From Phymorhynchus buccinoides (taxonomy: Eukaryota; Mollusca; Gastropoda; Neogastropoda; Raphitomidae), in the NCBI GenBank assembly GCA_017654935.2, contig CM065699.1:44406940-44470939 (forward strand): a stretch of 64,000 nucleotides of DNA, given 5' to 3'. Position numbers and translations under genes: made by a program. The first letter of the stretch is position 1. Every line of letters starts with the position of its first letter. A model generated the notes under the pieces. It was not told where the DNA came from. It made no database searches and saw only the letters and a list, made by a program, of their open reading frames with translations. Below, one piece after another: positions 1 to 64,000 of this stretch.

Positions 1-700
1 CTTCCTTTCGTTAATCAACACCGTACTGACCTTGACCTTGAAGTTTGACCTTGAAAACCGAATATCTTTAAGGGGCCATAACTCCCACACCGTTGGTGTT
101 AGAGTCTTCAAATTTGGCATGTAGGTACTTTTGGCTTATGCCCGTTCTGATGGTGGCATGCCGATCAAGGTCACGGTCCGGGAGATCAGTAGGCCTTGAA
201 AGTGGTAGGGGTCTACACATTGGGTTTTAAGCCATATTTTCCACATTTGTACTTAACAGAAGCGCTTCAGATTGTGTGTGCTACTGTATACCCTAGAGTA
301 GAAAACATCCGAGCATAAATTATCACCATGATGATCTTGACCTTGAAGTGTGACCTTGAAAACCGAAATTTCCTTCTTTGCGCTATATATTTATTGTCCA
401 AGCTGTATCTCGTGAACTACAAGACATAAGCTCTTCAAATGTTGTGTCAGGATGTGACACTAACAGTATAAAACATTCGTATATAAATTATCCCCCGGAA
501 CTACGATTTTGCCGAGCAGCAGACATGTTTCCGGCCTACTACTTTTGAATCGTGTCGTAAACTATGAAAAGAGAGAGAGAGAGAGATAAAGAGAGAGAGA
601 CAGAGAGAAAGATATATTGTTTATTGGGGGGGGGGAGAGGACATAATTCTGGCCGGGTCTGCATTGTCACAATGCCTTGCTGCCGCTCGGCGATGCCCTT
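1..700 (+). repeat. Dispersed AAGGTCA/TGACCTT repeat, partial copy
   Basis: Most of 1-500 aligns by eye with 57208-57660 in the same orientation (shared phrases about accgttrgtgttagagtct, ttatgcccgttctgat, gggttttaagccatat). Bases 676-700 repeat the end of the other copy (ctgccgctcggcgayg). A GA-rich tract (567-618) and a G run sit between the two matching parts. No coding signal is seen. It is a truncated or interrupted member of a dispersed family, probably non-autonomous; its left end lies outside the window. Confidence 0.7.
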
Positions 701-719
701 GTTCATTTATTCTTTTTGT

Positions 720-970
720 CATTCAGTTCATTTTATTCCCTGATTTGAAGGGCTGTCTGTGGCCTTTAATTAAGCAGCTAACCGCTACATTATTCAATGT
801 GTTCATTCATTTTATTCCATGGTGTGAAGGGCTGTCTGTGGTCTTTAATTAAGCAGCTAACTGCTGCAGTATTCAATGTGTTCATTCATTTTATTCCCTG
901 GTTTGAAGGGCTGTCTGTGGTCTTTAATTAAGCAGCTAACCGCTAGAGTATTCAATGTGTTCATTCATTT
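720..970. repeat. 79-bp tandem repeat, about three copies
   Basis: The phrase gttcattcat recurs at 801, 880 and 959, a period of 79 bp. Each unit contains gaagggctgtctgtgg and ctttaattaagcagctaac. The first unit is more diverged. No gene is seen between 970 and 1319. Confidence 0.85.
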
Positions 971-1639
971 TTAAGCCATTATCATGTTTGATTTATCTCT
1001 GACTACTCTGCCAAAATAATTTTCTGTTGTTCTTTTTTCTTTCTTGTTTTTTTGTTGGATGGGGTTGTGTTTTGGGGTGGTTTTTTGTGTGCTTTTTGTG
1101 GTTTTTGTGTTGCTTGTTCAAATTTCACTCTAAAAAAAGTGTGTCTGTTTTGTCTTGTTTTGAAACGAGATTACACAAAGAAAGTTACTAGGCATGAGGA
1201 GGCAAGTTTAGAAGAAAAACGATCCGTCATTCATATTTCAGTCGTAAAAGAGGGGAGGTCGTAATTCAGAGGGCCGTTCGTGAGGGGGTCGACTGTACAA
1301 GAAAATTCTAGAGGATCTGCAGTGATGATTCTAGAGCGCGTCCTGGGCGAAATCGCGCGAAATTTACGCTGATGACGCCTAAATGAAAAGCCAGTGCGTC
1401 CCCTATGACGCTAGAAAAAAAATGCGGACGCGTTTTTAAACCACCAGTGCGACATTACAAAATTGCACTGCTGCTTTGCGTATAGCCAGTAAGCCGGAAA
1501 TGAATAATCCCCTTTCGCGCGCGCCATTGGACGTCAATGCTTTATCACGAGTTGAGTCTTATGAGTGGAGCGCGTCCGAGTGAGAAGATGGAGTAGTGAG
1601 AGGTCTGGTGCTGTGGCAATCATGAAGCGAACATCAACA

Positions 1640-4283
1640 CTGATTATGCGTTCAAGTCATCCAAAACACCTAAAGTGTCTGACTTAGAAGAATCTGGCCA
1701 AACATCTCGATCTGTTGTGAATGAAGATACGGCTGCAGTAGAAGATTCGGGGCCAACATCCAGTGACAATGAACTTGAGATTGCTGACGCACGTGGCGAT
1801 GGTCATGAGGAGGTTCAAAACAAAACCAGTGCCAGTGGTGGTAGGCCTAATACTCGCATCAAAACAAGAACCTTTCAGAAAGACTGGCTTATAAAATGGC
1901 CGTGGTTAGAAAACCGAGACGACGGCATGAGGTGCTTGTTTTGTATCAAACACAAAAAGAAGAATTCCTTTACCAAGCAAGAGTCTGGGTGCACTAATTA
2001 TCGTGTGAACGCATTAGAGCGCCATGTCGACACATCGGACCACCGGCATGCTGTCCAGGCTGAAGCGATGCAGAAGGATTTTCGGCAGGTTTGTAATTTA
2101 TTTTCTTCTCCATAAAATCTGTGAAATGTAAAAAAATGCTAAATGAACAAAATAAAAGTGTTCTTCATAATTGAAAATTACCCCCTCCCCTCCCCACATT
2201 TCTCAACAACAAAAAAGTTTAATTAAAGTTTTCTGATATCTTTTCAGTAACAACTTAGAGTTTAATAACCCCCCCCCCACACACACCCCCACACACACAC
2301 ACACCACACACACACCACACACACACAACACACACACAACTCCGCCACCCACCCGCTTCCCACCCCCCCACACCACCCCCACCCTAACCTTTGCAGTCTT
2401 CAAACTTGGTATGTCAGTTTTTCCTTTCTAAACATTTAATGAAATTGTAAAGACTATGACACTAGCCACAGCCTATTCTTGTGTTTCAGGCTGCTTCCTC
2501 GGCTGCCCAGAAGTCATTGTCTTCAACTGACGCCAGTATTGTTGCTGCTTTACGCACCGTGTTTTGGATGGCTAAGGAAGACATTCCTATTGCCAAGTAC
2601 TCCAGTCTGATGGACCTTCAGAAAACCCAGGGCTGTTCGGCAGTTGCTGATATCTCTGTTGCTAATAATGCAACCTACACCTCACGATCTGCTGGTGAAG
2701 AATTCCTATCATGCCTTGCTGAGGATATTCACGATAAAATTGTGAAAGAAGTGAAAGCTGCTGATAGGTACACTATACTGGTTGATGAAAGCACTGACAT
2801 CAGTGTTTCTAAACATTTGGTGATATATGTCAGAGTTGTAGATGCAAACTTTATGTCTCATACGTACTTCTTGAAGAATGTCACCATTGACAACCCAAAC
2901 TCTTATGCGAGTGTTCTCTTTGACTGCATCAAAGCAAGCCTAAGGAAGGATGGTCTTGACATGGCCAAAATAGTGGGATTTGGCTCTGATGGTGCTGCTG
3001 TTATGGTAGGAAGAAAACGTGGCGTCTCTGCTTGCATGAAAGAGGAAAGTCCTCATTGTATTAACGTGCATTGCATGGCCCACAGGTTTAACTTGGCCAC
3101 TTCGCAAGCATCAAAAAACATTCCCTACTTGAAGGAAGTTGAAAAAACTAAGTGATCTCTATTACTATTTTGGTGGCAGCAAATCAGCTAACAAAATGTG
3201 CGAGTTGAAAGAGCTTCAGAAAGTTCTTGATGATCCTGCTTTGAAGATGAAACAGTGTCATGAAATCCGTTGGATTGCGTGTTTTGAAGCTGTTAGAGCA
3301 GTGTATCTGTCTTGGCTGTCTTTGTACACTTTTTTCAGTGGCCGTGATCACAGCAAGGCCAAGGTGTTCAAAGAAAAGTTCCTGGCGCTGAAATTCTTGG
3401 GAGTGTTGGCACTGCTCATGGATGTTCTTCCATCACTTTCTCAAATGTCAATGCTGCTGCAGAAAAGAGAGCTTGACATTGCATGCATTTACCCTTCCTT
3501 GACTTCACTTCTCAAAAAGCTGACGACTGCACGGAAAGGAACCACCCACTACCAAACAGAAATAAGAGACAAGCTGGAGGTAAATTGGATGAAAAGGGAC
3601 ACACTGTGGAAGTCTGCTACAAGAAAAAGAAACTGAATTGTGGTGAGAGCTTGAAAACAACCTTCAAGGAAATTGAAGACATTAGGAATGAGTTTTGTGA
3701 CAGTTTGTCCAACAATCTGTCAGACAGATTTCCAAAGGACACGCAAGATGTTGCCACAGCATTTGGTGTACTATCTATGCGACCATTGACCTTCCTGTCA
3801 GCAGAAGACAAAGACAAGTTTGGGAATGAAGAAATAGAAACCTTGGCAGCATTTTACGGGGAAAAGGCTGTATCACAAAGTAGAAAAAAACCAAGTGACC
3901 CACTGATCAAAAAGGATCAGTGTAAGGAAGAATGGGCCCTTGCCAAGCAAACTGTTCTCCAAAACAGCTACCCAAGAGACTCCACACAGACGCTCTATCA
4001 GTTGCTGTTCCAGTACCACAGAGAGACTTTCCCTAATCTACTGGTGCTTGCCAACTTGGCATTGATTATGCCCTATCACACAGCAGATTGTGAGAGGGGA
4101 TTCAGCGCACAGAACTCCATCAAAACCAGCAAAAGGAGTAGACTACAAGAGTCCAGTCTGAACACTCTCATGACCATTAAATGTGAAGGTCCCTCTGTTT
4201 CTGAGCATGACTTTTCAGGTGCTCATTATCTGTGGAAAAACATGAAAGAGAGAAGGCTCACAAAGAAGGCTGTTAAACACTAA
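1640..4283 (+). pseudogene. hAT transposase (ZBED/KIAA1586-like), two frameshifts
   Basis: Exon 1 (to 2088) has an acidic leader and a BED-like zinc finger (CLFC, then H..H near DHRH). A 401-bp phase-0 intron follows: donor CAG/GTTTGT at 2089, acceptor TTTCAG ending 2489. Exon 2 reads an RNase-H-like catalytic region with ILVDESTD, FGSDGAAVMVG and HCMAHR, ending in the hATC dimerisation segment with CERGFSAQNSIK and a stop at 4283. The frame breaks at an A run near 3143-3148 and again near 3577-3590. I see no in-frame ATG near the start. Known family: hAT transposases cut and paste DNA in the nucleus. I infer this copy is inactive. Confidence 0.8.
2255..2395. repeat. CA/C-rich low-complexity tract inside the transposase intron
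   Basis: Irregular (CA)n mixed with C runs. It fills much of the short intron of the hAT gene and gives spurious Gly/Val/Cys-rich readings on the minus strand. Confidence 0.9.
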
Positions 4284-4800
4284 AACTTTCCACAAAGTCA
4301 AAGCCTTTTTTTTTTTTTTCACAAAGTCAAAGACTAATTGTCAGTGCAGCAGAAACTTTTTGAAATGGCAGAAACAGTTTTGAGAAATGAAATATGAACA
4401 AGTGATATTTTCTTAGTGTTAGGCTTGTGTTCTTCTCGGGAATAAGGCCACTGGATATTTATGTTACAACAACAATCATGAATGTTAATACAAAGAAAAA
4501 ACTGCATCCTTCATCTGTGTTTGTGGTTCCCCTGTACCCCTCAGCTGGATTTAGCAGAATGTGTCTGTTTATACCCGACGTCTGAGGTAAGACATGTAAC
4601 TTGTGAATACGTTCTGTCTCTGCTTTATTGTTTAAGTCATGTTTGTTGAGTCATATTACATTATGCATGGGGAGATATCTCATAAAATCTGTTTGTCTTC
4701 TGGGACCCCATTTTTTTACCATGAAGAGTCCCTAGGACCCTCTTTTTTCATCTTTAGGGGTCCTTGGACCCCCTTTTCTAAAAGTCTAGAATCATCACTG

Positions 4801-5756
4801 GATCTGTGACATATATAACCTACATTTTTAGTCATTGCAAGGCAAGACAAATGTTTTAGTCAAGTGTCGGAAAAATTATCAAATAGCAATGGTTCCAAAA
4901 GTGAAGAGTTTGAAAGAACATGGTTATGAAGGAGATCAACAGAAATAAACGGCTTGTATATCAAGGAGGAGAAGTAAAGTGTGAAAGTGTGCCGGGTTTG
5001 ACAGACGGTGGGTACGCAAGTAGCTTCACTGCGGTCCAAGTATTGTAGTTATTATCATTCTGATTATTGTGTATCGTGCAGAAGGCATTGATATCGGCAA
5101 AAACGAATAGCAAATTCTTGCAGGTTAAAAAACAAAGACACAGTTAATCAACAAATTTAATAGAAGGTTTTGGACCGGCAAAAAGTGGCCCCGGCACCGG
5201 AGATGGGTACCCTTGAACATTAAGCCAGAAGGAACAGTCCAAATGAGAATTTTCTCTGGGAACATTTGTTTTCGTGATCTATACTCCCTAACCTACCAGA
5301 AAATGCCCATAAAAAATTTATTGTGGGGGGGGGGGGGGGGGGGGGTGCATGGTAAGCAGGAATTCCTCACAGAGTAATAGAGTCCAGATCTAAATCTGAT
5401 TTTTTTTAAACGGCTGACTTCTGTTGAAAAGAAAACAGTGAGCGGGCTTTGTTTAAATGGTCAAAGTTTAGGACTGCGTCTGATTTTTACAGGGTGTACA
5501 CACTGACATCATTATGACGTCATCATAGCCACCTAAAACATAATTCTTAGAAGAAACAGTGAAATATCACCACCCCAAATGCTAAGGCGATCAAGCAATT
5601 AACTGATTTCCTGTGATTTTTAAAAATTACACATGATTTTGTGCAGTCATGCCTTCCAACCTAAAACGACACAAACAATTGGACCAAGACTGTAGCTTTG
5701 GACGCCTTGAATTTTTTCTGTTGCTTTTTTTCTGTTTCATTTATAAACTTTCCAGT
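4801..5756. other. No gene seen
   Basis: Unique-looking AT-rich sequence with a run of 21 G at 5325-5345. I see no coding region, RNA gene or element border. Confidence 0.6.
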
Positions 5757-5890
5757 GGGGGATACTGGGGGGAGGGGGTGGGTCTTTTGTATAAATATTT
5801 CCCCCACCTTTTGGAAGTTCTGTGCTAGAAACTACCTGTAATCTATCACTCTCTGTCACTCTGCCTTTTCCTTTTCTTCTTCTTCTTCTT
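5757..5890 (+). repeat. SINE-like family (GAA/TTC-associated), partial copy
   Basis: Shows the family's 5' half: a G-rich GGGGATAC start, a ggtctttygt phrase, then ccacctttggaagttctgtgc and tctgccttttcc, running into TTC repeats. The best-defined copy is at 18795-19143. Confidence 0.65.
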
Positions 5891-6950
5891 AGCTATGTGT
5901 GGCCACAATCAACACTTTGATTATTTTGCCACGGAACCGGGGAGGTTCTATACCGCTTTTGCCAGAAGAAAAGGCTCCAGGCCTGAGAAGAAATAGTGTG
6001 ACAGAAGAGGGGATAGATAAAAGAGAACCATAAGCCTAGCCAACTGCTGGGTTGTTGGAAGAAGGGGTTGTGGGGATGGGGCGGAGGGGAGGAGGAGAAG
6101 AAAAACGGGAAAGGGGGGGGGGGGGGGAGAGTATTGTACCTTGTTAGTCCGATGACCCCAGAGTGGGACCATCAGATGTGGCATCTGCAGCAAGAGGTTG
6201 TCTGCTGAGGTGTTGCCAGACTGGTCACAAAGCCCTCTGGGGTTCTGGCCTCAACTGCTGCTGGTGGCAGGACATTCCACTCCTTGATGGTACGTGGGGA
6301 AAAGGAACTTTGTCTGTACTCTGTGCGACACTGGGGAACAAGAAATTGTTGTGAGTGTCCTCTTCTTTGTCGCTCTGTCTGTGGTTCAAGCTTGGTTTTG
6401 TTGATGCTCACCATGTCATTCTGTATTTTATGCATCATGGTGAGCCAGGTTGCAACCTCCGGCATTGCTGCAGGGGACTCCAGCCAAGCCTCTGTACCAT
6501 ATCGGTGACGCTGGCTGTCCTCCAATATTGATTTGAGACGAACCTCGCAGCTCTTCGTTGGATGAGTTCCACTCTGTCAATGTTTTTCTGAGTGGAGGGA
6601 TCCCACACTGAGCAGACATAGTCAAGAAGCGGCCTTACAAAGGCCATATAGGCTTTTGCTCTCTGCTCAGTTGGAGGCTATCTTGTGGTTTCACCTGAGA
6701 AATCTGAGTGTGTGACTGGCCTTTGCTGTGATGGCACTCAGATGGGCGTCCCAGCTCCCGTTTGCCTGTAGAGTGACACCTACCTTTGTGAGGATGGGGG
6801 CAATCTCTGCAGATAGCTCCTTCAGTACCCGGGCGCTGATTTCATCAGGACCGTTGGCTTTGGAGGGGTCCAGTCCGGCTAGGAGGCGTCTAATTCCTTC
6901 CTCTGAGATGGTCACAGAGTCGAGCACTGGGTAGCATTTCTCATCCATGC

Positions 6951-7806
6951 CCCCCCGGCGGGCTTCCACCTATCATGGTGGGGGGGGGGCGGGCGTACGG
7001 AGAGGAGCCCAGCAGCCTCCTAAAGTCCAACCACACGTCCTCGTCGTAGGAGGCGGGCAACGGCTTAGGCTGGCTTATGTGGTTAGGGCCCTCCTGTGGG
7101 GATACCAGGGGGTCTTTCAGCAGAAATAGTTCCCCCTTCTTCTGGAAGTTCTATGCTAGTAACTGCCCCTACTCTATCACTCTCTTTAACTCTGCCTGGG
7201 GGTCTTTCAGCAGAAATAGTTCCCCCTTCTTCTGGAAGTTCTATGCTAGTAACTGCCCCTACTCTATCACTCTCTTTAACTCTGCCTCTTCTCTTCTTTT
7301 TGCTGTCTGGCGTCTACTTCTTTCTGCCTTGGTCCATTCTCCTGCATTTTTTCTATAAAACCCCTCCACGTTTTTCCGTTTTACAATTTATGACATGCCA
7401 GGTTTTTTTTTATTGTACACTGGCATCCACACGTGAGACTTTGCGCACTTGAGTGGGCACCTGTTGTCCATTCTGCAGTGCATATTTGCTTATATAGCCT
7501 TTTTTATGTATTTTAGCTTACTAGTATGTATTTGTTATCCTTTTTTACTGTTTTTTTAACCTGGATCCAATAAATAGAGTAGAGTGGCTCAACGTTTCCA
7601 GCACTGTGTGGATTTATGTGCTATAGGGTGCAATAATGGAGGTGTCATGTTATGAATTGTACTGAATGTTTTGTTGTTTACAGGTTGTTGAACATTGGTA
7701 AGATACATTGATGAGTGTTTTGTAATAAGTGGTCGAAGTTTACGCGGTGACAGTCCTGAGATGACCATAGCTGTTGACGGGACTATAATGGAAATAAATA
7801 AATAAA
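6951..7806 (+). mobile_element. Retroposed insertion with 12-bp target duplication and (AATA)n tail
   Basis: TCTCATCCATGC occurs at 6939-6950 and again at 7807-7818, exactly bordering the insertion, and the LINE reading frame resumes on both sides. The insert ends in aaataaataaata just before the right copy, which is typical of a retroposon tail. It begins with a C/G-rich stretch and contains a copy of the SINE-like family (from about 7095). No long open frame is present, so it is non-autonomous. Confidence 0.8.
7108..7287 (+). repeat. Tandem duplication of an 88-90 bp segment
   Basis: The block starting gggggtctttcagcagaaat at about 7109 is repeated almost exactly from about 7198, including ctggaagttctatgctagta and ctactctatcactctcttta. 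It lies inside the 856-bp retroposed insertion. Confidence 0.9.
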
Positions 7807-8129
7807 TCTCATCCATGCTCTGGACTCATCTCGGGTGTAATTCTTGCCCTCACTAAATGCTGACTGGAACTGGCTGTTCAAGGCCTCTACCTTTGCTCTG
7901 GGGTCTGCGACCAGCATCCCGTTAACCTTGAGGGGAGCCACTGTTGGATGTCCTCTGTTTTTTTATGTAGGCCCAGAAGCGTTTGTATTTTGGGGTATGG
8001 TCAGTAGTCTCTGCTGTCAGGGTACTGTTGACATATTCCCAGTATGCCTGACGCAGTTGGCGCTGTACATCGCTTCTGCACGTTCTGACTTCCTCTCTGA
8101 GTTCCTCAGTGCTGTCATCTACTATTTTT

Positions 8130-8315
8130 CTGACTTTATTCTCCTGCCTTTTTTTCAAAAAACGTCTTTCAAATAATGTCCTCCTTTGAGCTCCTCCGAA
8201 ATTGGAATGTGTTGGCTGCTTGCAGCGGGGAGACAGTGAAAACTGAAAACTGGACACATATGTAGCTCACTCATTACGGCCATATGGCCTGGGAAGGCAG
8301 AAGAAGAAGAAACAG
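8130..8315 (+). repeat. SINE-like family, 3' half with GAA tail
   Basis: Contains tcctgcctttttttcaaaa, tttgagctcctccgaaat, a cagcggggagac phrase, ggccatatggcctggga and a terminal agaagaagaagaa. It matches the minus-strand copy at 18795-19143. Confidence 0.75.
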
Positions 8316-9959
8316 CATTGGCATGTGGTACTTTTTTTAACAGCATTGGTTTGTTGGGCAGGTGGTGCATAACTATGGCCACGGGGCCAACGGAATCACA
8401 CTGAGCTGGGGAACCAGTTTGAGAGCGGCCCAAATGGCTCGAGAGTGGGCCAAGGAAATCCCCTTTTCGGCCAAGCTTTGAAGACAGACGGACACATGAT
8501 TTTAACCTGTCTCAGGCATCAGAATTGTCAGAGGATTGTCACATTTAAGAGGATTAAGAATTTCTGACAGAGGATTGGCTTCAACTGGCAGAGTTTTTTT
8601 CTTTTTAGTGAGTGTGATACTTTCTGCCAAACACAGCATTTTAAAGTGATTTCTCACTACATTAAGCCTTTGTGGTCATGTTCAGCAGGCATGGGAATTG
8701 TCAGTCTGTGGGCTGATTTCAGCTTTTTGGATGTTCCTCTTCAGTCTTTTTTTGCAAGTTTCAGCTTTTTTGATGGTCCAAGAGGACATTTATGAGATTA
8801 AAAAAAGAAGCCCAATGAGTAGAACTTAAGTTATTGGTTATAAATGAATGCAAAATGAACTAAATATATCAGTCTTATCTCTAATACTGTTTTTAAGGCT
8901 TAGATAACAGAAGAAGCTTCATTTTCTGGGGGCTGTATCCCAACACTTACAGTTTTCAGTTTTTTATTCCTTGTTCCTATGCCTGCTTCCAGACCCCAAT
9001 TTTCAGTCTTTTTTGTCTTCTCTAATTCCCATGCCTGTGTTGGGAACTGATTTCAGTGTTGTCCCTCTACAGTCTGGGGCCTTGATGGCCCTTGTACTGT
9101 GGTTTTCAGAGGATTGAACTTCTGACTATTCTGATGCCTGCCTGCTTATGTTTATGCTCTGCTGAACATTTAATTAATGAATTGAAACTAATTTGTGTGC
9201 ATGATTTCAGGGTCCAAGTTTTGTTTTCCTCTGTGGATTTTTCGGACCTGGAAATGATCTCTTGAAATTAACCCAGATTAGTATCCTATTAGCGTTTCTT
9301 TTTTGTTTTCTTGTCACTGTTTGTTGTAAGCAGATTTTTAAAAAAATATAAAGGTCAGCTTTTTAGTCTCTTTTTTTTTAAGCTCTTTACTCAGACTTTA
9401 TCTTGTATCATACAATGAAAACACTTAAAACCATAAATATTTCGAATTTTATTCTTTATTGTATACACCCAACCACGGACTGAACTATATACAAATATAC
9501 AAATTAGCTTTCTATGCATGTGTAATTTTTTAGTCTAGTAGTAAACTCGTTTCTTGTCTAGTTAGTCAGATTCCCCTTTGTGATGTGCATTTATCATCAT
9601 AGATCTTTATTCTATAATTTTAAGTTGATTATGAACTAATCCTTGATTTATAACAGGATAATAAATAAAGTGTGGTAATGATCTTACAAAGTAAATAATT
9701 AACAATAATGATTGTTGACTTTAACTAACTCTATTAATGAAAAAAAAAAGGTGAACAAATTGATAAAAGAATACATGCTTTCGTAAACAAACATTTCATC
9801 CAAGAAGCAACAACAGATGAAGGAAAGGCAGGATTATAAGAATTAAATGATCAGAAACAAAATAATATTCTGTATGCAAAACCTTGATTAGATAGACATA
9901 CTGCACCGTGACTTACTTATGCTCATAATTGTAGTTATTAGGCTATTGCCTGCCTATTT
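8316..9959. other. No gene seen
   Basis: AT-rich sequence without a convincing frame. cagctttttt/cagtcttttt phrases recur at about 8720-8775 and 9000, suggesting old repeats. No element borders were found. Confidence 0.5.
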
Positions 9960-10468
9960 TCTTTTCTTAGCTATACGATTACTGTGTTAAAATTCAGAAC
10001 TACTAATAATAACTTGCCTGTGAACACGTTGCATTATACTGGTACACCCAGACATGAAATAATTTGTGAAAAATGTAATGTACATGATGTGGCAGATGAG
10101 TTTCACTACTTATTTGTTTGTCCTTTCGTTGACACTGACAGGCGAAGGTACCTCCCTAAGTATTTTTGTACTCGCCCTAATGCTTATAAATTCAAAGCTT
10201 TGTTCTCTACAAAAAATAAGAAACTATTACTCAAACTAAAGCACTTCATTACAGTTATTAACGGTTCTTTCAGATAAATGTTATCAATCATGTCTTTTTC
10301 CCATTTTGTTTTTTAATTTAGTAATACATTACATTATTTGTAATATTGTGATATGTTTTCTTTGAAATGATTTTGGACATCACTCTTGGGTTGATTCTTG
10401 GAATTTATTTATGTGTGTATGTTTTTATATTGGGGTATGAAATGGGGTATGAAATAAATGTCTTGCCT
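9960..10468 (+). pseudogene. LINE 3' end: C-terminal zinc-knuckle-like segment and tail
   Basis: An open stretch of about 100 codons (9970-10277) carries the C..C...H..C pattern ICEKCNVHDVADEFHYLFVC, seen in the extreme C-terminus of several invertebrate LINE ORF2 proteins. After the stop, an AT-rich 3' UTR ends with gaaataaatgtcttgccttg at 10468, a repeated-word tail. The upstream RT is missing, so this is a 5'-truncated insertion. Confidence 0.65.
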
Positions 10469-10489
10469 TGCCTAAACATGAGTCATGGT

Positions 10490-10640
10490 AAGTACCGTAT
10501 TTTACGGACTACAAGGCGCACCTGATTATAACTATAAGGCCCCCAAATTGTACGCAAAATTCAGATTTTGTTATTATAGTTTCATACTATTTTATCAGTC
10601 ACATTATAAGGTGCAGGGGTCCCAGTCTAGAAAAAAAGTA
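10490..10640. repeat. Dispersed repeat with CCGTATTTTACGGACTA terminus
   Basis: The phrase taccgtattttacggactac and the following aaggcgcacctgattata are typical of a widespread small MITE-like repeat known to me from several animal genomes. Only one copy is seen here, so the borders are approximate. Confidence 0.4.
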
Positions 10641-11340
10641 TTGCCTTATTGTCAGTAAAATATGTGTTTAGTAAACACTACAGGGAAAATATTTTCCTTT
10701 TGATCCTAATTGCTTCAATTTTCTTTTCTTGTTATAACATTTTTTATTCCCCCTCTCTCATCCTTCCATTCTACTATTTTCTTTTCTTAGTGAAGCTTAC
10801 AAAACAAGCTAGCATAATTAATAATCTACCCAGTAATTATAAATGGAAGTTTTGAGACTATACAATCCTGTAGGTTTTTTTGTTATGTGTGTGTGCTAAG
10901 TGTATTATTTCATTTGAAATTATCTAATAAAATATGAATAAGTGTTCATGGGTATGTATGTTTTAATGCACTGTGTGTAGCACATGAAGCAATAAAAGTC
11001 GACAACTGAATAGCACAGAGAGTGTCACGTGACTCCAGGTGTAGCAGTAAGGGGAGGATACTCCCACCTCTGGAGCTATAACCCTTTTTCTTTTCTCTAA
11101 GAATAGGCTCTTGGGTGATCTCCCTTCGCCTGAACTAACCATGAGGAGATCCATTGCATGAGATCCTTTGCTATCAGTCAAATATTAACTCTAACTAAAA
11201 ATATAAGGCTTTGAAATGACAAACTTTCTAAGTAAAGTTCTCTAGTCTTGTATATGTCAATACATGTATCCTTTATGTGCTTCATGCTTAACTGTCCCTT
11301 GTTTAGTTTGTTTGTTTTGGGGGTGGTTGGTTGTTTTATT
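10641..11340. other. No gene seen
   Basis: AT-rich unique sequence. No supported frame or repeat border. Confidence 0.5.
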
Positions 11341-11344
11341 TGAT

Positions 11345-11785
11345 ATACTGTTCAGTAACACCGAGATCCTCCAGCATCTGTACGCTGCTTCGCTGCTGGA
11401 CATGTTAGAATGGCAGACGTGCGCCTCCCAAAATGCATCCTCTATGGAGAACTTCAGATCGGTGCACGTAACCATGGTGGGCAGAAGAAACGGTTGAAGG
11501 ACACCCTCAAAGTGTCCATGAAGGACTTTGACATCAACATTTCCTCTTGGGGAAGCTGGCCCAAAACCGACCAGCATGGTGTGGTGCCGTCACCAAGGGA
11601 GCTGCCAAATTCGAGGCTCACCGAATTGAGACAGCCCAGGCACAGCGAGAAGCGCAACAAAATTGCACTGGCAGCAGCAATTCTCCACCCCCAACAGATC
11701 CCCTCAACTTCCTTTCCTGTCCCCACTGTCACAAAACTTTCAAGTCCCTGCGTACCCATCCCACTTCCTGAACCCTAACAATAAC
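11345..11785 (+). pseudogene. LINE 3' end remnant with terminal C2H2-like motif
   Basis: One frame reads DVRLPKCILYGEL and HGGQKKRLKDTLK (about 11415-11535). A second frame continues with KGAAKFEAHRIETAQAQREA and ends with CPHCHKTFKSLRTH at about 11720-11760. This order is the usual C-terminus of a common invertebrate LINE ORF2. A frameshift near 11540 and the missing RT make it a pseudogene. Confidence 0.75.
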
Positions 11786-13104
11786 TGTTAAGTGATTTTG
11801 TATATAGAGTGAAATGACTCTGCTAAATTTTCCTATGTAAGTATATGTAAACATACACATATTGATTAGCTTCTTATTGAACAAAGTTTTTACGGGAGGG
11901 AGGGGGTTGGGAAGCCAAGAACAAACTGAACAAAATCAAGATACTGTTATGCTCTTAATCTTATACTAGAAATTATGATTTTATGAATGAAGATCAATAA
12001 AAAAAATAATTCATGAACATTCTTTTTTCAGTTTGGGTTCTTTTCTTTCATGTAGGAAGGATTATTGTGATGCACAAAGAAACTACACTGACTAATGTTC
12101 CACTTGACTAAAGTGCTCTATTGTACGCTTCTTGCCAACAAATAATATGCAAACATTTCTTTTTTTTTATAGACAGTATACCTCGCTTTACCGTATACCT
12201 CAGAAGACTTCAGTGTTTGTGTTTAACACACACCCTTCTTTTTCTTTCTTACTGAACAAGAAATGAGTTGTGACAATAATGTTCATCCTTATAAGGGAGG
12301 TATTTTGTTAGCGAAAAGCTGGTTAAGGGGGGTGGAGGGCATAAATGTAAACATTACTTAGAAATAACAATGAAGTGTTGAACTGTTTTCTGGTGCTTTG
12401 TAGGATGTGTCGATTTGTTTATGTGTGTGTGCTTTCTAAAGATCATGAACGTCTTTCTTTCATCCTATTGGTCACTGCATTAGCAGCATAGAACACCTTT
12501 TGCAAGAGTAATTGCCCTTGGTGGGTGGGGGAAAATGGTTGTGTACTGACCAAACTAGGGAATAACTCTCGCCAATAACCCTATTTTAGGCCATTTAATG
12601 GCTGCCTTTTGCAAGAGTGAATGCCCTTTTGGATACTGATCAACAAGGGCTTAACTCTTGCCGTCAAGGGCGTTAATAACCCTTCTTGCAGTGGCCAATA
12701 CAGCTGAATAGAATATCTAAAGAGGAAGGGATATCAAACTAGGACAGATCGGAGTTTGCACACATGTACACACATACTAAAATTTTAAAAATAAAGGAAG
12801 CTTTCAAATCAGTTTGGTCTTTATTTTGTTGTTTGGGGATTTTGTCTGGGGTTTTTAATGTATTGTTTCAGAAAACAGAAGTTCTAAGAAGAATTTTTTT
12901 TTAACTAAACCCAAACAGCATTTTATGCATTGACCTACATTTGTGTATTTTTGCGTTGTTATCATTTACTTTTGAATGGTTGCTATACATTGGTGATACG
13001 CATTTTGATGCTTTTTTGTTCTGTTGCTACAAAATAACTTTTTTTCTTTCACATGTTCATTATTTGCAAAAAGTCTAGATTGGGACACAAGACTTCCCCC
13101 ATGG

Positions 13105-13105
<1 letters not shown>
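11786..13105. other. No gene seen
   Basis: AT-rich sequence. The words gcaagagt(a/g)attgccctt recur near 12502 and 12610 and may belong to an old duplicated segment. Nothing else is supported. Confidence 0.5.
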
Positions 13106-13152
<47 letters not shown>

Positions 13153-13310
13153 GGTCTTTCGTTCAAAGAGTTCCTCCACTTTCTGAAAGTTCTGTGCTTG
13201 TAATCACTCTCTTTGACTCTGCCTTTCTCGTTGCTTACTGTCATCTATTGATATTCCGCCTTACTGGTCCATTCTCCTGCCTTTGTTTTAGAAATTCTTA
13301 CAACGATTTT
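13106..13310 (+). repeat. 45-base C run followed by a SINE-like copy
   Basis: Bases 13106-13150 are all C. The SINE-like family starts at GGGGTCTTTCGTTCAAAG and continues with tctgaaagttctgtgct and ccattctcctgcctttg. The homopolymer sits at the family's normally C/G-rich 5' end, so it is probably an expansion, or partly an assembly artefact. Confidence 0.75.
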
Positions 13311-13810
13311 CTCCAGCCGAAGATGGACATGGTGGGCCTATTTCTTAGTTAGGTGAATAACGGCAGCATGATGCATCTGTACTCCTATGACAGAAGACTG
13401 AACAATGTTGCTTTGCTTGTGTTAAAAATGTACAGATATTTTTGTGATTTATCTTTATAGTGATGAAGATTTAATTAAGTGGAGAAGAAATTCTATGCAA
13501 TAAAAAATACCTAACAGTTTAGCAAGTGTGTGTGTGTTGATGTCTTTTTTTCTGCATCGATGCCCCAGGGAAAAAAAGAAGAGACTTGACCTTGTGTGGA
13601 TTTGCATAGCTGTTTCCTGTGGAAGTGTTTTGCTTGTATAATTTATATTTTTTCACATTTTATGCAAAGTTTGATTTTTTTAAACATTTAGATTGTCAGC
13701 AGTAGATGTGCACAACATGTAATATTGTACATGTGGGGAAAGTGGCTGAACTACTCTATTCTAGTCTGTTGTAAGAACAACATTTCACATCTTTGGGCAA
13801 AGGGCATGTG
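13311..13810. other. No gene seen
   Basis: AT-rich, with a short TG run at about 13528. No feature is supported. Confidence 0.5.
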
Positions 13811-14235
13811 CACAAAACCAAAAGACAATCCATTTCAGCAAACATTTTGAGCACAAAGCCAAAAGACAATCCATTTCAGCAAACATTTTTAGCACAAAAC
13901 CAAAAGACAATCCATTTCAGCAAACATTTTGAGCACAAAACCAAAAGACAATCCATGTCAGCTAACATTTTCAGCACAAAGCCAAAAGACAATCCATTTC
14001 AGCTAACATTTTCAGCACAAAGCCAAAAGACAATCCATTTCAGCTAGCATTTTGAGCACAAAGCCAAAAGACAATCCATTTCAGCTAACATTTTGAGCAC
14101 AAAGCCAAAAGACAATCCATAACATTTTGAGCACAAAGCCAAAAGACAATCCATTTCAGCTAACATTTTGAGCACAAAGCCAAAAGACAATCCATAACAT
14201 TTTGAGCACAAAGCCAAATAACATTTTGAGCACAC
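13811..14235. repeat. 41-bp minisatellite, about ten units
   Basis: The unit contains caaaagacaatccatttcag and ttttgagcacaaagc. The first seven or so units are full length; the last ones have lost internal blocks (for example catttcagcta missing at about 14118 and 14190). Readings through it in either direction are repeat artefacts. Confidence 0.9.
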
Positions 14236-15250
14236 ATTTCTTTTCCTTGCATACTGGCCTTTTACTCCTGCAGGCAGAAGATTGATCAGCAATTGAGTAC
14301 CTTCCCCAATGCAAGCTATCCTCGTATCCTTTGGGCCGAAAGGGTGGGGATGTACCCTGATTGTGCAAGCCATCATTCACTAAACAAATTCTAGCCTAGC
14401 CGTTCAGAATAACGGCTGCCCTCTTCTTCTATGTGGCAGTCATAGTCGGAAACGACAGACTGGCGTACATATACTGCACAAAAAGTATGGGGTATTGTGT
14501 TTTGTAAGAACACCATGGGTTCAATAACAAAATTATAAGTTCTATTCAATTTGAAAACAAAAGTATGTTATTCCATGAACATAAAATTTTAATCAAGACT
14601 AAAATTAATTTTGAAACATCACGTGGGTGCAATGTCCAAAAGTCACAACAATAGTCATAAAACAGTTGAAAATGTGTTGGACCACGGTTTCCTGCAAGGC
14701 ATAGCGGGGTAGTTAATTGAAAATGGGAAGGTCTGGGTTTCGTGGATCTTGCACAAAATGTGCTCAATGGAGACGCGAATTGTCATTTTGGAGGTTAAGA
14801 TCTGCCTAACGCTGGTGTTTTTCAACCTCACCTTGCATCATTGTAACGGTCGTAAGAGGATCTAGGGACGCCGGGAAAAAACATTAATCCTCCAGAAAAT
14901 CTTCAGGAGACTGTTCCAGAGCCTGATAATGCATTGCCTTGAATGCTTGGTAGCAAACAGTGGCCCAACAATCTGTCAACTGTGTTGTGGTTTGTGATTT
15001 CGAATAACACACCCACTGATGTTTATCGCCTCTGGCAGCCACTTGACATTTTAACATTGATTTTTGTCTTCGATTTTACAGCCAAGAAAGGCTGAACTAT
15101 CATTTTCACATGAAATAAAACTCATGGTCTGGTCATTGAACCCATGGTGATATTGCATCAATATTCCCTACTTTTTGTGAGCAGTATATGTGTGCACTAG
15201 ACAACTCGCCTCTGAGGGGCACCAATAAAGGGTACAACGAACGTCCGTTA
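14236..15250. other. No gene seen
   Basis: Mixed unique sequence. No convincing frame, RNA gene or paired repeat borders. Confidence 0.5.
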
Positions 15251-15256
15251 TAGTCT

Positions 15257-15369
15257 CTGTACACGTGAACATTTTTCACTCTTTCCCAATGGCAACATAG
15301 TCCTATTATGACTGGCCTATCACTGTGCTGCCATGGTGAAAGAGTGAAAAATGTCCATGTGTACACGTA
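15257..15369. mobile_element. Palindromic MITE (GTACACGTG ... CACTCTTTC family), copy 1
   Basis: The left arm tgtacacgtgaacatttttc continues as actctttcccaatggcaaca. It pairs with the right arm tgccatggtgaaagagtgaa followed by aaatgtccatgtgtacacg. The arms are about 45 bp around a short centre. Related copies are at 24021-24147 and 59048-59166. Nothing is encoded. Confidence 0.8.
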
Positions 15370-15830
15370 TGTGTTCGGTTTTCATATATTCACTGATCTC
15401 CCCGCTGCGTTCAGTCGACGCATTATGATTTTGGAGGATCTTAACCGTTTCACCGCCAAAGTCGCATTTTAGCACCACAGTGATTTAACACCTATGTCAC
15501 TAAAAGGCATCCAATTGGGGTCTATTGTCCAAAGACCCTATTGTCTTAGTTTTGGGAAGTAAGGATAGACCGTATTTCATATATGCCACAGAAGAATCCC
15601 CAATACTGCAGATGGATTTTGTTCTCTACCCAGGTTAATTTAATGGACATTTTTGGTTGAAATATGGTTGGCGGTGAAAGGGTTAAAGGAGAAAATTATT
15701 TTGAAGACCTTTTGGAAAAAAGACAGAAGAATGGGCCAACAACTGAACAAGGCAGAAACATAGCAGATGATAGCAAAGGGAAAAGGCAGAGGCAGATTAG
15801 AGGAAGTTACAAGCACAGAACTTGATGAAA
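15370..15830 (-). repeat. SINE-like copy split by a TTAA MITE
   Basis: Bases 15371-15440 (tgttcggttttcatat, ctccccgctgcgttcag, cgacgcattatgattttgga) and 15684-15820 (ggagaaaattattttgaaga, aagacagaagaatgggccaa, agaggaagttacaagcacag) match contiguous parts of the intact copy at 18795-19143. The 238-bp gap between them is the MITE at 15445-15682. Confidence 0.8.
15445..15682 (-). mobile_element. TTAA-flanked MITE (piggyBac-like), copy 1
   Basis: Flanked by TTAA at 15441-15444 and 15683-15686. The ends are CCGTTTCACCGCC and GGCGGTGAAAGGG, an inverted repeat with one mismatch over 13 bp. It matches, in opposite orientation, the element at 17947-18183 across its whole length. TTAA duplication and CCC-type ends suggest piggyBac-type mobilisation (inference). 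Confidence 0.85.
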
Positions 15831-15832
15831 AT

Positions 15833-15970
15833 CCGTTTAACGTCCTCCGGTCTGAAACAGACACATATGGGACATTAGTAGATATAAAGATAGTGGGAAC
15901 GATCCTGGAGGCAATACCCGGAGGCAGTGCAACTCCAGGAAAGTCCCGAATTTTTTAACGATACAGATGT
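15833..15970 (-). repeat. Dispersed repeat family CCGGTCTGRAACAGAC, copy 1
   Basis: Shares ttaacgtccnccggtctg, aacagacacatatggga, gggaacgatcctggaggca and caggaaagtcccgattttt with copies at 16540-16690 and 21285-21425. A probable non-coding retroposon on the minus strand. Confidence 0.75.
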
Positions 15971-16539
15971 ATAATCAGGTAGATAGATAGATTGTTAAAA
16001 GAGACAAGCTCTGTCCACCGTAAGACGGTGATCTCAGAGCTATTCTGCACGAGTCACAACAGAACTTAAACTGATCTCAAATGTTAAAAATCAAACCAAT
16101 TTCTAAAACGTTAAAACTATATCTTATAAAAAATATTGACCTTTAAAAATTCAAATGTTGCAGACGGAGAAGTATCATTAAAAAGCTTGTCCAGAGGCAT
16201 TTTGTCAAAATATTTATGCCTGACCTCACTGAGGTCGTCACACTCCGTTAGCACATGCTTAAAATTAAGCGTATAAAAACAATCACAGCTAAAACAATAG
16301 GGACCTTTAAAAGAAAAGAATCAGTTAAAAAAAACTATGACCGATGTGTAGTCTAGTTAAAACAATTTCTTCCTTTCGATTTCCACAAACTGAGGGCAAC
16401 CACTCTGAAAGGTCAGGAAGGATCTCATGCAGTTTATTTTCCGTTTCCTGATCCGAGTCATCTTGCCAAAGCCCTTTTACATACTTATTGACTAAAGGTT
16501 TTAAATCAGAACATGGTAAGTATTATATTAGCACAGAAC
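15971..16539. other. No gene seen
   Basis: AT-rich sequence with the short tandem word gtagatagatag at 15979. Possible degraded LINE 3' matter; no frame is supported. Confidence 0.4.
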
Positions 16540-16690
16540 TTGAATGAATGAATGAAAATTCATTTAACGTCCACCGGTCTGGAACAGACATATGGGACAT
16601 TTATAGAGACAAAGATGGTGGGAACGATCCTGGAGGCAGTGCAACACCAGGAAAGTCCCGATTTTTTAAACAATACAGATGTATGCTATA
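16540..16690 (-). repeat. CCGGTCTGRAACAGAC family, copy 2
   Basis: Begins with gaatgaatgaatga, which would be a (TCAT)n tail if the element lies on the minus strand, then the shared cgtccaccggtctggaacag and atcctggaggcagtgcaac. Directly followed by a 5' fragment of the SINE-like family (16693-16760). Confidence 0.75.
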
Positions 16691-16692
16691 TG

Positions 16693-16760
16693 ATTATGAA
16701 GCACAGAACTTCCAGAAGGTGGAACTATTTGTACGAAAGATCCTCCCCAAGAATAGTTTT
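16693..16760 (-). repeat. SINE-like family, 5' fragment
   Basis: gcacagaacttccagaaggt followed by ggaactatttgtacgaaaga matches the family's 5' region on the minus strand. Confidence 0.6.
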
Positions 16761-16877
16761 ACATGTTAATTGTTTACAGAGTTTTGACCTCCTTTCCATT
16801 CTGCTAGCGTAAGCTATATAGTTATCATGTGTTGTCATTCTCTCTCCGTGAGTGCGTGTGCGTGGTGTTACTGGCGA

Positions 16878-16879
<2 letters not shown>

Positions 16880-16952
<73 letters not shown>
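16880..16952. repeat. (TC)n microsatellite
   Basis: About 36 uninterrupted TC units. Confidence 0.97.
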
Positions 16953-16953
<1 letters not shown>

Positions 16954-17946
16954 ACTTAGTTTCAGTTATGCATGTAATGATATAGCAATTAGGGCAAAGA
17001 GAGTAGTTTTTACTATTCTTCGTATCTTGTACAAATTGGATTGTAGTCGCGTTATATGGTTAGGAAATTTGGGCGTTAAAAAAGGGCAAGGAAATTCAAA
17101 AGATACACCATGTTTGCAATGAAACGATTGATGCTCGTACACCAAATGATCTTGTTATGCAGACTTGTTGTTTGCAGAAGGTTTTACGTCCTCACAGCCG
17201 TAGCTCTTAGGGACAAGTAGTTCTGGTGCTGTAGACTTCGAAATTGGTTCATCAACGTTGTTCTTGGGAGGAAAGGGCCGGGCGGGAGGCGCTGGAGTAA
17301 GGTCGGTTGGAGTCTTAGCGTAGACTCGTCACGTGTATGATCATGAAGCTGTAGTCGTGGTTCGGTACTTGTTGACTAAAACCTATGCAACAGGAGTCTT
17401 GGCTTAGACTCGACATCATCGGGATTGTGTAGTCTTGGCGTAGACTCGTCATCATCGGGATTGTGTAGACACAGTATCGCTGTGGTCCACAGGTCAAGTC
17501 CGGGGTTAAGGTCGTAGTTGGTGTTATCAAAACGGGCCCCCCAGAAAAGGCTGTCTCCAGGGCTACAGGGCGGCCTTCTTCATGCTCAGGTACTGCCAGT
17601 CCCCAGCACGGGCTTCAGGATGACGACGGCTCAGATGTTGACACGCAGCAGCGGCTCATTGCGTACATCGACGGCGGGGTGAGCCAGGGTTCCCACCCCC
17701 AACCCACACTCACAAGCCACCAAACAAGTGAGTCCATGTTATGCAGAGCTAGGAAGGTTTCCGATATATATAAATTCTTATATAAAATGTATTAAATATT
17801 GGTTAACACGGATACACGGATAAATGAAAATAGGTTGCCATTGAAAGCATATAAAACGTTAATGGGTGTTCGTCCGTTTTTGAATACACGTGGTTTTGGT
17901 TTTGTTTGGTACAATCAGGATGTTCAGCGCATTGCAGGCGTTTTAA

Positions 17947-18183
17947 CCCTTTCGCCGCCAGACATTTTTCAGCCCCCAAATACCATTAAACTAACTGGGT
18001 AGAGAAAATAAAATATCTGCAATATTGGGAATTCCTCTGTGACATGTATAACACTAGGCCTGTCCTTACCTCCCAAAATTCAGAAAATAGGGTCTTTGGA
18101 CAACAGGTCCTGATTTGATGCCTTTTAGTGACATGGGCGTTAAACCATTGTGGTGCTAAAATGCGACATTGGCGGTGAAAGGG
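17947..18183 (+). mobile_element. TTAA-flanked MITE (piggyBac-like), copy 2
   Basis: TTAA at 17943-17946 and 18184-18187. Ends are CCCTTTCGCCGCCA and TGGCGGTGAAAGGG. It sits inside the LINE reading frame (GFGFVWYNQDVQRIAGV before, RLIDCRFQDWHDY-like after), which confirms the borders. No coding capacity. Confidence 0.88.
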
Positions 18184-18344
18184 TTAAAAAGGTAGCAAAG
18201 ACTTATTGATTGTAGATTTCAGGACTGGCATGATTATACGTTCAATAGTGACAGATTTGCTCAGTACAGGTTGTTTAAAACTTCATGTTGAATTACACAC
18301 GATTAGATATGTCAAAAGTGCATTACGTTCCGTTTTGGTGTTTC

Positions 18345-18698
18345 TGATTTACTTTGTCATAGGTTAATTTACTTTGTCATACAGAATATGTGCAATACCC
18401 TGAATGTGTGCAATATTTTTCTGACTGTGATTTTGGTCTTTGTTCAATTAGATATCATACAGTTTGTTGCATTTTAAATTGTACTTGTTTGTTTAAAAAA
18501 AAAATAATATGCGTTTTTATTAACCTTGTAAATATTTTAATGCATAATTATGTGTTAAAATCTTCTTTGCGATATTATAACCGTTCAATGTATTTTATTG
18601 TATGCTTAATGTCAATGTCTATGTTATAATCGTGGCACCTGGACACAATTTCTCTTTTTAGAGATAATAAAGATGTTTTGATTTGATTTGATTTGATT
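18345..18698 (+). mobile_element. Retroposed 3' end with (GATTT)n tail inside the LINE remnant
   Basis: The LINE frame stops matching near 18340 and resumes at about 18705. Between them is AT-rich sequence ending in aataaagatgttttg and then gatttgatttgatttgattt. A polyadenylation-like signal followed by a 5-base repeat tail is typical of a 5'-truncated LINE 3' UTR. The left border is uncertain. Confidence 0.55.
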
Positions 18699-18794
18699 TA
18701 TATTAAATGATCATGAAATGAAATGCCGACTTTGTAATATAGGTAGAGAAGATGAACTACATTTCCTTTTTATTTGTCATGTGCTGCATGATCT

Positions 18795-19143
18795 TCTTCT
18801 TCTTCTTCTTCTTCTTCTGCGTTCCCAGGCCATATGGCCATAATGGGTAAGGTACATATGTGTCCGGTTTTCAATTTTTACTGGTCTCCCCGCTGCGTAC
18901 AGTCGACACATTCCGATTTCGGAGGAGCTCAAAGGAGAAAAATTATTTGGAAGATGTTTTTGAAAAAAGGCAGGAGAATGGGCCAATAAGTCAGAAAGAT
19001 AGTAGACGACACAAAGCAAAGGAGAAAGGCAGAGTCAAAGAGAGTGGCAGATTAGAGGAAGTTACAAGCACATAACTTCCAGAAGGTGGGGGAACTATTT
19101 TTACGAAAGACCCCCTCCCCCTCCGGTATCCCCACGGGGAGTC
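18795..19143 (-). mobile_element. SINE-like element, complete insertion with 11-bp target duplication
   Basis: CTGCATGATCT at 18784-18794 is repeated at 19144-19154. The 349-bp insert is on the minus strand: it starts GGACTCCCCGTGGGGATACC and ends GGCCATATGGCCTGGGAACG followed by (AGA)n. It splits a LINE reading frame exactly at this point. This is the reference copy for the fragments at 5757, 7095, 8130, 13145, 15370, 16693, 30490 and 56350. No tRNA-like A/B boxes were obvious, so the class (SINE or short LINE tail) is open. Confidence 0.85.
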
Positions 19144-19732
19144 CTGCATGATCTAAGAATGAAACTAATTCAAGCAAAGTATTATAATAACCCTTGTCTT
19201 TTTGGTTTGAATCTTCTTAATGGCATGTCAAAATGAGAAAACTGTTGTGAACTTGGCTATGTATGTCTACAAAGCCCAGAAAAGGCTACAGCTAATGATT
19301 TCTTAATAGGCTCAAAGATATTCTAAAAGGGTAAGATGGACTACTTAAGAGCTCGGCGAACCGGGCTGATAGAGTTATCGTTAGTGCGGACAGTACACTA
19401 TTCACAGTGGAGGCTATCCAAAAACTCAGACTGGAACTTGAACGGAGAATTCAACTGGCCTATCGACGTGTAGAATGTGTCCTGTTTAAAAGTGACATAA
19501 CCAGTGTTTCTGTCCTCACTACTCATATAGGGAAAAGAGACCGGATGCTTATCTTCCCCTATTCAGTCTTTGATAGGCTTGAATTGTCTTCTGTTTTATG
19601 TTTGCACGAGTAATTAATTCAATGCTTCGTGATTATGGTTGTTTATGTATTTATATCAACATGCATTGTATTACTTGACACCCCTTCAGTGAGGGGCCTA
19701 GGCCTGAACTTAATAAACATTCGCATTCGCAT

Positions 19733-19765
19733 TCTCTCTCTCTCCCCCCCCCCCTCCCCCTCCCT

Positions 19766-19823
<58 letters not shown>
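19733..19823. repeat. (TC)n / C-rich / (TATC)n tract
   Basis: Compound low-complexity tract: TC units, C runs, TC again, then four TATC units. Confidence 0.95.
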
Positions 19824-21284
19824 CTGGAGCTCGTCAAACAAAGACCGGAACATAATAATGCAGATGCTAGTTATACATTGATTTTATTGATCTCTTCAAA
19901 TCAGACCTGCATGGTCAATCGTCACACATTCAACAACAGCAGATGACACTGGTCAGTACAAAGCCATAAAAAACCATAGACCCTTCAAGTCCTGAAACTT
20001 GAAAGACATATCTGCAAAGTAAATCGTCCTCTCCAAAATGCATGTACAACTCAAAACTTGATCCCTTTAGTATGCGATATCTGTAAAATTATAAGCTACA
20101 GTTTTGCTCTTTTCTTCTTCTTTGTTTGGCTTCCAGATATTCAAATGCAAAATCAGGCACTGTAATAATGCTTGCTTAATTAATACAAACGCCTGATTTA
20201 CACTGTTACGCTGATTTAGACTCGGGCATTGCATTAACCTAAATGTCCTAGTATTTTCAGGACTCATTTTGTTTTCAAGATCACAGTCACAACATTTTTT
20301 GGTAGTACATATTTGAAAGATAATCAGTATATGTAACTTTATAGTGAAACGCTAATTAGCTGTATTTACCATTATTCTAAACCTCATCTGCCATTTCCTC
20401 ATGATACTATCAGTATGATTCTTTTCTGATGAAGACCCCCACCACCAACGCCCAGTTAGTAGCTGGTAATATTTCGGAGTTTATTACAACTATCCTGACA
20501 ACTGACATCCTTAAAATCATGATTCATTTCTGCAGTGAACTCCTTCATTTTCTAATATTATTATCATTTATTTTTTCAATTAAATATTCGTTAGTTTCCC
20601 TGCCAACATCTCCCTCCGTCTCAGCATATTGTGTGCTTCCACGCATCACCATTTTGAATGGCTAACATTTTGAAATATTTAGTTAAAATTGATACGTTCC
20701 ATAAAAATATAACGCGATAATGATACAAATTATTCGTTATCAGCATCTTGTGGCTTCTAATTATTATCTACATATCTTATAATGATTAACATTTTGAAAG
20801 ATAATTATATTTAGTTGAAATTGATACTTTCCATACAAAATATATAACTTGACCATGATACACAAAACGTCTCCATCTTCCTAGCGACCTGCAACGTCAT
20901 GATCATTACAACTTCTTATTCTTCTGTAAAATCTGTACGTAGTTGTAGTTCAAACATCTTTAGTTCGACGATATCCCCAAACCTCCATTCTTTCATTAAC
21001 TTGTGATTTTTTCACACACAAATATTTTTACATAGCACACGAAAAAAGCATTTCCATTTCCATTTTCAAAGTTCAAACTCTCACACAGTTCCCAAAACGA
21101 TTTAATTTCTTTTCAAGTCTTTTCCTAACTTCAACACAGAAAACTATGTACATGTAGCAAGTTTCATTATTCATCACAAACATTTCAAGATGGTCGTGTT
21201 TTGTGATTATTGACACATAGTTTTGGTAGGCAGAAAAAAATTAATCTTGCAGAACTTGCAATTTATTCAAGAAAAAAATGTAGA
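19824..21284. other. No gene seen
   Basis: AT-rich sequence. The phrase ttgatactttccatacaaa at about 20822 partly repeats one at about 20688, with taatgattaacattttgaaa nearby, suggesting an old local duplication. No coding or RNA feature. Confidence 0.5.
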
Positions 21285-21425
21285 TCTGTTTAATGTCCTC
21301 CGGTCTGGAACAGACACATATTCGTAGATGTAAAGATGGTGAGAACGATATACTGGAGGCAATGCCCGAAGGCAGTGCAACACCAGTAAAGTCTCGATTT
21401 TTTTAACAATACAGATTTTAAACGT
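21285..21425 (-). repeat. CCGGTCTGRAACAGAC family, copy 3
   Basis: Contains tgtcctccggtctggaacag, gagaacgatatactggaggc and caccagtaaagtctcgattt. More diverged than copies 1 and 2. Confidence 0.7.
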
Positions 21426-22062
21426 TACGAAGTATTTTTTAAAAATGTCGACGTTCAAGCTTATATACAGCACAAAACAAGAAACGCTTCAGTACAGGGC
21501 TTTGCAATGTTCTGGTTCAAATGGAGAAGACACGAACTGAATACGAGTCTGTAAGTAGTTTTGCAAATAACCTAATAGCTTCAAACGTTATGCCTCAATT
21601 TTGCATTTAAGAGAAAAACAATATAAAAAAAGAAACAAGTTTAAATGTAAATATTTTTGTTTATGCATATTTTAGCATAGAAAAGAGGGGTGGGGTCTTT
21701 GCAGGGGGAAATGTATTGTGTTGTTGTTGATGTTGTTCAGTTGCTGTTTTCAATTGTCGCATTTGTTTTCTGCAGAAAAACATAATAATAATAAAAAAAC
21801 ACTAAAGCCACTGGATTGACACCAAGCGTGTTGGAAAGAGTACGTTATTTGACAGCAGCATTAGCTGTTTTTGTTGCAAATTGTATTAATTCTTCAAGGT
21901 AAAAACTGATGGTCACATTAAAACCGCATGTTAGCATTAATTATTATTACAAATATCAGTTTCTAACATCAGAAGTTTAGGCCTACTTAACAAAATCTGT
22001 AAACGGCGTCAAATCTGTAAACGGTGACCCCTACAATATTTGTGCATGTGAACAAAGAGTGT
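21426..22062. other. No gene seen
   Basis: AT-rich sequence between two repeats. No supported feature. Confidence 0.5.
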
Positions 22063-22500
22063 TGTGGCAGCGCAAAATGTTACAACGCGGCAAAATGTTA
22101 CAATTGTAGCAAATTGCGTGAGGTGCCCGGGGCTCCTCGCGCAAAATGTTACAATTGTAGCATGTTGATGCGTTGTAACATTTTGCACGGAAAGCCTGCG
22201 GCAAAATGTTACAATTTTGTTAGAATTTTGCGTGAGGCGCCCTGGGCAAAATGCTACAACGCGTCAAAATGTTACAATTGAAAACTTTCAATCAAAGCCG
22301 GTGGGCGCCTCGTGCAAAATGTTACAATTCTAACAAAATTGTAACATTTTGCCGCAGGCTTTCCGTGCAAAATGTTACAACGCGGCAAAATGTTACAGTT
22401 GTAATATTTTGCCGCAGGACTTTCCGCGCAAAATGCTACAAGGCGTCAAAATGTTACAACTGTAAAATTTTGACGCATTGTAACATTTTGCGCTGCCACA
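22063..22500. mobile_element. Foldback element built of GCAAAATGTTACAA words
   Basis: The outer arms TGTGGCAGCGCAAAATGTTA (22063) and its complement (ending 22500) are perfect, flanked by AGTGT on both sides (22058-22062 and 22501-22505), a possible 5-bp target duplication. The 438-bp interior holds about 14 copies of caaaatgttac or its complement, plus larger nested inverted blocks (for example gcaggctttccg against cggaaagcctgc). Nothing is encoded. Confidence 0.8.
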
Positions 22501-22505
22501 AGTGT

Positions 22506-24020
22506 GCTTGATAATAAGAGGTATAGGGAAGTGCGTAGATTGTTATCACGATGATAACCAAAGGACTCACTATCCAACGACAGAATCAGATACAGACTCT
22601 TATCTTCACGAGCCCTACAAAGAAGCAGTCCTCTGCCACGATCCGCCTTCCTCCACGACCCTCTCTCATCGCCATTGCGTCGTCTTCATCCCGGGAAGAC
22701 ATTACCGTCTTCAGGAAGACCGCCCAATTGGACGATAATCTCACCTTCCTCACGCAGATTGACAGTTTGCAAATATCAAATACAGCTAAGACAATATTGA
22801 AATGCCTTTTCGTGTTCGGCTTTTAGAGTCATTTGAAAGAAACTATGACAAACAAAGATATTATATTATGCAGAAATGTGTAAAAAGATAGGGCCTAGTG
22901 TTTGGCTTTTTTCTAGAGACTTGTTTTGAGAAAAGGTACAAATCATTCAGCCTTTTTTTAAAAATTATGATTCTCTGGTTTGTGTGTAAGATATAAAGGT
23001 AAAAATGAATAAGAAATGTTAATCAATAGCATACTTTTGCCAGCATCCCAAATCATACTCTATGAATGATAAATGTTTCTCGTGCATACTGGCTTTTTTT
23101 TAAGTGTGCAAATTAAGCAAACATAAAAGCTGTCATTTTTACAATACGAAGCTGTGATTTTTTAAAAATTTCTACATTTATTTTTGAAAAATGATATCGA
23201 TAATTATTATGTACAACATAGGTGACATAATTCATCAGGCACATATGCCTATCTAAAACGACATTCGTCATGATAGTGTAATGGACACAAAAAATGATCA
23301 TCCAAAAATTGGAATTTGTGATTTGATTAATAATTTATTGATGTTTTCCCATATTCTACACCAGACAGAAAACAACACGAAAGACAAGGTGAGACAAAGT
23401 ACTCCTCTATCTAATCTATTCCACCACACAGAAACAATGTACACAATGTCGTTGTGAAGGAAACGCAGAAAAAAACTAAGAAATATATCAGAAATTTTAA
23501 TATATTGTTGATGTTAATATTAACGTCTGGCAGTGGGTTTTTTCGGGGTTGTCATAAGCAACTTTGGTGGAGGGGAGTTGATAAACATTTCTAAAAAACA
23601 CACAATTTTAGACGAAAGTTTACAGATGGTGTCTTATTTACACGTGCTGTTTATATCCAAACATTTGTGACATAAACCAACCACATATAACACAAACAAC
23701 GAGTAGAAGAGAATCCCTTTCTCCACCTTATTATGGTACAACCCCCGAAAGCAGAAATCCTGTCTTTTTTGCATCTCAAAACCTTTGAAAAAAGTCATAA
23801 CAGAATCGAGCACAATGAATTAATTTACATCACATGACTTTCCAAAAAACCCAATTCAACGCGCTTTTAGAAACGGTTTCAAGAAAGAAAAACACGATAT
23901 TGTAAATGATACACTGGGAGAACATAATGTACAGTGTACTGCTGCAATTGTACAATACAAATCTATTCCCAACTGCCAGCTAAGCAATCAACAATAACTG
24001 TGCTAACTCATACTTAAGGT
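22506..24020. other. No gene seen
   Basis: AT-rich sequence. A segment at 22560-22740 is more GC-balanced but shows no supported frame. Confidence 0.5.
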
Positions 24021-24147
24021 CTCTGTACACGTGAAAATGTTTCGCTCTTTCCCCATGTCAACACAGTGATATGCGGGTAATCTTATGAGTGGCTATCACT
24101 GCGTTGCCATGGGGAAAGAGTGAAAAATGTTAACGTGTATTGACACA
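24021..24147. mobile_element. Palindromic MITE (GTACACGTG family), copy 2
   Basis: Left arm ctctgtacacgtgaaaatgt, right arm gggaaagagtgaaaaatgtt then aacgtgtattgaca. The centre tatcactgcgttgccatggg resembles copy 1 (tatcactgtgctgccatgg). Confidence 0.75.
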
Positions 24148-24284
24148 TTTAACATTCTTACCCGTATTGCTCCATGGGCGTGATATCAACACCTTTCTTT
24201 TATTTTTTATTTTTTTACAAAGTATGAATCCTTTAGCAAACGGAAGCTGAAATAACATTTATTAACAATTTATAGCAAATGATA

Positions 24285-24315
24285 TGTTCGTTAATGGTTC
24301 AGCCATTAACGAACA
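24285..24315. repeat. Perfect 13-bp hairpin
   Basis: TGTTCGTTAATGG, five-base loop, CCATTAACGAACA. No T run follows, so it does not look like a bacterial terminator. Confidence 0.8.
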
Positions 24316-24759
24316 AGGCAATGCCCTGTAATCGAATATTCTGAATTTCAGTTAATATGGAGAAAAAAACCCACCAGAAAGCGCTTGTTAAGTAAAACAT
24401 ACGATTAAATTGTTGAGATTCACATGTGTCGATTTCAATTTTTTCTGATATCAAAATTGAAAAGGTTAATGGTACTCTACTAAAGTTTTAGATTTATATA
24501 TGAAGATGATAAATAGAAAGCTTGGTTGATAATCAAATTCTGCAACAAAAAATGTCAACTGTATGTTTGAGACATTAGTCTCTTACAGCAAGCTTTCAAT
24601 TTTAAATTAAGGAACGCTCCTTAACAAGCCCAACAATAAATAAAAACAATCAATAACACCACTAACAATTCAGATTAAACAGATAGGCCTACTTTAAATA
24701 TTCACTAAATTTACGACCCCAAAACAATTCTGCTGGGAAACGAAAGTGGGATTAAAACC

Positions 24760-25040
24760 CTTTTAAAACCGCCTCACACTATCCAACCTCTTGGTTGGAA
24801 GAAAATTCATTCGTCAACTCTATTCAACTACTTGTGGCCATGAGCCGTTTTCACAATAAGCAAACATTGGCTGTGTTCCCACAACTGCATGAGTGAGCTG
24901 GAAGTAAATGGTGCAGTTGCCAGTTCATTCCGACCTGGTTGGAAGGGTTTCATCCGACCAACATTTGCATTTGTAAACTGTGGAAAGGTCACAACCATTT
25001 TTATCCGACTTGGTTGGATAGTGTGAGGCGGCTTTAAAAG
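24760..25040. mobile_element. MITE with 29-bp inverted ends, TTAA borders possible
   Basis: cttttaaaaccgcctcacac plus tatccaacc at 24760-24788 is complementary to 25012-25040 with one mismatch. TTAA occurs symmetrically at 24763-24766 and 25034-25037. The interior also holds ggttggaag/cttccaacc type inversions. Lies about 230 bp downstream of the last host exon. Confidence 0.8.
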
Positions 25041-25267
25041 ATCAGCAACATACTTCAAAGTTTCTAAGGCTTGACTAAAAATCAGATTAACAACTGAATC
25101 AAGCAAAACCCCAAAAACCTATAACAGCTCTGATCCATCCATAAAACAACTCCACCTCCCAACCACACCTCCCAAATCTATCATATATATGATGATGAGA
25201 TTTACGTCCTATTGGCAAGAGCCCTTAAGGACAAATCCCCACGTCTTCCCCACCACCCCTCAGCTTA

Positions 25268-25737
25268 TCAGCCATTCCTCTCCTCAGTGCGCAAGGCGTA
25301 GTAGCGAGCCCCCTCGCTGACCGCCTCAGCCTCCAGGACGGAATCGTACAGGTAGCAGACCACCCCGAAGATGGACCTGGCGTTGAAGGCGAAGGCCCGG
25401 CACCCTCGGACCTTCATGCACACTCTGGAGCACACCCGACGATCCGCCGCGGAGACTTTGCCCAGGAGGTGGGGCCCACCTTCTGTGGAGACCTTGGGCA
25501 GGCGTCCTCGGGTGACCAGGCTGAAGTAAGCCTGGGCCTTGCCGCTGTCGCTCCAGTGGTGCTTCCTCATGACGATGCGCCAGGCCTGGCTCCGCGTGAG
25601 GCAGTGCAGACCCAGGGAGTCGCAGTTGACGGCCTTGAGCTGATCCTCGTTCTCCCGGGCCTGTTCCGGGGAGACGTAGTCCGTCACGCACAGCTTCTCC
25701 TCTTCGCCGTTCACGGTTTGCTGCTTCTCCACAGCCA
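25268..25737 (-). CDS. Host gene, last coding exon: PAN/apple-like cysteine region and stop
   Basis: The minus-strand acceptor TGCTTTGCAG precedes the exon, and translation runs 156 codons to a TGA at 25268. Its GC-rich codon use stands out from the AT-rich surroundings. The sequence has an LHCLTRSQAW segment and a C-terminal block VCSRVCMKVRGCRAFAFN ... VCYLYDS, which resembles the cysteine and hydrophobic spacing of PAN/apple domains used for protein or carbohydrate binding outside the cell. It begins with two bases of a codon, matching the single base left by exon 34548-34785, so the two can be consecutive. The 3' UTR border is not visible. The parent protein is unidentified; a secreted or surface role is inferred. 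Confidence 0.8.
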
Positions 25738-25767
25738 CTGCAAAGCACCAAGGATAAGACCGAACAC

Positions 25768-26027
25768 TTGCCTACGATGCGATCCGACTGTGACATTTGT
25801 GAGGCGTGATTCTCGTGAAAATTATACTGTCTAAATGAATCTGATGAAATCCTACTGGTTTTGTTCCCTACAGTAGGCGAATCTGATTAAATATCTGTAT
25901 TTTTGTATGAGGCATTTTATTAGATTCGTGTATTGAGGTATAGTGAGCGAAAATAGTATAATTATTTTTAGACGGAAATATTTCACTTGAATCAGACATC
26001 GTCACAGTCAGATGGCATCGTATGCAG
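25768..26027. mobile_element. MITE (TGCATACGAT...CTGTGAC family), copy 1
   Basis: The left end cctacgatgcgatccgactg and right end cagtcagatggcatcgtatg are inverted relatives. The interior words actgtctaaatgaatctgat, tatttttgtatga and tttttagacggaaatatttc recur in copies at 58490-58763 and 58857-59039. It sits only about 30 bp upstream of the acceptor of the last host exon. Confidence 0.75.
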
Positions 26028-26030
26028 TGT

Positions 26031-26886
26031 AGGGGCCTGTTACGGTACAATTTGTCGCAACGGTACAATTTGTCGTAATTACGACAAATTGTACCGCATC
26101 TCACGGTACAATTTGTCGTAACGGTACAATTTGTCGTAATTACGACAAATTGTGCCGCGGTGTTACCTTTTTTGTCTACCGCGGCACAATTTGTCGTTAA
26201 CCTGCAATACCGTAAAATACACTGTAGTTATGTAGGTGTATCATATACACTGTATACACTGTAGGTATATCATATACCAATCGAGGTCAAGGTCAAGGTC
26301 AAGGTCAAGAAGATATCTGGACCCTGAAAATTGCAGGGTCGTTTTTTTTCTCTTTTGTCTGTCCTAAGGATATCTTAAGAAAGAGGTGATAGAATTGCTT
26401 CAAATTTTGTGTGGTGGTGTGCCACCTTAATGGAAATATATCCGAACATGAACTATTAAGCTCAAGGTATTGACCTTGATGTATGACCTTGAAATCCAAA
26501 ATTCTATTTTGAGGCATATCTCCGGCACTGGTCAACATAGGAGGTTGAAACTTGGTATGAAGGTGGTTTGGCTTATGGTGCTTCCGAATTTTGTATACCA
26601 ATTAAGGTCAAGGTCAAGGTCAATTATATCAGTGGAACCTGAAAATCGGAGGGTCTGGAATCTGGAGTTTTGCTTTTTCTGACTATATCTCGGGAACATG
26701 GTGGCAGATTTGCTTCAATTTTTTAAACCAGGGATTGTACCCTTTGCACAGTTTTTGCCTCAATATGAGTATTTTACGGTATTACAGGTTAGCGACAAAT
26801 TGTGCCGCGGCAGACAAAAAAAGGTAACACCACGGCACAATTTTAATTGTACCGTTACGACAAATTGTACCGTAACAGGGCCCCTT
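26031..26886. mobile_element. Foldback element built of ACGACAAATTGTACCG words
   Basis: The left part 26031-26219 and right part 26769-26886 are inverted: ggggcctgttacggtacaat against attgtaccgtaacagggccc at the outside, and ttaacctgcaataccgtaaa against its near complement inside. ACGACAAATTGTACC or its complement occurs about eight times, often as perfect palindromes around taattacgacaaatt. The core is an AAGGTCA-family repeat. No frame is supported. Confidence 0.75.
26220..26768. repeat. AAGGTCA-family dispersed repeat inside the foldback element
   Basis: Four tandem AAGGTCA-type words at 26284-26309 and three at 26604-26623, with shared phrases cctgaaaatcggagggtc, tctgtcctaaggatatct and aacttggtatgaaggtggtt that also occur at 56790-57120. 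Confidence 0.8.
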
Positions 26887-27094
26887 AACATGTATGTATG
26901 TATGTACGCCAGTCTGTGGTTTTCGACTATGACTGCCGGATAGCTGAGGGAGGAAACTGCTCTTCCGGCAAGCTGGGCTAAAATTCGTTTATTGTTTAGA
27001 AACAAACTCAGTTTACTTTAACTTTAGGATTTGTTCTGTGTTCTGAAAAGAAGAAAATATGAAGAAAATAATGAGCTGATTTACTTTTTCTCCC

Positions 27095-27261
27095 AAGATA
27101 GACAATGCCTATGCAAAGACAGCTGTTTCGTCTTGTGAAAGACTCTTCAGTCTGCATGCCGGCCTGCAAAGAATGTCCACAGCTGAGCAAGAAGACTTTC
27201 TACAAGATAATCTTTGCATCAGATTGAAAGTCCACAATAAAAGCAAACCAACACTAAGTTA
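27095..27261 (+). pseudogene. hAT C-terminal dimerisation fragment (exon-like)
   Basis: After TTTTTCTCCCAAG, a plausible splice acceptor, an open frame reads AKTAVSSCERLFSLHAGLQ and ends with a stop near 27261. The SS.ERLFS core is typical of the hATC region of hAT transposases and of domesticated genes derived from them. Only about 55 codons are visible, with no upstream catalytic part, so this is a fragment or a terminal exon of something larger. It is unlike the hAT element at 1320-4800 in sequence. Confidence 0.5.
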
Positions 27262-27367
27262 AAAAGAAATGGTAAAAATCTTATGTAAAATGACAAAAAT
27301 AATATTCTAAAATTATAATTTAAAAACACCTACAGAGAAGCAACAACAATCATCCACAACCATCATC

Positions 27368-27960
27368 TACCTCCCCTTCCCCTCATGTGGGATGACTTTG
27401 CACTGGGTTTGTGTACCTACCCCTCCCCTCATGTGGGATGACTTTGCACTGGGTTTGTGTACCTCCCCTCATGTGGGATGACTTTGCACTGGGTTTGTGT
27501 ACCTCCCCTCATGTGGGATGACTTTGCACTGGGTTTGTGTACCTCCCCTCATGTGGGATGACTTTGCATTGGGTTTGTGTACCTCCCCTCATGTGGGATG
27601 ACTTTGCACTGGGTTTGTGTACCTCCCCTCATGTGGGATGACTTTGCATTGGGTTTGTGTACCTCCCCTCATGTGGGATGACTTTGCACTGGGTTTGTGT
27701 ACCTCCCCTCATGTGGGATGACTTTGCACTGGGTTTGTGTACCTCCCCTCATGTGGGATGACTTTGCATTGGGTTTGTGTACCTCCCCTCATGTGGGATG
27801 ACTTTGCATTGGGTTTGTGTACCTCCCCTCATGTGGGATGACTTTGCACTGGGTTTGTGTACCTCCCCTCATGTGGGATGACTTTGCATTGGGTTTGTGA
27901 ACCTCCCCTTCCCCTCATGTGGGATGACTTTGCATTGGGTTTGTGTACCTCCCCCTCCCC
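27368..27960. repeat. Minisatellite A: 40-bp unit, about 14 copies
   Basis: The unit acctcccctcatgtgggatg plus actttgcactgggtttgtgt repeats head to tail with only a C/T change in gcaytggg. All frames through it are artefacts. Confidence 0.97.
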
Positions 27961-29995
27961 TCATGTGGGAAGACTTTGCCTCTCCCACCTCTCCCACCTC
28001 CCCCTGTCCCTCATGTGGGATGAATGTTGTTTGGGATGGTGCACCTCCTCCACCTCCCCCTTTCCCTCATGTGGGATGAATGTCGTTTGGGATGGTGCAC
28101 CTCCCCCTTTCCCTCATGTGGGATGAATGTCGTTTGGGGTGGTGTACCTCCCCCACCTCCCCCTTTCCCTCATGTGGGATGAATGTCGTTTGGGATGGTG
28201 CACCTCCCCCTTTCCCTCATGTGGGATGAATGTAGTTTGGGATGGTGTACCTCCCCCACCTCCCCCTTTCCCTCATGTGGGATGAATGTCGTTTGGGGTG
28301 GTGCACCTCCCCCACCTCCCCATTTCCCTCATGTGGGATGAATGTCGTTTGGGATGGTGCGCCTCCCCCTTTCCCTCTTGTGGAATGAATGTCGTTTGGG
28401 ATGGTGCACCTCCCCCACCTCCCCCTTTCCCTCATGTGGGATGAATGTCGTTTGGGATGGTGCACCTCCCCCACCTCCCCGTTTCCCTCATGTGGGATGA
28501 ATGTCGTTTGGGATGGTGGACCTCCCCCACCTCCCCCTTTCCCTCATGTGGGATGAATGTCGTTTGGGATGGTGCACCTCCCCCACCTCCCCCTTTCCCT
28601 CATGTGGGATGAATGTCGTTTGGGGTGGTGTACCTCCCCAACCTCCCCCTTTCCCTCTTGTGGGATGAATGTTGTTTGGGATGGTGCACCTCCCCCACCT
28701 TCCCCTTTCCCTCATGTGGGATGAATGTCGTTTGGGATGGTGCACCTCCCCCACCTTCCCCTCTCCCTCATGTGGGATGAATGTCGTTTGGGATGGTGCA
28801 CCTCCCCCACCTCCCCCTTTCCCTCATGTGGGATGAATGTCGTTTGGGATGGTGCACCTCCCCCACCTCCCCCTTTCCCTCTTGTGGGATGAATGTCGTT
28901 TGGGATGGTGCACCTCCCCCACCTCCCCCTTTCCCTCATGTGGGATGAATGTCGTTTGGGATGGTGCACCTCCCCCACCTTCCCCTTTCCCTCATGTGGG
29001 ATGAATGTCGTTTGGGATGGTGCACCTCCCCCACCTCCCCCTTTCCCTCATGTGGGATGAATGTTGTTTGGGATGGTGGACCTCCCCCACCTTCCCCTTT
29101 CCCTCATGTGGGATGAATGTCGTTTGGGATGGTGCACCTCCCCCACCTCCCCCTTTCCCTCATGTGGGATGAATGTTGTTTGGGATGGTGGACCTCCCCC
29201 ACCTTCCCCTTTCCCTCATGTGGGATGAATGTCGTTTGGGATGGTGCACCTCCCCCACCTCCCCCTTTCCCTCATGTGGGATGAATGTTGTTTGGGATGG
29301 TGGACCTCCCTCACCTCCCCCTTTCCCTCATGTGGGATGAATGTAGTTTGGGATGGTGGACCTCCCCCACCTCCCCGTTTCCCTCATGTGGGATGAATGT
29401 TGTTTGGGATGGTGCACCTCCCCCACCTCCCCCTTTCCCTCATGTGGGATGAATGTCGTTTGGGATGGTGCACCTCCCCCTTTCCCTCTTGTGGGATGAA
29501 TGTCGTTTGGGATGGTGCACCTCCCCCACCTCCCCCTTTCCCTCATGTGGGATGAATGTTGTTTGGGATGGTGGACCTTCCCCACCTTCCCGTTTCCCTC
29601 ATGTGGGATGAATGTCGTTTGGGATGGTGGACCTTCCCCACCTTCCCGTTTCCCTCATGTGGGATGAATGTCGTTTGGGATGGTGCACCTCCCCCACCTC
29701 CCCCTTTCCCTCATGTGGGATGAATGTCGTTTGGGATGGTGCACCTCCCCCACCTTCCCCTCTCCCTCATGTGGGATGAATGTCGTTTGGGATGGTGCAC
29801 CTCCCCCACCTCCCCCTTTCCCTCATGTGGGATGAATGTCGTTTGGGATGGTGTACCTCCCCCACCTCCCCCTTTCCCTCATGTGGGATGAATGTGGTTT
29901 GGGATGGTGTACCTCCCCCACCTTCCCCTTTCCCTCATGTGTGATGAATGTGGTTTGGGATGGTGGCACCCCCCCCACACACACACCTTCCCCTT
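27961..29995. repeat. Minisatellite B: 56-bp unit with shorter variants, about 38 copies
   Basis: The unit gggatggtgcacctccccca, cctccccctttccctcatgt, gggatgaatgtcgttt repeats about 38 times. Some units lack one of the two ccccacctc blocks. It shares the core ccctcatgtgggatga with array A, so both derive from one ancestor. Minus-strand readings rich in HPKRHSSHMRERGRWG are repeat artefacts. Confidence 0.97.
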
Positions 29996-30450
29996 TCCCT
30001 CATGTGGGATGAGTATATTTTGGGATTTGGGCCCTCCCCTGCCTTCCCCTTCCCCCGATGTGGGATGGCAGTATAGTGGGATTGTGTGTCTCCCCTGCCT
30101 GTTCGATTCCCCTAAGTATGGTGACATCAACTTTGGAATTTGAGCCCACCTACCTCCCCCATTCCTCTCCATATCTCGTGACATTAACATTGGGATTTGT
30201 GTCTCCCCTACTTTTCCATTTACCCCGATAATATCGGAATTTTTGGCTGCCCCTACCCACCTCCCCCATCTCCCAGATGTGTTGTAGCATTAATATCTGT
30301 ATTTTGTACCACACCTATTTTGTACCACCCCATTTTAAACCACACCTATTTTGTACCACCCCATTTTTTGTGGCATTTACATCGTGAATTTTAAATCTCC
30401 TCTAGCATTCCCTTGCTCTGGGAACATTGTGACATGGAATTTATGTCTTT
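29996..30450. repeat. Degenerate edge of minisatellite B
   Basis: Units decay to the right: tgtgggatgrgtatat, then gtgacatcaactttggaatt, then gtgacattaacattgggatt, each separated by C/T-rich stretches. A short duplication accacacctattttgtacca lies at about 30310-30365. Confidence 0.8.
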
Positions 30451-30489
30451 ATATTATGCAATGTAGCAAATGGCATTACTTTGGTGTCA

Positions 30490-30560
30490 CTATGCTACTC
30501 TGCACAGAACGTTCAGAAGGTGGATGAACTATTTATACAAAAGAACCCCCACATGGGGAA
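30490..30560 (-). repeat. SINE-like family, 5' fragment
   Basis: gcacagaacgttcagaaggt, gaactatttatacaaaagaa and cccccacatgggga match the family's 5' end on the minus strand. Confidence 0.6.
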
Positions 30561-30767
30561 GGTGTCGCTTTAATCTAAACAAAGAAGAAGAAGAATGTAA
30601 TGGCAAAAATCACGTTTCTCTATCGTGGCTGCAGAAATACATCAGCGTGCTTGTAAAGAGCGCTTCTGGCAGATCCATGGGGGATCCGTCTATCGGATTA
30701 CATAATTATTACTCGTGTGAAAATTAGAGGCACATTTATTTATTTTTTTACCGCGCGAGCGAGTGAG

Positions 30768-30910
<143 letters not shown>

Positions 30911-31116
30911 GTCAGTGACAGATAATGTGTTAGCATACTACCTCTAATGAATGAAACGCAAAGCTGGTGTCAAGGACTTAGAAACTTCACCTAAACGGCC
31001 CATGTATACTAGGATGAACTTTAGGTGTGCTCATATACAGGCGGTGGTGTCGAAAATAACTTGGGGGAGTGAGTTAATTAATTAATGGACAGTTTCTTTC
31101 CCTTATTCATTATTCA

Positions 31117-32940
31117 TTAATAATAATAATGAAGAAAACTTATATAGCGCACATTCCAGGCTAGCTGCTCATGGCGCTTTACCAAAAAAAAAATACATTT
31201 AATCAAATCACATCAATACCCATGCCTGCACGCACACAAGCACACACACTGACGAACACAGCATATCATTTACACGCGCACGCACACACACACACAGTAC
31301 ACACACACATACACACGCACGCACGTTCGCACACACACACATACACACAGACACAAACACACACACATCCCCACACACGTGCATAAGCACATGCCAGCGC
31401 GCGCATGCACACACACACTTTCTGTCTCCCAACTTTCCCATGCCATTCATCATCCACACACGCTTTCATTCTCACAATCCGATCATGGTGGACAGTAGTG
31501 TTCAGAGAATAGATGAGTTTTCAGGTTGGTTTTGAAAACTGACAGGGAGTTGGAATGTCTGAGAGACAGAGGGAGTTTGTTCCAAGTAGCTGGGGCCTGA
31601 AAAGAAAAGGATCTCTCGCCATAAGTTTTCGTTTTAAGTGAGGGAGGCTGTAGAATACGAGAATCAGAAGAAGAACGAAGCTGACGAGATGGAATGTAAG
31701 TATGAAGTAGATCAGACAGGTAAGTAGGAGCAGAGCCAGAAATGACAGCAAAGGTAAGAGCAGAAAGCTTGTAGTTGATCCTGCTGGAGATTGGCAACCA
31801 GTGCAGAGAGTGCAGAAGGGGAGAAACATGTTCAAACTTGGAGGACTTAAGGATTAGTCGTGCAGCATTATTTTGGATTCTTTGGAGTTTGTTCAGAAGG
31901 TAGTTTGGAAGGCCAGCAAGAAGAGAGTTGCAATAATCTATTCTCGAGAGGACAAATGCACAGACCAAGATTTTTGTGGCATCAGTGGAGAGATAGTGAC
32001 GAACAGAACTAATCTTACGAAGCTCAAAATAGGCAGATCTGCAGATATTAGACACATGCTGCTGAAGGGAGAGACTTTGATCCAAAGTGACACCAAGACT
32101 GCGGACAGAAGAGGAGAAGGAGATAGTGTTGTTGTTGATTGTGACAGAGCCTGGAAGGGTAGAAAGATTGAGCATTTTCTTTGGGCATGCTAACATAATT
32201 TCAGTTTTTTCTTCATTAAGTTGCAGCTTGTTGTGGGTCATTTATTTATTAAGACAACTTAAGGTCAAGATTTTAAGGTCAAGTATGCACTCCTGTGTCC
32301 GCGATACCAGCCCATCGACTTCAGCAAGAGTGGCCGACTGATATACTTCTGTATCGTCCGCAAAACTCTCATGAGACAAGGCATGTTGACTGATAACATC
32401 GGACACAGGAGCAGCATAGAGCACAAAAAGAATGGGTCCCAGAACAGAACCCTGTGGGACACCATACAAAAGGGGGGACGGCTCAGAGTATCTGCCACTA
32501 ACACAAACTGTCTGCTTACGATTAGTCAAGTAGCTATCAAACCAGGAAAGAGCAAGATCATGAATGCCAAAAGAATGTTTGAGTCGGCGAATAAGAATGG
32601 TATGATCAATAGTGTCGAAAGCGGCACTGAGGTCAAGCAAAGCTAAGAGAGAAACTTTGTTGTCATCAAAACCTAAAAGAAGGTCGTTAACAATTTTAAG
32701 AAGGGCTGTCTCTGTGCTGTGGCATTTCCGATAAGCGGATTGGTGGGGGTTCAGAAGGTGATTTTGTTCTAGGTGTGCAAGTAGTTGACAAAGTACAACC
32801 CTTTCAGTGATTTTTGAAAGAAAGGAGAGATTGGAAACCGGTCTGTAGCTTTTCAGATTGTCATGGTCAAGGGAGGGTTTCTTTAACAATGGGCGGACAA
32901 TAGCAGATTTAAAGACAGAAGAGAGAATCGCCAGACAAGA
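31117..32940 (-). pseudogene. LINE (CR1/L2-like), 5'-truncated, one in-frame stop
   Basis: From 32889 downward the frame reads SYRPVSNLSFLSKITERV, LDLSAAFDTIDH, GVPQGSVLGPILF and FADDTEVYQS, the reverse transcriptase motifs, to a TAA at 32244. It continues in the same frame from 32241 (MTHNKLQLNEEKTEIML) through SRIDYCNSLLAG and WNKLPLSLR to 31483. A W codon before MTHNKLQL is replaced by the stop. The endonuclease is absent. The 3' UTR is CA/GT-rich (31206-31425) and ends at a GCGCTATATAAG-like box plus ATT repeats (31117-31130). It is one substitution event away from open, so it is fairly young. Confidence 0.88.
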
Positions 32941-33470
32941 GAGAATCGTTTACAATATGAGTGACATAGGGCAGCAGTACCATGAATTCCATGTATTAAT
33001 TCATTATTCATTCCATATGATAACAAAACTGAATCCATTATCCTTTCTTCTAACAGACTCTCTGTGGGTGATTCCTTACCTTCCTCGATCAAAATTGGTG
33101 ACTGTGATGTTGATTTTGTACCTTCTGTAAAACATCTTGGTGTAACTATTGATTCCCACCTTTCAATGAAAGCCCACGTGAACAGCCTCTGCAAAGCTGC
33201 ATACTTACATTTACGAAAGATCAATTCCATCCGCCATCTCCTTACCATTCAGACAACACATACTCTTATTTGCTCTCTTGTCCTATCTAGGCTCGACTAT
33301 TGCAACTCTTTGTTATATGGCTGCCCTCAAACTCTAATCCAAAAACTTCACAAAGTTCAAAATGCAGCAGCAAGACTGATCTTCAAAACTAAAAGGAAAG
33401 TACACATTACCCCACTACTCCACAGTCTTCACTGGCTTCCTATGTCCGCTCGCATTCAATACAAAGTTGC

Positions 33471-33695
33471 ATGCCTCACCTTCAACTCTGTCAATGGCAC
33501 TGCCCCTCAATATCTTATTAATATCATTCAAACTTACACCCCTGCATGCCTCACCTTCAACTCTGTCAATGGCACTGCCCCTCAATATCTTATCGATATC
33601 ATTCAAACTTACACCCCTGCATGCCTCACCTTCAACTCTGTCAATGGCACTGCCCCTCAATATCTTATCGACATAATTCAAACTTACACCCCTGC
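33471..33695 (+). repeat. 75-bp in-frame tandem triplication
   Basis: The words atgcctcaccttcaactctg start at 33471, 33546 and 33621. Each copy is 75 bp, so 25 codons are added per unit without breaking the frame. Confidence 0.95.
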
Positions 33696-34028
33696 ACGCC
33701 AGCTCAGATCTTCTTCCGATTCACGCCTGCTTTCTACTCCTCATGTTAAAACAAAATCCTTTGGAGAATCTTCTTTTTCACACTCTGCTCCTTCAGTCTG
33801 GAATGGCTTACCACACAGTGTTCGCCATTCTTCCACAGTTCAGTCTTTCAAGACTTCTTTGAAAACTCACCTCTTTGATGCTTCATACCACTAACCGCTC
33901 ACATCTGACCTTAAATCCACATGCTTCTGTTTCAGAACCTGAATCATGGATATGTGTGCTTACGTGCAAGTAGGGGTGGTTGAAATGGGATCGGTGCGTG
34001 CGCGTGTGCGTGCATGCGCACGCGTGGC

Positions 34029-34134
<106 letters not shown>

Positions 34135-34482
34135 CCATTGATTATTACGCGCGCGCATGTGTGTGTGTGTGTGTGCGTCCGTGCGCGTGCGTGGTGTGTG
34201 ACTGTGTGATTCTCTATTAGTGCGTGTGTTTGCGCAATAACGTAGCTCATAAACTTTAATTTCCCTTGCAATTTTGTTTCTTTTCTTATTAATATAATAT
34301 TGTAATATTGTTTCAAATTTTGTGGTTATGAACAGGGCTTTGTTTAAATAATATTATTGTATGTATATTTGATTTGATTGTAGTGAGTCTTATGTGTATA
34401 ATGTTAACTTATTTGTGTTTTATTGGCTATGTAAAGCGCTCTGAGCTCCCTGCAAAGGGAGTAAAGCGCTATATAAATGTTT

Positions 34483-34524
<42 letters not shown>

Positions 34525-34547
34525 CCGTGACTGTGGGTTTACCTTAC

Positions 34548-34785
34548 CTTGAGGCCTGAGGTTCCAGGAGTCTGGCAGGCACAGGGCGGGCAGGTTCCTG
34601 ACGTCGTCCCGGGTCAGCCTCAACGGAAAGAGCGCCAGGCAGGAGTAGCGGGCCCTGAAGCCTTGCCCATCGTCGTCCCCACCCCCCTGGCCCCGCCCCA
34701 CGCGTAGCACGCCAGTGGTGGGCAGCTGGATCCCGTTGGGGAAGTCATCGTCAAGGTCCTCCACCAGTTCTCCGTTGTGGTAGAT
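34548..34785 (-). CDS. Host gene, internal exon: end of LamG/pentraxin-like module
   Basis: Bounded on the minus strand by acceptor GTGTGTGTCAG (ends 34786) and donor G/GTAAGG (34547). The 238-bp exon starts in phase 0 with IYHNGELVEDLDDDFP, runs through GIQLPTTGVLRVGRGQ, RYSCLALFPLRLTRDDV and ends CLPDSWNLRPQ with one extra base. The pattern (Y.NGE, G.L.LG, FS..L...EV) is that of the last strands of a LamG or pentraxin jelly roll. Phase matches the exons at 52098 (0) and 25268 (1). The acceptor's pyrimidine tract is replaced by 81 bp of GT repeat. High GC contrasts with the flanking intron. Confidence 0.85.
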
Positions 34786-34787
34786 CT

Positions 34788-34788
<1 letters not shown>

Positions 34789-34869
<81 letters not shown>
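34789..34869. repeat. (AC)n microsatellite abutting a splice acceptor
   Basis: About 40 AC units (GT on the coding strand) end directly at the CAG of the host exon. Confidence 0.97.
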
Positions 34870-34870
<1 letters not shown>

Positions 34871-35063
34871 TTCGGCGAATGACATAGACACACAAGAAAA
34901 CAGCAAACAGCAAAAATAGCAAAAGGAGCAAAAAAACAATACTTCCCTGTGATGTTGCTGTATTTTGTTGTGTCTCTTGCGAATAAAATAATGTTGTGGT
35001 GTGCTTGTTTGTTTGTTGTATGTTCCAGTGGTGGCCGATTACAGTCTGTTTCTTTCTTTTTAA

Positions 35064-35283
35064 CCCCTTGACTGCCAGAGAAAATTAAAGAAAAAACCAA
35101 TTGGGCAAATCATGCCACGAAAAAGACAACTGATAGAGCCAATCTGGCCAAAATGGTCTGGGGATATAACTCTCTTGACTGTTAGAGCAAAAGCCAACAT
35201 ATCAGGGTTATTTCTCTTCGTTCGATGGCGTCATCAGTGATGTCATCTGGTCAGTACGTAATACGTTGGTGGAAGTGAAGGGA
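35064..35283. mobile_element. TTAA-flanked MITE (piggyBac-like), diverged copy
   Basis: TTAA at 35060-35063 and 35284-35287. Ends CCCCTTGACTGCC and, on the other strand, TCCCTTCACTTCC. Related in its termini, but not obviously in its interior, to the MITEs at 15445 and 17947. Confidence 0.55.
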
Positions 35284-35289
35284 TTAAGA

Positions 35290-36374
35290 TTAGTAGTAGT
35301 TATTACCATACTATAATCTTCGACGGTTTCTATATAAAAAAGAAAAGAAAAGAAAATTCGGCGGTTTGTCTCTTTAAACGGTTATATCTTCATATTGATC
35401 AAACTTGACAGGGGCGAATCCTTACCGTAATACTTGTTAAACATCATACTACCACCAATGCCATTTAGACATTTTTGGCCTGGGAACAAATCTTTTAAAA
35501 AATGAAAAATCTAAATTTCTAGGCCATTTAGAGACTTTTTTTCTTCCGGACTAATTGACACCCGGGCCTCTATTCACATTGAGATAGTATGAAACTTATC
35601 ATCATGATATCTTAGAAGTCCTTCTAAAGTAGTAGGATTTAATAGGAGTTTAGAAGGACTTCTAAAATATCATGATGAGTATCAACCATTTTTCAAGCGA
35701 AAGAGACCAACTTTCATGGAGTTAGAACGTAATATCTGAATCTACTCATTTTACTAATGGTTTCCTTAACGCACTTGGTGTGGGGTGAAAGTTGCTATGG
35801 TTACATATAAGTGTATATAAATAAAAACGCAACACCTGTGCGCCTGTACTGTGCGCACTGACCCGTACCGGTTCACAATGACCAAGTTGTCATAGTCTTC
35901 AGAAATCCGTTTGCTTCTAGAAAACGGTTTCAGTTACAAAGCAGAGCGTTGATACAGTGGAAGCAGAAACATTTTAACAGACTGTCTTTTTGCAATAGCG
36001 ACTGGAGATCCACAAATTGACGTCATATTACAATAATGCCTTGATACCTTATTATATAAAAACAACAACAACAAGGCTTTATGTTGACTTTAGCCTGTAG
36101 TAGGTGGCCGATTCTAAAGTAAGAGGTTTACCATCAATGGTTTTATAGCTACACCAATGGGAAATCAGGCTACAGCTTAGTTTTTGTTTTTTGTGGAATA
36201 TTATGGCTCTCAAACCAGGGGCCATTGGCAGGCAGCTCTTAGTGCTGCCTGCAGTCAAAGGGATTGGTTGGCTTTTTTTTTTTTTTTTGGGGGGGACCTT
36301 CACCCAAACCAACTGTCCTCAAAAACAAATTGGCAGAGAGAGTGGGCAAGACTCGACTAAAAACAAATTTTAGA
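35290..36374. other. No gene seen
   Basis: AT-rich intronic sequence. Palindromic words around catgat(a/g)t and gaaggacttctaaa occur at 35605-35680 (tctaaagtagtaggatttaa between gaagtccttcta and tagaaggacttc), so a small inverted repeat is present. Confidence 0.5.
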
Positions 36375-36725
36375 CCAACCAGCCGCCGTGGTGTAGTGGT
36401 TAGCGTCGCGGACTACTGGCTGGGAGGTCTTGGGTTCGAATCCCATCAGAGGCGAGGGTTTTTTCGGTCCTGGACCGACTCCTACCCAGAGTGAGTGGTT
36501 GTGGGCTCAATGGGAAGACTGAAACCACACAGTCGAGTTTCATCCGCTTAACGGATGCTATTCTGAGAGTGTTGCTCTAATTGCAAGACCAACACTGCAG
36601 GTGTCTGTTGTTCTCGGGCCTGGTTAACGCCGGGATATCATTATGAAAGGAAGCGTAGAATACAGCCCTGCCAAGCAGTCTCAGACCGATACGGAACTCC
36701 ATAGCATCATCATCATCGTTATCAT
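36375..36725 (+). mobile_element. tRNA-derived SINE
   Basis: The head has a good RNA polymerase III A box (TGGTGTAGTGG at about 36389) and B box (GGTTCGAATCC at about 36433), correctly spaced. The body follows (ctggaccgactcctacccag, gtttcatccgcttaacggat, ggcctggttaacgccgggat), ending in ATC repeats (about 36707-36725). The head does not close an acceptor stem, so it is a SINE and not a tRNA gene. Confidence 0.8.
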
Positions 36726-37206
36726 CGGCCTCATTTTTCATCAATCATAAAAATTAAAAAATGTCTCAAATTCTGTGGCTTTGCATGCCCTGCTCTCATG
36801 GTGACCTCAGTTTCGGTTTCCAATCCAGTCTATGCCTTGGTGCGTTCGGGTCAAAGTCATGGGGATCAGTGTGTTCTGGGGAGCTGTCGGTGGACGGTCG
36901 TGGTGGTGCCCTCGGAGGAGGACCTCACGCACGCTGGTTCCGCGACTAAGAGAATAGTGTCGTCAGTAGGGGGCTTAGTAGGTGGTGTCCTGAACAGGCT
37001 CCACTGAACTTCACCGAAGTGACTCAGCAGAAGTGCAGTGTTTCCTCGGTTGGTTGCCTCCTGACGGCCTAACATAGATTCACTCCCCTTGGACTGCTGG
37101 TCTCGATTTCTGCGACTTGAACAAACCCGGGTGTAGCTGCGAATTGGGATTCGGAACGAGCGGCGTGGGAGCAACGCCACTGTACAGCCCAGAAGATGGG
37201 ACAGCA
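36726..37206. other. Intronic flank left of the Polinton; no gene seen
   Basis: Contains CTCAGTTTCGGTTTC at about 36806, identical to 15 bp of the element's terminal repeat (37237). No supported frame. Confidence 0.5.
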
Positions 37207-37211
37207 AAACA

Positions 37212-37553
37212 AGAGAACAGCTAAAGGGGGCTTCTGGCTCAGTTTCGGTTTCGGTTTCGGTTTCACTCCTTTATTTATTAAAAAACGGCTAAAATCACAC
37301 CTTTTTCTTATGCTTTTTAACCCCCCCAAAAAGGTGTGATTTAAGCCATTTTTTTGCGTTTTTTATCCACAAAAACAGTGTGATTCAATCGTTTTTACTC
37401 ACGAAAACAGCGTGATTTAACAGCTAAAGGGGGATTCTGGCTCAAGAGGAAAATCTTCTACTTTTAGATACAAAAACGCTACTTTAGGGGTAAAAAAAGT
37501 AAAAATTCGTCCCCCCTTTATTCTGCCAAATCAAAAAAAAAGCCACTACTTTT
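37212..37553. repeat. Polinton left terminal inverted repeat
   Basis: Pairs with 51384-51733. It contains three TTTCGG words near the tip, a 20-bp-stem hairpin (37287-37306 with 37328-37347), three GTGTGATT-like words and a second copy of AACAGCTAAAGGGGG plus TTCTGGCTCA about 203 bp inside the tip (37419). Confidence 0.95.
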
Positions 37554-37967
37554 AGGGCAGAATAAAAGCAAAAAATCAGACTTTTTTTTTTAAACCCCAT
37601 TTTAGATACAAAAACACTACTTTTAAGGAGTAAAAAAAAAAAAAAGAAAGAAAAAAAAAAAAAAAAGAAGAAAATTCTTTGTTAAATATTGTGATGATTT
37701 TATTCTTTCTTCACAAACACTTATTTTGTCTGTAGCCTTATTCTCAAAGGTGATCTATTCTACTACTATGAACCGGTCTAGGCTTTTCACCGTAATTAAA
37801 GAGATCAGATAACCGTCGTCGCCTCTGACTAGACTGGAGTACTGCCAACTTGTATTTAAGCAACAGGGGATTTCCGATAACGTCAAGCATAGTGAAGAGA
37901 GGAATTCATATCATTCTCCGAATTTGAAAAAATTCATTTCATTTTTTACATTCCTAAAAATTCTTTC

Positions 37968-38008
<41 letters not shown>

Positions 38009-38292
38009 TAAAACAATTTTTTCTTCTTTTTTTCTAAGAAGTTACTCAAGTTCTTTTTAAGTTCTTTTTAAGTTCTTTTTTTAAGTTCTTTTATAGGTTC
38101 TTAAACAAGTTCTTGTTAAGTCAACTTCAAGTTATTAATAAGTTCTTGGTAAGTCACATCAAGTATTTATTAAGTTCTAACACAAAAACTTGACAAGTTC
38201 TTATCAAGTTCTTACTTAAGTTATTGTTAAGTTCTTGTCGAGTTACTTACTTAAGTTATTGGTAAGTTTTTATTAAGTTCTAAAACAATAAT
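37554..38292. other. Non-coding left arm of the Polinton
   Basis: A- and T-runs (37628-37670; 28 T at about 37975-38002), then the AAGTTCTT array. No frame is supported. The right arm has almost no such spacer, so the element is asymmetric. Confidence 0.8.
38041..38285. repeat. AAGTTCTT-word array in the Polinton left arm
   Basis: About fifteen words of the type AAGTTCTT, AAGTTATT or CAAGTTCTT, irregularly spaced by 5-12 bases, several facing each other as gttcttgttaagt or acttgacaagttc. Possible binding sites for a replication or transcription factor of the element (inference). Confidence 0.85.
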
Positions 38293-38724
38293 TTATTGCA
38301 TTAAAAATGGATCGCTCTCAGGTTTTAAGCTATTTGGCTTTTGTTTTTCTTGTTTGTCTGCTACTTTTTCTGTTTGTATTGTTTTTACTTCTACTCGTTT
38401 TTCTAGCTTTGGTTGCATGTGTGTTTTATATAATTTATAAGACAAATAACCAACACCAGCAACCACACCAACAGTAAGCAATACAACATCGTAATTCGTA
38501 CTGTTTTGTTTGTCTTCTTCTTTTTTAACTGGTATTGCGCTTATGGTTGATTCATCTGACAACAGTTTTTGTTTTGTTTGTTTATTCATTTTTTGTTGTC
38601 GATTCCACTTTGATAACCTTTTACCTGCTTCAACTCGTCCTGGGTTCTTCGTTACCTTGGTTACCGTCTGACTGGGGCTTGTTTGCTGTTCTGTCTGATT
38701 CGTTTGATTCTCTGTCACGTTCAT
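38293..38724 (-). CDS. Polinton small protein with one membrane segment
   Basis: 143 residues. A Gln/Thr-rich N-terminus is followed by a basic stretch NPGRVEAGKRLSKWNRQQK (about 27-45), a hydrophobic helix at about 79-98 (VVLLTVGVVAGVGYLSY), then a basic Lys/Glu-rich tail. The basic box recalls, from memory, a PxRVxAGKxLAxxN motif common in Polinton-encoded small proteins. Function unknown. Its start lies inside the upstream gene, overlapping it by 95 bp in another frame, so the two are probably co-expressed leftward. Confidence 0.7.
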   Translation of the reverse strand: MNVTENQTNQTEQQTSPSQTVTKVTKNPGRVEAGKRLSKWNRQQKMNKQTKQKLLSDESTISAIPVKKEEDKQNSTNYDVVLLTVGVVAGVGYLSYKLYKTHMQPKLEKRVEVKTIQTEKVADKQEKQKPNSLKPESDPFLMQ

Positions 38725-39178
38725 TTTTAATAGCCATAAAATCTATATGATTAAAAGTAATTAACCCCATAACAACTGGTGATAAAAGCCCGCCAAACCT
38801 ATAAAAAAGATCACAACTAAGAGACTCTAATGATTTAGTTAAAACAGGATCTTGACTTAAATCGTACATTAAATCTTGGCTTGAATCGAGTGGAAAAAAC
38901 TGACTAACTAACTTAGTGTACAAGCCTATTACAGTTTGACCTAAACTTTTAACCATTTTAGATCCTAATTGTGCTTCGTATCTGGTGTAGTACTTTTCAA
39001 TGTCAGCAGAAGACATTTGTTGAATCTGTTCTATACTAAATTCTGTTCCTAAGTATTGTTTTGTTTTTCCACACGCAGCCAGAGAATACAACTTTTCCTT
39101 TTTATTCATAACACTTGTCGACACTTCATCAGACATTACGGCTTCCTGCGCATTTAACAACAGTTCGTCACAATTCAT
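38630..39178 (-). CDS. Polinton conserved protein of unknown function
   Basis: 182 residues from an ATG at 39178. Mostly helical. It contains YSLAACGKTKQYLGTEFS (about 31-48), SADIEKYYTRYEAQLGSKM and a long amphipathic stretch to about 150, then an Asn/Asp/Ser/Arg-rich tail lying in the overlap with the next gene. From memory the ACGKTKxYLG...YYxRYExxxG pattern recurs in Polintons of aquatic invertebrates. No catalytic motif was recognised. Transcribed leftward from a 38-bp divergent spacer. Confidence 0.7.
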   Translation of the reverse strand: MNCDELLLNAQEAVMSDEVSTSVMNKKEKLYSLAACGKTKQYLGTEFSIEQIQQMSSADIEKYYTRYEAQLGSKMVKSLGQTVIGLYTKLVSQFFPLDSSQDLMYDLSQDPVLTKSLESLSCDLFYRFGGLLSPVVMGLITFNHIDFMAIKNERDRESNESDRTANKPQSDGNQGNEEPRTS

Positions 39179-39216
39179 TTTTAGTTGATTTATTATTTTT
39201 GTTTTTAAAATAAAAA
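39179..39216. promoter_or_regulatory. Divergent spacer between two Polinton gene blocks
   Basis: 38 bp of A/T-rich sequence (ttatttttgtttttaaaata) between the start codons of leftward and rightward blocks. It must hold parts of both promoters or 5' UTRs. Similar tight divergent spacers lie at 43050-43097 and 45651-45669. Confidence 0.5.
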
Positions 39217-39447
39217 ATGAGTGCTGAAAAAACTGTTGCTAACCTTGTATATCAATCTGCTCTGATTGGTGGACTTTCTGTTGCGTACACGATGGTTGGT
39301 AAGAAACTATTGAAAATGAAAGCAGCTGACCTAGGAAAACTTGATCTAGAGGACTCTGGTAAACTAATCGCTATAATCACTGCTTCAATCGCAACAAAAG
39401 ACTTTCTAGTTAAGCAAGGAATAATTCCAGAAAATATATATATGTAA
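39217..39447 (+). CDS. Polinton small hydrophobic protein
   Basis: 76 residues. Two hydrophobic stretches (about 13-27 and 46-62) are separated by a charged linker with KLLKMKAADLGKLDLED. It could be a small membrane or virion protein. Stop at 39447, seven bases before the next gene, in an apparent rightward block with the integrase. No known family identified. Confidence 0.65.
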   Translation: MSAEKTVANLVYQSALIGGLSVAYTMVGKKLLKMKAADLGKLDLEDSGKLIAIITASIATKDFLVKQGIIPENIYM

Positions 39448-39454
39448 AAATAAA

Positions 39455-39859
39455 ATGGCTTCACTCGCAATGATGATTGGCGGTGCTGTAGTAAACGCAC
39501 TTGCTTTTTCAGGAAGTAATTACATGTTCAGTAAACTAGAAACAAACAAGGAAAGACAAAGACATAATCGAGCAATGGAGCAATTAGCAGCAGCACAAGA
39601 CGCCTATGAAAAACAAAGACTCGCTCAGTTAGATTTTATTAACAACAAATTAAAACTACAAAACCATGCAGCATACACTTTTAAGAATGTTGACGACGCC
39701 ATTAAAGAGTATTATTTAGTGACAGGAGAAGACCTCCAACAGCTCCCACCACCAAAACTAAGTGACTTCTACCAACCATCCGAAAAACAAAAACTCCAGG
39801 AAATAGCTTTTATTGTAGTTGGTATGACTGCTGTTTATTTCATAGCAAAAAACGTGTAG
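39455..39859 (+). CDS. Polinton coiled-coil protein with terminal membrane segments
   Basis: 134 residues. An N-terminal Gly/Ala-rich hydrophobic segment (1-22) is followed by a charged helix (RQRHNRAMEQLAAAQDAYEK) predicted to coil, a Pro-rich linker QQLPPPKLSDFYQPSE, and a C-terminal hydrophobic helix (about 113-131). The arrangement suggests a small membrane-associated virion protein. Function unknown. Seven bases separate its stop from the integrase start. Confidence 0.65.
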   Translation: MASLAMMIGGAVVNALAFSGSNYMFSKLETNKERQRHNRAMEQLAAAQDAYEKQRLAQLDFINNKLKLQNHAAYTFKNVDDAIKEYYLVTGEDLQQLPPPKLSDFYQPSEKQKLQEIAFIVVGMTAVYFIAKNV

Positions 39860-39866
39860 TATTAAA

Positions 39867-40847
39867 ATGAATGATAAACTATCTAAAATTTATTATTCAC
39901 CAAAAGGTTATTGGAAAGGTTTAACTGCTATTCAAAAATTAAATCAAGCTGCTGGAGTCACTGAACAAACAGCAAAAGAATGGTTATCTAAACAAGCTAT
40001 ATGGCAAATTTATCTACCAGCACCTAAACGAATTAAAAGACCACACTTCGTTAACTCAACACCAAATGACACTCATCAAATGGATCTTCTATACTTACCC
40101 CATGATTTAATCAGAAGAAAAAGATTTAAATACGCGTTGACAGTTGTTGATTTAGCTTCAAGATATAAAGATGCTGAACCATTGACTGATAAAAGTGCTA
40201 CTTCAGTCTCTGTTGCTTTACAAGAAATCTATAGACGCGGTCCATTAACCTATCCTCGTTTAATTCAAGTTGATGAAGGAAAAGAATTTAAAGGACAATT
40301 CAACCAGCTAATGTTAAAACACAAAGTATCTATTAAACGCGGTATTCCTGGAAATCATAGATCACAAGCCTTAGTCGAAAACTTTAACAAACAATTAGCT
40401 GAACGACTTTTCTCTTACCAATATCACAGAGAACTCCTTGATTCAACTAGAAACACTGAATGGGTTAGAAGATTAAGTAGTGTTCTGAGAGTCATGAATA
40501 ACGAAGAATCTAAAGTAACAGGATTTAAACCAGTAAAAGCAATACAGAAGAAAACGATTGACACTTCGTTAGACACACCTCATGAACATTTAATTTCAAA
40601 ACAGCTGATACCGTTTGGAATCAAAGTTAGGTTTCTTTATGCACCAGGAGAAGCGGAAGGAGACACACGTGTAAGAGCGACTGATCCAATTTGGAGTATT
40701 GAACCGTACGAAATAAAAAGTGTAATAGAAATGAATCCACCGGTGTATTATTTAAGAGAAACTGATACAACAACACGACCCGTTCCAAAAAGAGCCTTTG
40801 TTAAAGAAGAATTACAGATAATTCCGCCAGACACAGTTCCGATTTGA
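39867..40847 (+). CDS. INT: Polinton integrase (retroviral-type DDE)
   Basis: 326 residues, a usual length for this family. The catalytic triad is visible: D73 in HQMDLLYL, D136 in IQVDEGKEF and E171 in QALVENFNKQ, with about 34 residues between the last two, as in retroviral integrases. The N-terminus has a short helical region (TAIQKLNQAAGVTEQTAKEW) without an obvious HHCC zinc site. The C-terminus has a small beta-rich region with WSIEPYEIKSVIEMNPP, like the SH3-type DNA-binding part. Expected role: insertion of the linear element with a short target duplication, which agrees with the AAACA repeats at the borders. No stop or frameshift. Confidence 0.93.
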   Translation: MNDKLSKIYYSPKGYWKGLTAIQKLNQAAGVTEQTAKEWLSKQAIWQIYLPAPKRIKRPHFVNSTPNDTHQMDLLYLPHDLIRRKRFKYALTVVDLASRYKDAEPLTDKSATSVSVALQEIYRRGPLTYPRLIQVDEGKEFKGQFNQLMLKHKVSIKRGIPGNHRSQALVENFNKQLAERLFSYQYHRELLDSTRNTEWVRRLSSVLRVMNNEESKVTGFKPVKAIQKKTIDTSLDTPHEHLISKQLIPFGIKVRFLYAPGEAEGDTRVRATDPIWSIEPYEIKSVIEMNPPVYYLRETDTTTRPVPKRAFVKEELQIIPPDTVPI

Positions 40848-40862
40848 TTAGACAAAAAAAAA

Positions 40863-41087
40863 ATGAGTTTTAAAATGGAGACTCAGAATAAAGAGATACT
40901 CGAGACAAAGAATTACGACATTTTATTGAAAAGATTAAGGAATGCGCAGAAAGAAATTGTTCTATCTCAGCTATTAATGGAAGACGATAAAATAGTCAGT
41001 AAATACTTGTTCGAAATTGAAAGCAAAATAATGGATACTTTATCAGAAATTTACAACAAGTTTAACCTTGAATTTGACCCAGTATAA
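40863..41087 (+). CDS. Polinton small hypothetical protein
   Basis: 74 residues, charged and mostly helical, with no membrane segment. Starts 15 bases after the integrase stop (a second ATG four codons in is equally possible). Not recognised. Kept because it fills a gene-sized gap in an otherwise gapless element and has an open frame. Confidence 0.55.
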   Translation: MSFKMETQNKEILETKNYDILLKRLRNAQKEIVLSQLLMEDDKIVSKYLFEIESKIMDTLSEIYNKFNLEFDPV

Positions 41088-41140
41088 AAAAAAAGAAACC
41101 AAAAAAAAATTGACCTTTTTTTTTTTTTTTTTTTTTGCCT
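41088..41140. terminator. Convergent A/T-run spacer
   Basis: A-rich (aaaaaaaaagaaaccaaaaa) then a run of about 20 T between the ends of the rightward small gene and the leftward ATPase. Probably the 3' ends of both transcripts. No clear AATAAA is seen, so the function is inferred from position. Confidence 0.4.
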
Positions 41141-41758
41141 TCACAAACATTTGTACTGACTAGGAAAATCTGTTTTTAACACTAGCTTACAAAACTTCTC
41201 TTTCCTCAGTTTTTGTTTAATCGACTTTTTTTCTTCTTTTGATTCAATCACATCATTTTCATCTAGACATTCATCAAAACTATTTTTATCTTTAGTAAAA
41301 AACAAAACAACCGTCTTTAACTGTTCTCTAAAGTCTTTTAAAACTGAATTATACTTTTGTGTTAAAATCCATACACTAATCCCTGCATGTCTACCACTAA
41401 AAGCTAACTTAGCTAAACTATTTCTTTTTTTAACAATGTCTTTTTCAGCCGAGCAGTCATCAATAATAAACAATGTTGACGTTCCTTTAAACAGTTGATA
41501 AAAATGATCTAAACATTCACTTAACTTATTACTTGGGTCAACCAAATAGACTTTATCATCCTCCCAAATGAACTTTCTTTCTTTGTATGATTTGTTGAAT
41601 TCTAAAGTAGTACAAAAAATTACTATATGTTCAAAGTGATTTCGATAAACCGTTTGTATTAAATCTAACATAAATATCGTTTTTCCACACCCAGTCATCC
41701 CACAAAATAACCCGCAATGTGGTTCTTTTGTAAGGAAATTTAAACTGTTCAAGTCCAT
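41141..41758 (-). CDS. ATP: Polinton genome-packaging ATPase (A32/FtsK-HerA type)
   Basis: 205 residues. Walker A is GMTGCGKT (20-27), Walker B TLFIIDD (95-101), and a sensor-like segment SVWILTQKY lies at about 128-136, following SGRHAG. This is the compact form of the FtsK/HerA packaging ATPase found in Polintons and related double-jelly-roll viruses, which drives DNA into the capsid. It lies four bases downstream of the capsid gene on the same strand, fitting a virion-assembly unit. Intact. Confidence 0.88.
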   Translation of the reverse strand: MDLNSLNFLTKEPHCGLFCGMTGCGKTIFMLDLIQTVYRNHFEHIVIFCTTLEFNKSYKERKFIWEDDKVYLVDPSNKLSECLDHFYQLFKGTSTLFIIDDCSAEKDIVKKRNSLAKLAFSGRHAGISVWILTQKYNSVLKDFREQLKTVVLFFTKDKNSFDECLDENDVIESKEEKKSIKQKLRKEKFCKLVLKTDFPSQYKCL

Positions 41759-41762
41759 TGTT

Positions 41763-43049
41763 TTAATACATAATATCTTTTAATCTGTTATTCTCAATGT
41801 TCAGCTGAGCATCGCATAGTAAATACACATAAACATATATTTGTTTGCCCACTTCCGCTTCTTTATGAATTTGAATGTTTATTCCGCCTGACCCATCACC
41901 TACTGTTCTTCCGCTACCATGAAGTTTGTTATCATCAGTTGTTCTAAGATCTAACCACAAAGCATACTTTGAAAATAAATAATCTTCTAGTCTAACATCA
42001 TGAAGATGGAGGTCTTTGCAAATTAAATCAACAGACGGATCTCTTAGTTGCCCGCCTCCACCAAACAGTTTTCTTATTTCATCAAAGTGCTGATAAGGTA
42101 AAAGACCGCTCGCAAACAATTGGTTCGGTTGCCCTTCAATCGTAGTAGTCAGCTTAGTTATTTTTGGATTATAAAACCTCTCGCTTAATCTATTAAAGGG
42201 TTTTTTGGTTTCTTCAAACAGCAGCAAAATTCCTTTCAACGACCTTGCTGATATATTCAAATCGATGTTCCAGATTGTGTCTATTGTGTTTTTAGTTAAC
42301 TTACTGTGATTTAAAATTCTGTTGTAGTATATTGCAAATCTTGACTGGTATTGTTGTGAAATCAACCGAGCTAATTCTTGATGACGAACAACATCAAACT
42401 CTAATGTGATGTCTGAAATACTATATTTTGCATTTGAATCTTCTGTCGATCTGATAACACGGGCATAGTCATTAAAAGTAAATTCATACATAAGCCTATC
42501 TTGTAAAGCTCCCTGATAATATGGTGAGTGTGTGTTCAATAGTTCAAAGTCGAGAGGAATGTAGAATCGATTACCATAAACTTGAGCAACCAACGCATCT
42601 TTATTGCTATCTTTTTTATCATCAGCATCAATTCTATGTTTTATACCATTATCTCCTTGTATTCCCTGATAAACCCGATCTTTTCTTTCATTTTCTGTTA
42701 ACCAGAGGTCGCAATAACTCAAAAAGACATCTGCGTTATCTAAAGACATTACCTCTCTCCCTTCAAGTTTAATAGTAATCTTACTAACTATTGATCTACC
42801 AAGATTAGCAACTAAAGTTCTGTTTGGGTCGGTCTCTGACTCCAGGTCTATTTTAAATGCAAGACGAGCAGTGCCTGGCACGATGACTTCATTACTCCCC
42901 AGACTAGGAAATCTTACTGATAATATTTGTCTTTGATCGATAGTTGAAGGATTATTACTTATCACGATACTCTGTCTGGTTCCTTTTACACCGAGTGGTT
43001 CTTTTAACCGTCTGTATGGATCAAGACTCGACCCGTATGATTGCGACAT
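41763..43049 (-). CDS. Polinton putative major capsid protein (double jelly roll)
   Basis: 428 residues from the ATG at 43049; an upstream in-frame ATG at 43121 adds a hydrophobic leader overlapping the divergent gene and is less likely. Beta-rich throughout, with VPGTARLAFKIDLES, SIVSKITIKLEGREVMSL, YYQGALQDRLMYEFTF and a final segment IYVYVYLLCDAQLNIEN. Its size, position beside the ATPase and general motif order fit the hexon-like capsid protein of Polintons. No single residue proves it; structure prediction would. Expected role: outer shell of an icosahedral particle. Intact. Confidence 0.65.
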   Translation of the reverse strand: MSQSYGSSLDPYRRLKEPLGVKGTRQSIVISNNPSTIDQRQILSVRFPSLGSNEVIVPGTARLAFKIDLESETDPNRTLVANLGRSIVSKITIKLEGREVMSLDNADVFLSYCDLWLTENERKDRVYQGIQGDNGIKHRIDADDKKDSNKDALVAQVYGNRFYIPLDFELLNTHSPYYQGALQDRLMYEFTFNDYARVIRSTEDSNAKYSISDITLEFDVVRHQELARLISQQYQSRFAIYYNRILNHSKLTKNTIDTIWNIDLNISARSLKGILLLFEETKKPFNRLSERFYNPKITKLTTTIEGQPNQLFASGLLPYQHFDEIRKLFGGGGQLRDPSVDLICKDLHLHDVRLEDYLFSKYALWLDLRTTDDNKLHGSGRTVGDGSGGINIQIHKEAEVGKQIYVYVYLLCDAQLNIENNRLKDIMY

Positions 43050-43097
43050 CTCTCTTTTTTTTAGAAATAAAATAAAAACATAATTATAAATAAAAAC
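43050..43097. promoter_or_regulatory. Divergent spacer between capsid gene and coiled-coil gene
   Basis: 48 bp, A/T-rich (tttttttagaaataaaataa). Both start codons face outward. Confidence 0.45.
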
Positions 43098-44420
43098 ATG
43101 GAAGGAAAAGAAGCAGTCCACGATTATGATGCCTTTGACGATGAAGCTGGAGATGACATGAGTGAAGACATTCCTTTATTGTCTCGTCATCGTAATCTAC
43201 CATCTTTAAGACAAGAACTAGATGAAGCAGAACCAAACCCGAATGTAGAAGTTAGACCAAGGGAAGATAATATAGTAGTTGGAAAATCTCAATTTGAAAT
43301 GCACTATGAAATACAGAAATCGAAAGTAATGGCTTTTCGTAAATTTATAGGTCAAGATTTATCCGATTTGTATGATCCTAATGACTATGTTTTAGATAGT
43401 GAAGGTCATTTATTTTTGAATAATAATGAATCAACCCGACTTACACAAAGATATAATCCAGCAAAGTTTTATAAAATAAGTTCAATAATTTCTCATGGCA
43501 CCCCGATTAAGGATCTAAGACGTATTGGCGTTGACATAAAACCAAAACCAACCCTAAGCACACAAGCTGTTTCTACTCTTCAAAACACACTACAAGAACT
43601 ACCTACTGATTCCCATCTTCAATCGATTCCCCTTAGAGACTTAAGCGCAACTGCGGACCAGATAATAGAAATGGAAACTAGTTTTATAGCTTTAGAAGAT
43701 GAAGAAACCCATTTAAAAACATTACATGATTCACCATTACCTATGAGAGAACTAATGGCGCTCAATTCAACATTACAAACTACCAGAGGCGAGTTAACAA
43801 ATAATCTAGCAAAGTTAAGCGAACTGGATGCTCACATTGACAGAGAAAAACAGAAATTAGTTGAAGCGGACGACAATAACCTAGGACAAGACGTAAAAGA
43901 CAGAATCATGCAAAGACTAGATGATCTTCAACAAGAGAGAGCTGCAAGACTAGAAGTACTGTCAACTAACCGTGAACAATTACGAACACAAGTCAGCAGA
44001 ATAAAAGAAACCATCCAAAGAATTTTACACGAAGATACAACGTTAGCAGAAAGAATAAAAACTTTATTTAGAGAGCAAGGAGTCACGATAGCGAGCGTTA
44101 TGACAGCTTTAGGGTTTGCAATCTCTACTTTAGTGTTTGCTTTAACAGGAACAGGTGGTGGTGGTGGTCAATTACCTTCTCCACCTTCTCCACCTTCGCC
44201 ATCAAAAGACTCTTGGATTAAAAAACAACTGGAACATTTAACGAATCTATTAAAAAAATTAGGAGAAAAAGCACTAGATGCGCTACCCGGTATATTAGGT
44301 GGAATTGTTAGTTGGCTTTTTTCTACTGCAAGCAAAGTAGTCGGTTTTATGGCTGAACACTTATGGATGCTAATAGTTTTAGTTGTAGGATTACTCTCTA
44401 GTAAAATAAAAATAAACTAG
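43098..44420 (+). CDS. Polinton coiled-coil protein with C-terminal hydrophobic domain
   Basis: 440 residues. An acidic N-terminus is followed by a globular part with FIGQDLSDLYDPNDYVLD, a coiled coil (about 205-310), a hydrophobic helix VTIASVMTALGFAISTLVF (about 332-350), a GGGGG and Pro/Ser linker, and a second hydrophobic region ending LWMLIVLVVGLLSSK. From memory this two-part hydrophobic tail with a Gly/Pro hinge is characteristic of a widely conserved Polinton protein of unknown role. Membrane or DNA-packaging functions are possible but unproven. Its 3' end overlaps the convergent 419-residue gene by 30 bp. Confidence 0.75.
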   Translation: MEGKEAVHDYDAFDDEAGDDMSEDIPLLSRHRNLPSLRQELDEAEPNPNVEVRPREDNIVVGKSQFEMHYEIQKSKVMAFRKFIGQDLSDLYDPNDYVLDSEGHLFLNNNESTRLTQRYNPAKFYKISSIISHGTPIKDLRRIGVDIKPKPTLSTQAVSTLQNTLQELPTDSHLQSIPLRDLSATADQIIEMETSFIALEDEETHLKTLHDSPLPMRELMALNSTLQTTRGELTNNLAKLSELDAHIDREKQKLVEADDNNLGQDVKDRIMQRLDDLQQERAARLEVLSTNREQLRTQVSRIKETIQRILHEDTTLAERIKTLFREQGVTIASVMTALGFAISTLVFALTGTGGGGGQLPSPPSPPSPSKDSWIKKQLEHLTNLLKKLGEKALDALPGILGGIVSWLFSTASKVVGFMAEHLWMLIVLVVGLLSSKIKIN

Positions 44421-45650
44421 ACCGGCTGCTGTTAGAAAAATAACTAGTGCTGTCTTTTCGTTTTCGTGACTGTCAGTTAAGTTCGTTAAGTTCGTTGAGT
44501 TCGTAGAGTTAGTTAAGTTCGTAGAGTTAGTTAAGTTCATAGAGTTAGTTAAGTTCGTTGAATTCGTTAAGTTAATATTCTTTTTTTGACTGACAGGGAT
44601 TGGATGGTGTGTTCTTTGTATGATCGACAATGTAGAATTTATTTTTAAATTTTTACCAACTGCTTGATTATCTTTTGCTATAAGGATTTCGTTGTTATAG
44701 TTTACAATTGTTCCTATTTGAAGTCTAAGATCAGAGGGCAGCATGTACAATCCACTACCAACAGCAAAGTCTACTTTTGATCTTGCGAATCTTAAAACGT
44801 CTTGATACCTTTTAATGCTTGCTGGGAGGTCAACTGTAGAATTGATTGCATCTTCTAAATTAGCTAAATACTGTTTTTGTGCATCAAACCCAGTAGAAGG
44901 ATCCATTATCTCAGATTTAACTTGCGCTTGAGATCCCAGCAAACACCACACGTAAGTACGAATAGAATCATTTACTCGTTCTATTCCCGCCTTTGTCAGT
45001 CCTTCAGAAGTATCAAGAATAAAAGTAGACCAAGCGTTTTTATGTTTTTGTTGAATAGATCCCAGATGAACGGTCGTACCTGAAGAAAAAGACGTGTAAG
45101 GTGGATTCCAATCATAGTTATACTTTCTGTGCACGCCCCAATAATAAAGTGTTCCCAACCCATGATTACGATCTAACTTTTGCCTAAAGTCTGTATTCAA
45201 GTTAATGTTAAACTCATTACAAATCCGTTCAAAGGCCTTCAAGTCAATTCTGTTGTTGAACGGATTAAAAGTAGAATCATTCGGTAATGGAGCATGTAGT
45301 TCAGACAAAATACGCTTGAAAGTATAATAGAAATGAAATCTATAAACTGCTTTTACCATGACTCCAGGATGATTTAAGTGATCAGCGAAAGAAACACCAC
45401 ACCCTGTTGTAGCGCAAAACACAGCAAAGTTTAACTGGTTTTGATAAAACTGCATTGGATGACTAAACCATGCCTTTGCGATGTTATCATGTTTGACACT
45501 AGGATTTAAATAATGGCTTAATGGATTACTGACCTTAACTTCAAAAGAATCAACCCCCACTGCAACAACTATTGAATCAACAGCTATAGTTTTAGGGTTA
45601 TATGATCCAACCGCATATTTAGCGTCTTTGTTATATTTAAAAGCATTCAT
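44391..45650 (-). CDS. Polinton conserved protein with Asn-Leu-Thr repeat stalk and C-terminal anchor
   Basis: 419 residues. A globular N-terminal domain of about 340 residues contains NFAVFCATTGCGVSFADHL, FERICNEFNINL and GTLYYWGVHRKYNYDWNPP. A repeat-rich stretch (about 360-392) follows, of NLTNSTNLTNS type with a dozen or so N-x-S/T sequons, then a hydrophobic C-terminal helix (TALVIFLTAAGLVYFYF). The layout is that of a glycosylatable stalk on a membrane anchor, though no signal peptide is seen. The globular domain resembles, from memory, a recurrent Polinton protein without known function. Divergent from the penton-like gene. Confidence 0.75.
   Translation of the reverse strand: MNAFKYNKDAKYAVGSYNPKTIAVDSIVVAVGVDSFEVKVSNPLSHYLNPSVKHDNIAKAWFSHPMQFYQNQLNFAVFCATTGCGVSFADHLNHPGVMVKAVYRFHFYYTFKRILSELHAPLPNDSTFNPFNNRIDLKAFERICNEFNINLNTDFRQKLDRNHGLGTLYYWGVHRKYNYDWNPPYTSFSSGTTVHLGSIQQKHKNAWSTFILDTSEGLTKAGIERVNDSIRTYVWCLLGSQAQVKSEIMDPSTGFDAQKQYLANLEDAINSTVDLPASIKRYQDVLRFARSKVDFAVGSGLYMLPSDLRLQIGTIVNYNNEILIAKDNQAVGKNLKINSTLSIIQRTHHPIPVSQKKNINLTNSTNLTNSMNLTNSTNLTNSTNSTNLTNLTDSHENEKTALVIFLTAAGLVYFYFTRE
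44475..44580. repeat. Coding minisatellite (TTAAGTTCGT words)
   Basis: Plus-strand words agttaagttcgt, gagttagttaagttc and gagttcgtagag repeat about ten times and encode the Asn/Thr/Ser/Leu repeats of the minus-strand protein. Confidence 0.9.
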
Positions 45651-45669
45651 TTATATATTCGTAATAAAA

Positions 45670-46347
45670 ATGTTTATTTATATAACTGATCAAGACGAGC
45701 CAATACTTTTACAACGCCCTATTGAAAATCATGGTTCTCTAAAAGTAGCGCTCCATGAAATTTATTACAAAGTTAAATGGATTAACATAAGCGAATCCTT
45801 AAAGAACAATTGGATAAGAAAAATTACCAGTGAAGGGATGATTGAACTAACTATACCTGACGGTTATTACGGTTTTTGTTCATTAAAAGAAATATTTAAC
45901 GACTTCGACATTACTTTAAAACTTAATGAGGGAAATTTGAAAGTGAAGATGACGTTTAGAGGCCAAAAAGGTGAAGTATTTGAATTTGCTAATGAATTGG
46001 CTAAACTATTAGGTTTTAGATTAGACAGGTTCCGTGTTACTGATAATGCACTGGAAAGTAATGCATATACGGCTGAAAAATCACTTAATCTTGGAATACA
46101 TTCTTTATTATACTTTCATTTAGATATCCTGAGTACGGATGACAACTTATTTGATAACCAGCCGTCTACTGTGTTAAGAGTTCTTCCAACAGCAAAAGCG
46201 GCATACTGTGATTACGAAATTATTACATTCACTAACTTACAGTTTAAAGAATTAGTTTGTGGGGTTCACCATTCACTAAAAATAAGAATAACTGACGAAA
46301 AAGGAAAAGAAGTTCAGTGCGACAGCTTGAATGATAATTTAGTATAA
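45670..46347 (+). CDS. Polinton putative penton-like minor capsid protein
   Basis: 225 residues from the ATG at 45670; an upstream ATG at 45628 would overlap the divergent gene and adds only a hydrophobic leader. The order of segments fits the single-jelly-roll penton proteins of Polintons: an N-terminal strand then LKVALHEIYYKVKW, a middle IPDGYYGFCSLKEIF and LAKLLGFRL, and near the end ITFTNLQFKEL followed by HSLKIRITDEKGKEVQ. These resemblances are from memory of the family, not a search. Expected role: capsid vertices. Four bases separate it from the next gene. Intact. Confidence 0.6.
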   Translation: MFIYITDQDEPILLQRPIENHGSLKVALHEIYYKVKWINISESLKNNWIRKITSEGMIELTIPDGYYGFCSLKEIFNDFDITLKLNEGNLKVKMTFRGQKGEVFEFANELAKLLGFRLDRFRVTDNALESNAYTAEKSLNLGIHSLLYFHLDILSTDDNLFDNQPSTVLRVLPTAKAAYCDYEIITFTNLQFKELVCGVHHSLKIRITDEKGKEVQCDSLNDNLV

Positions 46348-46351
46348 AACT

Positions 46352-47203
46352 ATGTCGCGCGGACCAGATCAACCGGTTATGCTTGACCCTGTTAGATGCG
46401 CAACTTTAGAATTGAAGGACCTAGCAGACACAGAAGACTTTGATTTAAATGGGGAGATAGGAGCGCTGTATGGTTTTGAGTACACAAACAACGGCTATTA
46501 TAAACGAGCAGAAATAAGCGATAAAAAGGTTCCTAAACTAGAGCAACTGCGTAATGTAGTAGCTGACAATGTTGGCCAGTTTGAATATAAAGTTGTTAGG
46601 GAAAGGGATAACAAATGGCATTTAATTCCATTCATTGATTGGGAAATAAAGTTTGAATTTTTAAGCCCGTTTACATTCTTTGATAATAACAAATACTTTC
46701 GCAAATCATTTAACTCAGGGCCGTTACATGTCAGTCTGATTCCCCAAAACAACAGCAGAAGAGAAATAGCAATCAAACCTTATAAAAAGAGACAGTACAT
46801 ACTGCATAGAAAAAAGACAGTGACAAAAGATGCAGCCACGCAATTAGAGTTCATTCCTAAAATGGCTTTAGCAGACGAATTTACTATGATATTTGAACTT
46901 TCTGTTAGAGCAGACAACCCTGATTCCCTACCTGTTGGTGTTAGCGACAACCTAATGAAAGGGATTCTTATTTCTTGGCAAAACTTGGATGTTGAATCAG
47001 TGAAGTGTACTATCGTTATTCAAAACCGCGGTGAAGAAATTAAGGCAGTGTCGACCAGCGATAAAGTTATATTGAGTGTTGATCCAGACAATCTTAAAGA
47101 ATTAACGTACATTAATGTTACTAATTTAGATCTCATTGGGTTTTATTACACTGAAAGCATTTTGCCTGATGATCTTCTTAAAATGATAGCAAGTGCAAAT
47201 TAA
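46352..47203 (+). CDS. Polinton hypothetical protein, beta-rich
   Basis: 283 residues, no membrane segments. Contains FIDWEIKFEFLSPFTFFDNN, FNSGPLHVSLIPQNNSRREI, KPYKKRQYILHRKK and a C-terminal TYINVTNLDLIGFYYTES. Mixed beta content and its place directly after the penton-like gene suggest a virion component. No family recognised. Confidence 0.65.
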   Translation: MSRGPDQPVMLDPVRCATLELKDLADTEDFDLNGEIGALYGFEYTNNGYYKRAEISDKKVPKLEQLRNVVADNVGQFEYKVVRERDNKWHLIPFIDWEIKFEFLSPFTFFDNNKYFRKSFNSGPLHVSLIPQNNSRREIAIKPYKKRQYILHRKKTVTKDAATQLEFIPKMALADEFTMIFELSVRADNPDSLPVGVSDNLMKGILISWQNLDVESVKCTIVIQNRGEEIKAVSTSDKVILSVDPDNLKELTYINVTNLDLIGFYYTESILPDDLLKMIASAN

Positions 47204-47236
47204 ATGTTAAATTTTTTTTTTTAAATATAAAAAAAG

Positions 47237-47866
47237 ATGTCCGTTACAGTTTATCCAAAAATACCAAAAGAAAATACTGACAAAGAAAAGACTGATGGTG
47301 GTGATGATCCTGAAATCAGAAAGTTCAGATTGTCTACCATTACAGAAATACAAAGAGAATTGGAAAAAGACCTCACTAACTATAACAGAACCAAACGAAG
47401 GTACTCTTGTTTGTTTAATACAGCAACATACTTAAATACTGGATTTGGGAGTCTAGGTACTTTAACAGCAGGAAGCTCTGTAGGGTTGTTAGCAACAGGG
47501 GCCGGATCAGTAGTAGCTTTGCCTCTAGGTTGTGTATCGTTGGCGCTGGGGTTGTTTTCAATGACAACGTCCGCTTTCAACAAAAAAATAAAAGTCAAAC
47601 TTCAAAAGCATACAGCCATGGTTCAATTAATAATGGCAAAACTTAGTTCATTCCGATTAATTATCAGTAAAGCTTTGCAAGACTCTCAAATTTCGGATGA
47701 GGAGTTCAATAGACTGCAAGCTGACTACAATGATTACAAAATGCAAAAGTTCGAACTTCAGAAAAAATCAAGAGCAAGTTTTTCACAACCGCAAGACATA
47801 GAAGCGATAAAAAAAGAATGTGAAAAAAAAATAAACGACACATTAAAATCTGTTCTAGGGAAATAA
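47237..47866 (+). CDS. Polinton conserved protein with membrane hairpin and coiled coil
   Basis: 209 residues. A charged N-terminus and helix (about 30-55) come first, then a Gly/Ala/Val-rich hydrophobic hairpin (about 66-110: GFGSLGTLTAGSSVGLLATG...), then a helix with KLQKHTAMVQLIMAKLSS and IISKALQDSQISDEEFNRL, ending in a coiled tail. The KHxxIxxLxxxKLxxI...ISxALxDxxISDxEF pattern is, from memory, a frequent Polinton protein. Role unknown. Convergent with PolB, 57 bp apart. Confidence 0.75.
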   Translation: MSVTVYPKIPKENTDKEKTDGGDDPEIRKFRLSTITEIQRELEKDLTNYNRTKRRYSCLFNTATYLNTGFGSLGTLTAGSSVGLLATGAGSVVALPLGCVSLALGLFSMTTSAFNKKIKVKLQKHTAMVQLIMAKLSSFRLIISKALQDSQISDEEFNRLQADYNDYKMQKFELQKKSRASFSQPQDIEAIKKECEKKINDTLKSVLGK

Positions 47867-47923
47867 CAATAAGAACTCCAAAGGGTGCTTATTCAATTCA
47901 ATATGATTACAAGTTTCGAAAGT

Positions 47924-50900
47924 CTACTGACTATGACACTTAGTTCTCCAGTGTCCAACTGCAAAGGAAAACTCTGGTGATTTAAACACACGCTTTGTGT
48001 TGTTTGAGTCAAGTGATTTTTTATTTACAACTGTTGTGTTTATTTCGTGTAACTTAGACTGTATTTTTATGTTGTCATGATAAAACGTCTTGGTATCGAA
48101 CAGTGCTTCTTTATAGTTATCGTGTGTCATGACCATTTGAACAACTGGTCTAGAAATTCCTTTTGCTTTTTTAATTACGCTAGTTTGGCTGGCAATTGAA
48201 TACATCTTTGCTCTCAGACCAACGTACTCTTTGATTATAGTTCCATTCAGTTCATCCTTCATCTTGCCGATTACCTTTTTATTTGTGGATGAATGTAATG
48301 AAGATTCACTTGGGTAGTCAGAGGTGTCATACCAGGAGACAACACCTTTTGCTGAATCTGTCTCTAAATCTTTGTAGAAGTCTTCAGTCGGAATGTCTAG
48401 AATAAATGAGTCCGTATCTGTATAAAGTACTCTGGAGTCTGGATAGAGTGGTTTAAAGTAGTCGTAAAGAAATTCTAGCATCAATAACTTAGACAATTCA
48501 AGAACAGCAAACCCAATGAAGACTGGTTTATCTAGCTTCACATTAATTTTTTTCATCATTATCCCGTAAAGGTTGTCGTGGAACTTTTTGAAGTCTTGAT
48601 AATTAGGTTTTGAAGTTAATTTGATTGCTTTGTTTTCTTGGGTAACTAATCTAACGTCTTTGCGTTTGTGCGGGTTTTCCATTGTCTTTCCAAAACAACT
48701 GTTGTTCATTAGTTTAAAGAAGTCTTTTTCTGAGGCGTCGGTAGCTTGAGTTCTGAGATTAGTGTTCTTCATTATATATGGTTCCATGAACTTCCTCTGA
48801 GTGAACGAAATGATTCTATGAACTGCTGTTAGTCTTAATCCGTGACGTAAATAAAATTGTAGTAATCTATAATGACAGACGTTTTTTTTTTTGGAGTGTA
48901 GATTAGGCACAAGTTTAGGGAGGTCATTCTCCACTTGAAGTCTTTCAACTGCTAACGGGTAGTCATTGTGCAGGTCATGGAGTTCGTCCGGATAATCTAA
49001 GTCGACTTCTAAAATAAATCCTGTTTCGTAAGAATCTGATAATTTCAAAAGCCATTGCAAAAACTCTGCGATATTAAAATTAAAAGGAGCTGTAAACATT
49101 TTAAAGTTACGTAATGGAAGTGACTGGCACATCGCCCAACCATAGAGATTGTTTGCATCTAAATACATGATATAATTTGATGGTTTAGAAGGATCGTAGT
49201 CGTCTAAGTATTTGTTGTTAGCCTTGCAGTAACCGTGTGAAGCCATAGAGATTCCCCCGCGTAGTCCGTCTTCAATCATCTGGAGAGTTAGTAGATCGGA
49301 GAGTAAGTCAATCTGTATTTTGGTAAATCTTAAGAAAGCATCCCAACTCATACCAGGAGCAGTGATATAATTAGCAGGGTCTAGACTGTAATGTTTTATA
49401 CACGTTTTTCTGTAGTTCTCGAATACATCTGCAAGCAAACAAACGTCAGCCATTAAATAGGCGTCGTGGTAGTCTCCCATGGTCTGGCATTTTAACTTAA
49501 TCCACGCTGACTGAGCATGGTTGTAGTCAGAGTCGCTTATATCTTTTCCTTTTAAACTAGAGTAGAATGCACCTTTGGGAGGTAATTTTAAATCGTCGAA
49601 CCGCTCCCAACTACTCATGTACTCATAAGGGTATACTCCTTTTCGAACAAGTGCTGGATCAAAGTATTTTTCTGTTATAGTGCATTTGGATAGTGACTGA
49701 CCTAAAGACTCTAGTGATCCCATCAGATGTTGTAATGAATCGTAAAAAGACAATTGACCTAATGTAAATGTCATGTACTTTTCTGAAGACTGAGCTATAC
49801 AACTGACGGTTCTAAATTCATCAGTAACTGCTTGTAGAATTAAATGAGAGTCATATCCACGTAGATTGTGAAAGAATATAGGCAGTTTCCAAGTCTTTGG
49901 TTCAAACTTTAACTGCAAATTACAGGAGTTGTGTGCTGCTCCTCTGAATTTTCCACTAATGTGATCATGGTCTCGTACTTTATAGATGTCTGGACAGTCA
50001 GGGGAGTCTTCCACAAACCCTTTTCCGCAAATCCAACATTCAGTAGCTGATTCAAATTGAATTAAATCTTCAGGTGTCATGATTAAATCTAATAAATTTA
50101 GTTGGTTAGATAGTTCATTTCGTAGTTTCATCATTCTCATTAAAAAGATTTTTGCAGCATCGGGTCCTCTATAAAGTTCAGGTTCAAAATGTATCCCATC
50201 TGATCTAAGAACAATAAATGCGAATGAACAGATTTGATGATTATTCAATAAAACAGTTTTAGGAAGATTTTTAGGAGCTGGTCCTTGATAGGGTACAATG
50301 ATTGACTCGAAATCAGCATAAACAACATAAGGACTTAATTGCAGTTTCTTCCAGTTTTTAAAGAACACCTTACTTCCTTCTTTCGGAGTAATAAGTTCAG
50401 TATTACAGTCAATGGATGAATTACAATGTTTTCTATGTTCAACCGCTGCTTGAATACTTGGCATTCTTAGTAAACATCTTCGACAGAATTCTTGTTTTTC
50501 TTTGTGATTTGTAGTATAGTTTATAAGTCTGCTCATTGTTCTGATTAAAGTGTAGTGTGTTTTTGTTCCGTCTGTTACTAAGAGAAGATCAATATGTTTT
50601 TTATCAGGATCACCAATCATGGGAGAGTTCTTTGAAACTCGGATTGGTTTAAGGTTTTCTTCTACAGACCATGTGTAGATGTTAATTGAAATTGGTTTAT
50701 TCTGTTCTTCAAATTGATCAACTTCGCTTAGGCTTACAGGGAAGTCGATTCCATCAAAGTTTAATTCATTTATGTAAGGTTGATAGTTAATTACTCTTTC
50801 TGCGTTCTTTTTGATATAATGAAGTTTAGCTAAAACACACCACATAAAACATTTATCATCAGTATTTTTTATGTTTAATACTGCACGCTTTAAAACAAGT

Positions 50901-51319
50901 TCTTTAGGTAAAGGAATAAAGGAGTTTCCTACGATTGGTGCATATTTACTCTCCTTCATTTTAATTTCTAATACCCCGCCTTCTGACCAACCAGATCCTC
51001 TTAGTTTTGCCTCTTCTGATACGTTAATGAACTGGGTGATTAAATTGTCTGCCCAGGTTTCTGTAAAATCATTATATGAAAGAACTACTTGTTGTTTAGT
51101 AGAGACCCATACTTGAAGCTGCTCACCATGGACTGTTTCATAATCTACGAACACTGCTAACATTACTTTAACTGGTGGTTCTATAGCTAGTTTTTCAGGT
51201 ATTTGCGAAATAGCATGTTTTACACTTTTTAGTACATTTTTTGGATCAATAACTTCTAAATCCGTTTCTTTAAAAACTTTGTCTAAGTGCTCAATTATTT
51301 CATCAAGCGCCATTGTCAT
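47924..51319 (-). CDS. POLB: Polinton protein-primed family B DNA polymerase
   Basis: 1131 residues. Exonuclease motifs: ExoI YADFES (D336, E338), ExoII FFHNLRGYDSH (482-492), ExoIII DAYLMADVCLLAD (Y621, D625). Polymerase motifs: A YLDANNLYGW (D721), B KLMNNSCFGKTMENP (869-883), C YTDTDSF (D968, D970). Before ExoII is a zinc/HNH-like insertion (C428, C431, then RDHDHISGKFRGAAHNSC to C466), usual in eukaryotic members. A C..C...H..C cluster occurs near 279-299. Expected role: replication of the linear element from a protein primer at the terminal repeats. All catalytic residues are present and no frameshift is seen. Begins close to the right terminal repeat. Confidence 0.96.
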   Translation of the reverse strand: MTMALDEIIEHLDKVFKETDLEVIDPKNVLKSVKHAISQIPEKLAIEPPVKVMLAVFVDYETVHGEQLQVWVSTKQQVVLSYNDFTETWADNLITQFINVSEEAKLRGSGWSEGGVLEIKMKESKYAPIVGNSFIPLPKELVLKRAVLNIKNTDDKCFMWCVLAKLHYIKKNAERVINYQPYINELNFDGIDFPVSLSEVDQFEEQNKPISINIYTWSVEENLKPIRVSKNSPMIGDPDKKHIDLLLVTDGTKTHYTLIRTMSRLINYTTNHKEKQEFCRRCLLRMPSIQAAVEHRKHCNSSIDCNTELITPKEGSKVFFKNWKKLQLSPYVVYADFESIIVPYQGPAPKNLPKTVLLNNHQICSFAFIVLRSDGIHFEPELYRGPDAAKIFLMRMMKLRNELSNQLNLLDLIMTPEDLIQFESATECWICGKGFVEDSPDCPDIYKVRDHDHISGKFRGAAHNSCNLQLKFEPKTWKLPIFFHNLRGYDSHLILQAVTDEFRTVSCIAQSSEKYMTFTLGQLSFYDSLQHLMGSLESLGQSLSKCTITEKYFDPALVRKGVYPYEYMSSWERFDDLKLPPKGAFYSSLKGKDISDSDYNHAQSAWIKLKCQTMGDYHDAYLMADVCLLADVFENYRKTCIKHYSLDPANYITAPGMSWDAFLRFTKIQIDLLSDLLTLQMIEDGLRGGISMASHGYCKANNKYLDDYDPSKPSNYIMYLDANNLYGWAMCQSLPLRNFKMFTAPFNFNIAEFLQWLLKLSDSYETGFILEVDLDYPDELHDLHNDYPLAVERLQVENDLPKLVPNLHSKKKNVCHYRLLQFYLRHGLRLTAVHRIISFTQRKFMEPYIMKNTNLRTQATDASEKDFFKLMNNSCFGKTMENPHKRKDVRLVTQENKAIKLTSKPNYQDFKKFHDNLYGIMMKKINVKLDKPVFIGFAVLELSKLLMLEFLYDYFKPLYPDSRVLYTDTDSFILDIPTEDFYKDLETDSAKGVVSWYDTSDYPSESSLHSSTNKKVIGKMKDELNGTIIKEYVGLRAKMYSIASQTSVIKKAKGISRPVVQMVMTHDNYKEALFDTKTFYHDNIKIQSKLHEINTTVVNKKSLDSNNTKRVFKSPEFSFAVGHWRTKCHSQ

Positions 51320-51383
51320 GTTGAGTTCCTTTTTCTAACTCAAATTATTTTGTTTAATTAAAAATAATTAATTTTGTTTCACC

Positions 51384-51733
51384 TAAAGTAGTGGCTTTTT
51401 TTTTTTTTTTGATTTGACAGAATAAAGGGGAGACGAATTTTTACTTTTTTTACCCCTTAAAGTAGCGTTTTTGTATCTAAAAGTAGAAGATTTTCTTCTT
51501 GAGCCAGAATCCCCCTTTAGCTGTTAAATCACGTTGTTTTTCGTGAGTAAAAACGATTGAATCACACTGTTTTTGTGGATAAAAAACGCAAAAAAATGGC
51601 TTAAATCACACCTTTTTGGGGGGGTTAAAAAGCATAAGAAAAAGGTGTGATTTTAGCCGTTTTTTAATAAATAAAGGAGTGAAACCGAAACCGAAACCGA
51701 AACTGAGCCAGAAGCCCCCTTTAGCTGTTCTCT
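51384..51733. repeat. Polinton right terminal inverted repeat
   Basis: Complement of 37212-37553 with a few indels in A/T runs; for example the T run at 51395-51410 is longer than the A run at 37533-37541. Ends ...CTTTAGCTGTTCTCT, then AAACA. Confidence 0.95.
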
Positions 51734-51739
51734 AAACAA

Positions 51740-52097
51740 AAACAAACAAACAAAAATTTTTTTAGACCAGCCCGCCAGAATAACATTTGTCCCCTCTGCT
51801 ATTTTGTTTTGTCCTCCAATTCTTTTTGGCTGAGAGAGTGGGTATGGACATGCATGCAATGCATCTCCACTGCATAAAAATAACAATCTATATTAGCCGA
51901 ATAGCAGCTACACCGTTTCTATCTTGCAGACATAATTATCGTTAGTAAGAAAACACACCTGGATGTCGCACAGTGGCAACGTTTCCAGGTGGTACGAATT
52001 GCCTGACGTGTACGACGGTATCAGCGATTCTACCCTAACTACCTGACATGTTAACCGTTTGTTTAAGACAGCACTCAGGATTACGATTCAACAGTAC
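51740..52097. other. Intronic flank right of the Polinton; no gene seen
   Basis: An (AAAC)n-like stretch follows the target duplication, then unique sequence up to the host exon. Confidence 0.6.
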
Positions 52098-52337
52098 CTG
52101 GATGTTGCCAGTGGCGAAGTTTCTGATGAGCACCACGTGGTTCCAGGCGGAGGGTCTCAGCATGCCCGGGATCGCGGTCATGCCCACGGAGACCCCGTAC
52201 TCGTCCCAGAAGGACACGAAGAAGAGGCCCTGCATCACCGACAGCTTGATCACGTTCCCCGTCTGGCACCGGTAGCTGAGCATAGTCCCCTGAGTGTTGG
52301 GACCCTCTGGGTACACGTAGAGGGACAGGGAGAGGTC
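52098..52337 (-). CDS. Host gene, internal exon: LamG/pentraxin-like module core
   Basis: The minus-strand acceptor CTCACTACAG and donor CAG/GTACTG enclose 240 bp, exactly 80 codons, phase 0 at both ends. It reads DLSLSLYVYPEG, TMLSYRCQTGNVIKL, FFVSFWDEYGVSVGMTA and SAWNHVVLIRNFATGNIQ. The order (YxxPxG, GTLLSY, W.H....RN..TG.I) is the core of LamG/pentraxin concanavalin-type folds. It joins in phase to exon 55200-55442 upstream and 34548-34785 downstream (NIQ then IYHNGE). The donor GTACTG is weak. The intron downstream of it contains the Polinton. Confidence 0.87.
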
Positions 52338-52856
52338 CTGTAGTGAGAATTTTTAAAAAACACAACCAGGATGGAAAGCCACGCAAACGCACCCCCTGAG
52401 TGTTGGGACCCCCTGGGTACACGTAGAGGGACAGGGAGAGATCCTGTAGTGAGAATAAAGGATGGAAAGCCACGCAAACGCACCCCCTGAGTGTTGGGAC
52501 CCCCTGGGTACACGTAGAGGGACAGGGAGAGATCCTGTAGTGAGAATAAAGAAAATACAAACCAGTATGGAAAGCCACGTAAACGCACTCCCTGAGTGTT
52601 GGGACCCCCTGGGTACACGTAGGTAGAAGGACATGTAGTGAGAATATAAGAAGAAAACAACCTGTATGGAAAGCCACGTAAACGCACTCCCAGCGTGCTA
52701 GGACATTCTGGGTACACGAAGAATGAGAGGGAGAGCGGTCCTGTAGTGAGAATCAATAGAAGAAAAACCAGGATAGAAAGCCACGTAGACGCATTCCCAG
52801 CGCGTTGGGACTCTCTGGGTACACATAGGACAGGGAGAGAGGTCCTGTAGTGAGAT
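52338..52856 (-). repeat. Tandem copies of splice acceptor plus exon start, five units
   Basis: Units of about 90-110 bp, each holding on the minus strand a TCTCACTACAG-type acceptor and an imperfect copy of the first about 50 bases of the exon at 52098-52337, then gtgcgtttgcgtggctttcc and a spacer. The word gttgggac(c/t) marks the units at about 52401, 52491, 52598, 52697 (changed) and 52804. Later units are more diverged. Confidence 0.92.
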
Positions 52857-52909
52857 AACAGCACCCCTTTCCCTACCACCTACCCTGTCAATGACCTTCC
52901 CCCCAGTTT

Positions 52910-54535
52910 GACCAAATAGGAACAACATCCACGTTCTTGGAATTTCATCCAGTTACTGCCTTTGAATTGAAGAAGATCATTCTAAAAGCAAAACCCACTT
53001 CCTGTCCTCTTGACCCTATGCCGACGCCACTTTTCATAGAATATCTTGAGTGACAATACTCTCACTCATATTGTCAACAACTCTCTAACATCTGGCTCCC
53101 TTCCATCTGCATTCAAAACTGCCAATGTCAAACCACTTCTAAAGAAATCATCCCTTGACCCAAACACTCTAAAGAACTATAGGCCTGTATCCAACCTCTC
53201 TTTCATATCGAAACTCATTGAGAAATTAGTTCTTCATCAACTCCTAGGCTATCTCAATTAACATCAACTCATCAGTCGTTCACAATCAGCGTACAGGCCA
53301 TTTCACAGCACTAAAACTGCACTGTTGAATGTAACTAATGACATTCTCTTAGCTCTTGACTCTGGTGACGCATCTATATTAACTATTTTGGATCTTTCAG
53401 CTGCTTTTGATATTATTGACCACCATACACTCCTTAAGAGGCTTCAAATCACCTATGGGATATCAGGCACTGCTCTGTCGTGGTTCTCGTCTTACCTTTC
53501 TGGTAGAACTCAGTCTGTCTCCATCAATGACTCATCTTCTGCAATGGTTGGCCTCACATGTGGGGTTCCTCAAGGCTCAGTACCTGGACCAGTCCTCTTC
53601 ATTATGTATGCTAAACCTCTGTCCGAGTTGATCACTTCTCATTCAGGATTCTCAGTCTTTTGCTGATGATACACAACTCCACAAGCGTGTATCCCCATCT
53701 ACCATTCTTCCTTCTATATCTTCACTGGAATTCTGCATTCGCAACATCAAATCAAGGATGCTACAAAACAAACTGAAGCTGAATGACGACAAAACGGAGG
53801 CCTTGTTCATCCACTCTCCATCTAGACAACTTTCGTACCCAAAGCCTGATTCCATCTCTGTCTGTGACACTCAAATACCCTTTTCTCCTTCTGCTAGAAA
53901 TCTTGGCTTCCACATCTCTCAAGATATGAGTGTTGACTCACAAGTTCAAACTATCTGTCGGTCCACATACTGTGAGCTGCGTCGCATTGGTACGATTCGC
54001 CATCTCCTGTCTATAGATACTGCTAAGATACTAGTCTGCGCTTTTGTTCTCTCTAAATTAGATTATTGTAATTCGCTATTGTATGGCTGCCCCCAACACC
54101 TCCTTGACAAGTTTCAAAAAGTCCAGAATCTGCTGCCAGACTTGTCCTCAAGGTCTCTAAGTATCATCATGTTCAACCACTCCTGATATCCCTCCATTGG
54201 CTTCCCATCAAAGCACGTATTGACTACAAAATTTCCACTCTATGTCATTCTTATTTCTCTGGAAATGCCCCTAGCTATATCTCTGACATGCTTTCTGTCT
54301 ATACTCCATCAGGCAATTGCGGTCATCTTCAGATTCCAAAATTCTCTGTGTTCCTAGTACACGAACAAACATGTTTGGTGAGCGCTCCTTTTCCTTTTCG
54401 GCCCCATCAGTTTGGAACTCCTTACCAAGCGAAATTCGCCATATCCAGTCCTTGCAATGCTTCAAATCAGCTCTCAAGACCCACCTATTCAAGCTACATC
54501 ACAACCTTTAGGCCACATTACTTATCGAGTCTATT
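52910..54535 (+). pseudogene. LINE (CR1/L2-like) reverse transcriptase, broken
   Basis: Reads NYRPVSNLSFISKLIEKL (53180), ILDLSAAFDIIDHHTLL (53390), GVPQGSVPGPVLFIMY (53560), then after a frameshift near 53655 FADDTQLH, NKLKLNDDKTEALFIHS (53765), SKLDYCNSLLYGCPQ (54055) and, after more breaks, VWNSLPSEIRH (54420). A stop follows LLGYLN at 53261. No 3' tail is seen: the copy ends where a fragment of the exon-start repeat begins. Confidence 0.88.
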
Positions 54536-54650
54536 CAGCGTGTTGGGACTCAGCGTGTTGGGACTCTCTGGGTAGACGTAGAAAGGCAGGGAGAGGTCAT
54601 GTAGAGAAAAGAAAAACAAGATGGGAAAGCCACGTAAACGCACTTCCAGT
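54536..54650 (-). repeat. Detached copy of the acceptor/exon-start repeat
   Basis: tgttgggactctctgggtag, ggcagggagaggtcatgtag and gaaagccacgtaaacgcac match the array at 52338-52856. It lies on the far side of the LINE, suggesting the LINE went into the array. Confidence 0.85.
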
Positions 54651-55171
<521 letters not shown>

Positions 55172-55199
55172 CTCTCCCCTTCTCCCACTTCCACCCTAC

Positions 55200-55442
55200 C
55201 TTAAAATTAAGACTCCCATCGAGCGCAAGATCGACGAAAGCCCCTCTGAGGCCCAGTTTAATGGCGTCGTAAGGTAGACCGGGGTAAGGGGGTTCGAACA
55301 CGAAGCACTGGGCCGCGTCAGGCAGGGATGCGTCGTGGCCCCTCATCACCTCCTTGTAGACCGTGGTGTTCCCCAAGGGTAACAGAAAGTAAGGGCTCCT
55401 GCCCCCTCCCCCTCCCACAGCCCCCTCCACCGCTGGCACGTT
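55200..55442 (-). CDS. Host gene, internal exon: start of LamG/pentraxin-like module
   Basis: The minus-strand donor AAG/GTAGGG at 55199 is clear and phase 0. The upstream border is uncertain, near 55440, because the sequence before it is (GATT)n without a pyrimidine tract. It reads a Gly run, YFLLPLGNTTVYKEVMRG, CFVFEPPYPGLPYDAIKL and AFVDLALDGSLNFK, continuing naturally into DLSLSLYV of the next exon. GC-rich codon use is like the other host exons. Protein unidentified; the N-terminal exons are not seen up to 64000. Confidence 0.7.
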
Positions 55443-56345
55443 CACTTCAATCAATTCAATTCAACTCAATCGATTATTCGGTCGGTCGATCAATCAATCA
55501 ATCAATTCAATCAATCAGTTCACTCAAGTCACTTAAGTCAATCAATCAATCAATCAATTCATTCAATCAATTTAAAAAATAAATAAATCAGCAGAAAGAG
55601 TTCCCGCATCCTTCCCCGCCCCTTCCGACGCCGACTCGTTCACGTTAATCAATCGATCAATCAGTCAATCAATCAATCATTCAATCGGTTAGTTTATCCA
55701 AGTGTCAACACACACACAAAAGAACAACAAGCTTAGAGGGGGGTGGGAGAGCAAAAACAAGCATAAAGCTTACAATCAATCAAAACACTATAGTAAATTT
55801 GTCTTTCAGTTCCACTATAACATATATGTATGTACATACATATATATACACGTAACACATAAAACATTACATACAAGCACATCAAACATGGTACAGGAAT
55901 ACATAAAAAAATAATATTATAAACAGGGAACACATTAAAGTGACCTAGAAACACAATAATAAAACCTCGCATATAATTACATACAGTATAAACATTATAT
56001 GAAGGATTATTCTTCGTCGACCGCTCAGTTTCCTGTCAATTATGATTCGCATATGCGTCATGCTGCCGTTATGCGCCTAACTAAGAAGTAGTTAGGCCGA
56101 GCATTGTCCGCATGTTTGACAGTTGTTTTCCACACGCCTTGTTGCTTTTGACTCGTTCACGGGTAATTAGACACAAAAGCGGGCCGGTTTCTTTTGCTCT
56201 CCCTTCACTAAGACCCAAACAACATGGGCAACAGCAGACCAAAAATTAATGCGTAAGCAACGCACGCCAGTAGGTGTGAATGATATGGCAGAAGGTGGGG
56301 AAAAAAAACCTCAGAATGAAACAAAACAGATGCTTTGATGGGTAT
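55443..56345. other. (AATC)n-rich then AT-rich sequence; no gene seen
   Basis: AATC/ATCA repeats at 55443-55570 and 55645-55690, then AT-rich sequence with tacatacatatatatacacg at about 55831. Nothing else is supported. Confidence 0.6.
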
Positions 56346-56349
56346 CGAC

Positions 56350-56515
56350 ACTAAATATTTCTTGAAAAAAGGCAGGATAATGGACCAGTAAGGCAGAAAG
56401 ATCGTAGATGACAGTAAGCAAAGGGAACAGGCAGAATCAAATTGAGTAACAGATTAGAGTAAGTTACAGAAGGCTATTCCTTGGAAAGGCCCCGTGGTAT
56501 GGGGATACGGGGTGA
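56350..56515 (-). repeat. SINE-like family, minus-strand copy
   Basis: cttgaaaaaaggcaggataa, gaccagtaaggcagaaagat and gtatggggatacgggg match the copy at 18795-19143 over its 5' two thirds. Confidence 0.75.
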
Positions 56516-56711
56516 TAAAGGATTCGAACAGATCAGAAGAAAATGAAAAAGCGTTAAAGGAAACGACTAACAAGATTCCCAAATGCATTCATGCTATACA
56601 ACCTGATGCGTTCAGATTTTTCTTCAACAATAATCGTTCCAGACAATGTTAAAACTTGTGATTCTCTTAGTGCCTTTAACGCTCATGATCATGTTATATC
56701 TGTATATTAGT

Positions 56712-57690
56712 CCGTCACCAAGACGGACTATTGCGATGGGCTGGTTTGTATTTTTTTTTTTTTTTTTTTTTGGGGGGGGGGTTTCTGTCTGTCCCAAGGA
56801 TATCTCCCGAACCGCTTGACCGAATCGCGTCAAATGTTGTGTGAAGGTGTGCCTCCTTAATAGGAAGAGATCGGCGCAAACCATTTTGCCGTCGTGACCT
56901 TGACCTTGACGTACGACCTTGAAAACCGAAAATCTATTTTTAGCCATATCTCGGGCACCGATCAACATAGGATGTTGAAACTTGGTATGAAGGTGGTTTG
57001 GCTTATGCCCGTTCTGATGATGGCATACCGATCAAGGTCAAGGTCAAGGTCAAAAAGATCGCTGGAGCCTGAAAATCGGAGGGTCATTTTTTTCTCCTTC
57101 TGTCTGTCCCAAGGATATCTTTCGAACGGGTTGACAGAATCACGTCAAATTGTGTGTGCTGGTGTGTCACCATGAGAGGAAGGCATCCGCGCAAACCATA
57201 TTGCCGTCGTGACCTTGACCTTGGCGTACGATCTTGAAAACCGAAAATCTTTCAGGGGCCATAACTCCCACACCGTTAGTGTTAGAGTCTTCAAATTTGG
57301 CATGAAGGTACTTTGGCTTATGCCCGTTCTGATGGTGGCATACCGATCAAGGTCAATGTCACGGTCCGGGCGATCCGTAGACCTTGAAAGTGATAGGGGT
57401 CTACACATTGGGTTTTAAGCCATATTTTCCACATTGGTACTTGACAGAAGCGCTTCAGATTATGTGTGGTACTGTATACCCTAGAGAAGAAAACATCCGA
57501 GCATAAATTATCACCATGCTGACCTTGACCTTGAAGTGTGACCTTGAAAACCGAAATTTCCTTCTTTGCGCTATATGTTTCTTCTTCAAGCTGTATCTCG
57601 TGAACTAGAAGACAGAATCCCTTCCAATTTTGTGTCAGGATGTGACACTCTACGGGATGTCGCAAGTGCGTGGCATTGCTGGTGACGGAC
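56712..57690 (+). repeat. AAGGTCA-family repeat, near-complete copy
   Basis: Bounded by GTCCGTCACC (about 56712) and GGTGACGGAC (about 57681), a 10-bp inverted pair. Contains repeated internal blocks beginning tctgtctgtcccaaggatat (56786 and 57101) and gaccttgaccttg (56894, 57209, 57522), and three tandem AAGGTCA words at 57034. The second half matches 1-500. Non-coding; perhaps a non-autonomous DNA element. Confidence 0.75.
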
Positions 57691-57699
57691 ATGTCTGCC

Positions 57700-57960
57700 G
57701 CTCGGCGACGCCCTTGTTTCTACTTTGGTGACCGCAAAGAACAAATTGTACACTGTCGTGATTTAAACTATGATTTATTTACTCGACATTTATCAGATAA
57801 TCCTAGTTGTACTTGTGGATATCAAGGCGAAACTGTCGAACACTATTTGTTGTCAATCCTTCTCGTGTCAATGCCATACTTAATCTTCCTCCTGAACTTA
57901 TTCAAATTGATCTTCTCTTGAACAAGCAGACATGATTTTAATTATAAAACAAACATTTCT
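57700..57960 (+). pseudogene. LINE 3' fragment, CxCG...H motif
   Basis: The open frame RKEQIVHCRDLNYDLFTRHL followed by SCTCGYQGETVEHYLL is typical of the C-terminus of a LINE ORF2. A frameshift follows. No RT is upstream. Confidence 0.55.
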
Positions 57961-58485
57961 GTGTTTGAAACTGTTCATCTTTTCGTGATGCCAATCGATT
58001 TAAACTAATATATAATGTGTGTTTTCTGTCTTGCTGCAAATGAATTTTCTAGTTACAATGAAATTGCTCTGACCCGTATTGAAGATTGGCTTATATCTAT
58101 GCATTCATGTATGTAAGATTGCATGTGCGTATTTTGCTAGTTAGTTACGTAAATTATTCATTTATTATGCTCTTTATTCATGTTTTTCGTGTCCTTCTTT
58201 TCTTCGTTATTTTGTTCACAAAAGCGCTGATTTTGTGCGTCTTACACCTCTATCATTGTTTTCTTTGTGTTTGATTTCCATGGACTGTTTATTATGTAGG
58301 GGTACGCCATAAACGTTTGCTAGTTGTTACCCCATTAACCTCATTATTGTTGAATTATTTGTATTGATATTTGAATAGTTATTTAAACCAATAATTGTTA
58401 CATTCAGAAAAAAACCTCAGCAAAGATATTGTATAGCTTACCTCCAACAAACCTCTCAGTTTTCAGTATCAAGGGCCGGCTACAC
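57961..58485. other. No gene seen
   Basis: AT-rich, possibly the 3' UTR of the preceding LINE fragment. Confidence 0.5.
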
Positions 58486-58489
58486 AGCA

Positions 58490-58763
58490 TACGGTTCGAA
58501 CCACTACGATCCGATTGTGACAGTTAAACTGTCTAAATAAATCTGATGATGAAGTTATGTTCGCTATATTTGTAGTCTCCCGTACACGAATCTGATAAAA
58601 TATATTATTTTTGTATCGAACAATTTATTTGATGTGTGTATTGCAGTCTACGAGTGAGCATTGTAAACAAAAATAGTATTTTTTAGACAGAAGTATTTCA
58701 CGTGAATCATGACCCACACAGACGTCACAATCGTATCATATTTGGGTCAGATCGTATGCAGTG
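58490..58763. mobile_element. MITE (TGCATACGAT...CTGTGAC family), copy 2
   Basis: Interior words gtctaaataaatctgatgat, cgaatctgataaaatatatt and tttttagacagaagtatttc match 25768-26027. The right end has gtcacaatcgtatcat and tcgtatgcagtgg. Confidence 0.7.
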
Positions 58764-58856
58764 GCTAGTCCTTCAAAGTATCATACTCTCCATGTCAGGA
58801 AACCAACTTGAACTAACCCTAACCCGACAAAAGTGTAGTTTACTTAAAGCAGCACT

Positions 58857-59039
58857 ACACATATACGAATCTTTTCTGAATGCGATGCGATTTTGACGCT
58901 GTGAAGTTCATGTATTGGGTCTACTTCAGTATATGAGTAGTGAGCGAACATAGAATTATTTTTAGATGGAAGTATTTCACGTGATTCATAACTCACATAG
59001 TCAAAATCGCAATTCAGATGCGATTCGTATGTGTGTATG
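58857..59039. mobile_element. MITE (TGCATACGAT...CTGTGAC family), short copy 3
   Basis: Inverted arms of about 38 bp: acacatatacgaatcttttc ... gcgatgcgattttgac against gtcaaaatcgcaattcagat ... gcgattcgtatgtgtg. Confidence 0.75.
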
Positions 59040-59047
59040 CCTTTACG

Positions 59048-59166
59048 GTCAAAATACGCGTTGTCATTTTTCACTCCTTCCCCATGGCAACACAATCTAG
59101 TGATTTCATTACTAGCATAGCAGTGCGTTGTTATGGGGAAAAGAGTGGAAAAAAATAACTGTACAT
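59048..59166. mobile_element. Palindromic MITE (CACTCTTTC family), copy 3
   Basis: tcatttttcactccttcccc and atggcaacac pair with gtgcgttgttatggggaaaa and gagtggaaaaaaat. The outer GTACACGTG part is diverged. Confidence 0.65.
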
Positions 59167-59269
59167 TTCAACATCATTATATTACTTATTTGGGGGCTTT
59201 CAAGTCTCGAAAGTATCATCCTGCCTTCGTGTCATGAAAATAATCCAAACCTAATCATTATATTAAAAG

Positions 59270-59780
59270 GCAAATGTCCGTCCGTCCGTCCGTCAGAACG
59301 GGCCTTATAACTCCGCCGTTTTTCGACCGAATCGCTTCAAATTTGCTATCAGCCCTAACGTAACGCAACGGCAACCAAGGCGGCCGTGTCATTTACGCGG
59401 TTTGGCAAATGCGCGAAACGCGTATCCTCCGGCCTCTCGGCGCCCGTATCTCCGGTATTTCTGGACGGATTGCCTTCAAATTTGGAAGGTAGATGACCAA
59501 GGACAGGGACTATCTGTGTGCCAAACTGGAAGCGATTCGATTTATAAACGCGCGCAATATGCGCCGCTTGATCTTTTCACAAACCGCAGCGAAACGAGAC
59601 CCGACATTGACTCGAAATTTGGAACGTGCATGTCCAGGGATCTTGGTGCAAAATTTCAACAGTATCCATTCATAAACGCGCGCAATATGCGCCACTTTAC
59701 AATTCCGCGGACCCGACGAAACGGGTACTCAACGTTACAGGTACTAGGCGTTACGGGTACTAGGCGTTGCGCTAGTTCTA
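59270..59780 (+). repeat. Dispersed repeat: (TCCG)n start, GGTACTAGGCGTTAC end
   Basis: Starts with four TCCG words and ends with about four 15-bp GGTACTAGGCGTTAC-like units and gcgttgcgctagttcta. Internal gcgcgcaatatgcgcc blocks occur at 59548 and 59678. The terminal part recurs at 61070-61182. Confidence 0.75.
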
Positions 59781-59999
59781 ATTATAATTATAACCTGGTA
59801 AAGATGTAGTTTAGCTACCAACTACCCACGTAACGAGGAACATAAATAATAAAAGAAAAAATACTAAAAATACTAAATTAATGCACACAAAGAACCTCTC
59901 CAAGAAGAAGAAGAAACTGTCAAACAGAATGAAGAAACTTGATTGAAACAAGCTTCTTAGATATACAACAAACCGCAAACTTAAGCCACCAAACATTTC

Positions 60000-60572
60000 T
60001 TAAAATCAATGACACGAACACAAGATACGCAGCTAAAATGCTATTTTTAAAAAACAATTCTATTACCACCCACACATCCTAAACAAGCGTAGTAGACTTA
60101 CCATCACAAATAACACAAACAACTACCAAAACCAACCGAGCAAACATTGCTGTGTTCTCGGTCTCCAAAAACAAAACAATATGAAGAAAATACAGCCAAC
60201 AAAGAACCAACGAAGAATACAGTGCATGTATGACAATGATACATTCCAGAAATGCCTGAGAAGATCCTGTCTTTTATACGAGGGTGCAACAGAATCGATA
60301 GCTGTGGAAGCTGTCAAGTGGCCCAAAGCTTCTTATTTCTTCTCCCAAGGATTGGTGGACCACTTAAAGCCACTGCGTCCCATCTTAGCTAGTAGTAGGG
60401 AAGAACCCAGAAGACAGAAACGAGAGAAGACAGACAGGCTGACAGAGACAGAGAGGCAGAGCAGGTTGTGGAGAGTCATGAGTTTAAAAAAAGTCTGTTG
60501 CCTACTCTTGAGGATGTGTTAGTATATGGCAAAGAAATGCTGCTGGAAATAACAGTCGCAGGTGCTATCATC
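60000..60572 (+). other. No identified gene; short open stretch of unknown meaning
   Basis: An ATG-started frame of 113 codons (60181-60522) reads CMYDNDTFQKCLRRSCLLYE and VEAVKWPKASYFFSQGLVDH, not obviously low complexity, then a Lys/Arg/Glu-rich tail. I recognise no family. It may be a broken repeat or a host exon. Confidence 0.3.
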
Positions 60573-60660
60573 AAGTCAAGTCAAGTCAAAATGATCTTTA
60601 TTGACAATAAAAGAGTAAGCTTGATAAAGCTTTTTTACATCCTGTCGTCATAAATAAATA
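60573..60660 (-). repeat. Solo LINE 3' end with (TTGAC)n tail
   Basis: tcaagtcaagtcaagtcaaa then atgatctttattgacaat and catcctgtcgtca match the 3' terminus of the LINE at 62277-64000. A severely 5'-truncated insertion on the minus strand. Confidence 0.8.
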
Positions 60661-61069
60661 AGAAAAACAATTAACGCAAATCATAACGAAACTAGAAGCA
60701 TTAGCAACAATTGTTGCTGTTACTTCTTTCTTTTATTGTTGGTTTTGATGTAATAACTGCAAACAAAAACAATGCCATGAAAACTATAAGTATGATAATA
60801 ATTAGCATCTTTATAATCAGGAATGATTAGCATATTAACGATAATCGTACATAAATGACAATGGTGACAATAATTAGCGAGAAAAAGGGTAAGAGAAAAC
60901 GAAAGAGAAAACGTCAACGGAAATGTTTTGACGATACAATCACAACTCGTGTTCACCTTGTATTGAACCAATTGTGATGAAATTGACATAAACAGATACA
61001 CAAGAAGTGCCTTCTTGGTGGTAGGGGTCTAAAAATTGGGTTTTCAGCCACAAAAGTAAAAATATAATA
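60661..61069. other. No gene seen
   Basis: AT-rich sequence. Confidence 0.5.
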
Positions 61070-61182
61070 TTTCGCGGACCCGGCAAAACCGGTACTCAGC
61101 GTTACCGGTACTTGGCGTTACCTGTACTAGGCGTTACCGGTACTAGGCGTTACAGGTACTCGGCGTTGCGCTAGTTCTACAT
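61070..61182. repeat. 15-bp tandem repeat GGTACTAGGCGTTAC, about six units
   Basis: Units from about 61089 to 61170, each ggtac(t)(a/t/c)ggcgtta(c), preceded by cgcggacccggcaaaaccg and followed by gcgttgcgctagttcta, as at 59700-59780. Confidence 0.9.
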
Positions 61183-61629
61183 GAAGTAGGGTGCTTTAAA
61201 ATGGCAATGAGGGCCTGCATATTTGTCTGTGCATCTTGAATGAATAAAACTGTGTTACAACTGCCATAGCCTCAGTCAACTGATCAACATGACAACTAGC
61301 ATATCTTGTTCTGTTTCTTAAGTTATTTTATAATGCTCTTTATTTTGATTAATAGGTGCATAATATAAAATATTCAATGCCCAATAAGCCAGCATTTTGT
61401 GTTTTTCACTTATTTTACTTGTTATTTGTAATTAAAAAGAAGAAGGAAAGAAAGAAGGAAGACAATTCGACTTTAGAAAGGTCCAAATGAAATTTGAATA
61501 TTGATGCAACGTTGACTCAACACGCAGTCAGCTTGATGCAGTTCAGTCATCTGTGTTTCCTTTGGAACTCGTTTACCGTCAGGGAGAACGTTTGAGTGAT
61601 TTTCAGCATATTTTTCATGCAAACTTTAC
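61183..61629. other. No gene seen
   Basis: AT-rich sequence with a short AAGAAGG-rich patch at 61438-61465. No supported feature. Confidence 0.5.
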
Positions 61630-62010
61630 CAATTCCCAAACCTTTTATCTACCAAAGTCTGCACCTCTTCTACCAGTCTTCTATAGAAAGCGTGATGCTC
61701 TTCAACAGGCTGTGCTACTTCAGCAGTGCCAAGAAGACAGACACAGACAGACTGGAGAAGATCACCACCCGTGCTGCCTCAGTCATCAGTGATGACCTGC
61801 CATCACTGAGTGCCTTCTACCCTGCTGCTGCCGTCAGGAAGCTGAACAGGATCCGCTCCGACCCTGAGCACCCTCTCCAACGAGCCCTGGCTTCATGCGA
61901 GTCCACCTGAGAAGCTTCAAGGCCAGGACGAACCGTCAGCCGTCCGCCTCTTCAACGCCACCTCCTGAGGACTACTGGGCTGACCTCTTGGGGCTGCCTG
62001 GTCCACTGAA
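61630..62010 (+). pseudogene. LINE ORF2 C-terminal remnant
   Basis: Reads NRLCYFSSAKKTDTDRLEKI, TTRAASVISDDLPSLSAFY and RKLNRIRSDPEHPLQRALAS in one frame, then shifts near 61905. This order is typical of the last part of an invertebrate LINE. No RT motif is present upstream. Confidence 0.7.
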
Positions 62011-62014
62011 ATTG

Positions 62015-62020
<6 letters not shown>

Positions 62021-62090
<70 letters not shown>

Positions 62091-62172
62091 TGTGTGTGTG
62101 TGTGTGCGGTGTGTGTGTGTGTGCGTGTGTGCGTATGCGTGTGCGTGTGCGTGTGCGCGTGCGTGCGTGCGT

Positions 62173-62258
<86 letters not shown>
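62021..62258. repeat. (GA)n then (GT)n/(GTGC)n microsatellites
   Basis: GA units 62021-62087, GT/GC-mixed 62089-62175, pure GT to 62258. Confidence 0.97.
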
Positions 62259-62261
<3 letters not shown>

Positions 62262-62276
62262 GTGTGCGTGCGTCTG

Positions 62277-62486
62277 TCAAGTCAAGTCAAGTCAAAATGA
62301 TCTTTATTGAGGGTTAAAGAATAAGCTAACAAGGCTTTTTTTCATCCTGCCCTCCAACAAAAATACAAACATCATGAAAATGCATAATAATAGAGAAAAA
62401 AACCCACAGAGAACATTCATAAATGAGTATAAATTTAAAGAAATAAAAAGTAAAAAATAAAAATAAATAAATATATATATAAATCA

Positions 62487-62540
<54 letters not shown>

Positions 62541-64000
62541 CAAAACATAACAATTGGGAGAAAAGGAAAGAAAAGAAAAAGATAGGGGGGGGGGGGGGGG
62601 GGGGGGGGAAGGAAGAAAGTAAAAAATTTTTTTTACATATTTATATACATGCGAATATACATAATAATAAATTAAAATTTTACAATTTATCAATCAAATA
62701 CTTCTTTAAAGTTCTTTTAAAAGTAGATTTAGATGGACATAATTTCAAGAATGCTGGCAAGTTGTTCCATGTGTTTCCTCCAGAGTATGTCAAGCTGGAT
62801 TTGAATAGATCATTTCGGGGTTTAGGAAACGAAAGCATGTGAGTGTGTCGATTTTCATTTATTTTAAAAGAGCTTATAATTTTCTTCGGGGCAGTTCCGT
62901 TTACGACATTAAACATACATAGGCATTTGTTATAGAAAAGCCTGTCTTTAAAAGGTAGGATGTTTAGTTGTTTGTAGTCATTTACAGTCAGGCTACTAGA
63001 TTTAAGTAAAACTAGCTTTAAAGCTCTTTTATGTAAGCGAGTTATATAATTCAGATTACTTTCACTTGCACTATCCCATAAAGTGGATGCATAATTAATA
63101 AGAGGTAAGATGTGACCATGAAAAAAAAGTTTTCTTGAATGAAGATCAAAAAAATTCTTTATTTTTGATAATTGGTAAATTCTTATGGAAATACGTTTAC
63201 CAAGGTCATTAATGTGATCACCCCACAATAAGTCATTATCAATAATAACCCCTAACACTTTATGGGAGGAAACTTCTTCAATTACTTTATCCTTGACATA
63301 CAATGGAGGAAACACAGAATTCATCTTTGTTCGTTTTTGTCTTGAGGTTACATACATACATTTTGTTTTTTGTGCGTTAAGAGACATGTGGTTCAACTCC
63401 GTCCACTCAATTAATTTATTAACATTAGCCTGCACATTTTCTGTTAATATAGAAGGATTGGCATTATTAGATTGCAATGAGGTGTCATCAGCAAACATTT
63501 CACAGCAGCACTTAACACACAAAGGCAAGTCATTTATGTATATAGAGAAAAAAAAGTGGTCCTAAGACTGACCCTTGGGGAACGCCAAACTTAATAGGAA
63601 GTAATTTTGACCTCGATGAATTAATTTCAACAAGCTGTTGCCGATCACAAAGAAACGACTCGATGAAACGCAAAGCACTGCTGGTTAGATTGTAATGTAT
63701 TAGTTTTTTCAATTAAAAGAGTGTGATTAATAACATCAAATGCTTTAGCAAAGTCTATGAATAAGGCACCTGTAAATTCATTGTTATTTACATTTGAGAG
63801 ACATCTGTCTACTAATTGTATAAGAGCAGTGTGGCATGAGTGATTTTCTCTAAAACCAGACTGACTCTCATGTATCAAATCATAACATTGTAAATGAGAA
63901 TGTAAATGTTTTTTAACGTGCTTTTCAAGAGGTTTAGATAATATGCTTAAAATGGAGATAGGTCTGTAGTTAGCTGGGTTAGATCGATCACCACATTTGT
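62277..64000 (-). pseudogene. LINE running off the right edge
   Basis: On the minus strand from 64000: ESQSGFRENHSCHTALIQLV and FIDFAKAFDVINHTLL (about 63750-63870); after a frameshift, INSSRSKLLPIKFGVPQGSVLGPL (about 63570-63640); after a one-base break near 63529-63545, FADDTSLQSNNAN, then an open stretch to a stop at 62680 with WTELNHMSLNAQKTKCMYV, SHKVLGVIIDNDLLWGDHI and GGNTWNNLPAFLK. The 3' UTR includes a GA repeat (62490-62536) and a run of 24 G (62585-62608), and ends with an aataaagatcattttgac-like signal plus three to four TTGAC words at 62277. Different subfamily from the CR1/L2-like copies at 31-34 kb and 53 kb. Confidence 0.85.

Follow-up and report, generated by a model that had tools for sequence, protein, structure and literature searches.

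The prediction that Polintons, or Mavericks, are viruses is an old one, but according to PMC8097293 no particles of Mavericks had been seen. The vertebrate Mavericks described there (Barreat and Katzourakis 2021) share with the molluscan element reported here PolB, an integrase, an ATPase and a major capsid candidate, together with inverted repeats whose ends carry a short reiterated motif, numerous copies with open genes, and purifying selection on the core genes. They differ from it in the end motif, which is (AG)3 or (AGT)2 in vertebrates and AGAGA(A) here, in length (about 17 kb against 14.5 kb) and in gene order, with two modules in the vertebrate elements and seven alternating strand blocks here; the present family also has a second, shorter kind of end. 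The ATPase, integrase and PolB are likewise held in common with the Polintons that carry the capsid proteins PY and PX (Krupovic et al. 2014, PMC4028283). Mavirus and the EMALEs (PMC8547959, in the part used) are also integrating elements with inverted repeats, whereas the element here resides in an animal genome and has a long PolB with exonuclease-type motifs and a different gene set. Adintoviruses, according to the definition excerpted from PMC11071296, share an rve integrase and a PolB whose N-terminal part contains an OTU-like candidate region; their integrase carries a C-terminal chromodomain and their hexon is recognisable by BLASTP against adintovirus hexons, whereas the comparison by Pfam and by definition gave no chromodomain, adenovirus hexon or adenain match here. 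The adintovirus part of the original prediction of a Polinton/adintovirus-like element was dropped on account of these missing Pfam matches, while the Polinton part stands: PolB, an RVE integrase, an FtsK/A32-type ATPase and terminal inverted repeats with a 5–6-bp duplication were all found, and the element is a Polinton/Maverick.

The window, that is, the whole stretch of 64,000 nucleotides of Phymorhynchus buccinoides DNA that was analysed, contains this element of 14,522 bp at positions 37212–51733 (Table 1). Its inverted terminal repeats of about 330 bp are 100% complementary over the outer 196 bp and 92–95% in the inner parts. The termini read AGAGAACAGC...GCTGTTCTCT (AGAGAAC...GTTCTCT) with AAACA flanking both, so that the predicted terminal repeats and short target duplication are borne out, and AACAGCTAAAGGGGG occurs once more further inside the left repeat, at 37419. 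When the two host flanks were joined without the element, keeping one AAACA, and matched to the genome, 40 of 588 candidate places were scored, two of which are the flanks themselves. All 38 other scored places extend beyond the join into the (AAAC)-rich, A-rich tail of a host repeat, 37 of them by 7–25 bp and one by 2 bp, and the unique right flank was absent from all 38; they therefore reveal the target repeat and not an allele lacking the element. Because this tail is simple sequence, the AAACA duplication counts for little by itself in the window copy. Exact duplications were also obtained in other copies, three of 5 bp (GCAGA, CGAGG and CATGT) and one of 6 bp (CTATGC), so that among 17 paired elements four of five exact cases are 5 bp and one is 6 bp, against 6 bp in vertebrate Mavericks (PMC8097293). 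Mavirus and Polintons are cited in PMC8547959 as making 5–6-bp duplications, and EMALEs mostly 3–5 bp. Elsewhere in the window, a hAT-like (DUF4371) region at 1600–4283 and LINE-like pieces spread over several frames agree with the earlier description of broken neighbours; Rfam and tRNA scans across the window gave no match.

Table 1. Features of the Polinton in the window (positions of the window; pN/pS over nine copies).
Feature	Position	Strand	Remarks
Target duplication, left copy	37207..37211		AAACA
Left terminal inverted repeat	37212..37541	+	begins AGAGAACAGC
Left subterminal non-coding region	37575..38290		AAGTTCTT-type repeats
ORF1, 143 aa	38293..38724	-	probable membrane protein (by eye); pN/pS 0.94
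ORF2, 182 aa	38630..39178	-	pN/pS 0.19
ORF3, 76 aa	39217..39447	+	no amino-acid change in nine copies; pN/pS 0
ORF4, 134 aa	39455..39859	+	no amino-acid change in nine copies; pN/pS 0
Integrase	39867..40847	+	rve, PF00665, E 2.2e-10, above cut-off; pN/pS 0.04
ORF6, 74 aa	40863..41087	+	stop or frameshift in 3/8 copies
A32-type packaging ATPase	41141..41758	-	PF04665, E 5.9e-13; Walker A GMTGCGKT
Major capsid protein candidate, 428 aa	41763..43049	-	relatives match PF16903 Capsid_N
ORF9, 440 aa	43098..44420	+	coiled-coil and C-terminal hydrophobic segments (by eye)
ORF10, 419 aa	44391..45650	-	LTNSTN-type repeats, C-terminal hydrophobic segment; pN/pS 0.05
ORF11, 225 aa	45670..46347	+	penton-like candidate; pN/pS 0.35
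ORF12, 283 aa	46352..47203	+	26 database relatives including a EukProt transcript
ORF13, 209 aa	47237..47866	+	hydrophobic segments; pN/pS 0.05, high pS (0.099)
PolB, 1131 aa	47924..51319	-	polymerase motifs at 721, 873 and 968
Right terminal inverted repeat	51402..51733	-	
Target duplication, right copy	51734..51738		AAACA

About 14 open genes had been predicted; the element has 13 likely genes and one doubtful frame, ORF6, which is interrupted in other copies and is probably not a gene. The integrase and ATPase domains and the PolB motifs all sit in open frames, as had been claimed for the catalytic genes. In the integrase, D73, D136 and E171, assigned by eye, give the DD35E spacing, and rve was the sole Pfam match at E ≤ 0.1, with no chromodomain. 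The ATPase gave a terminase match in PHROG (1e-13), and its protein is identical across the nine copies compared (pN/pS 0). The polymerase motifs of PolB occur in order, supporting its identity, and are accompanied by the exonuclease-type motifs DFES (336) and YDSH (489), an endonuclease VII/HNH-like part at 424–469, and the candidate vOTU residues Cys157 and His255, which were assigned by eye. PF03175 stayed below the reporting limit in the window PolB, where the endonuclease VII-like insert was the only match, and a genome search with PF03175, in which 91 of 544 candidates were scored, gave 58 matches that do not include the window. The protein aligns nearly over its full length with all eight PF03175-matching loci of the same genome that were compared, at 41–79% amino-acid identity. 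A layout of terminal protein, vOTU protease, exonuclease and palm has been described for PolB (Krupovic et al. 2024, PMC11071308, in the part consulted), and the window PolB appears to be of this protein-primed type, with the terminal protein and vOTU parts recognised by eye.

The major capsid protein candidate has 2301 database relatives, and PF16903 Capsid_N was matched by 12 of the 31 aligned members of its family, in line with the link between Polinton PY and PBCV-1 VP54 given in the excerpted PMC4028283; the window protein itself reached only E 0.067, and no adenovirus hexon Pfam match was found among the 31 members. A PDB profile search with the candidate returned a single unrelated match (E 0.54), and the other PDB searches gave no useful match. 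When viral_contigs was searched with the capsid protein for related loci, ten stretches matched and none was confirmed. The capsid folds, double and single jelly-roll, are putative and are suggested by the 12 of 31 Capsid_N matches, by resemblance and by gene position. ORF11 is taken here as a candidate penton protein by resemblance, and its family gave only scattered weak Pfam matches, none of them meaningful, in nine members. In the window copy ORF11 ends in ...LNDNLV, against ...LNALLEIK in the same frame in all eight other copies; LEI stands at or near the C-terminus in all eight of its database relatives, with LEIK in six. The window copy can therefore not be called undamaged, as had been proposed, and the change in the penton-like gene would weaken it. 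In copies B, D and I, ORF11 is shortened to 85, 132 and 105 residues, respectively. Sequencing or assembly errors are possible for the altered and the shortened ORF11 copies. Twelve of the 14 frames (all except ORF3 and ORF6) were scanned against Pfam and none matched an adenovirus-like cysteine maturation protease, which sets the element apart from the vertebrate Mavericks (PMC8097293) and from those Polintons, 74% of 72, in which a protease was identifiable (PMC4028283); as that share is just 74%, the missing protease is not disqualifying. A search of the genome with PF00770 matched nothing, its controls included, and so carries no weight. The ORF12 family likewise gave only scattered weak Pfam matches. 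Its relatives include a EukProt protein derived from a transcript (63% identity) and a second one, 99% identical, on a 1,092-bp contig from a sequence collection; some relative is therefore transcribed, and a near-identical sequence has been assembled elsewhere.

A terminal pattern of 37 nt, allowing up to two mismatches, was searched in the 2.1 Gb genome with the reversed pattern as a control, and 190 places were obtained against none for the control. Among the first 100 places listed, all of them exact, at least 33 facing pairs lie 12.1–19.9 kb apart, of which 22 fall within 14.48–14.58 kb and 23 within 14.48–14.62 kb. In a second size class, of 15.1–15.2 kb, most of the left subterminal region at 37575–38290 is replaced by a different stretch of about 1.1 kb. 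The gene-by-gene comparison covered nine elements, the window copy and eight others obtained in halves, the latter being 96.8–98.9% identical over long aligned stretches. As far as covered, neither frameshift nor stop was observed in any of the eight for the integrase, ATPase, PolB, ORF1–4, ORF9, ORF10, ORF12 and ORF13, with ORF9 cut by a sequence boundary in five copies and ORF10 in three, while frameshifts occur in the capsid candidate of one copy and in ORF11 of three. The family is high-copy and young, and the window holds one of many near-identical copies. Part of the copy count may reflect segmental duplication or assembly redundancy, since some copies at 93.35–93.55 Mb on C1 have flanks in common.

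Across the nine copies, pN/pS lies between 0.18 and 0.21 for the capsid candidate (0.18), PolB, ORF2 and ORF12. It is 1.09 in residues 1–250 of ORF9, whose residues 251–440 show no difference in the codons compared; the values near 1 in ORF1 and in this first part of ORF9 speak against the overall explanation given below. Counts were pooled over all genes but ORF11, in which frameshifts upset the alignment. Changes shared by at least two copies comprise 75 synonymous and 47 non-synonymous ones (ratio 0.17) and changes private to one copy 63 and 46 (ratio 0.19), over 2495 and 9433 sites, respectively, and the two rate ratios do not differ (Fisher P 0.59). If 30% of neutral changes are assumed to be synonymous, the synonymous excess is significant for shared (binomial P 6.7e-13) and private changes (1.6e-9), and because it holds even in the private ones, most of the divergence dates from a time when the proteins were still being used. 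With ORF11 included, the window copy has 21 synonymous and 10 non-synonymous private changes, and a weaker excess was observed in copies D (17 and 29) and E (16 and 20). Synonymous divergence is uneven along the element, ORF12 (0.011) standing between ORF11 (0.092) and ORF13 (0.099), and such sharp steps between neighbouring genes point to recombination between diverged strains or copies. The original prediction had named many substitutions between the terminal repeats as evidence against itself; the arms of the window copy do not show this, as they differ in six columns before the ragged inner edge, with alleles known from other copies at four of them, and, that edge aside, the changes private to these repeats are a single substitution and a gap of one base. 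The ten amino-acid changes of the window copy, if all were acquired after insertion, amount to about 0.1% of sites. At usual animal mutation rates, this would make the insertion well under a few million years old, and probably younger than 1 million. For the family as a whole, the recent insertion that had been predicted has good support from near-identical copies, mostly open genes, the synonymous excess and the few private changes in the repeats.

The ends of the family are of two kinds. Seventeen paired elements were examined, a non-random sample of the window copy, eight pairs from among the best-scoring matches, six from the first 30 pattern places and two chosen by coordinates. Of their 34 ends, 24 begin with AGAGAACAGC and ten lack AGAGA, and in all ten A precedes CAGC; 12 further unpaired ends are all full. 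Genome-wide, 124 ends match AGAGAACAGC... exactly, and at least 24 ends show an exact ACAGC... after a non-A base, lacking the AGAGA end motif. One of these 24 sits 68 bp from another end on C10. The patterns count neither ends trimmed beyond CAGC nor, separately, losses of 1–4 nt. Among the first 100 exact places listed, 20 lack AGAGA; 13 of these belong to the 24 ACAGC ends and the remaining seven have A before ACAGC, about the chance expectation. Since ACAGC ends exist and the genome-wide pattern search gave no exact CAGC... end after a non-A base, the short ends have a common start, 5 nt inside the full one. In the literature search, no description of such short ends was found. Vertebrate Mavericks carry 6-bp repeated end motifs expected to allow jumping-back in protein-primed replication (PMC8097293, in the part used), and AGAGA looks like such a motif, with the short ends lacking exactly these five bases.

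These ends might record two routes of entry, with the integrase inserting DNA with full AGAGA ends and a 5–6-bp duplication, and host end joining taking up, into breaks, free linear element DNA trimmed by 5 nt, for example where removal of the terminal protein takes AGAGA with it, which would leave ACAGC ends and no duplication. An exact duplication of 3–9 bp occurs in none of the eight elements with at least one short end, against five of the nine with two full ends (Fisher P 0.03), and near-matches blur this contrast: two of the full-ended elements (I and L) are one base off and two (H and O) have none, while three of the eight short-ended ones (B, G and J) are at most one mismatch away from a duplication of 5 or 6 bp, those of B and J falling in simple repeats. 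Because of these three elements, our initially somewhat higher estimate for two routes was lowered, and we now consider that reading doubtful. It is quite possible, if short of probable, that no second route exists and that the integrase joins 5-nt-trimmed ends with imperfect duplications, or that the short ends are later damage or a feature of a subfamily. The near-duplications fit the first of these variants, and a subfamily feature agrees with the short ends seen in four of the five 15.1–15.2 kb copies examined (B, D, E and G, not C); however, short ends occur in both size classes, as they are also present in the 14.5–14.6 kb copies J, M, P and Q, and damage would have to strike one fixed position, there being no exact CAGC... 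end after a non-A base.

Taken as a whole, the locus is very likely a Polinton whose family has lately been active in this animal genome and may still be so; the window copy went into the A-rich tail of a host repeat in the recent past. This joint explanation draws on the observed anatomy, number of copies, open genes, pattern of selection, target duplication and target repeat. Against it count the missing PF03175 match of the window PolB, the protease not found in the frames scanned, the altered or shortened ORF11 copies, the weaker synonymous excess in copies D and E, and the possible segmental duplicates. A protein-primed polymerase would copy the linear element outside the chromosome, starting at the AGAGA end repeats, the capsid-type proteins and the packaging ATPase would serve propagation, presumably in particles, and the integrase would insert daughter copies, making the 5–6-bp duplication. 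It is unlikely, by comparison, that the element is a transposon only, multiplying in the germline without particles while its capsid genes are passengers kept for other uses or by the shortness of time. In favour of this reading, ORF11 is shortened or altered in four of the nine copies, the window copy included, and Polintons without capsid genes have been reported (Krupovic et al. 2014, PMC4028283, in the part seen); yet the capsid candidate is constrained, the ATPase protein is unchanged, and synonymous divergence has built up without a matching amino-acid change. That the window holds an inert old copy whose sequence was homogenised by gene conversion among copies seems very improbable, for although synonymous divergence varies along the element from 0 (ORF9, residues 251–440) to 0.09–0.10 (ORF11 and ORF13), as would fit recombination or conversion, the private changes are rich in synonymous ones, which is not expected from conversion among inert copies, and stops occur in few copies.

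A Polinton family whose many copies are nearly identical and mostly open, with capsid-type genes under constraint, would make this mollusc a practical animal in which to seek particles and linear DNA in replication. The existence of two kinds of ends amounts to a concrete prediction about free element DNA, and, if the two-route reading is true, the short ends would preserve in the genome a trace of protein-primed linear replication in the animal germline.

The same genome was found to contain at least two additional groups of PolB among the loci L001-L008, which match PF03175 and were aligned with the PolB of the window element, one of these groups sharing about 70-79% identity with the window PolB and another about 41-42%. 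P0033, a relative of the 428-aa capsid candidate encoded on a 117,704-bp contig, is 673 aa in length, a chain 245 residues longer, and contains a Capsid_N domain.

In the 15.1-15.2 kb copies, the different left subterminal stretch (L039, 330-1530) was seen by eye to contain two similar blocks and to harbor a hairpin-like inverted repeat. A pair of facing element ends was also observed at L087 (G000:C7:7077650-7078200), with an outer-to-outer distance of 218 bp, and the host sequence flanking this pair is an inverted repeat itself; the structure arose either by fold-back or as an artefact of assembly. Palindromic flanks were likewise observed at element O (L080, L081), which has two full ends and no target duplication.

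Minus-strand frames resembling host exons lie on either side of the window element, as listed in the table below, and the element may be located within a host gene's intron. Just to its right (52287-52500), the host sequence contains direct repeats of 64 bp and 42 bp.

Host exon-like frames flanking the window element
Feature	Flank	Position	Strand	Pfam scan
Frame with PAN domain	Left	25268-25771	-	PF00024, E 1.5e-4
Frame	Left	34420-35109	-	No match
Frame	Right	55014-55460	-	No match

Across the nine copies compared gene by gene, residues 251-440 of ORF9 (43848-44420) showed zero nucleotide differences in the codons compared, and the adjoining genes do vary. The synonymous divergence of the penton-like candidate ORF11 (45670-46347), which frameshifted copies might have inflated, and of ORF13 (47237-47866) is eight to nine times that of the intervening ORF12, which suggests that diverged strains have recombined.
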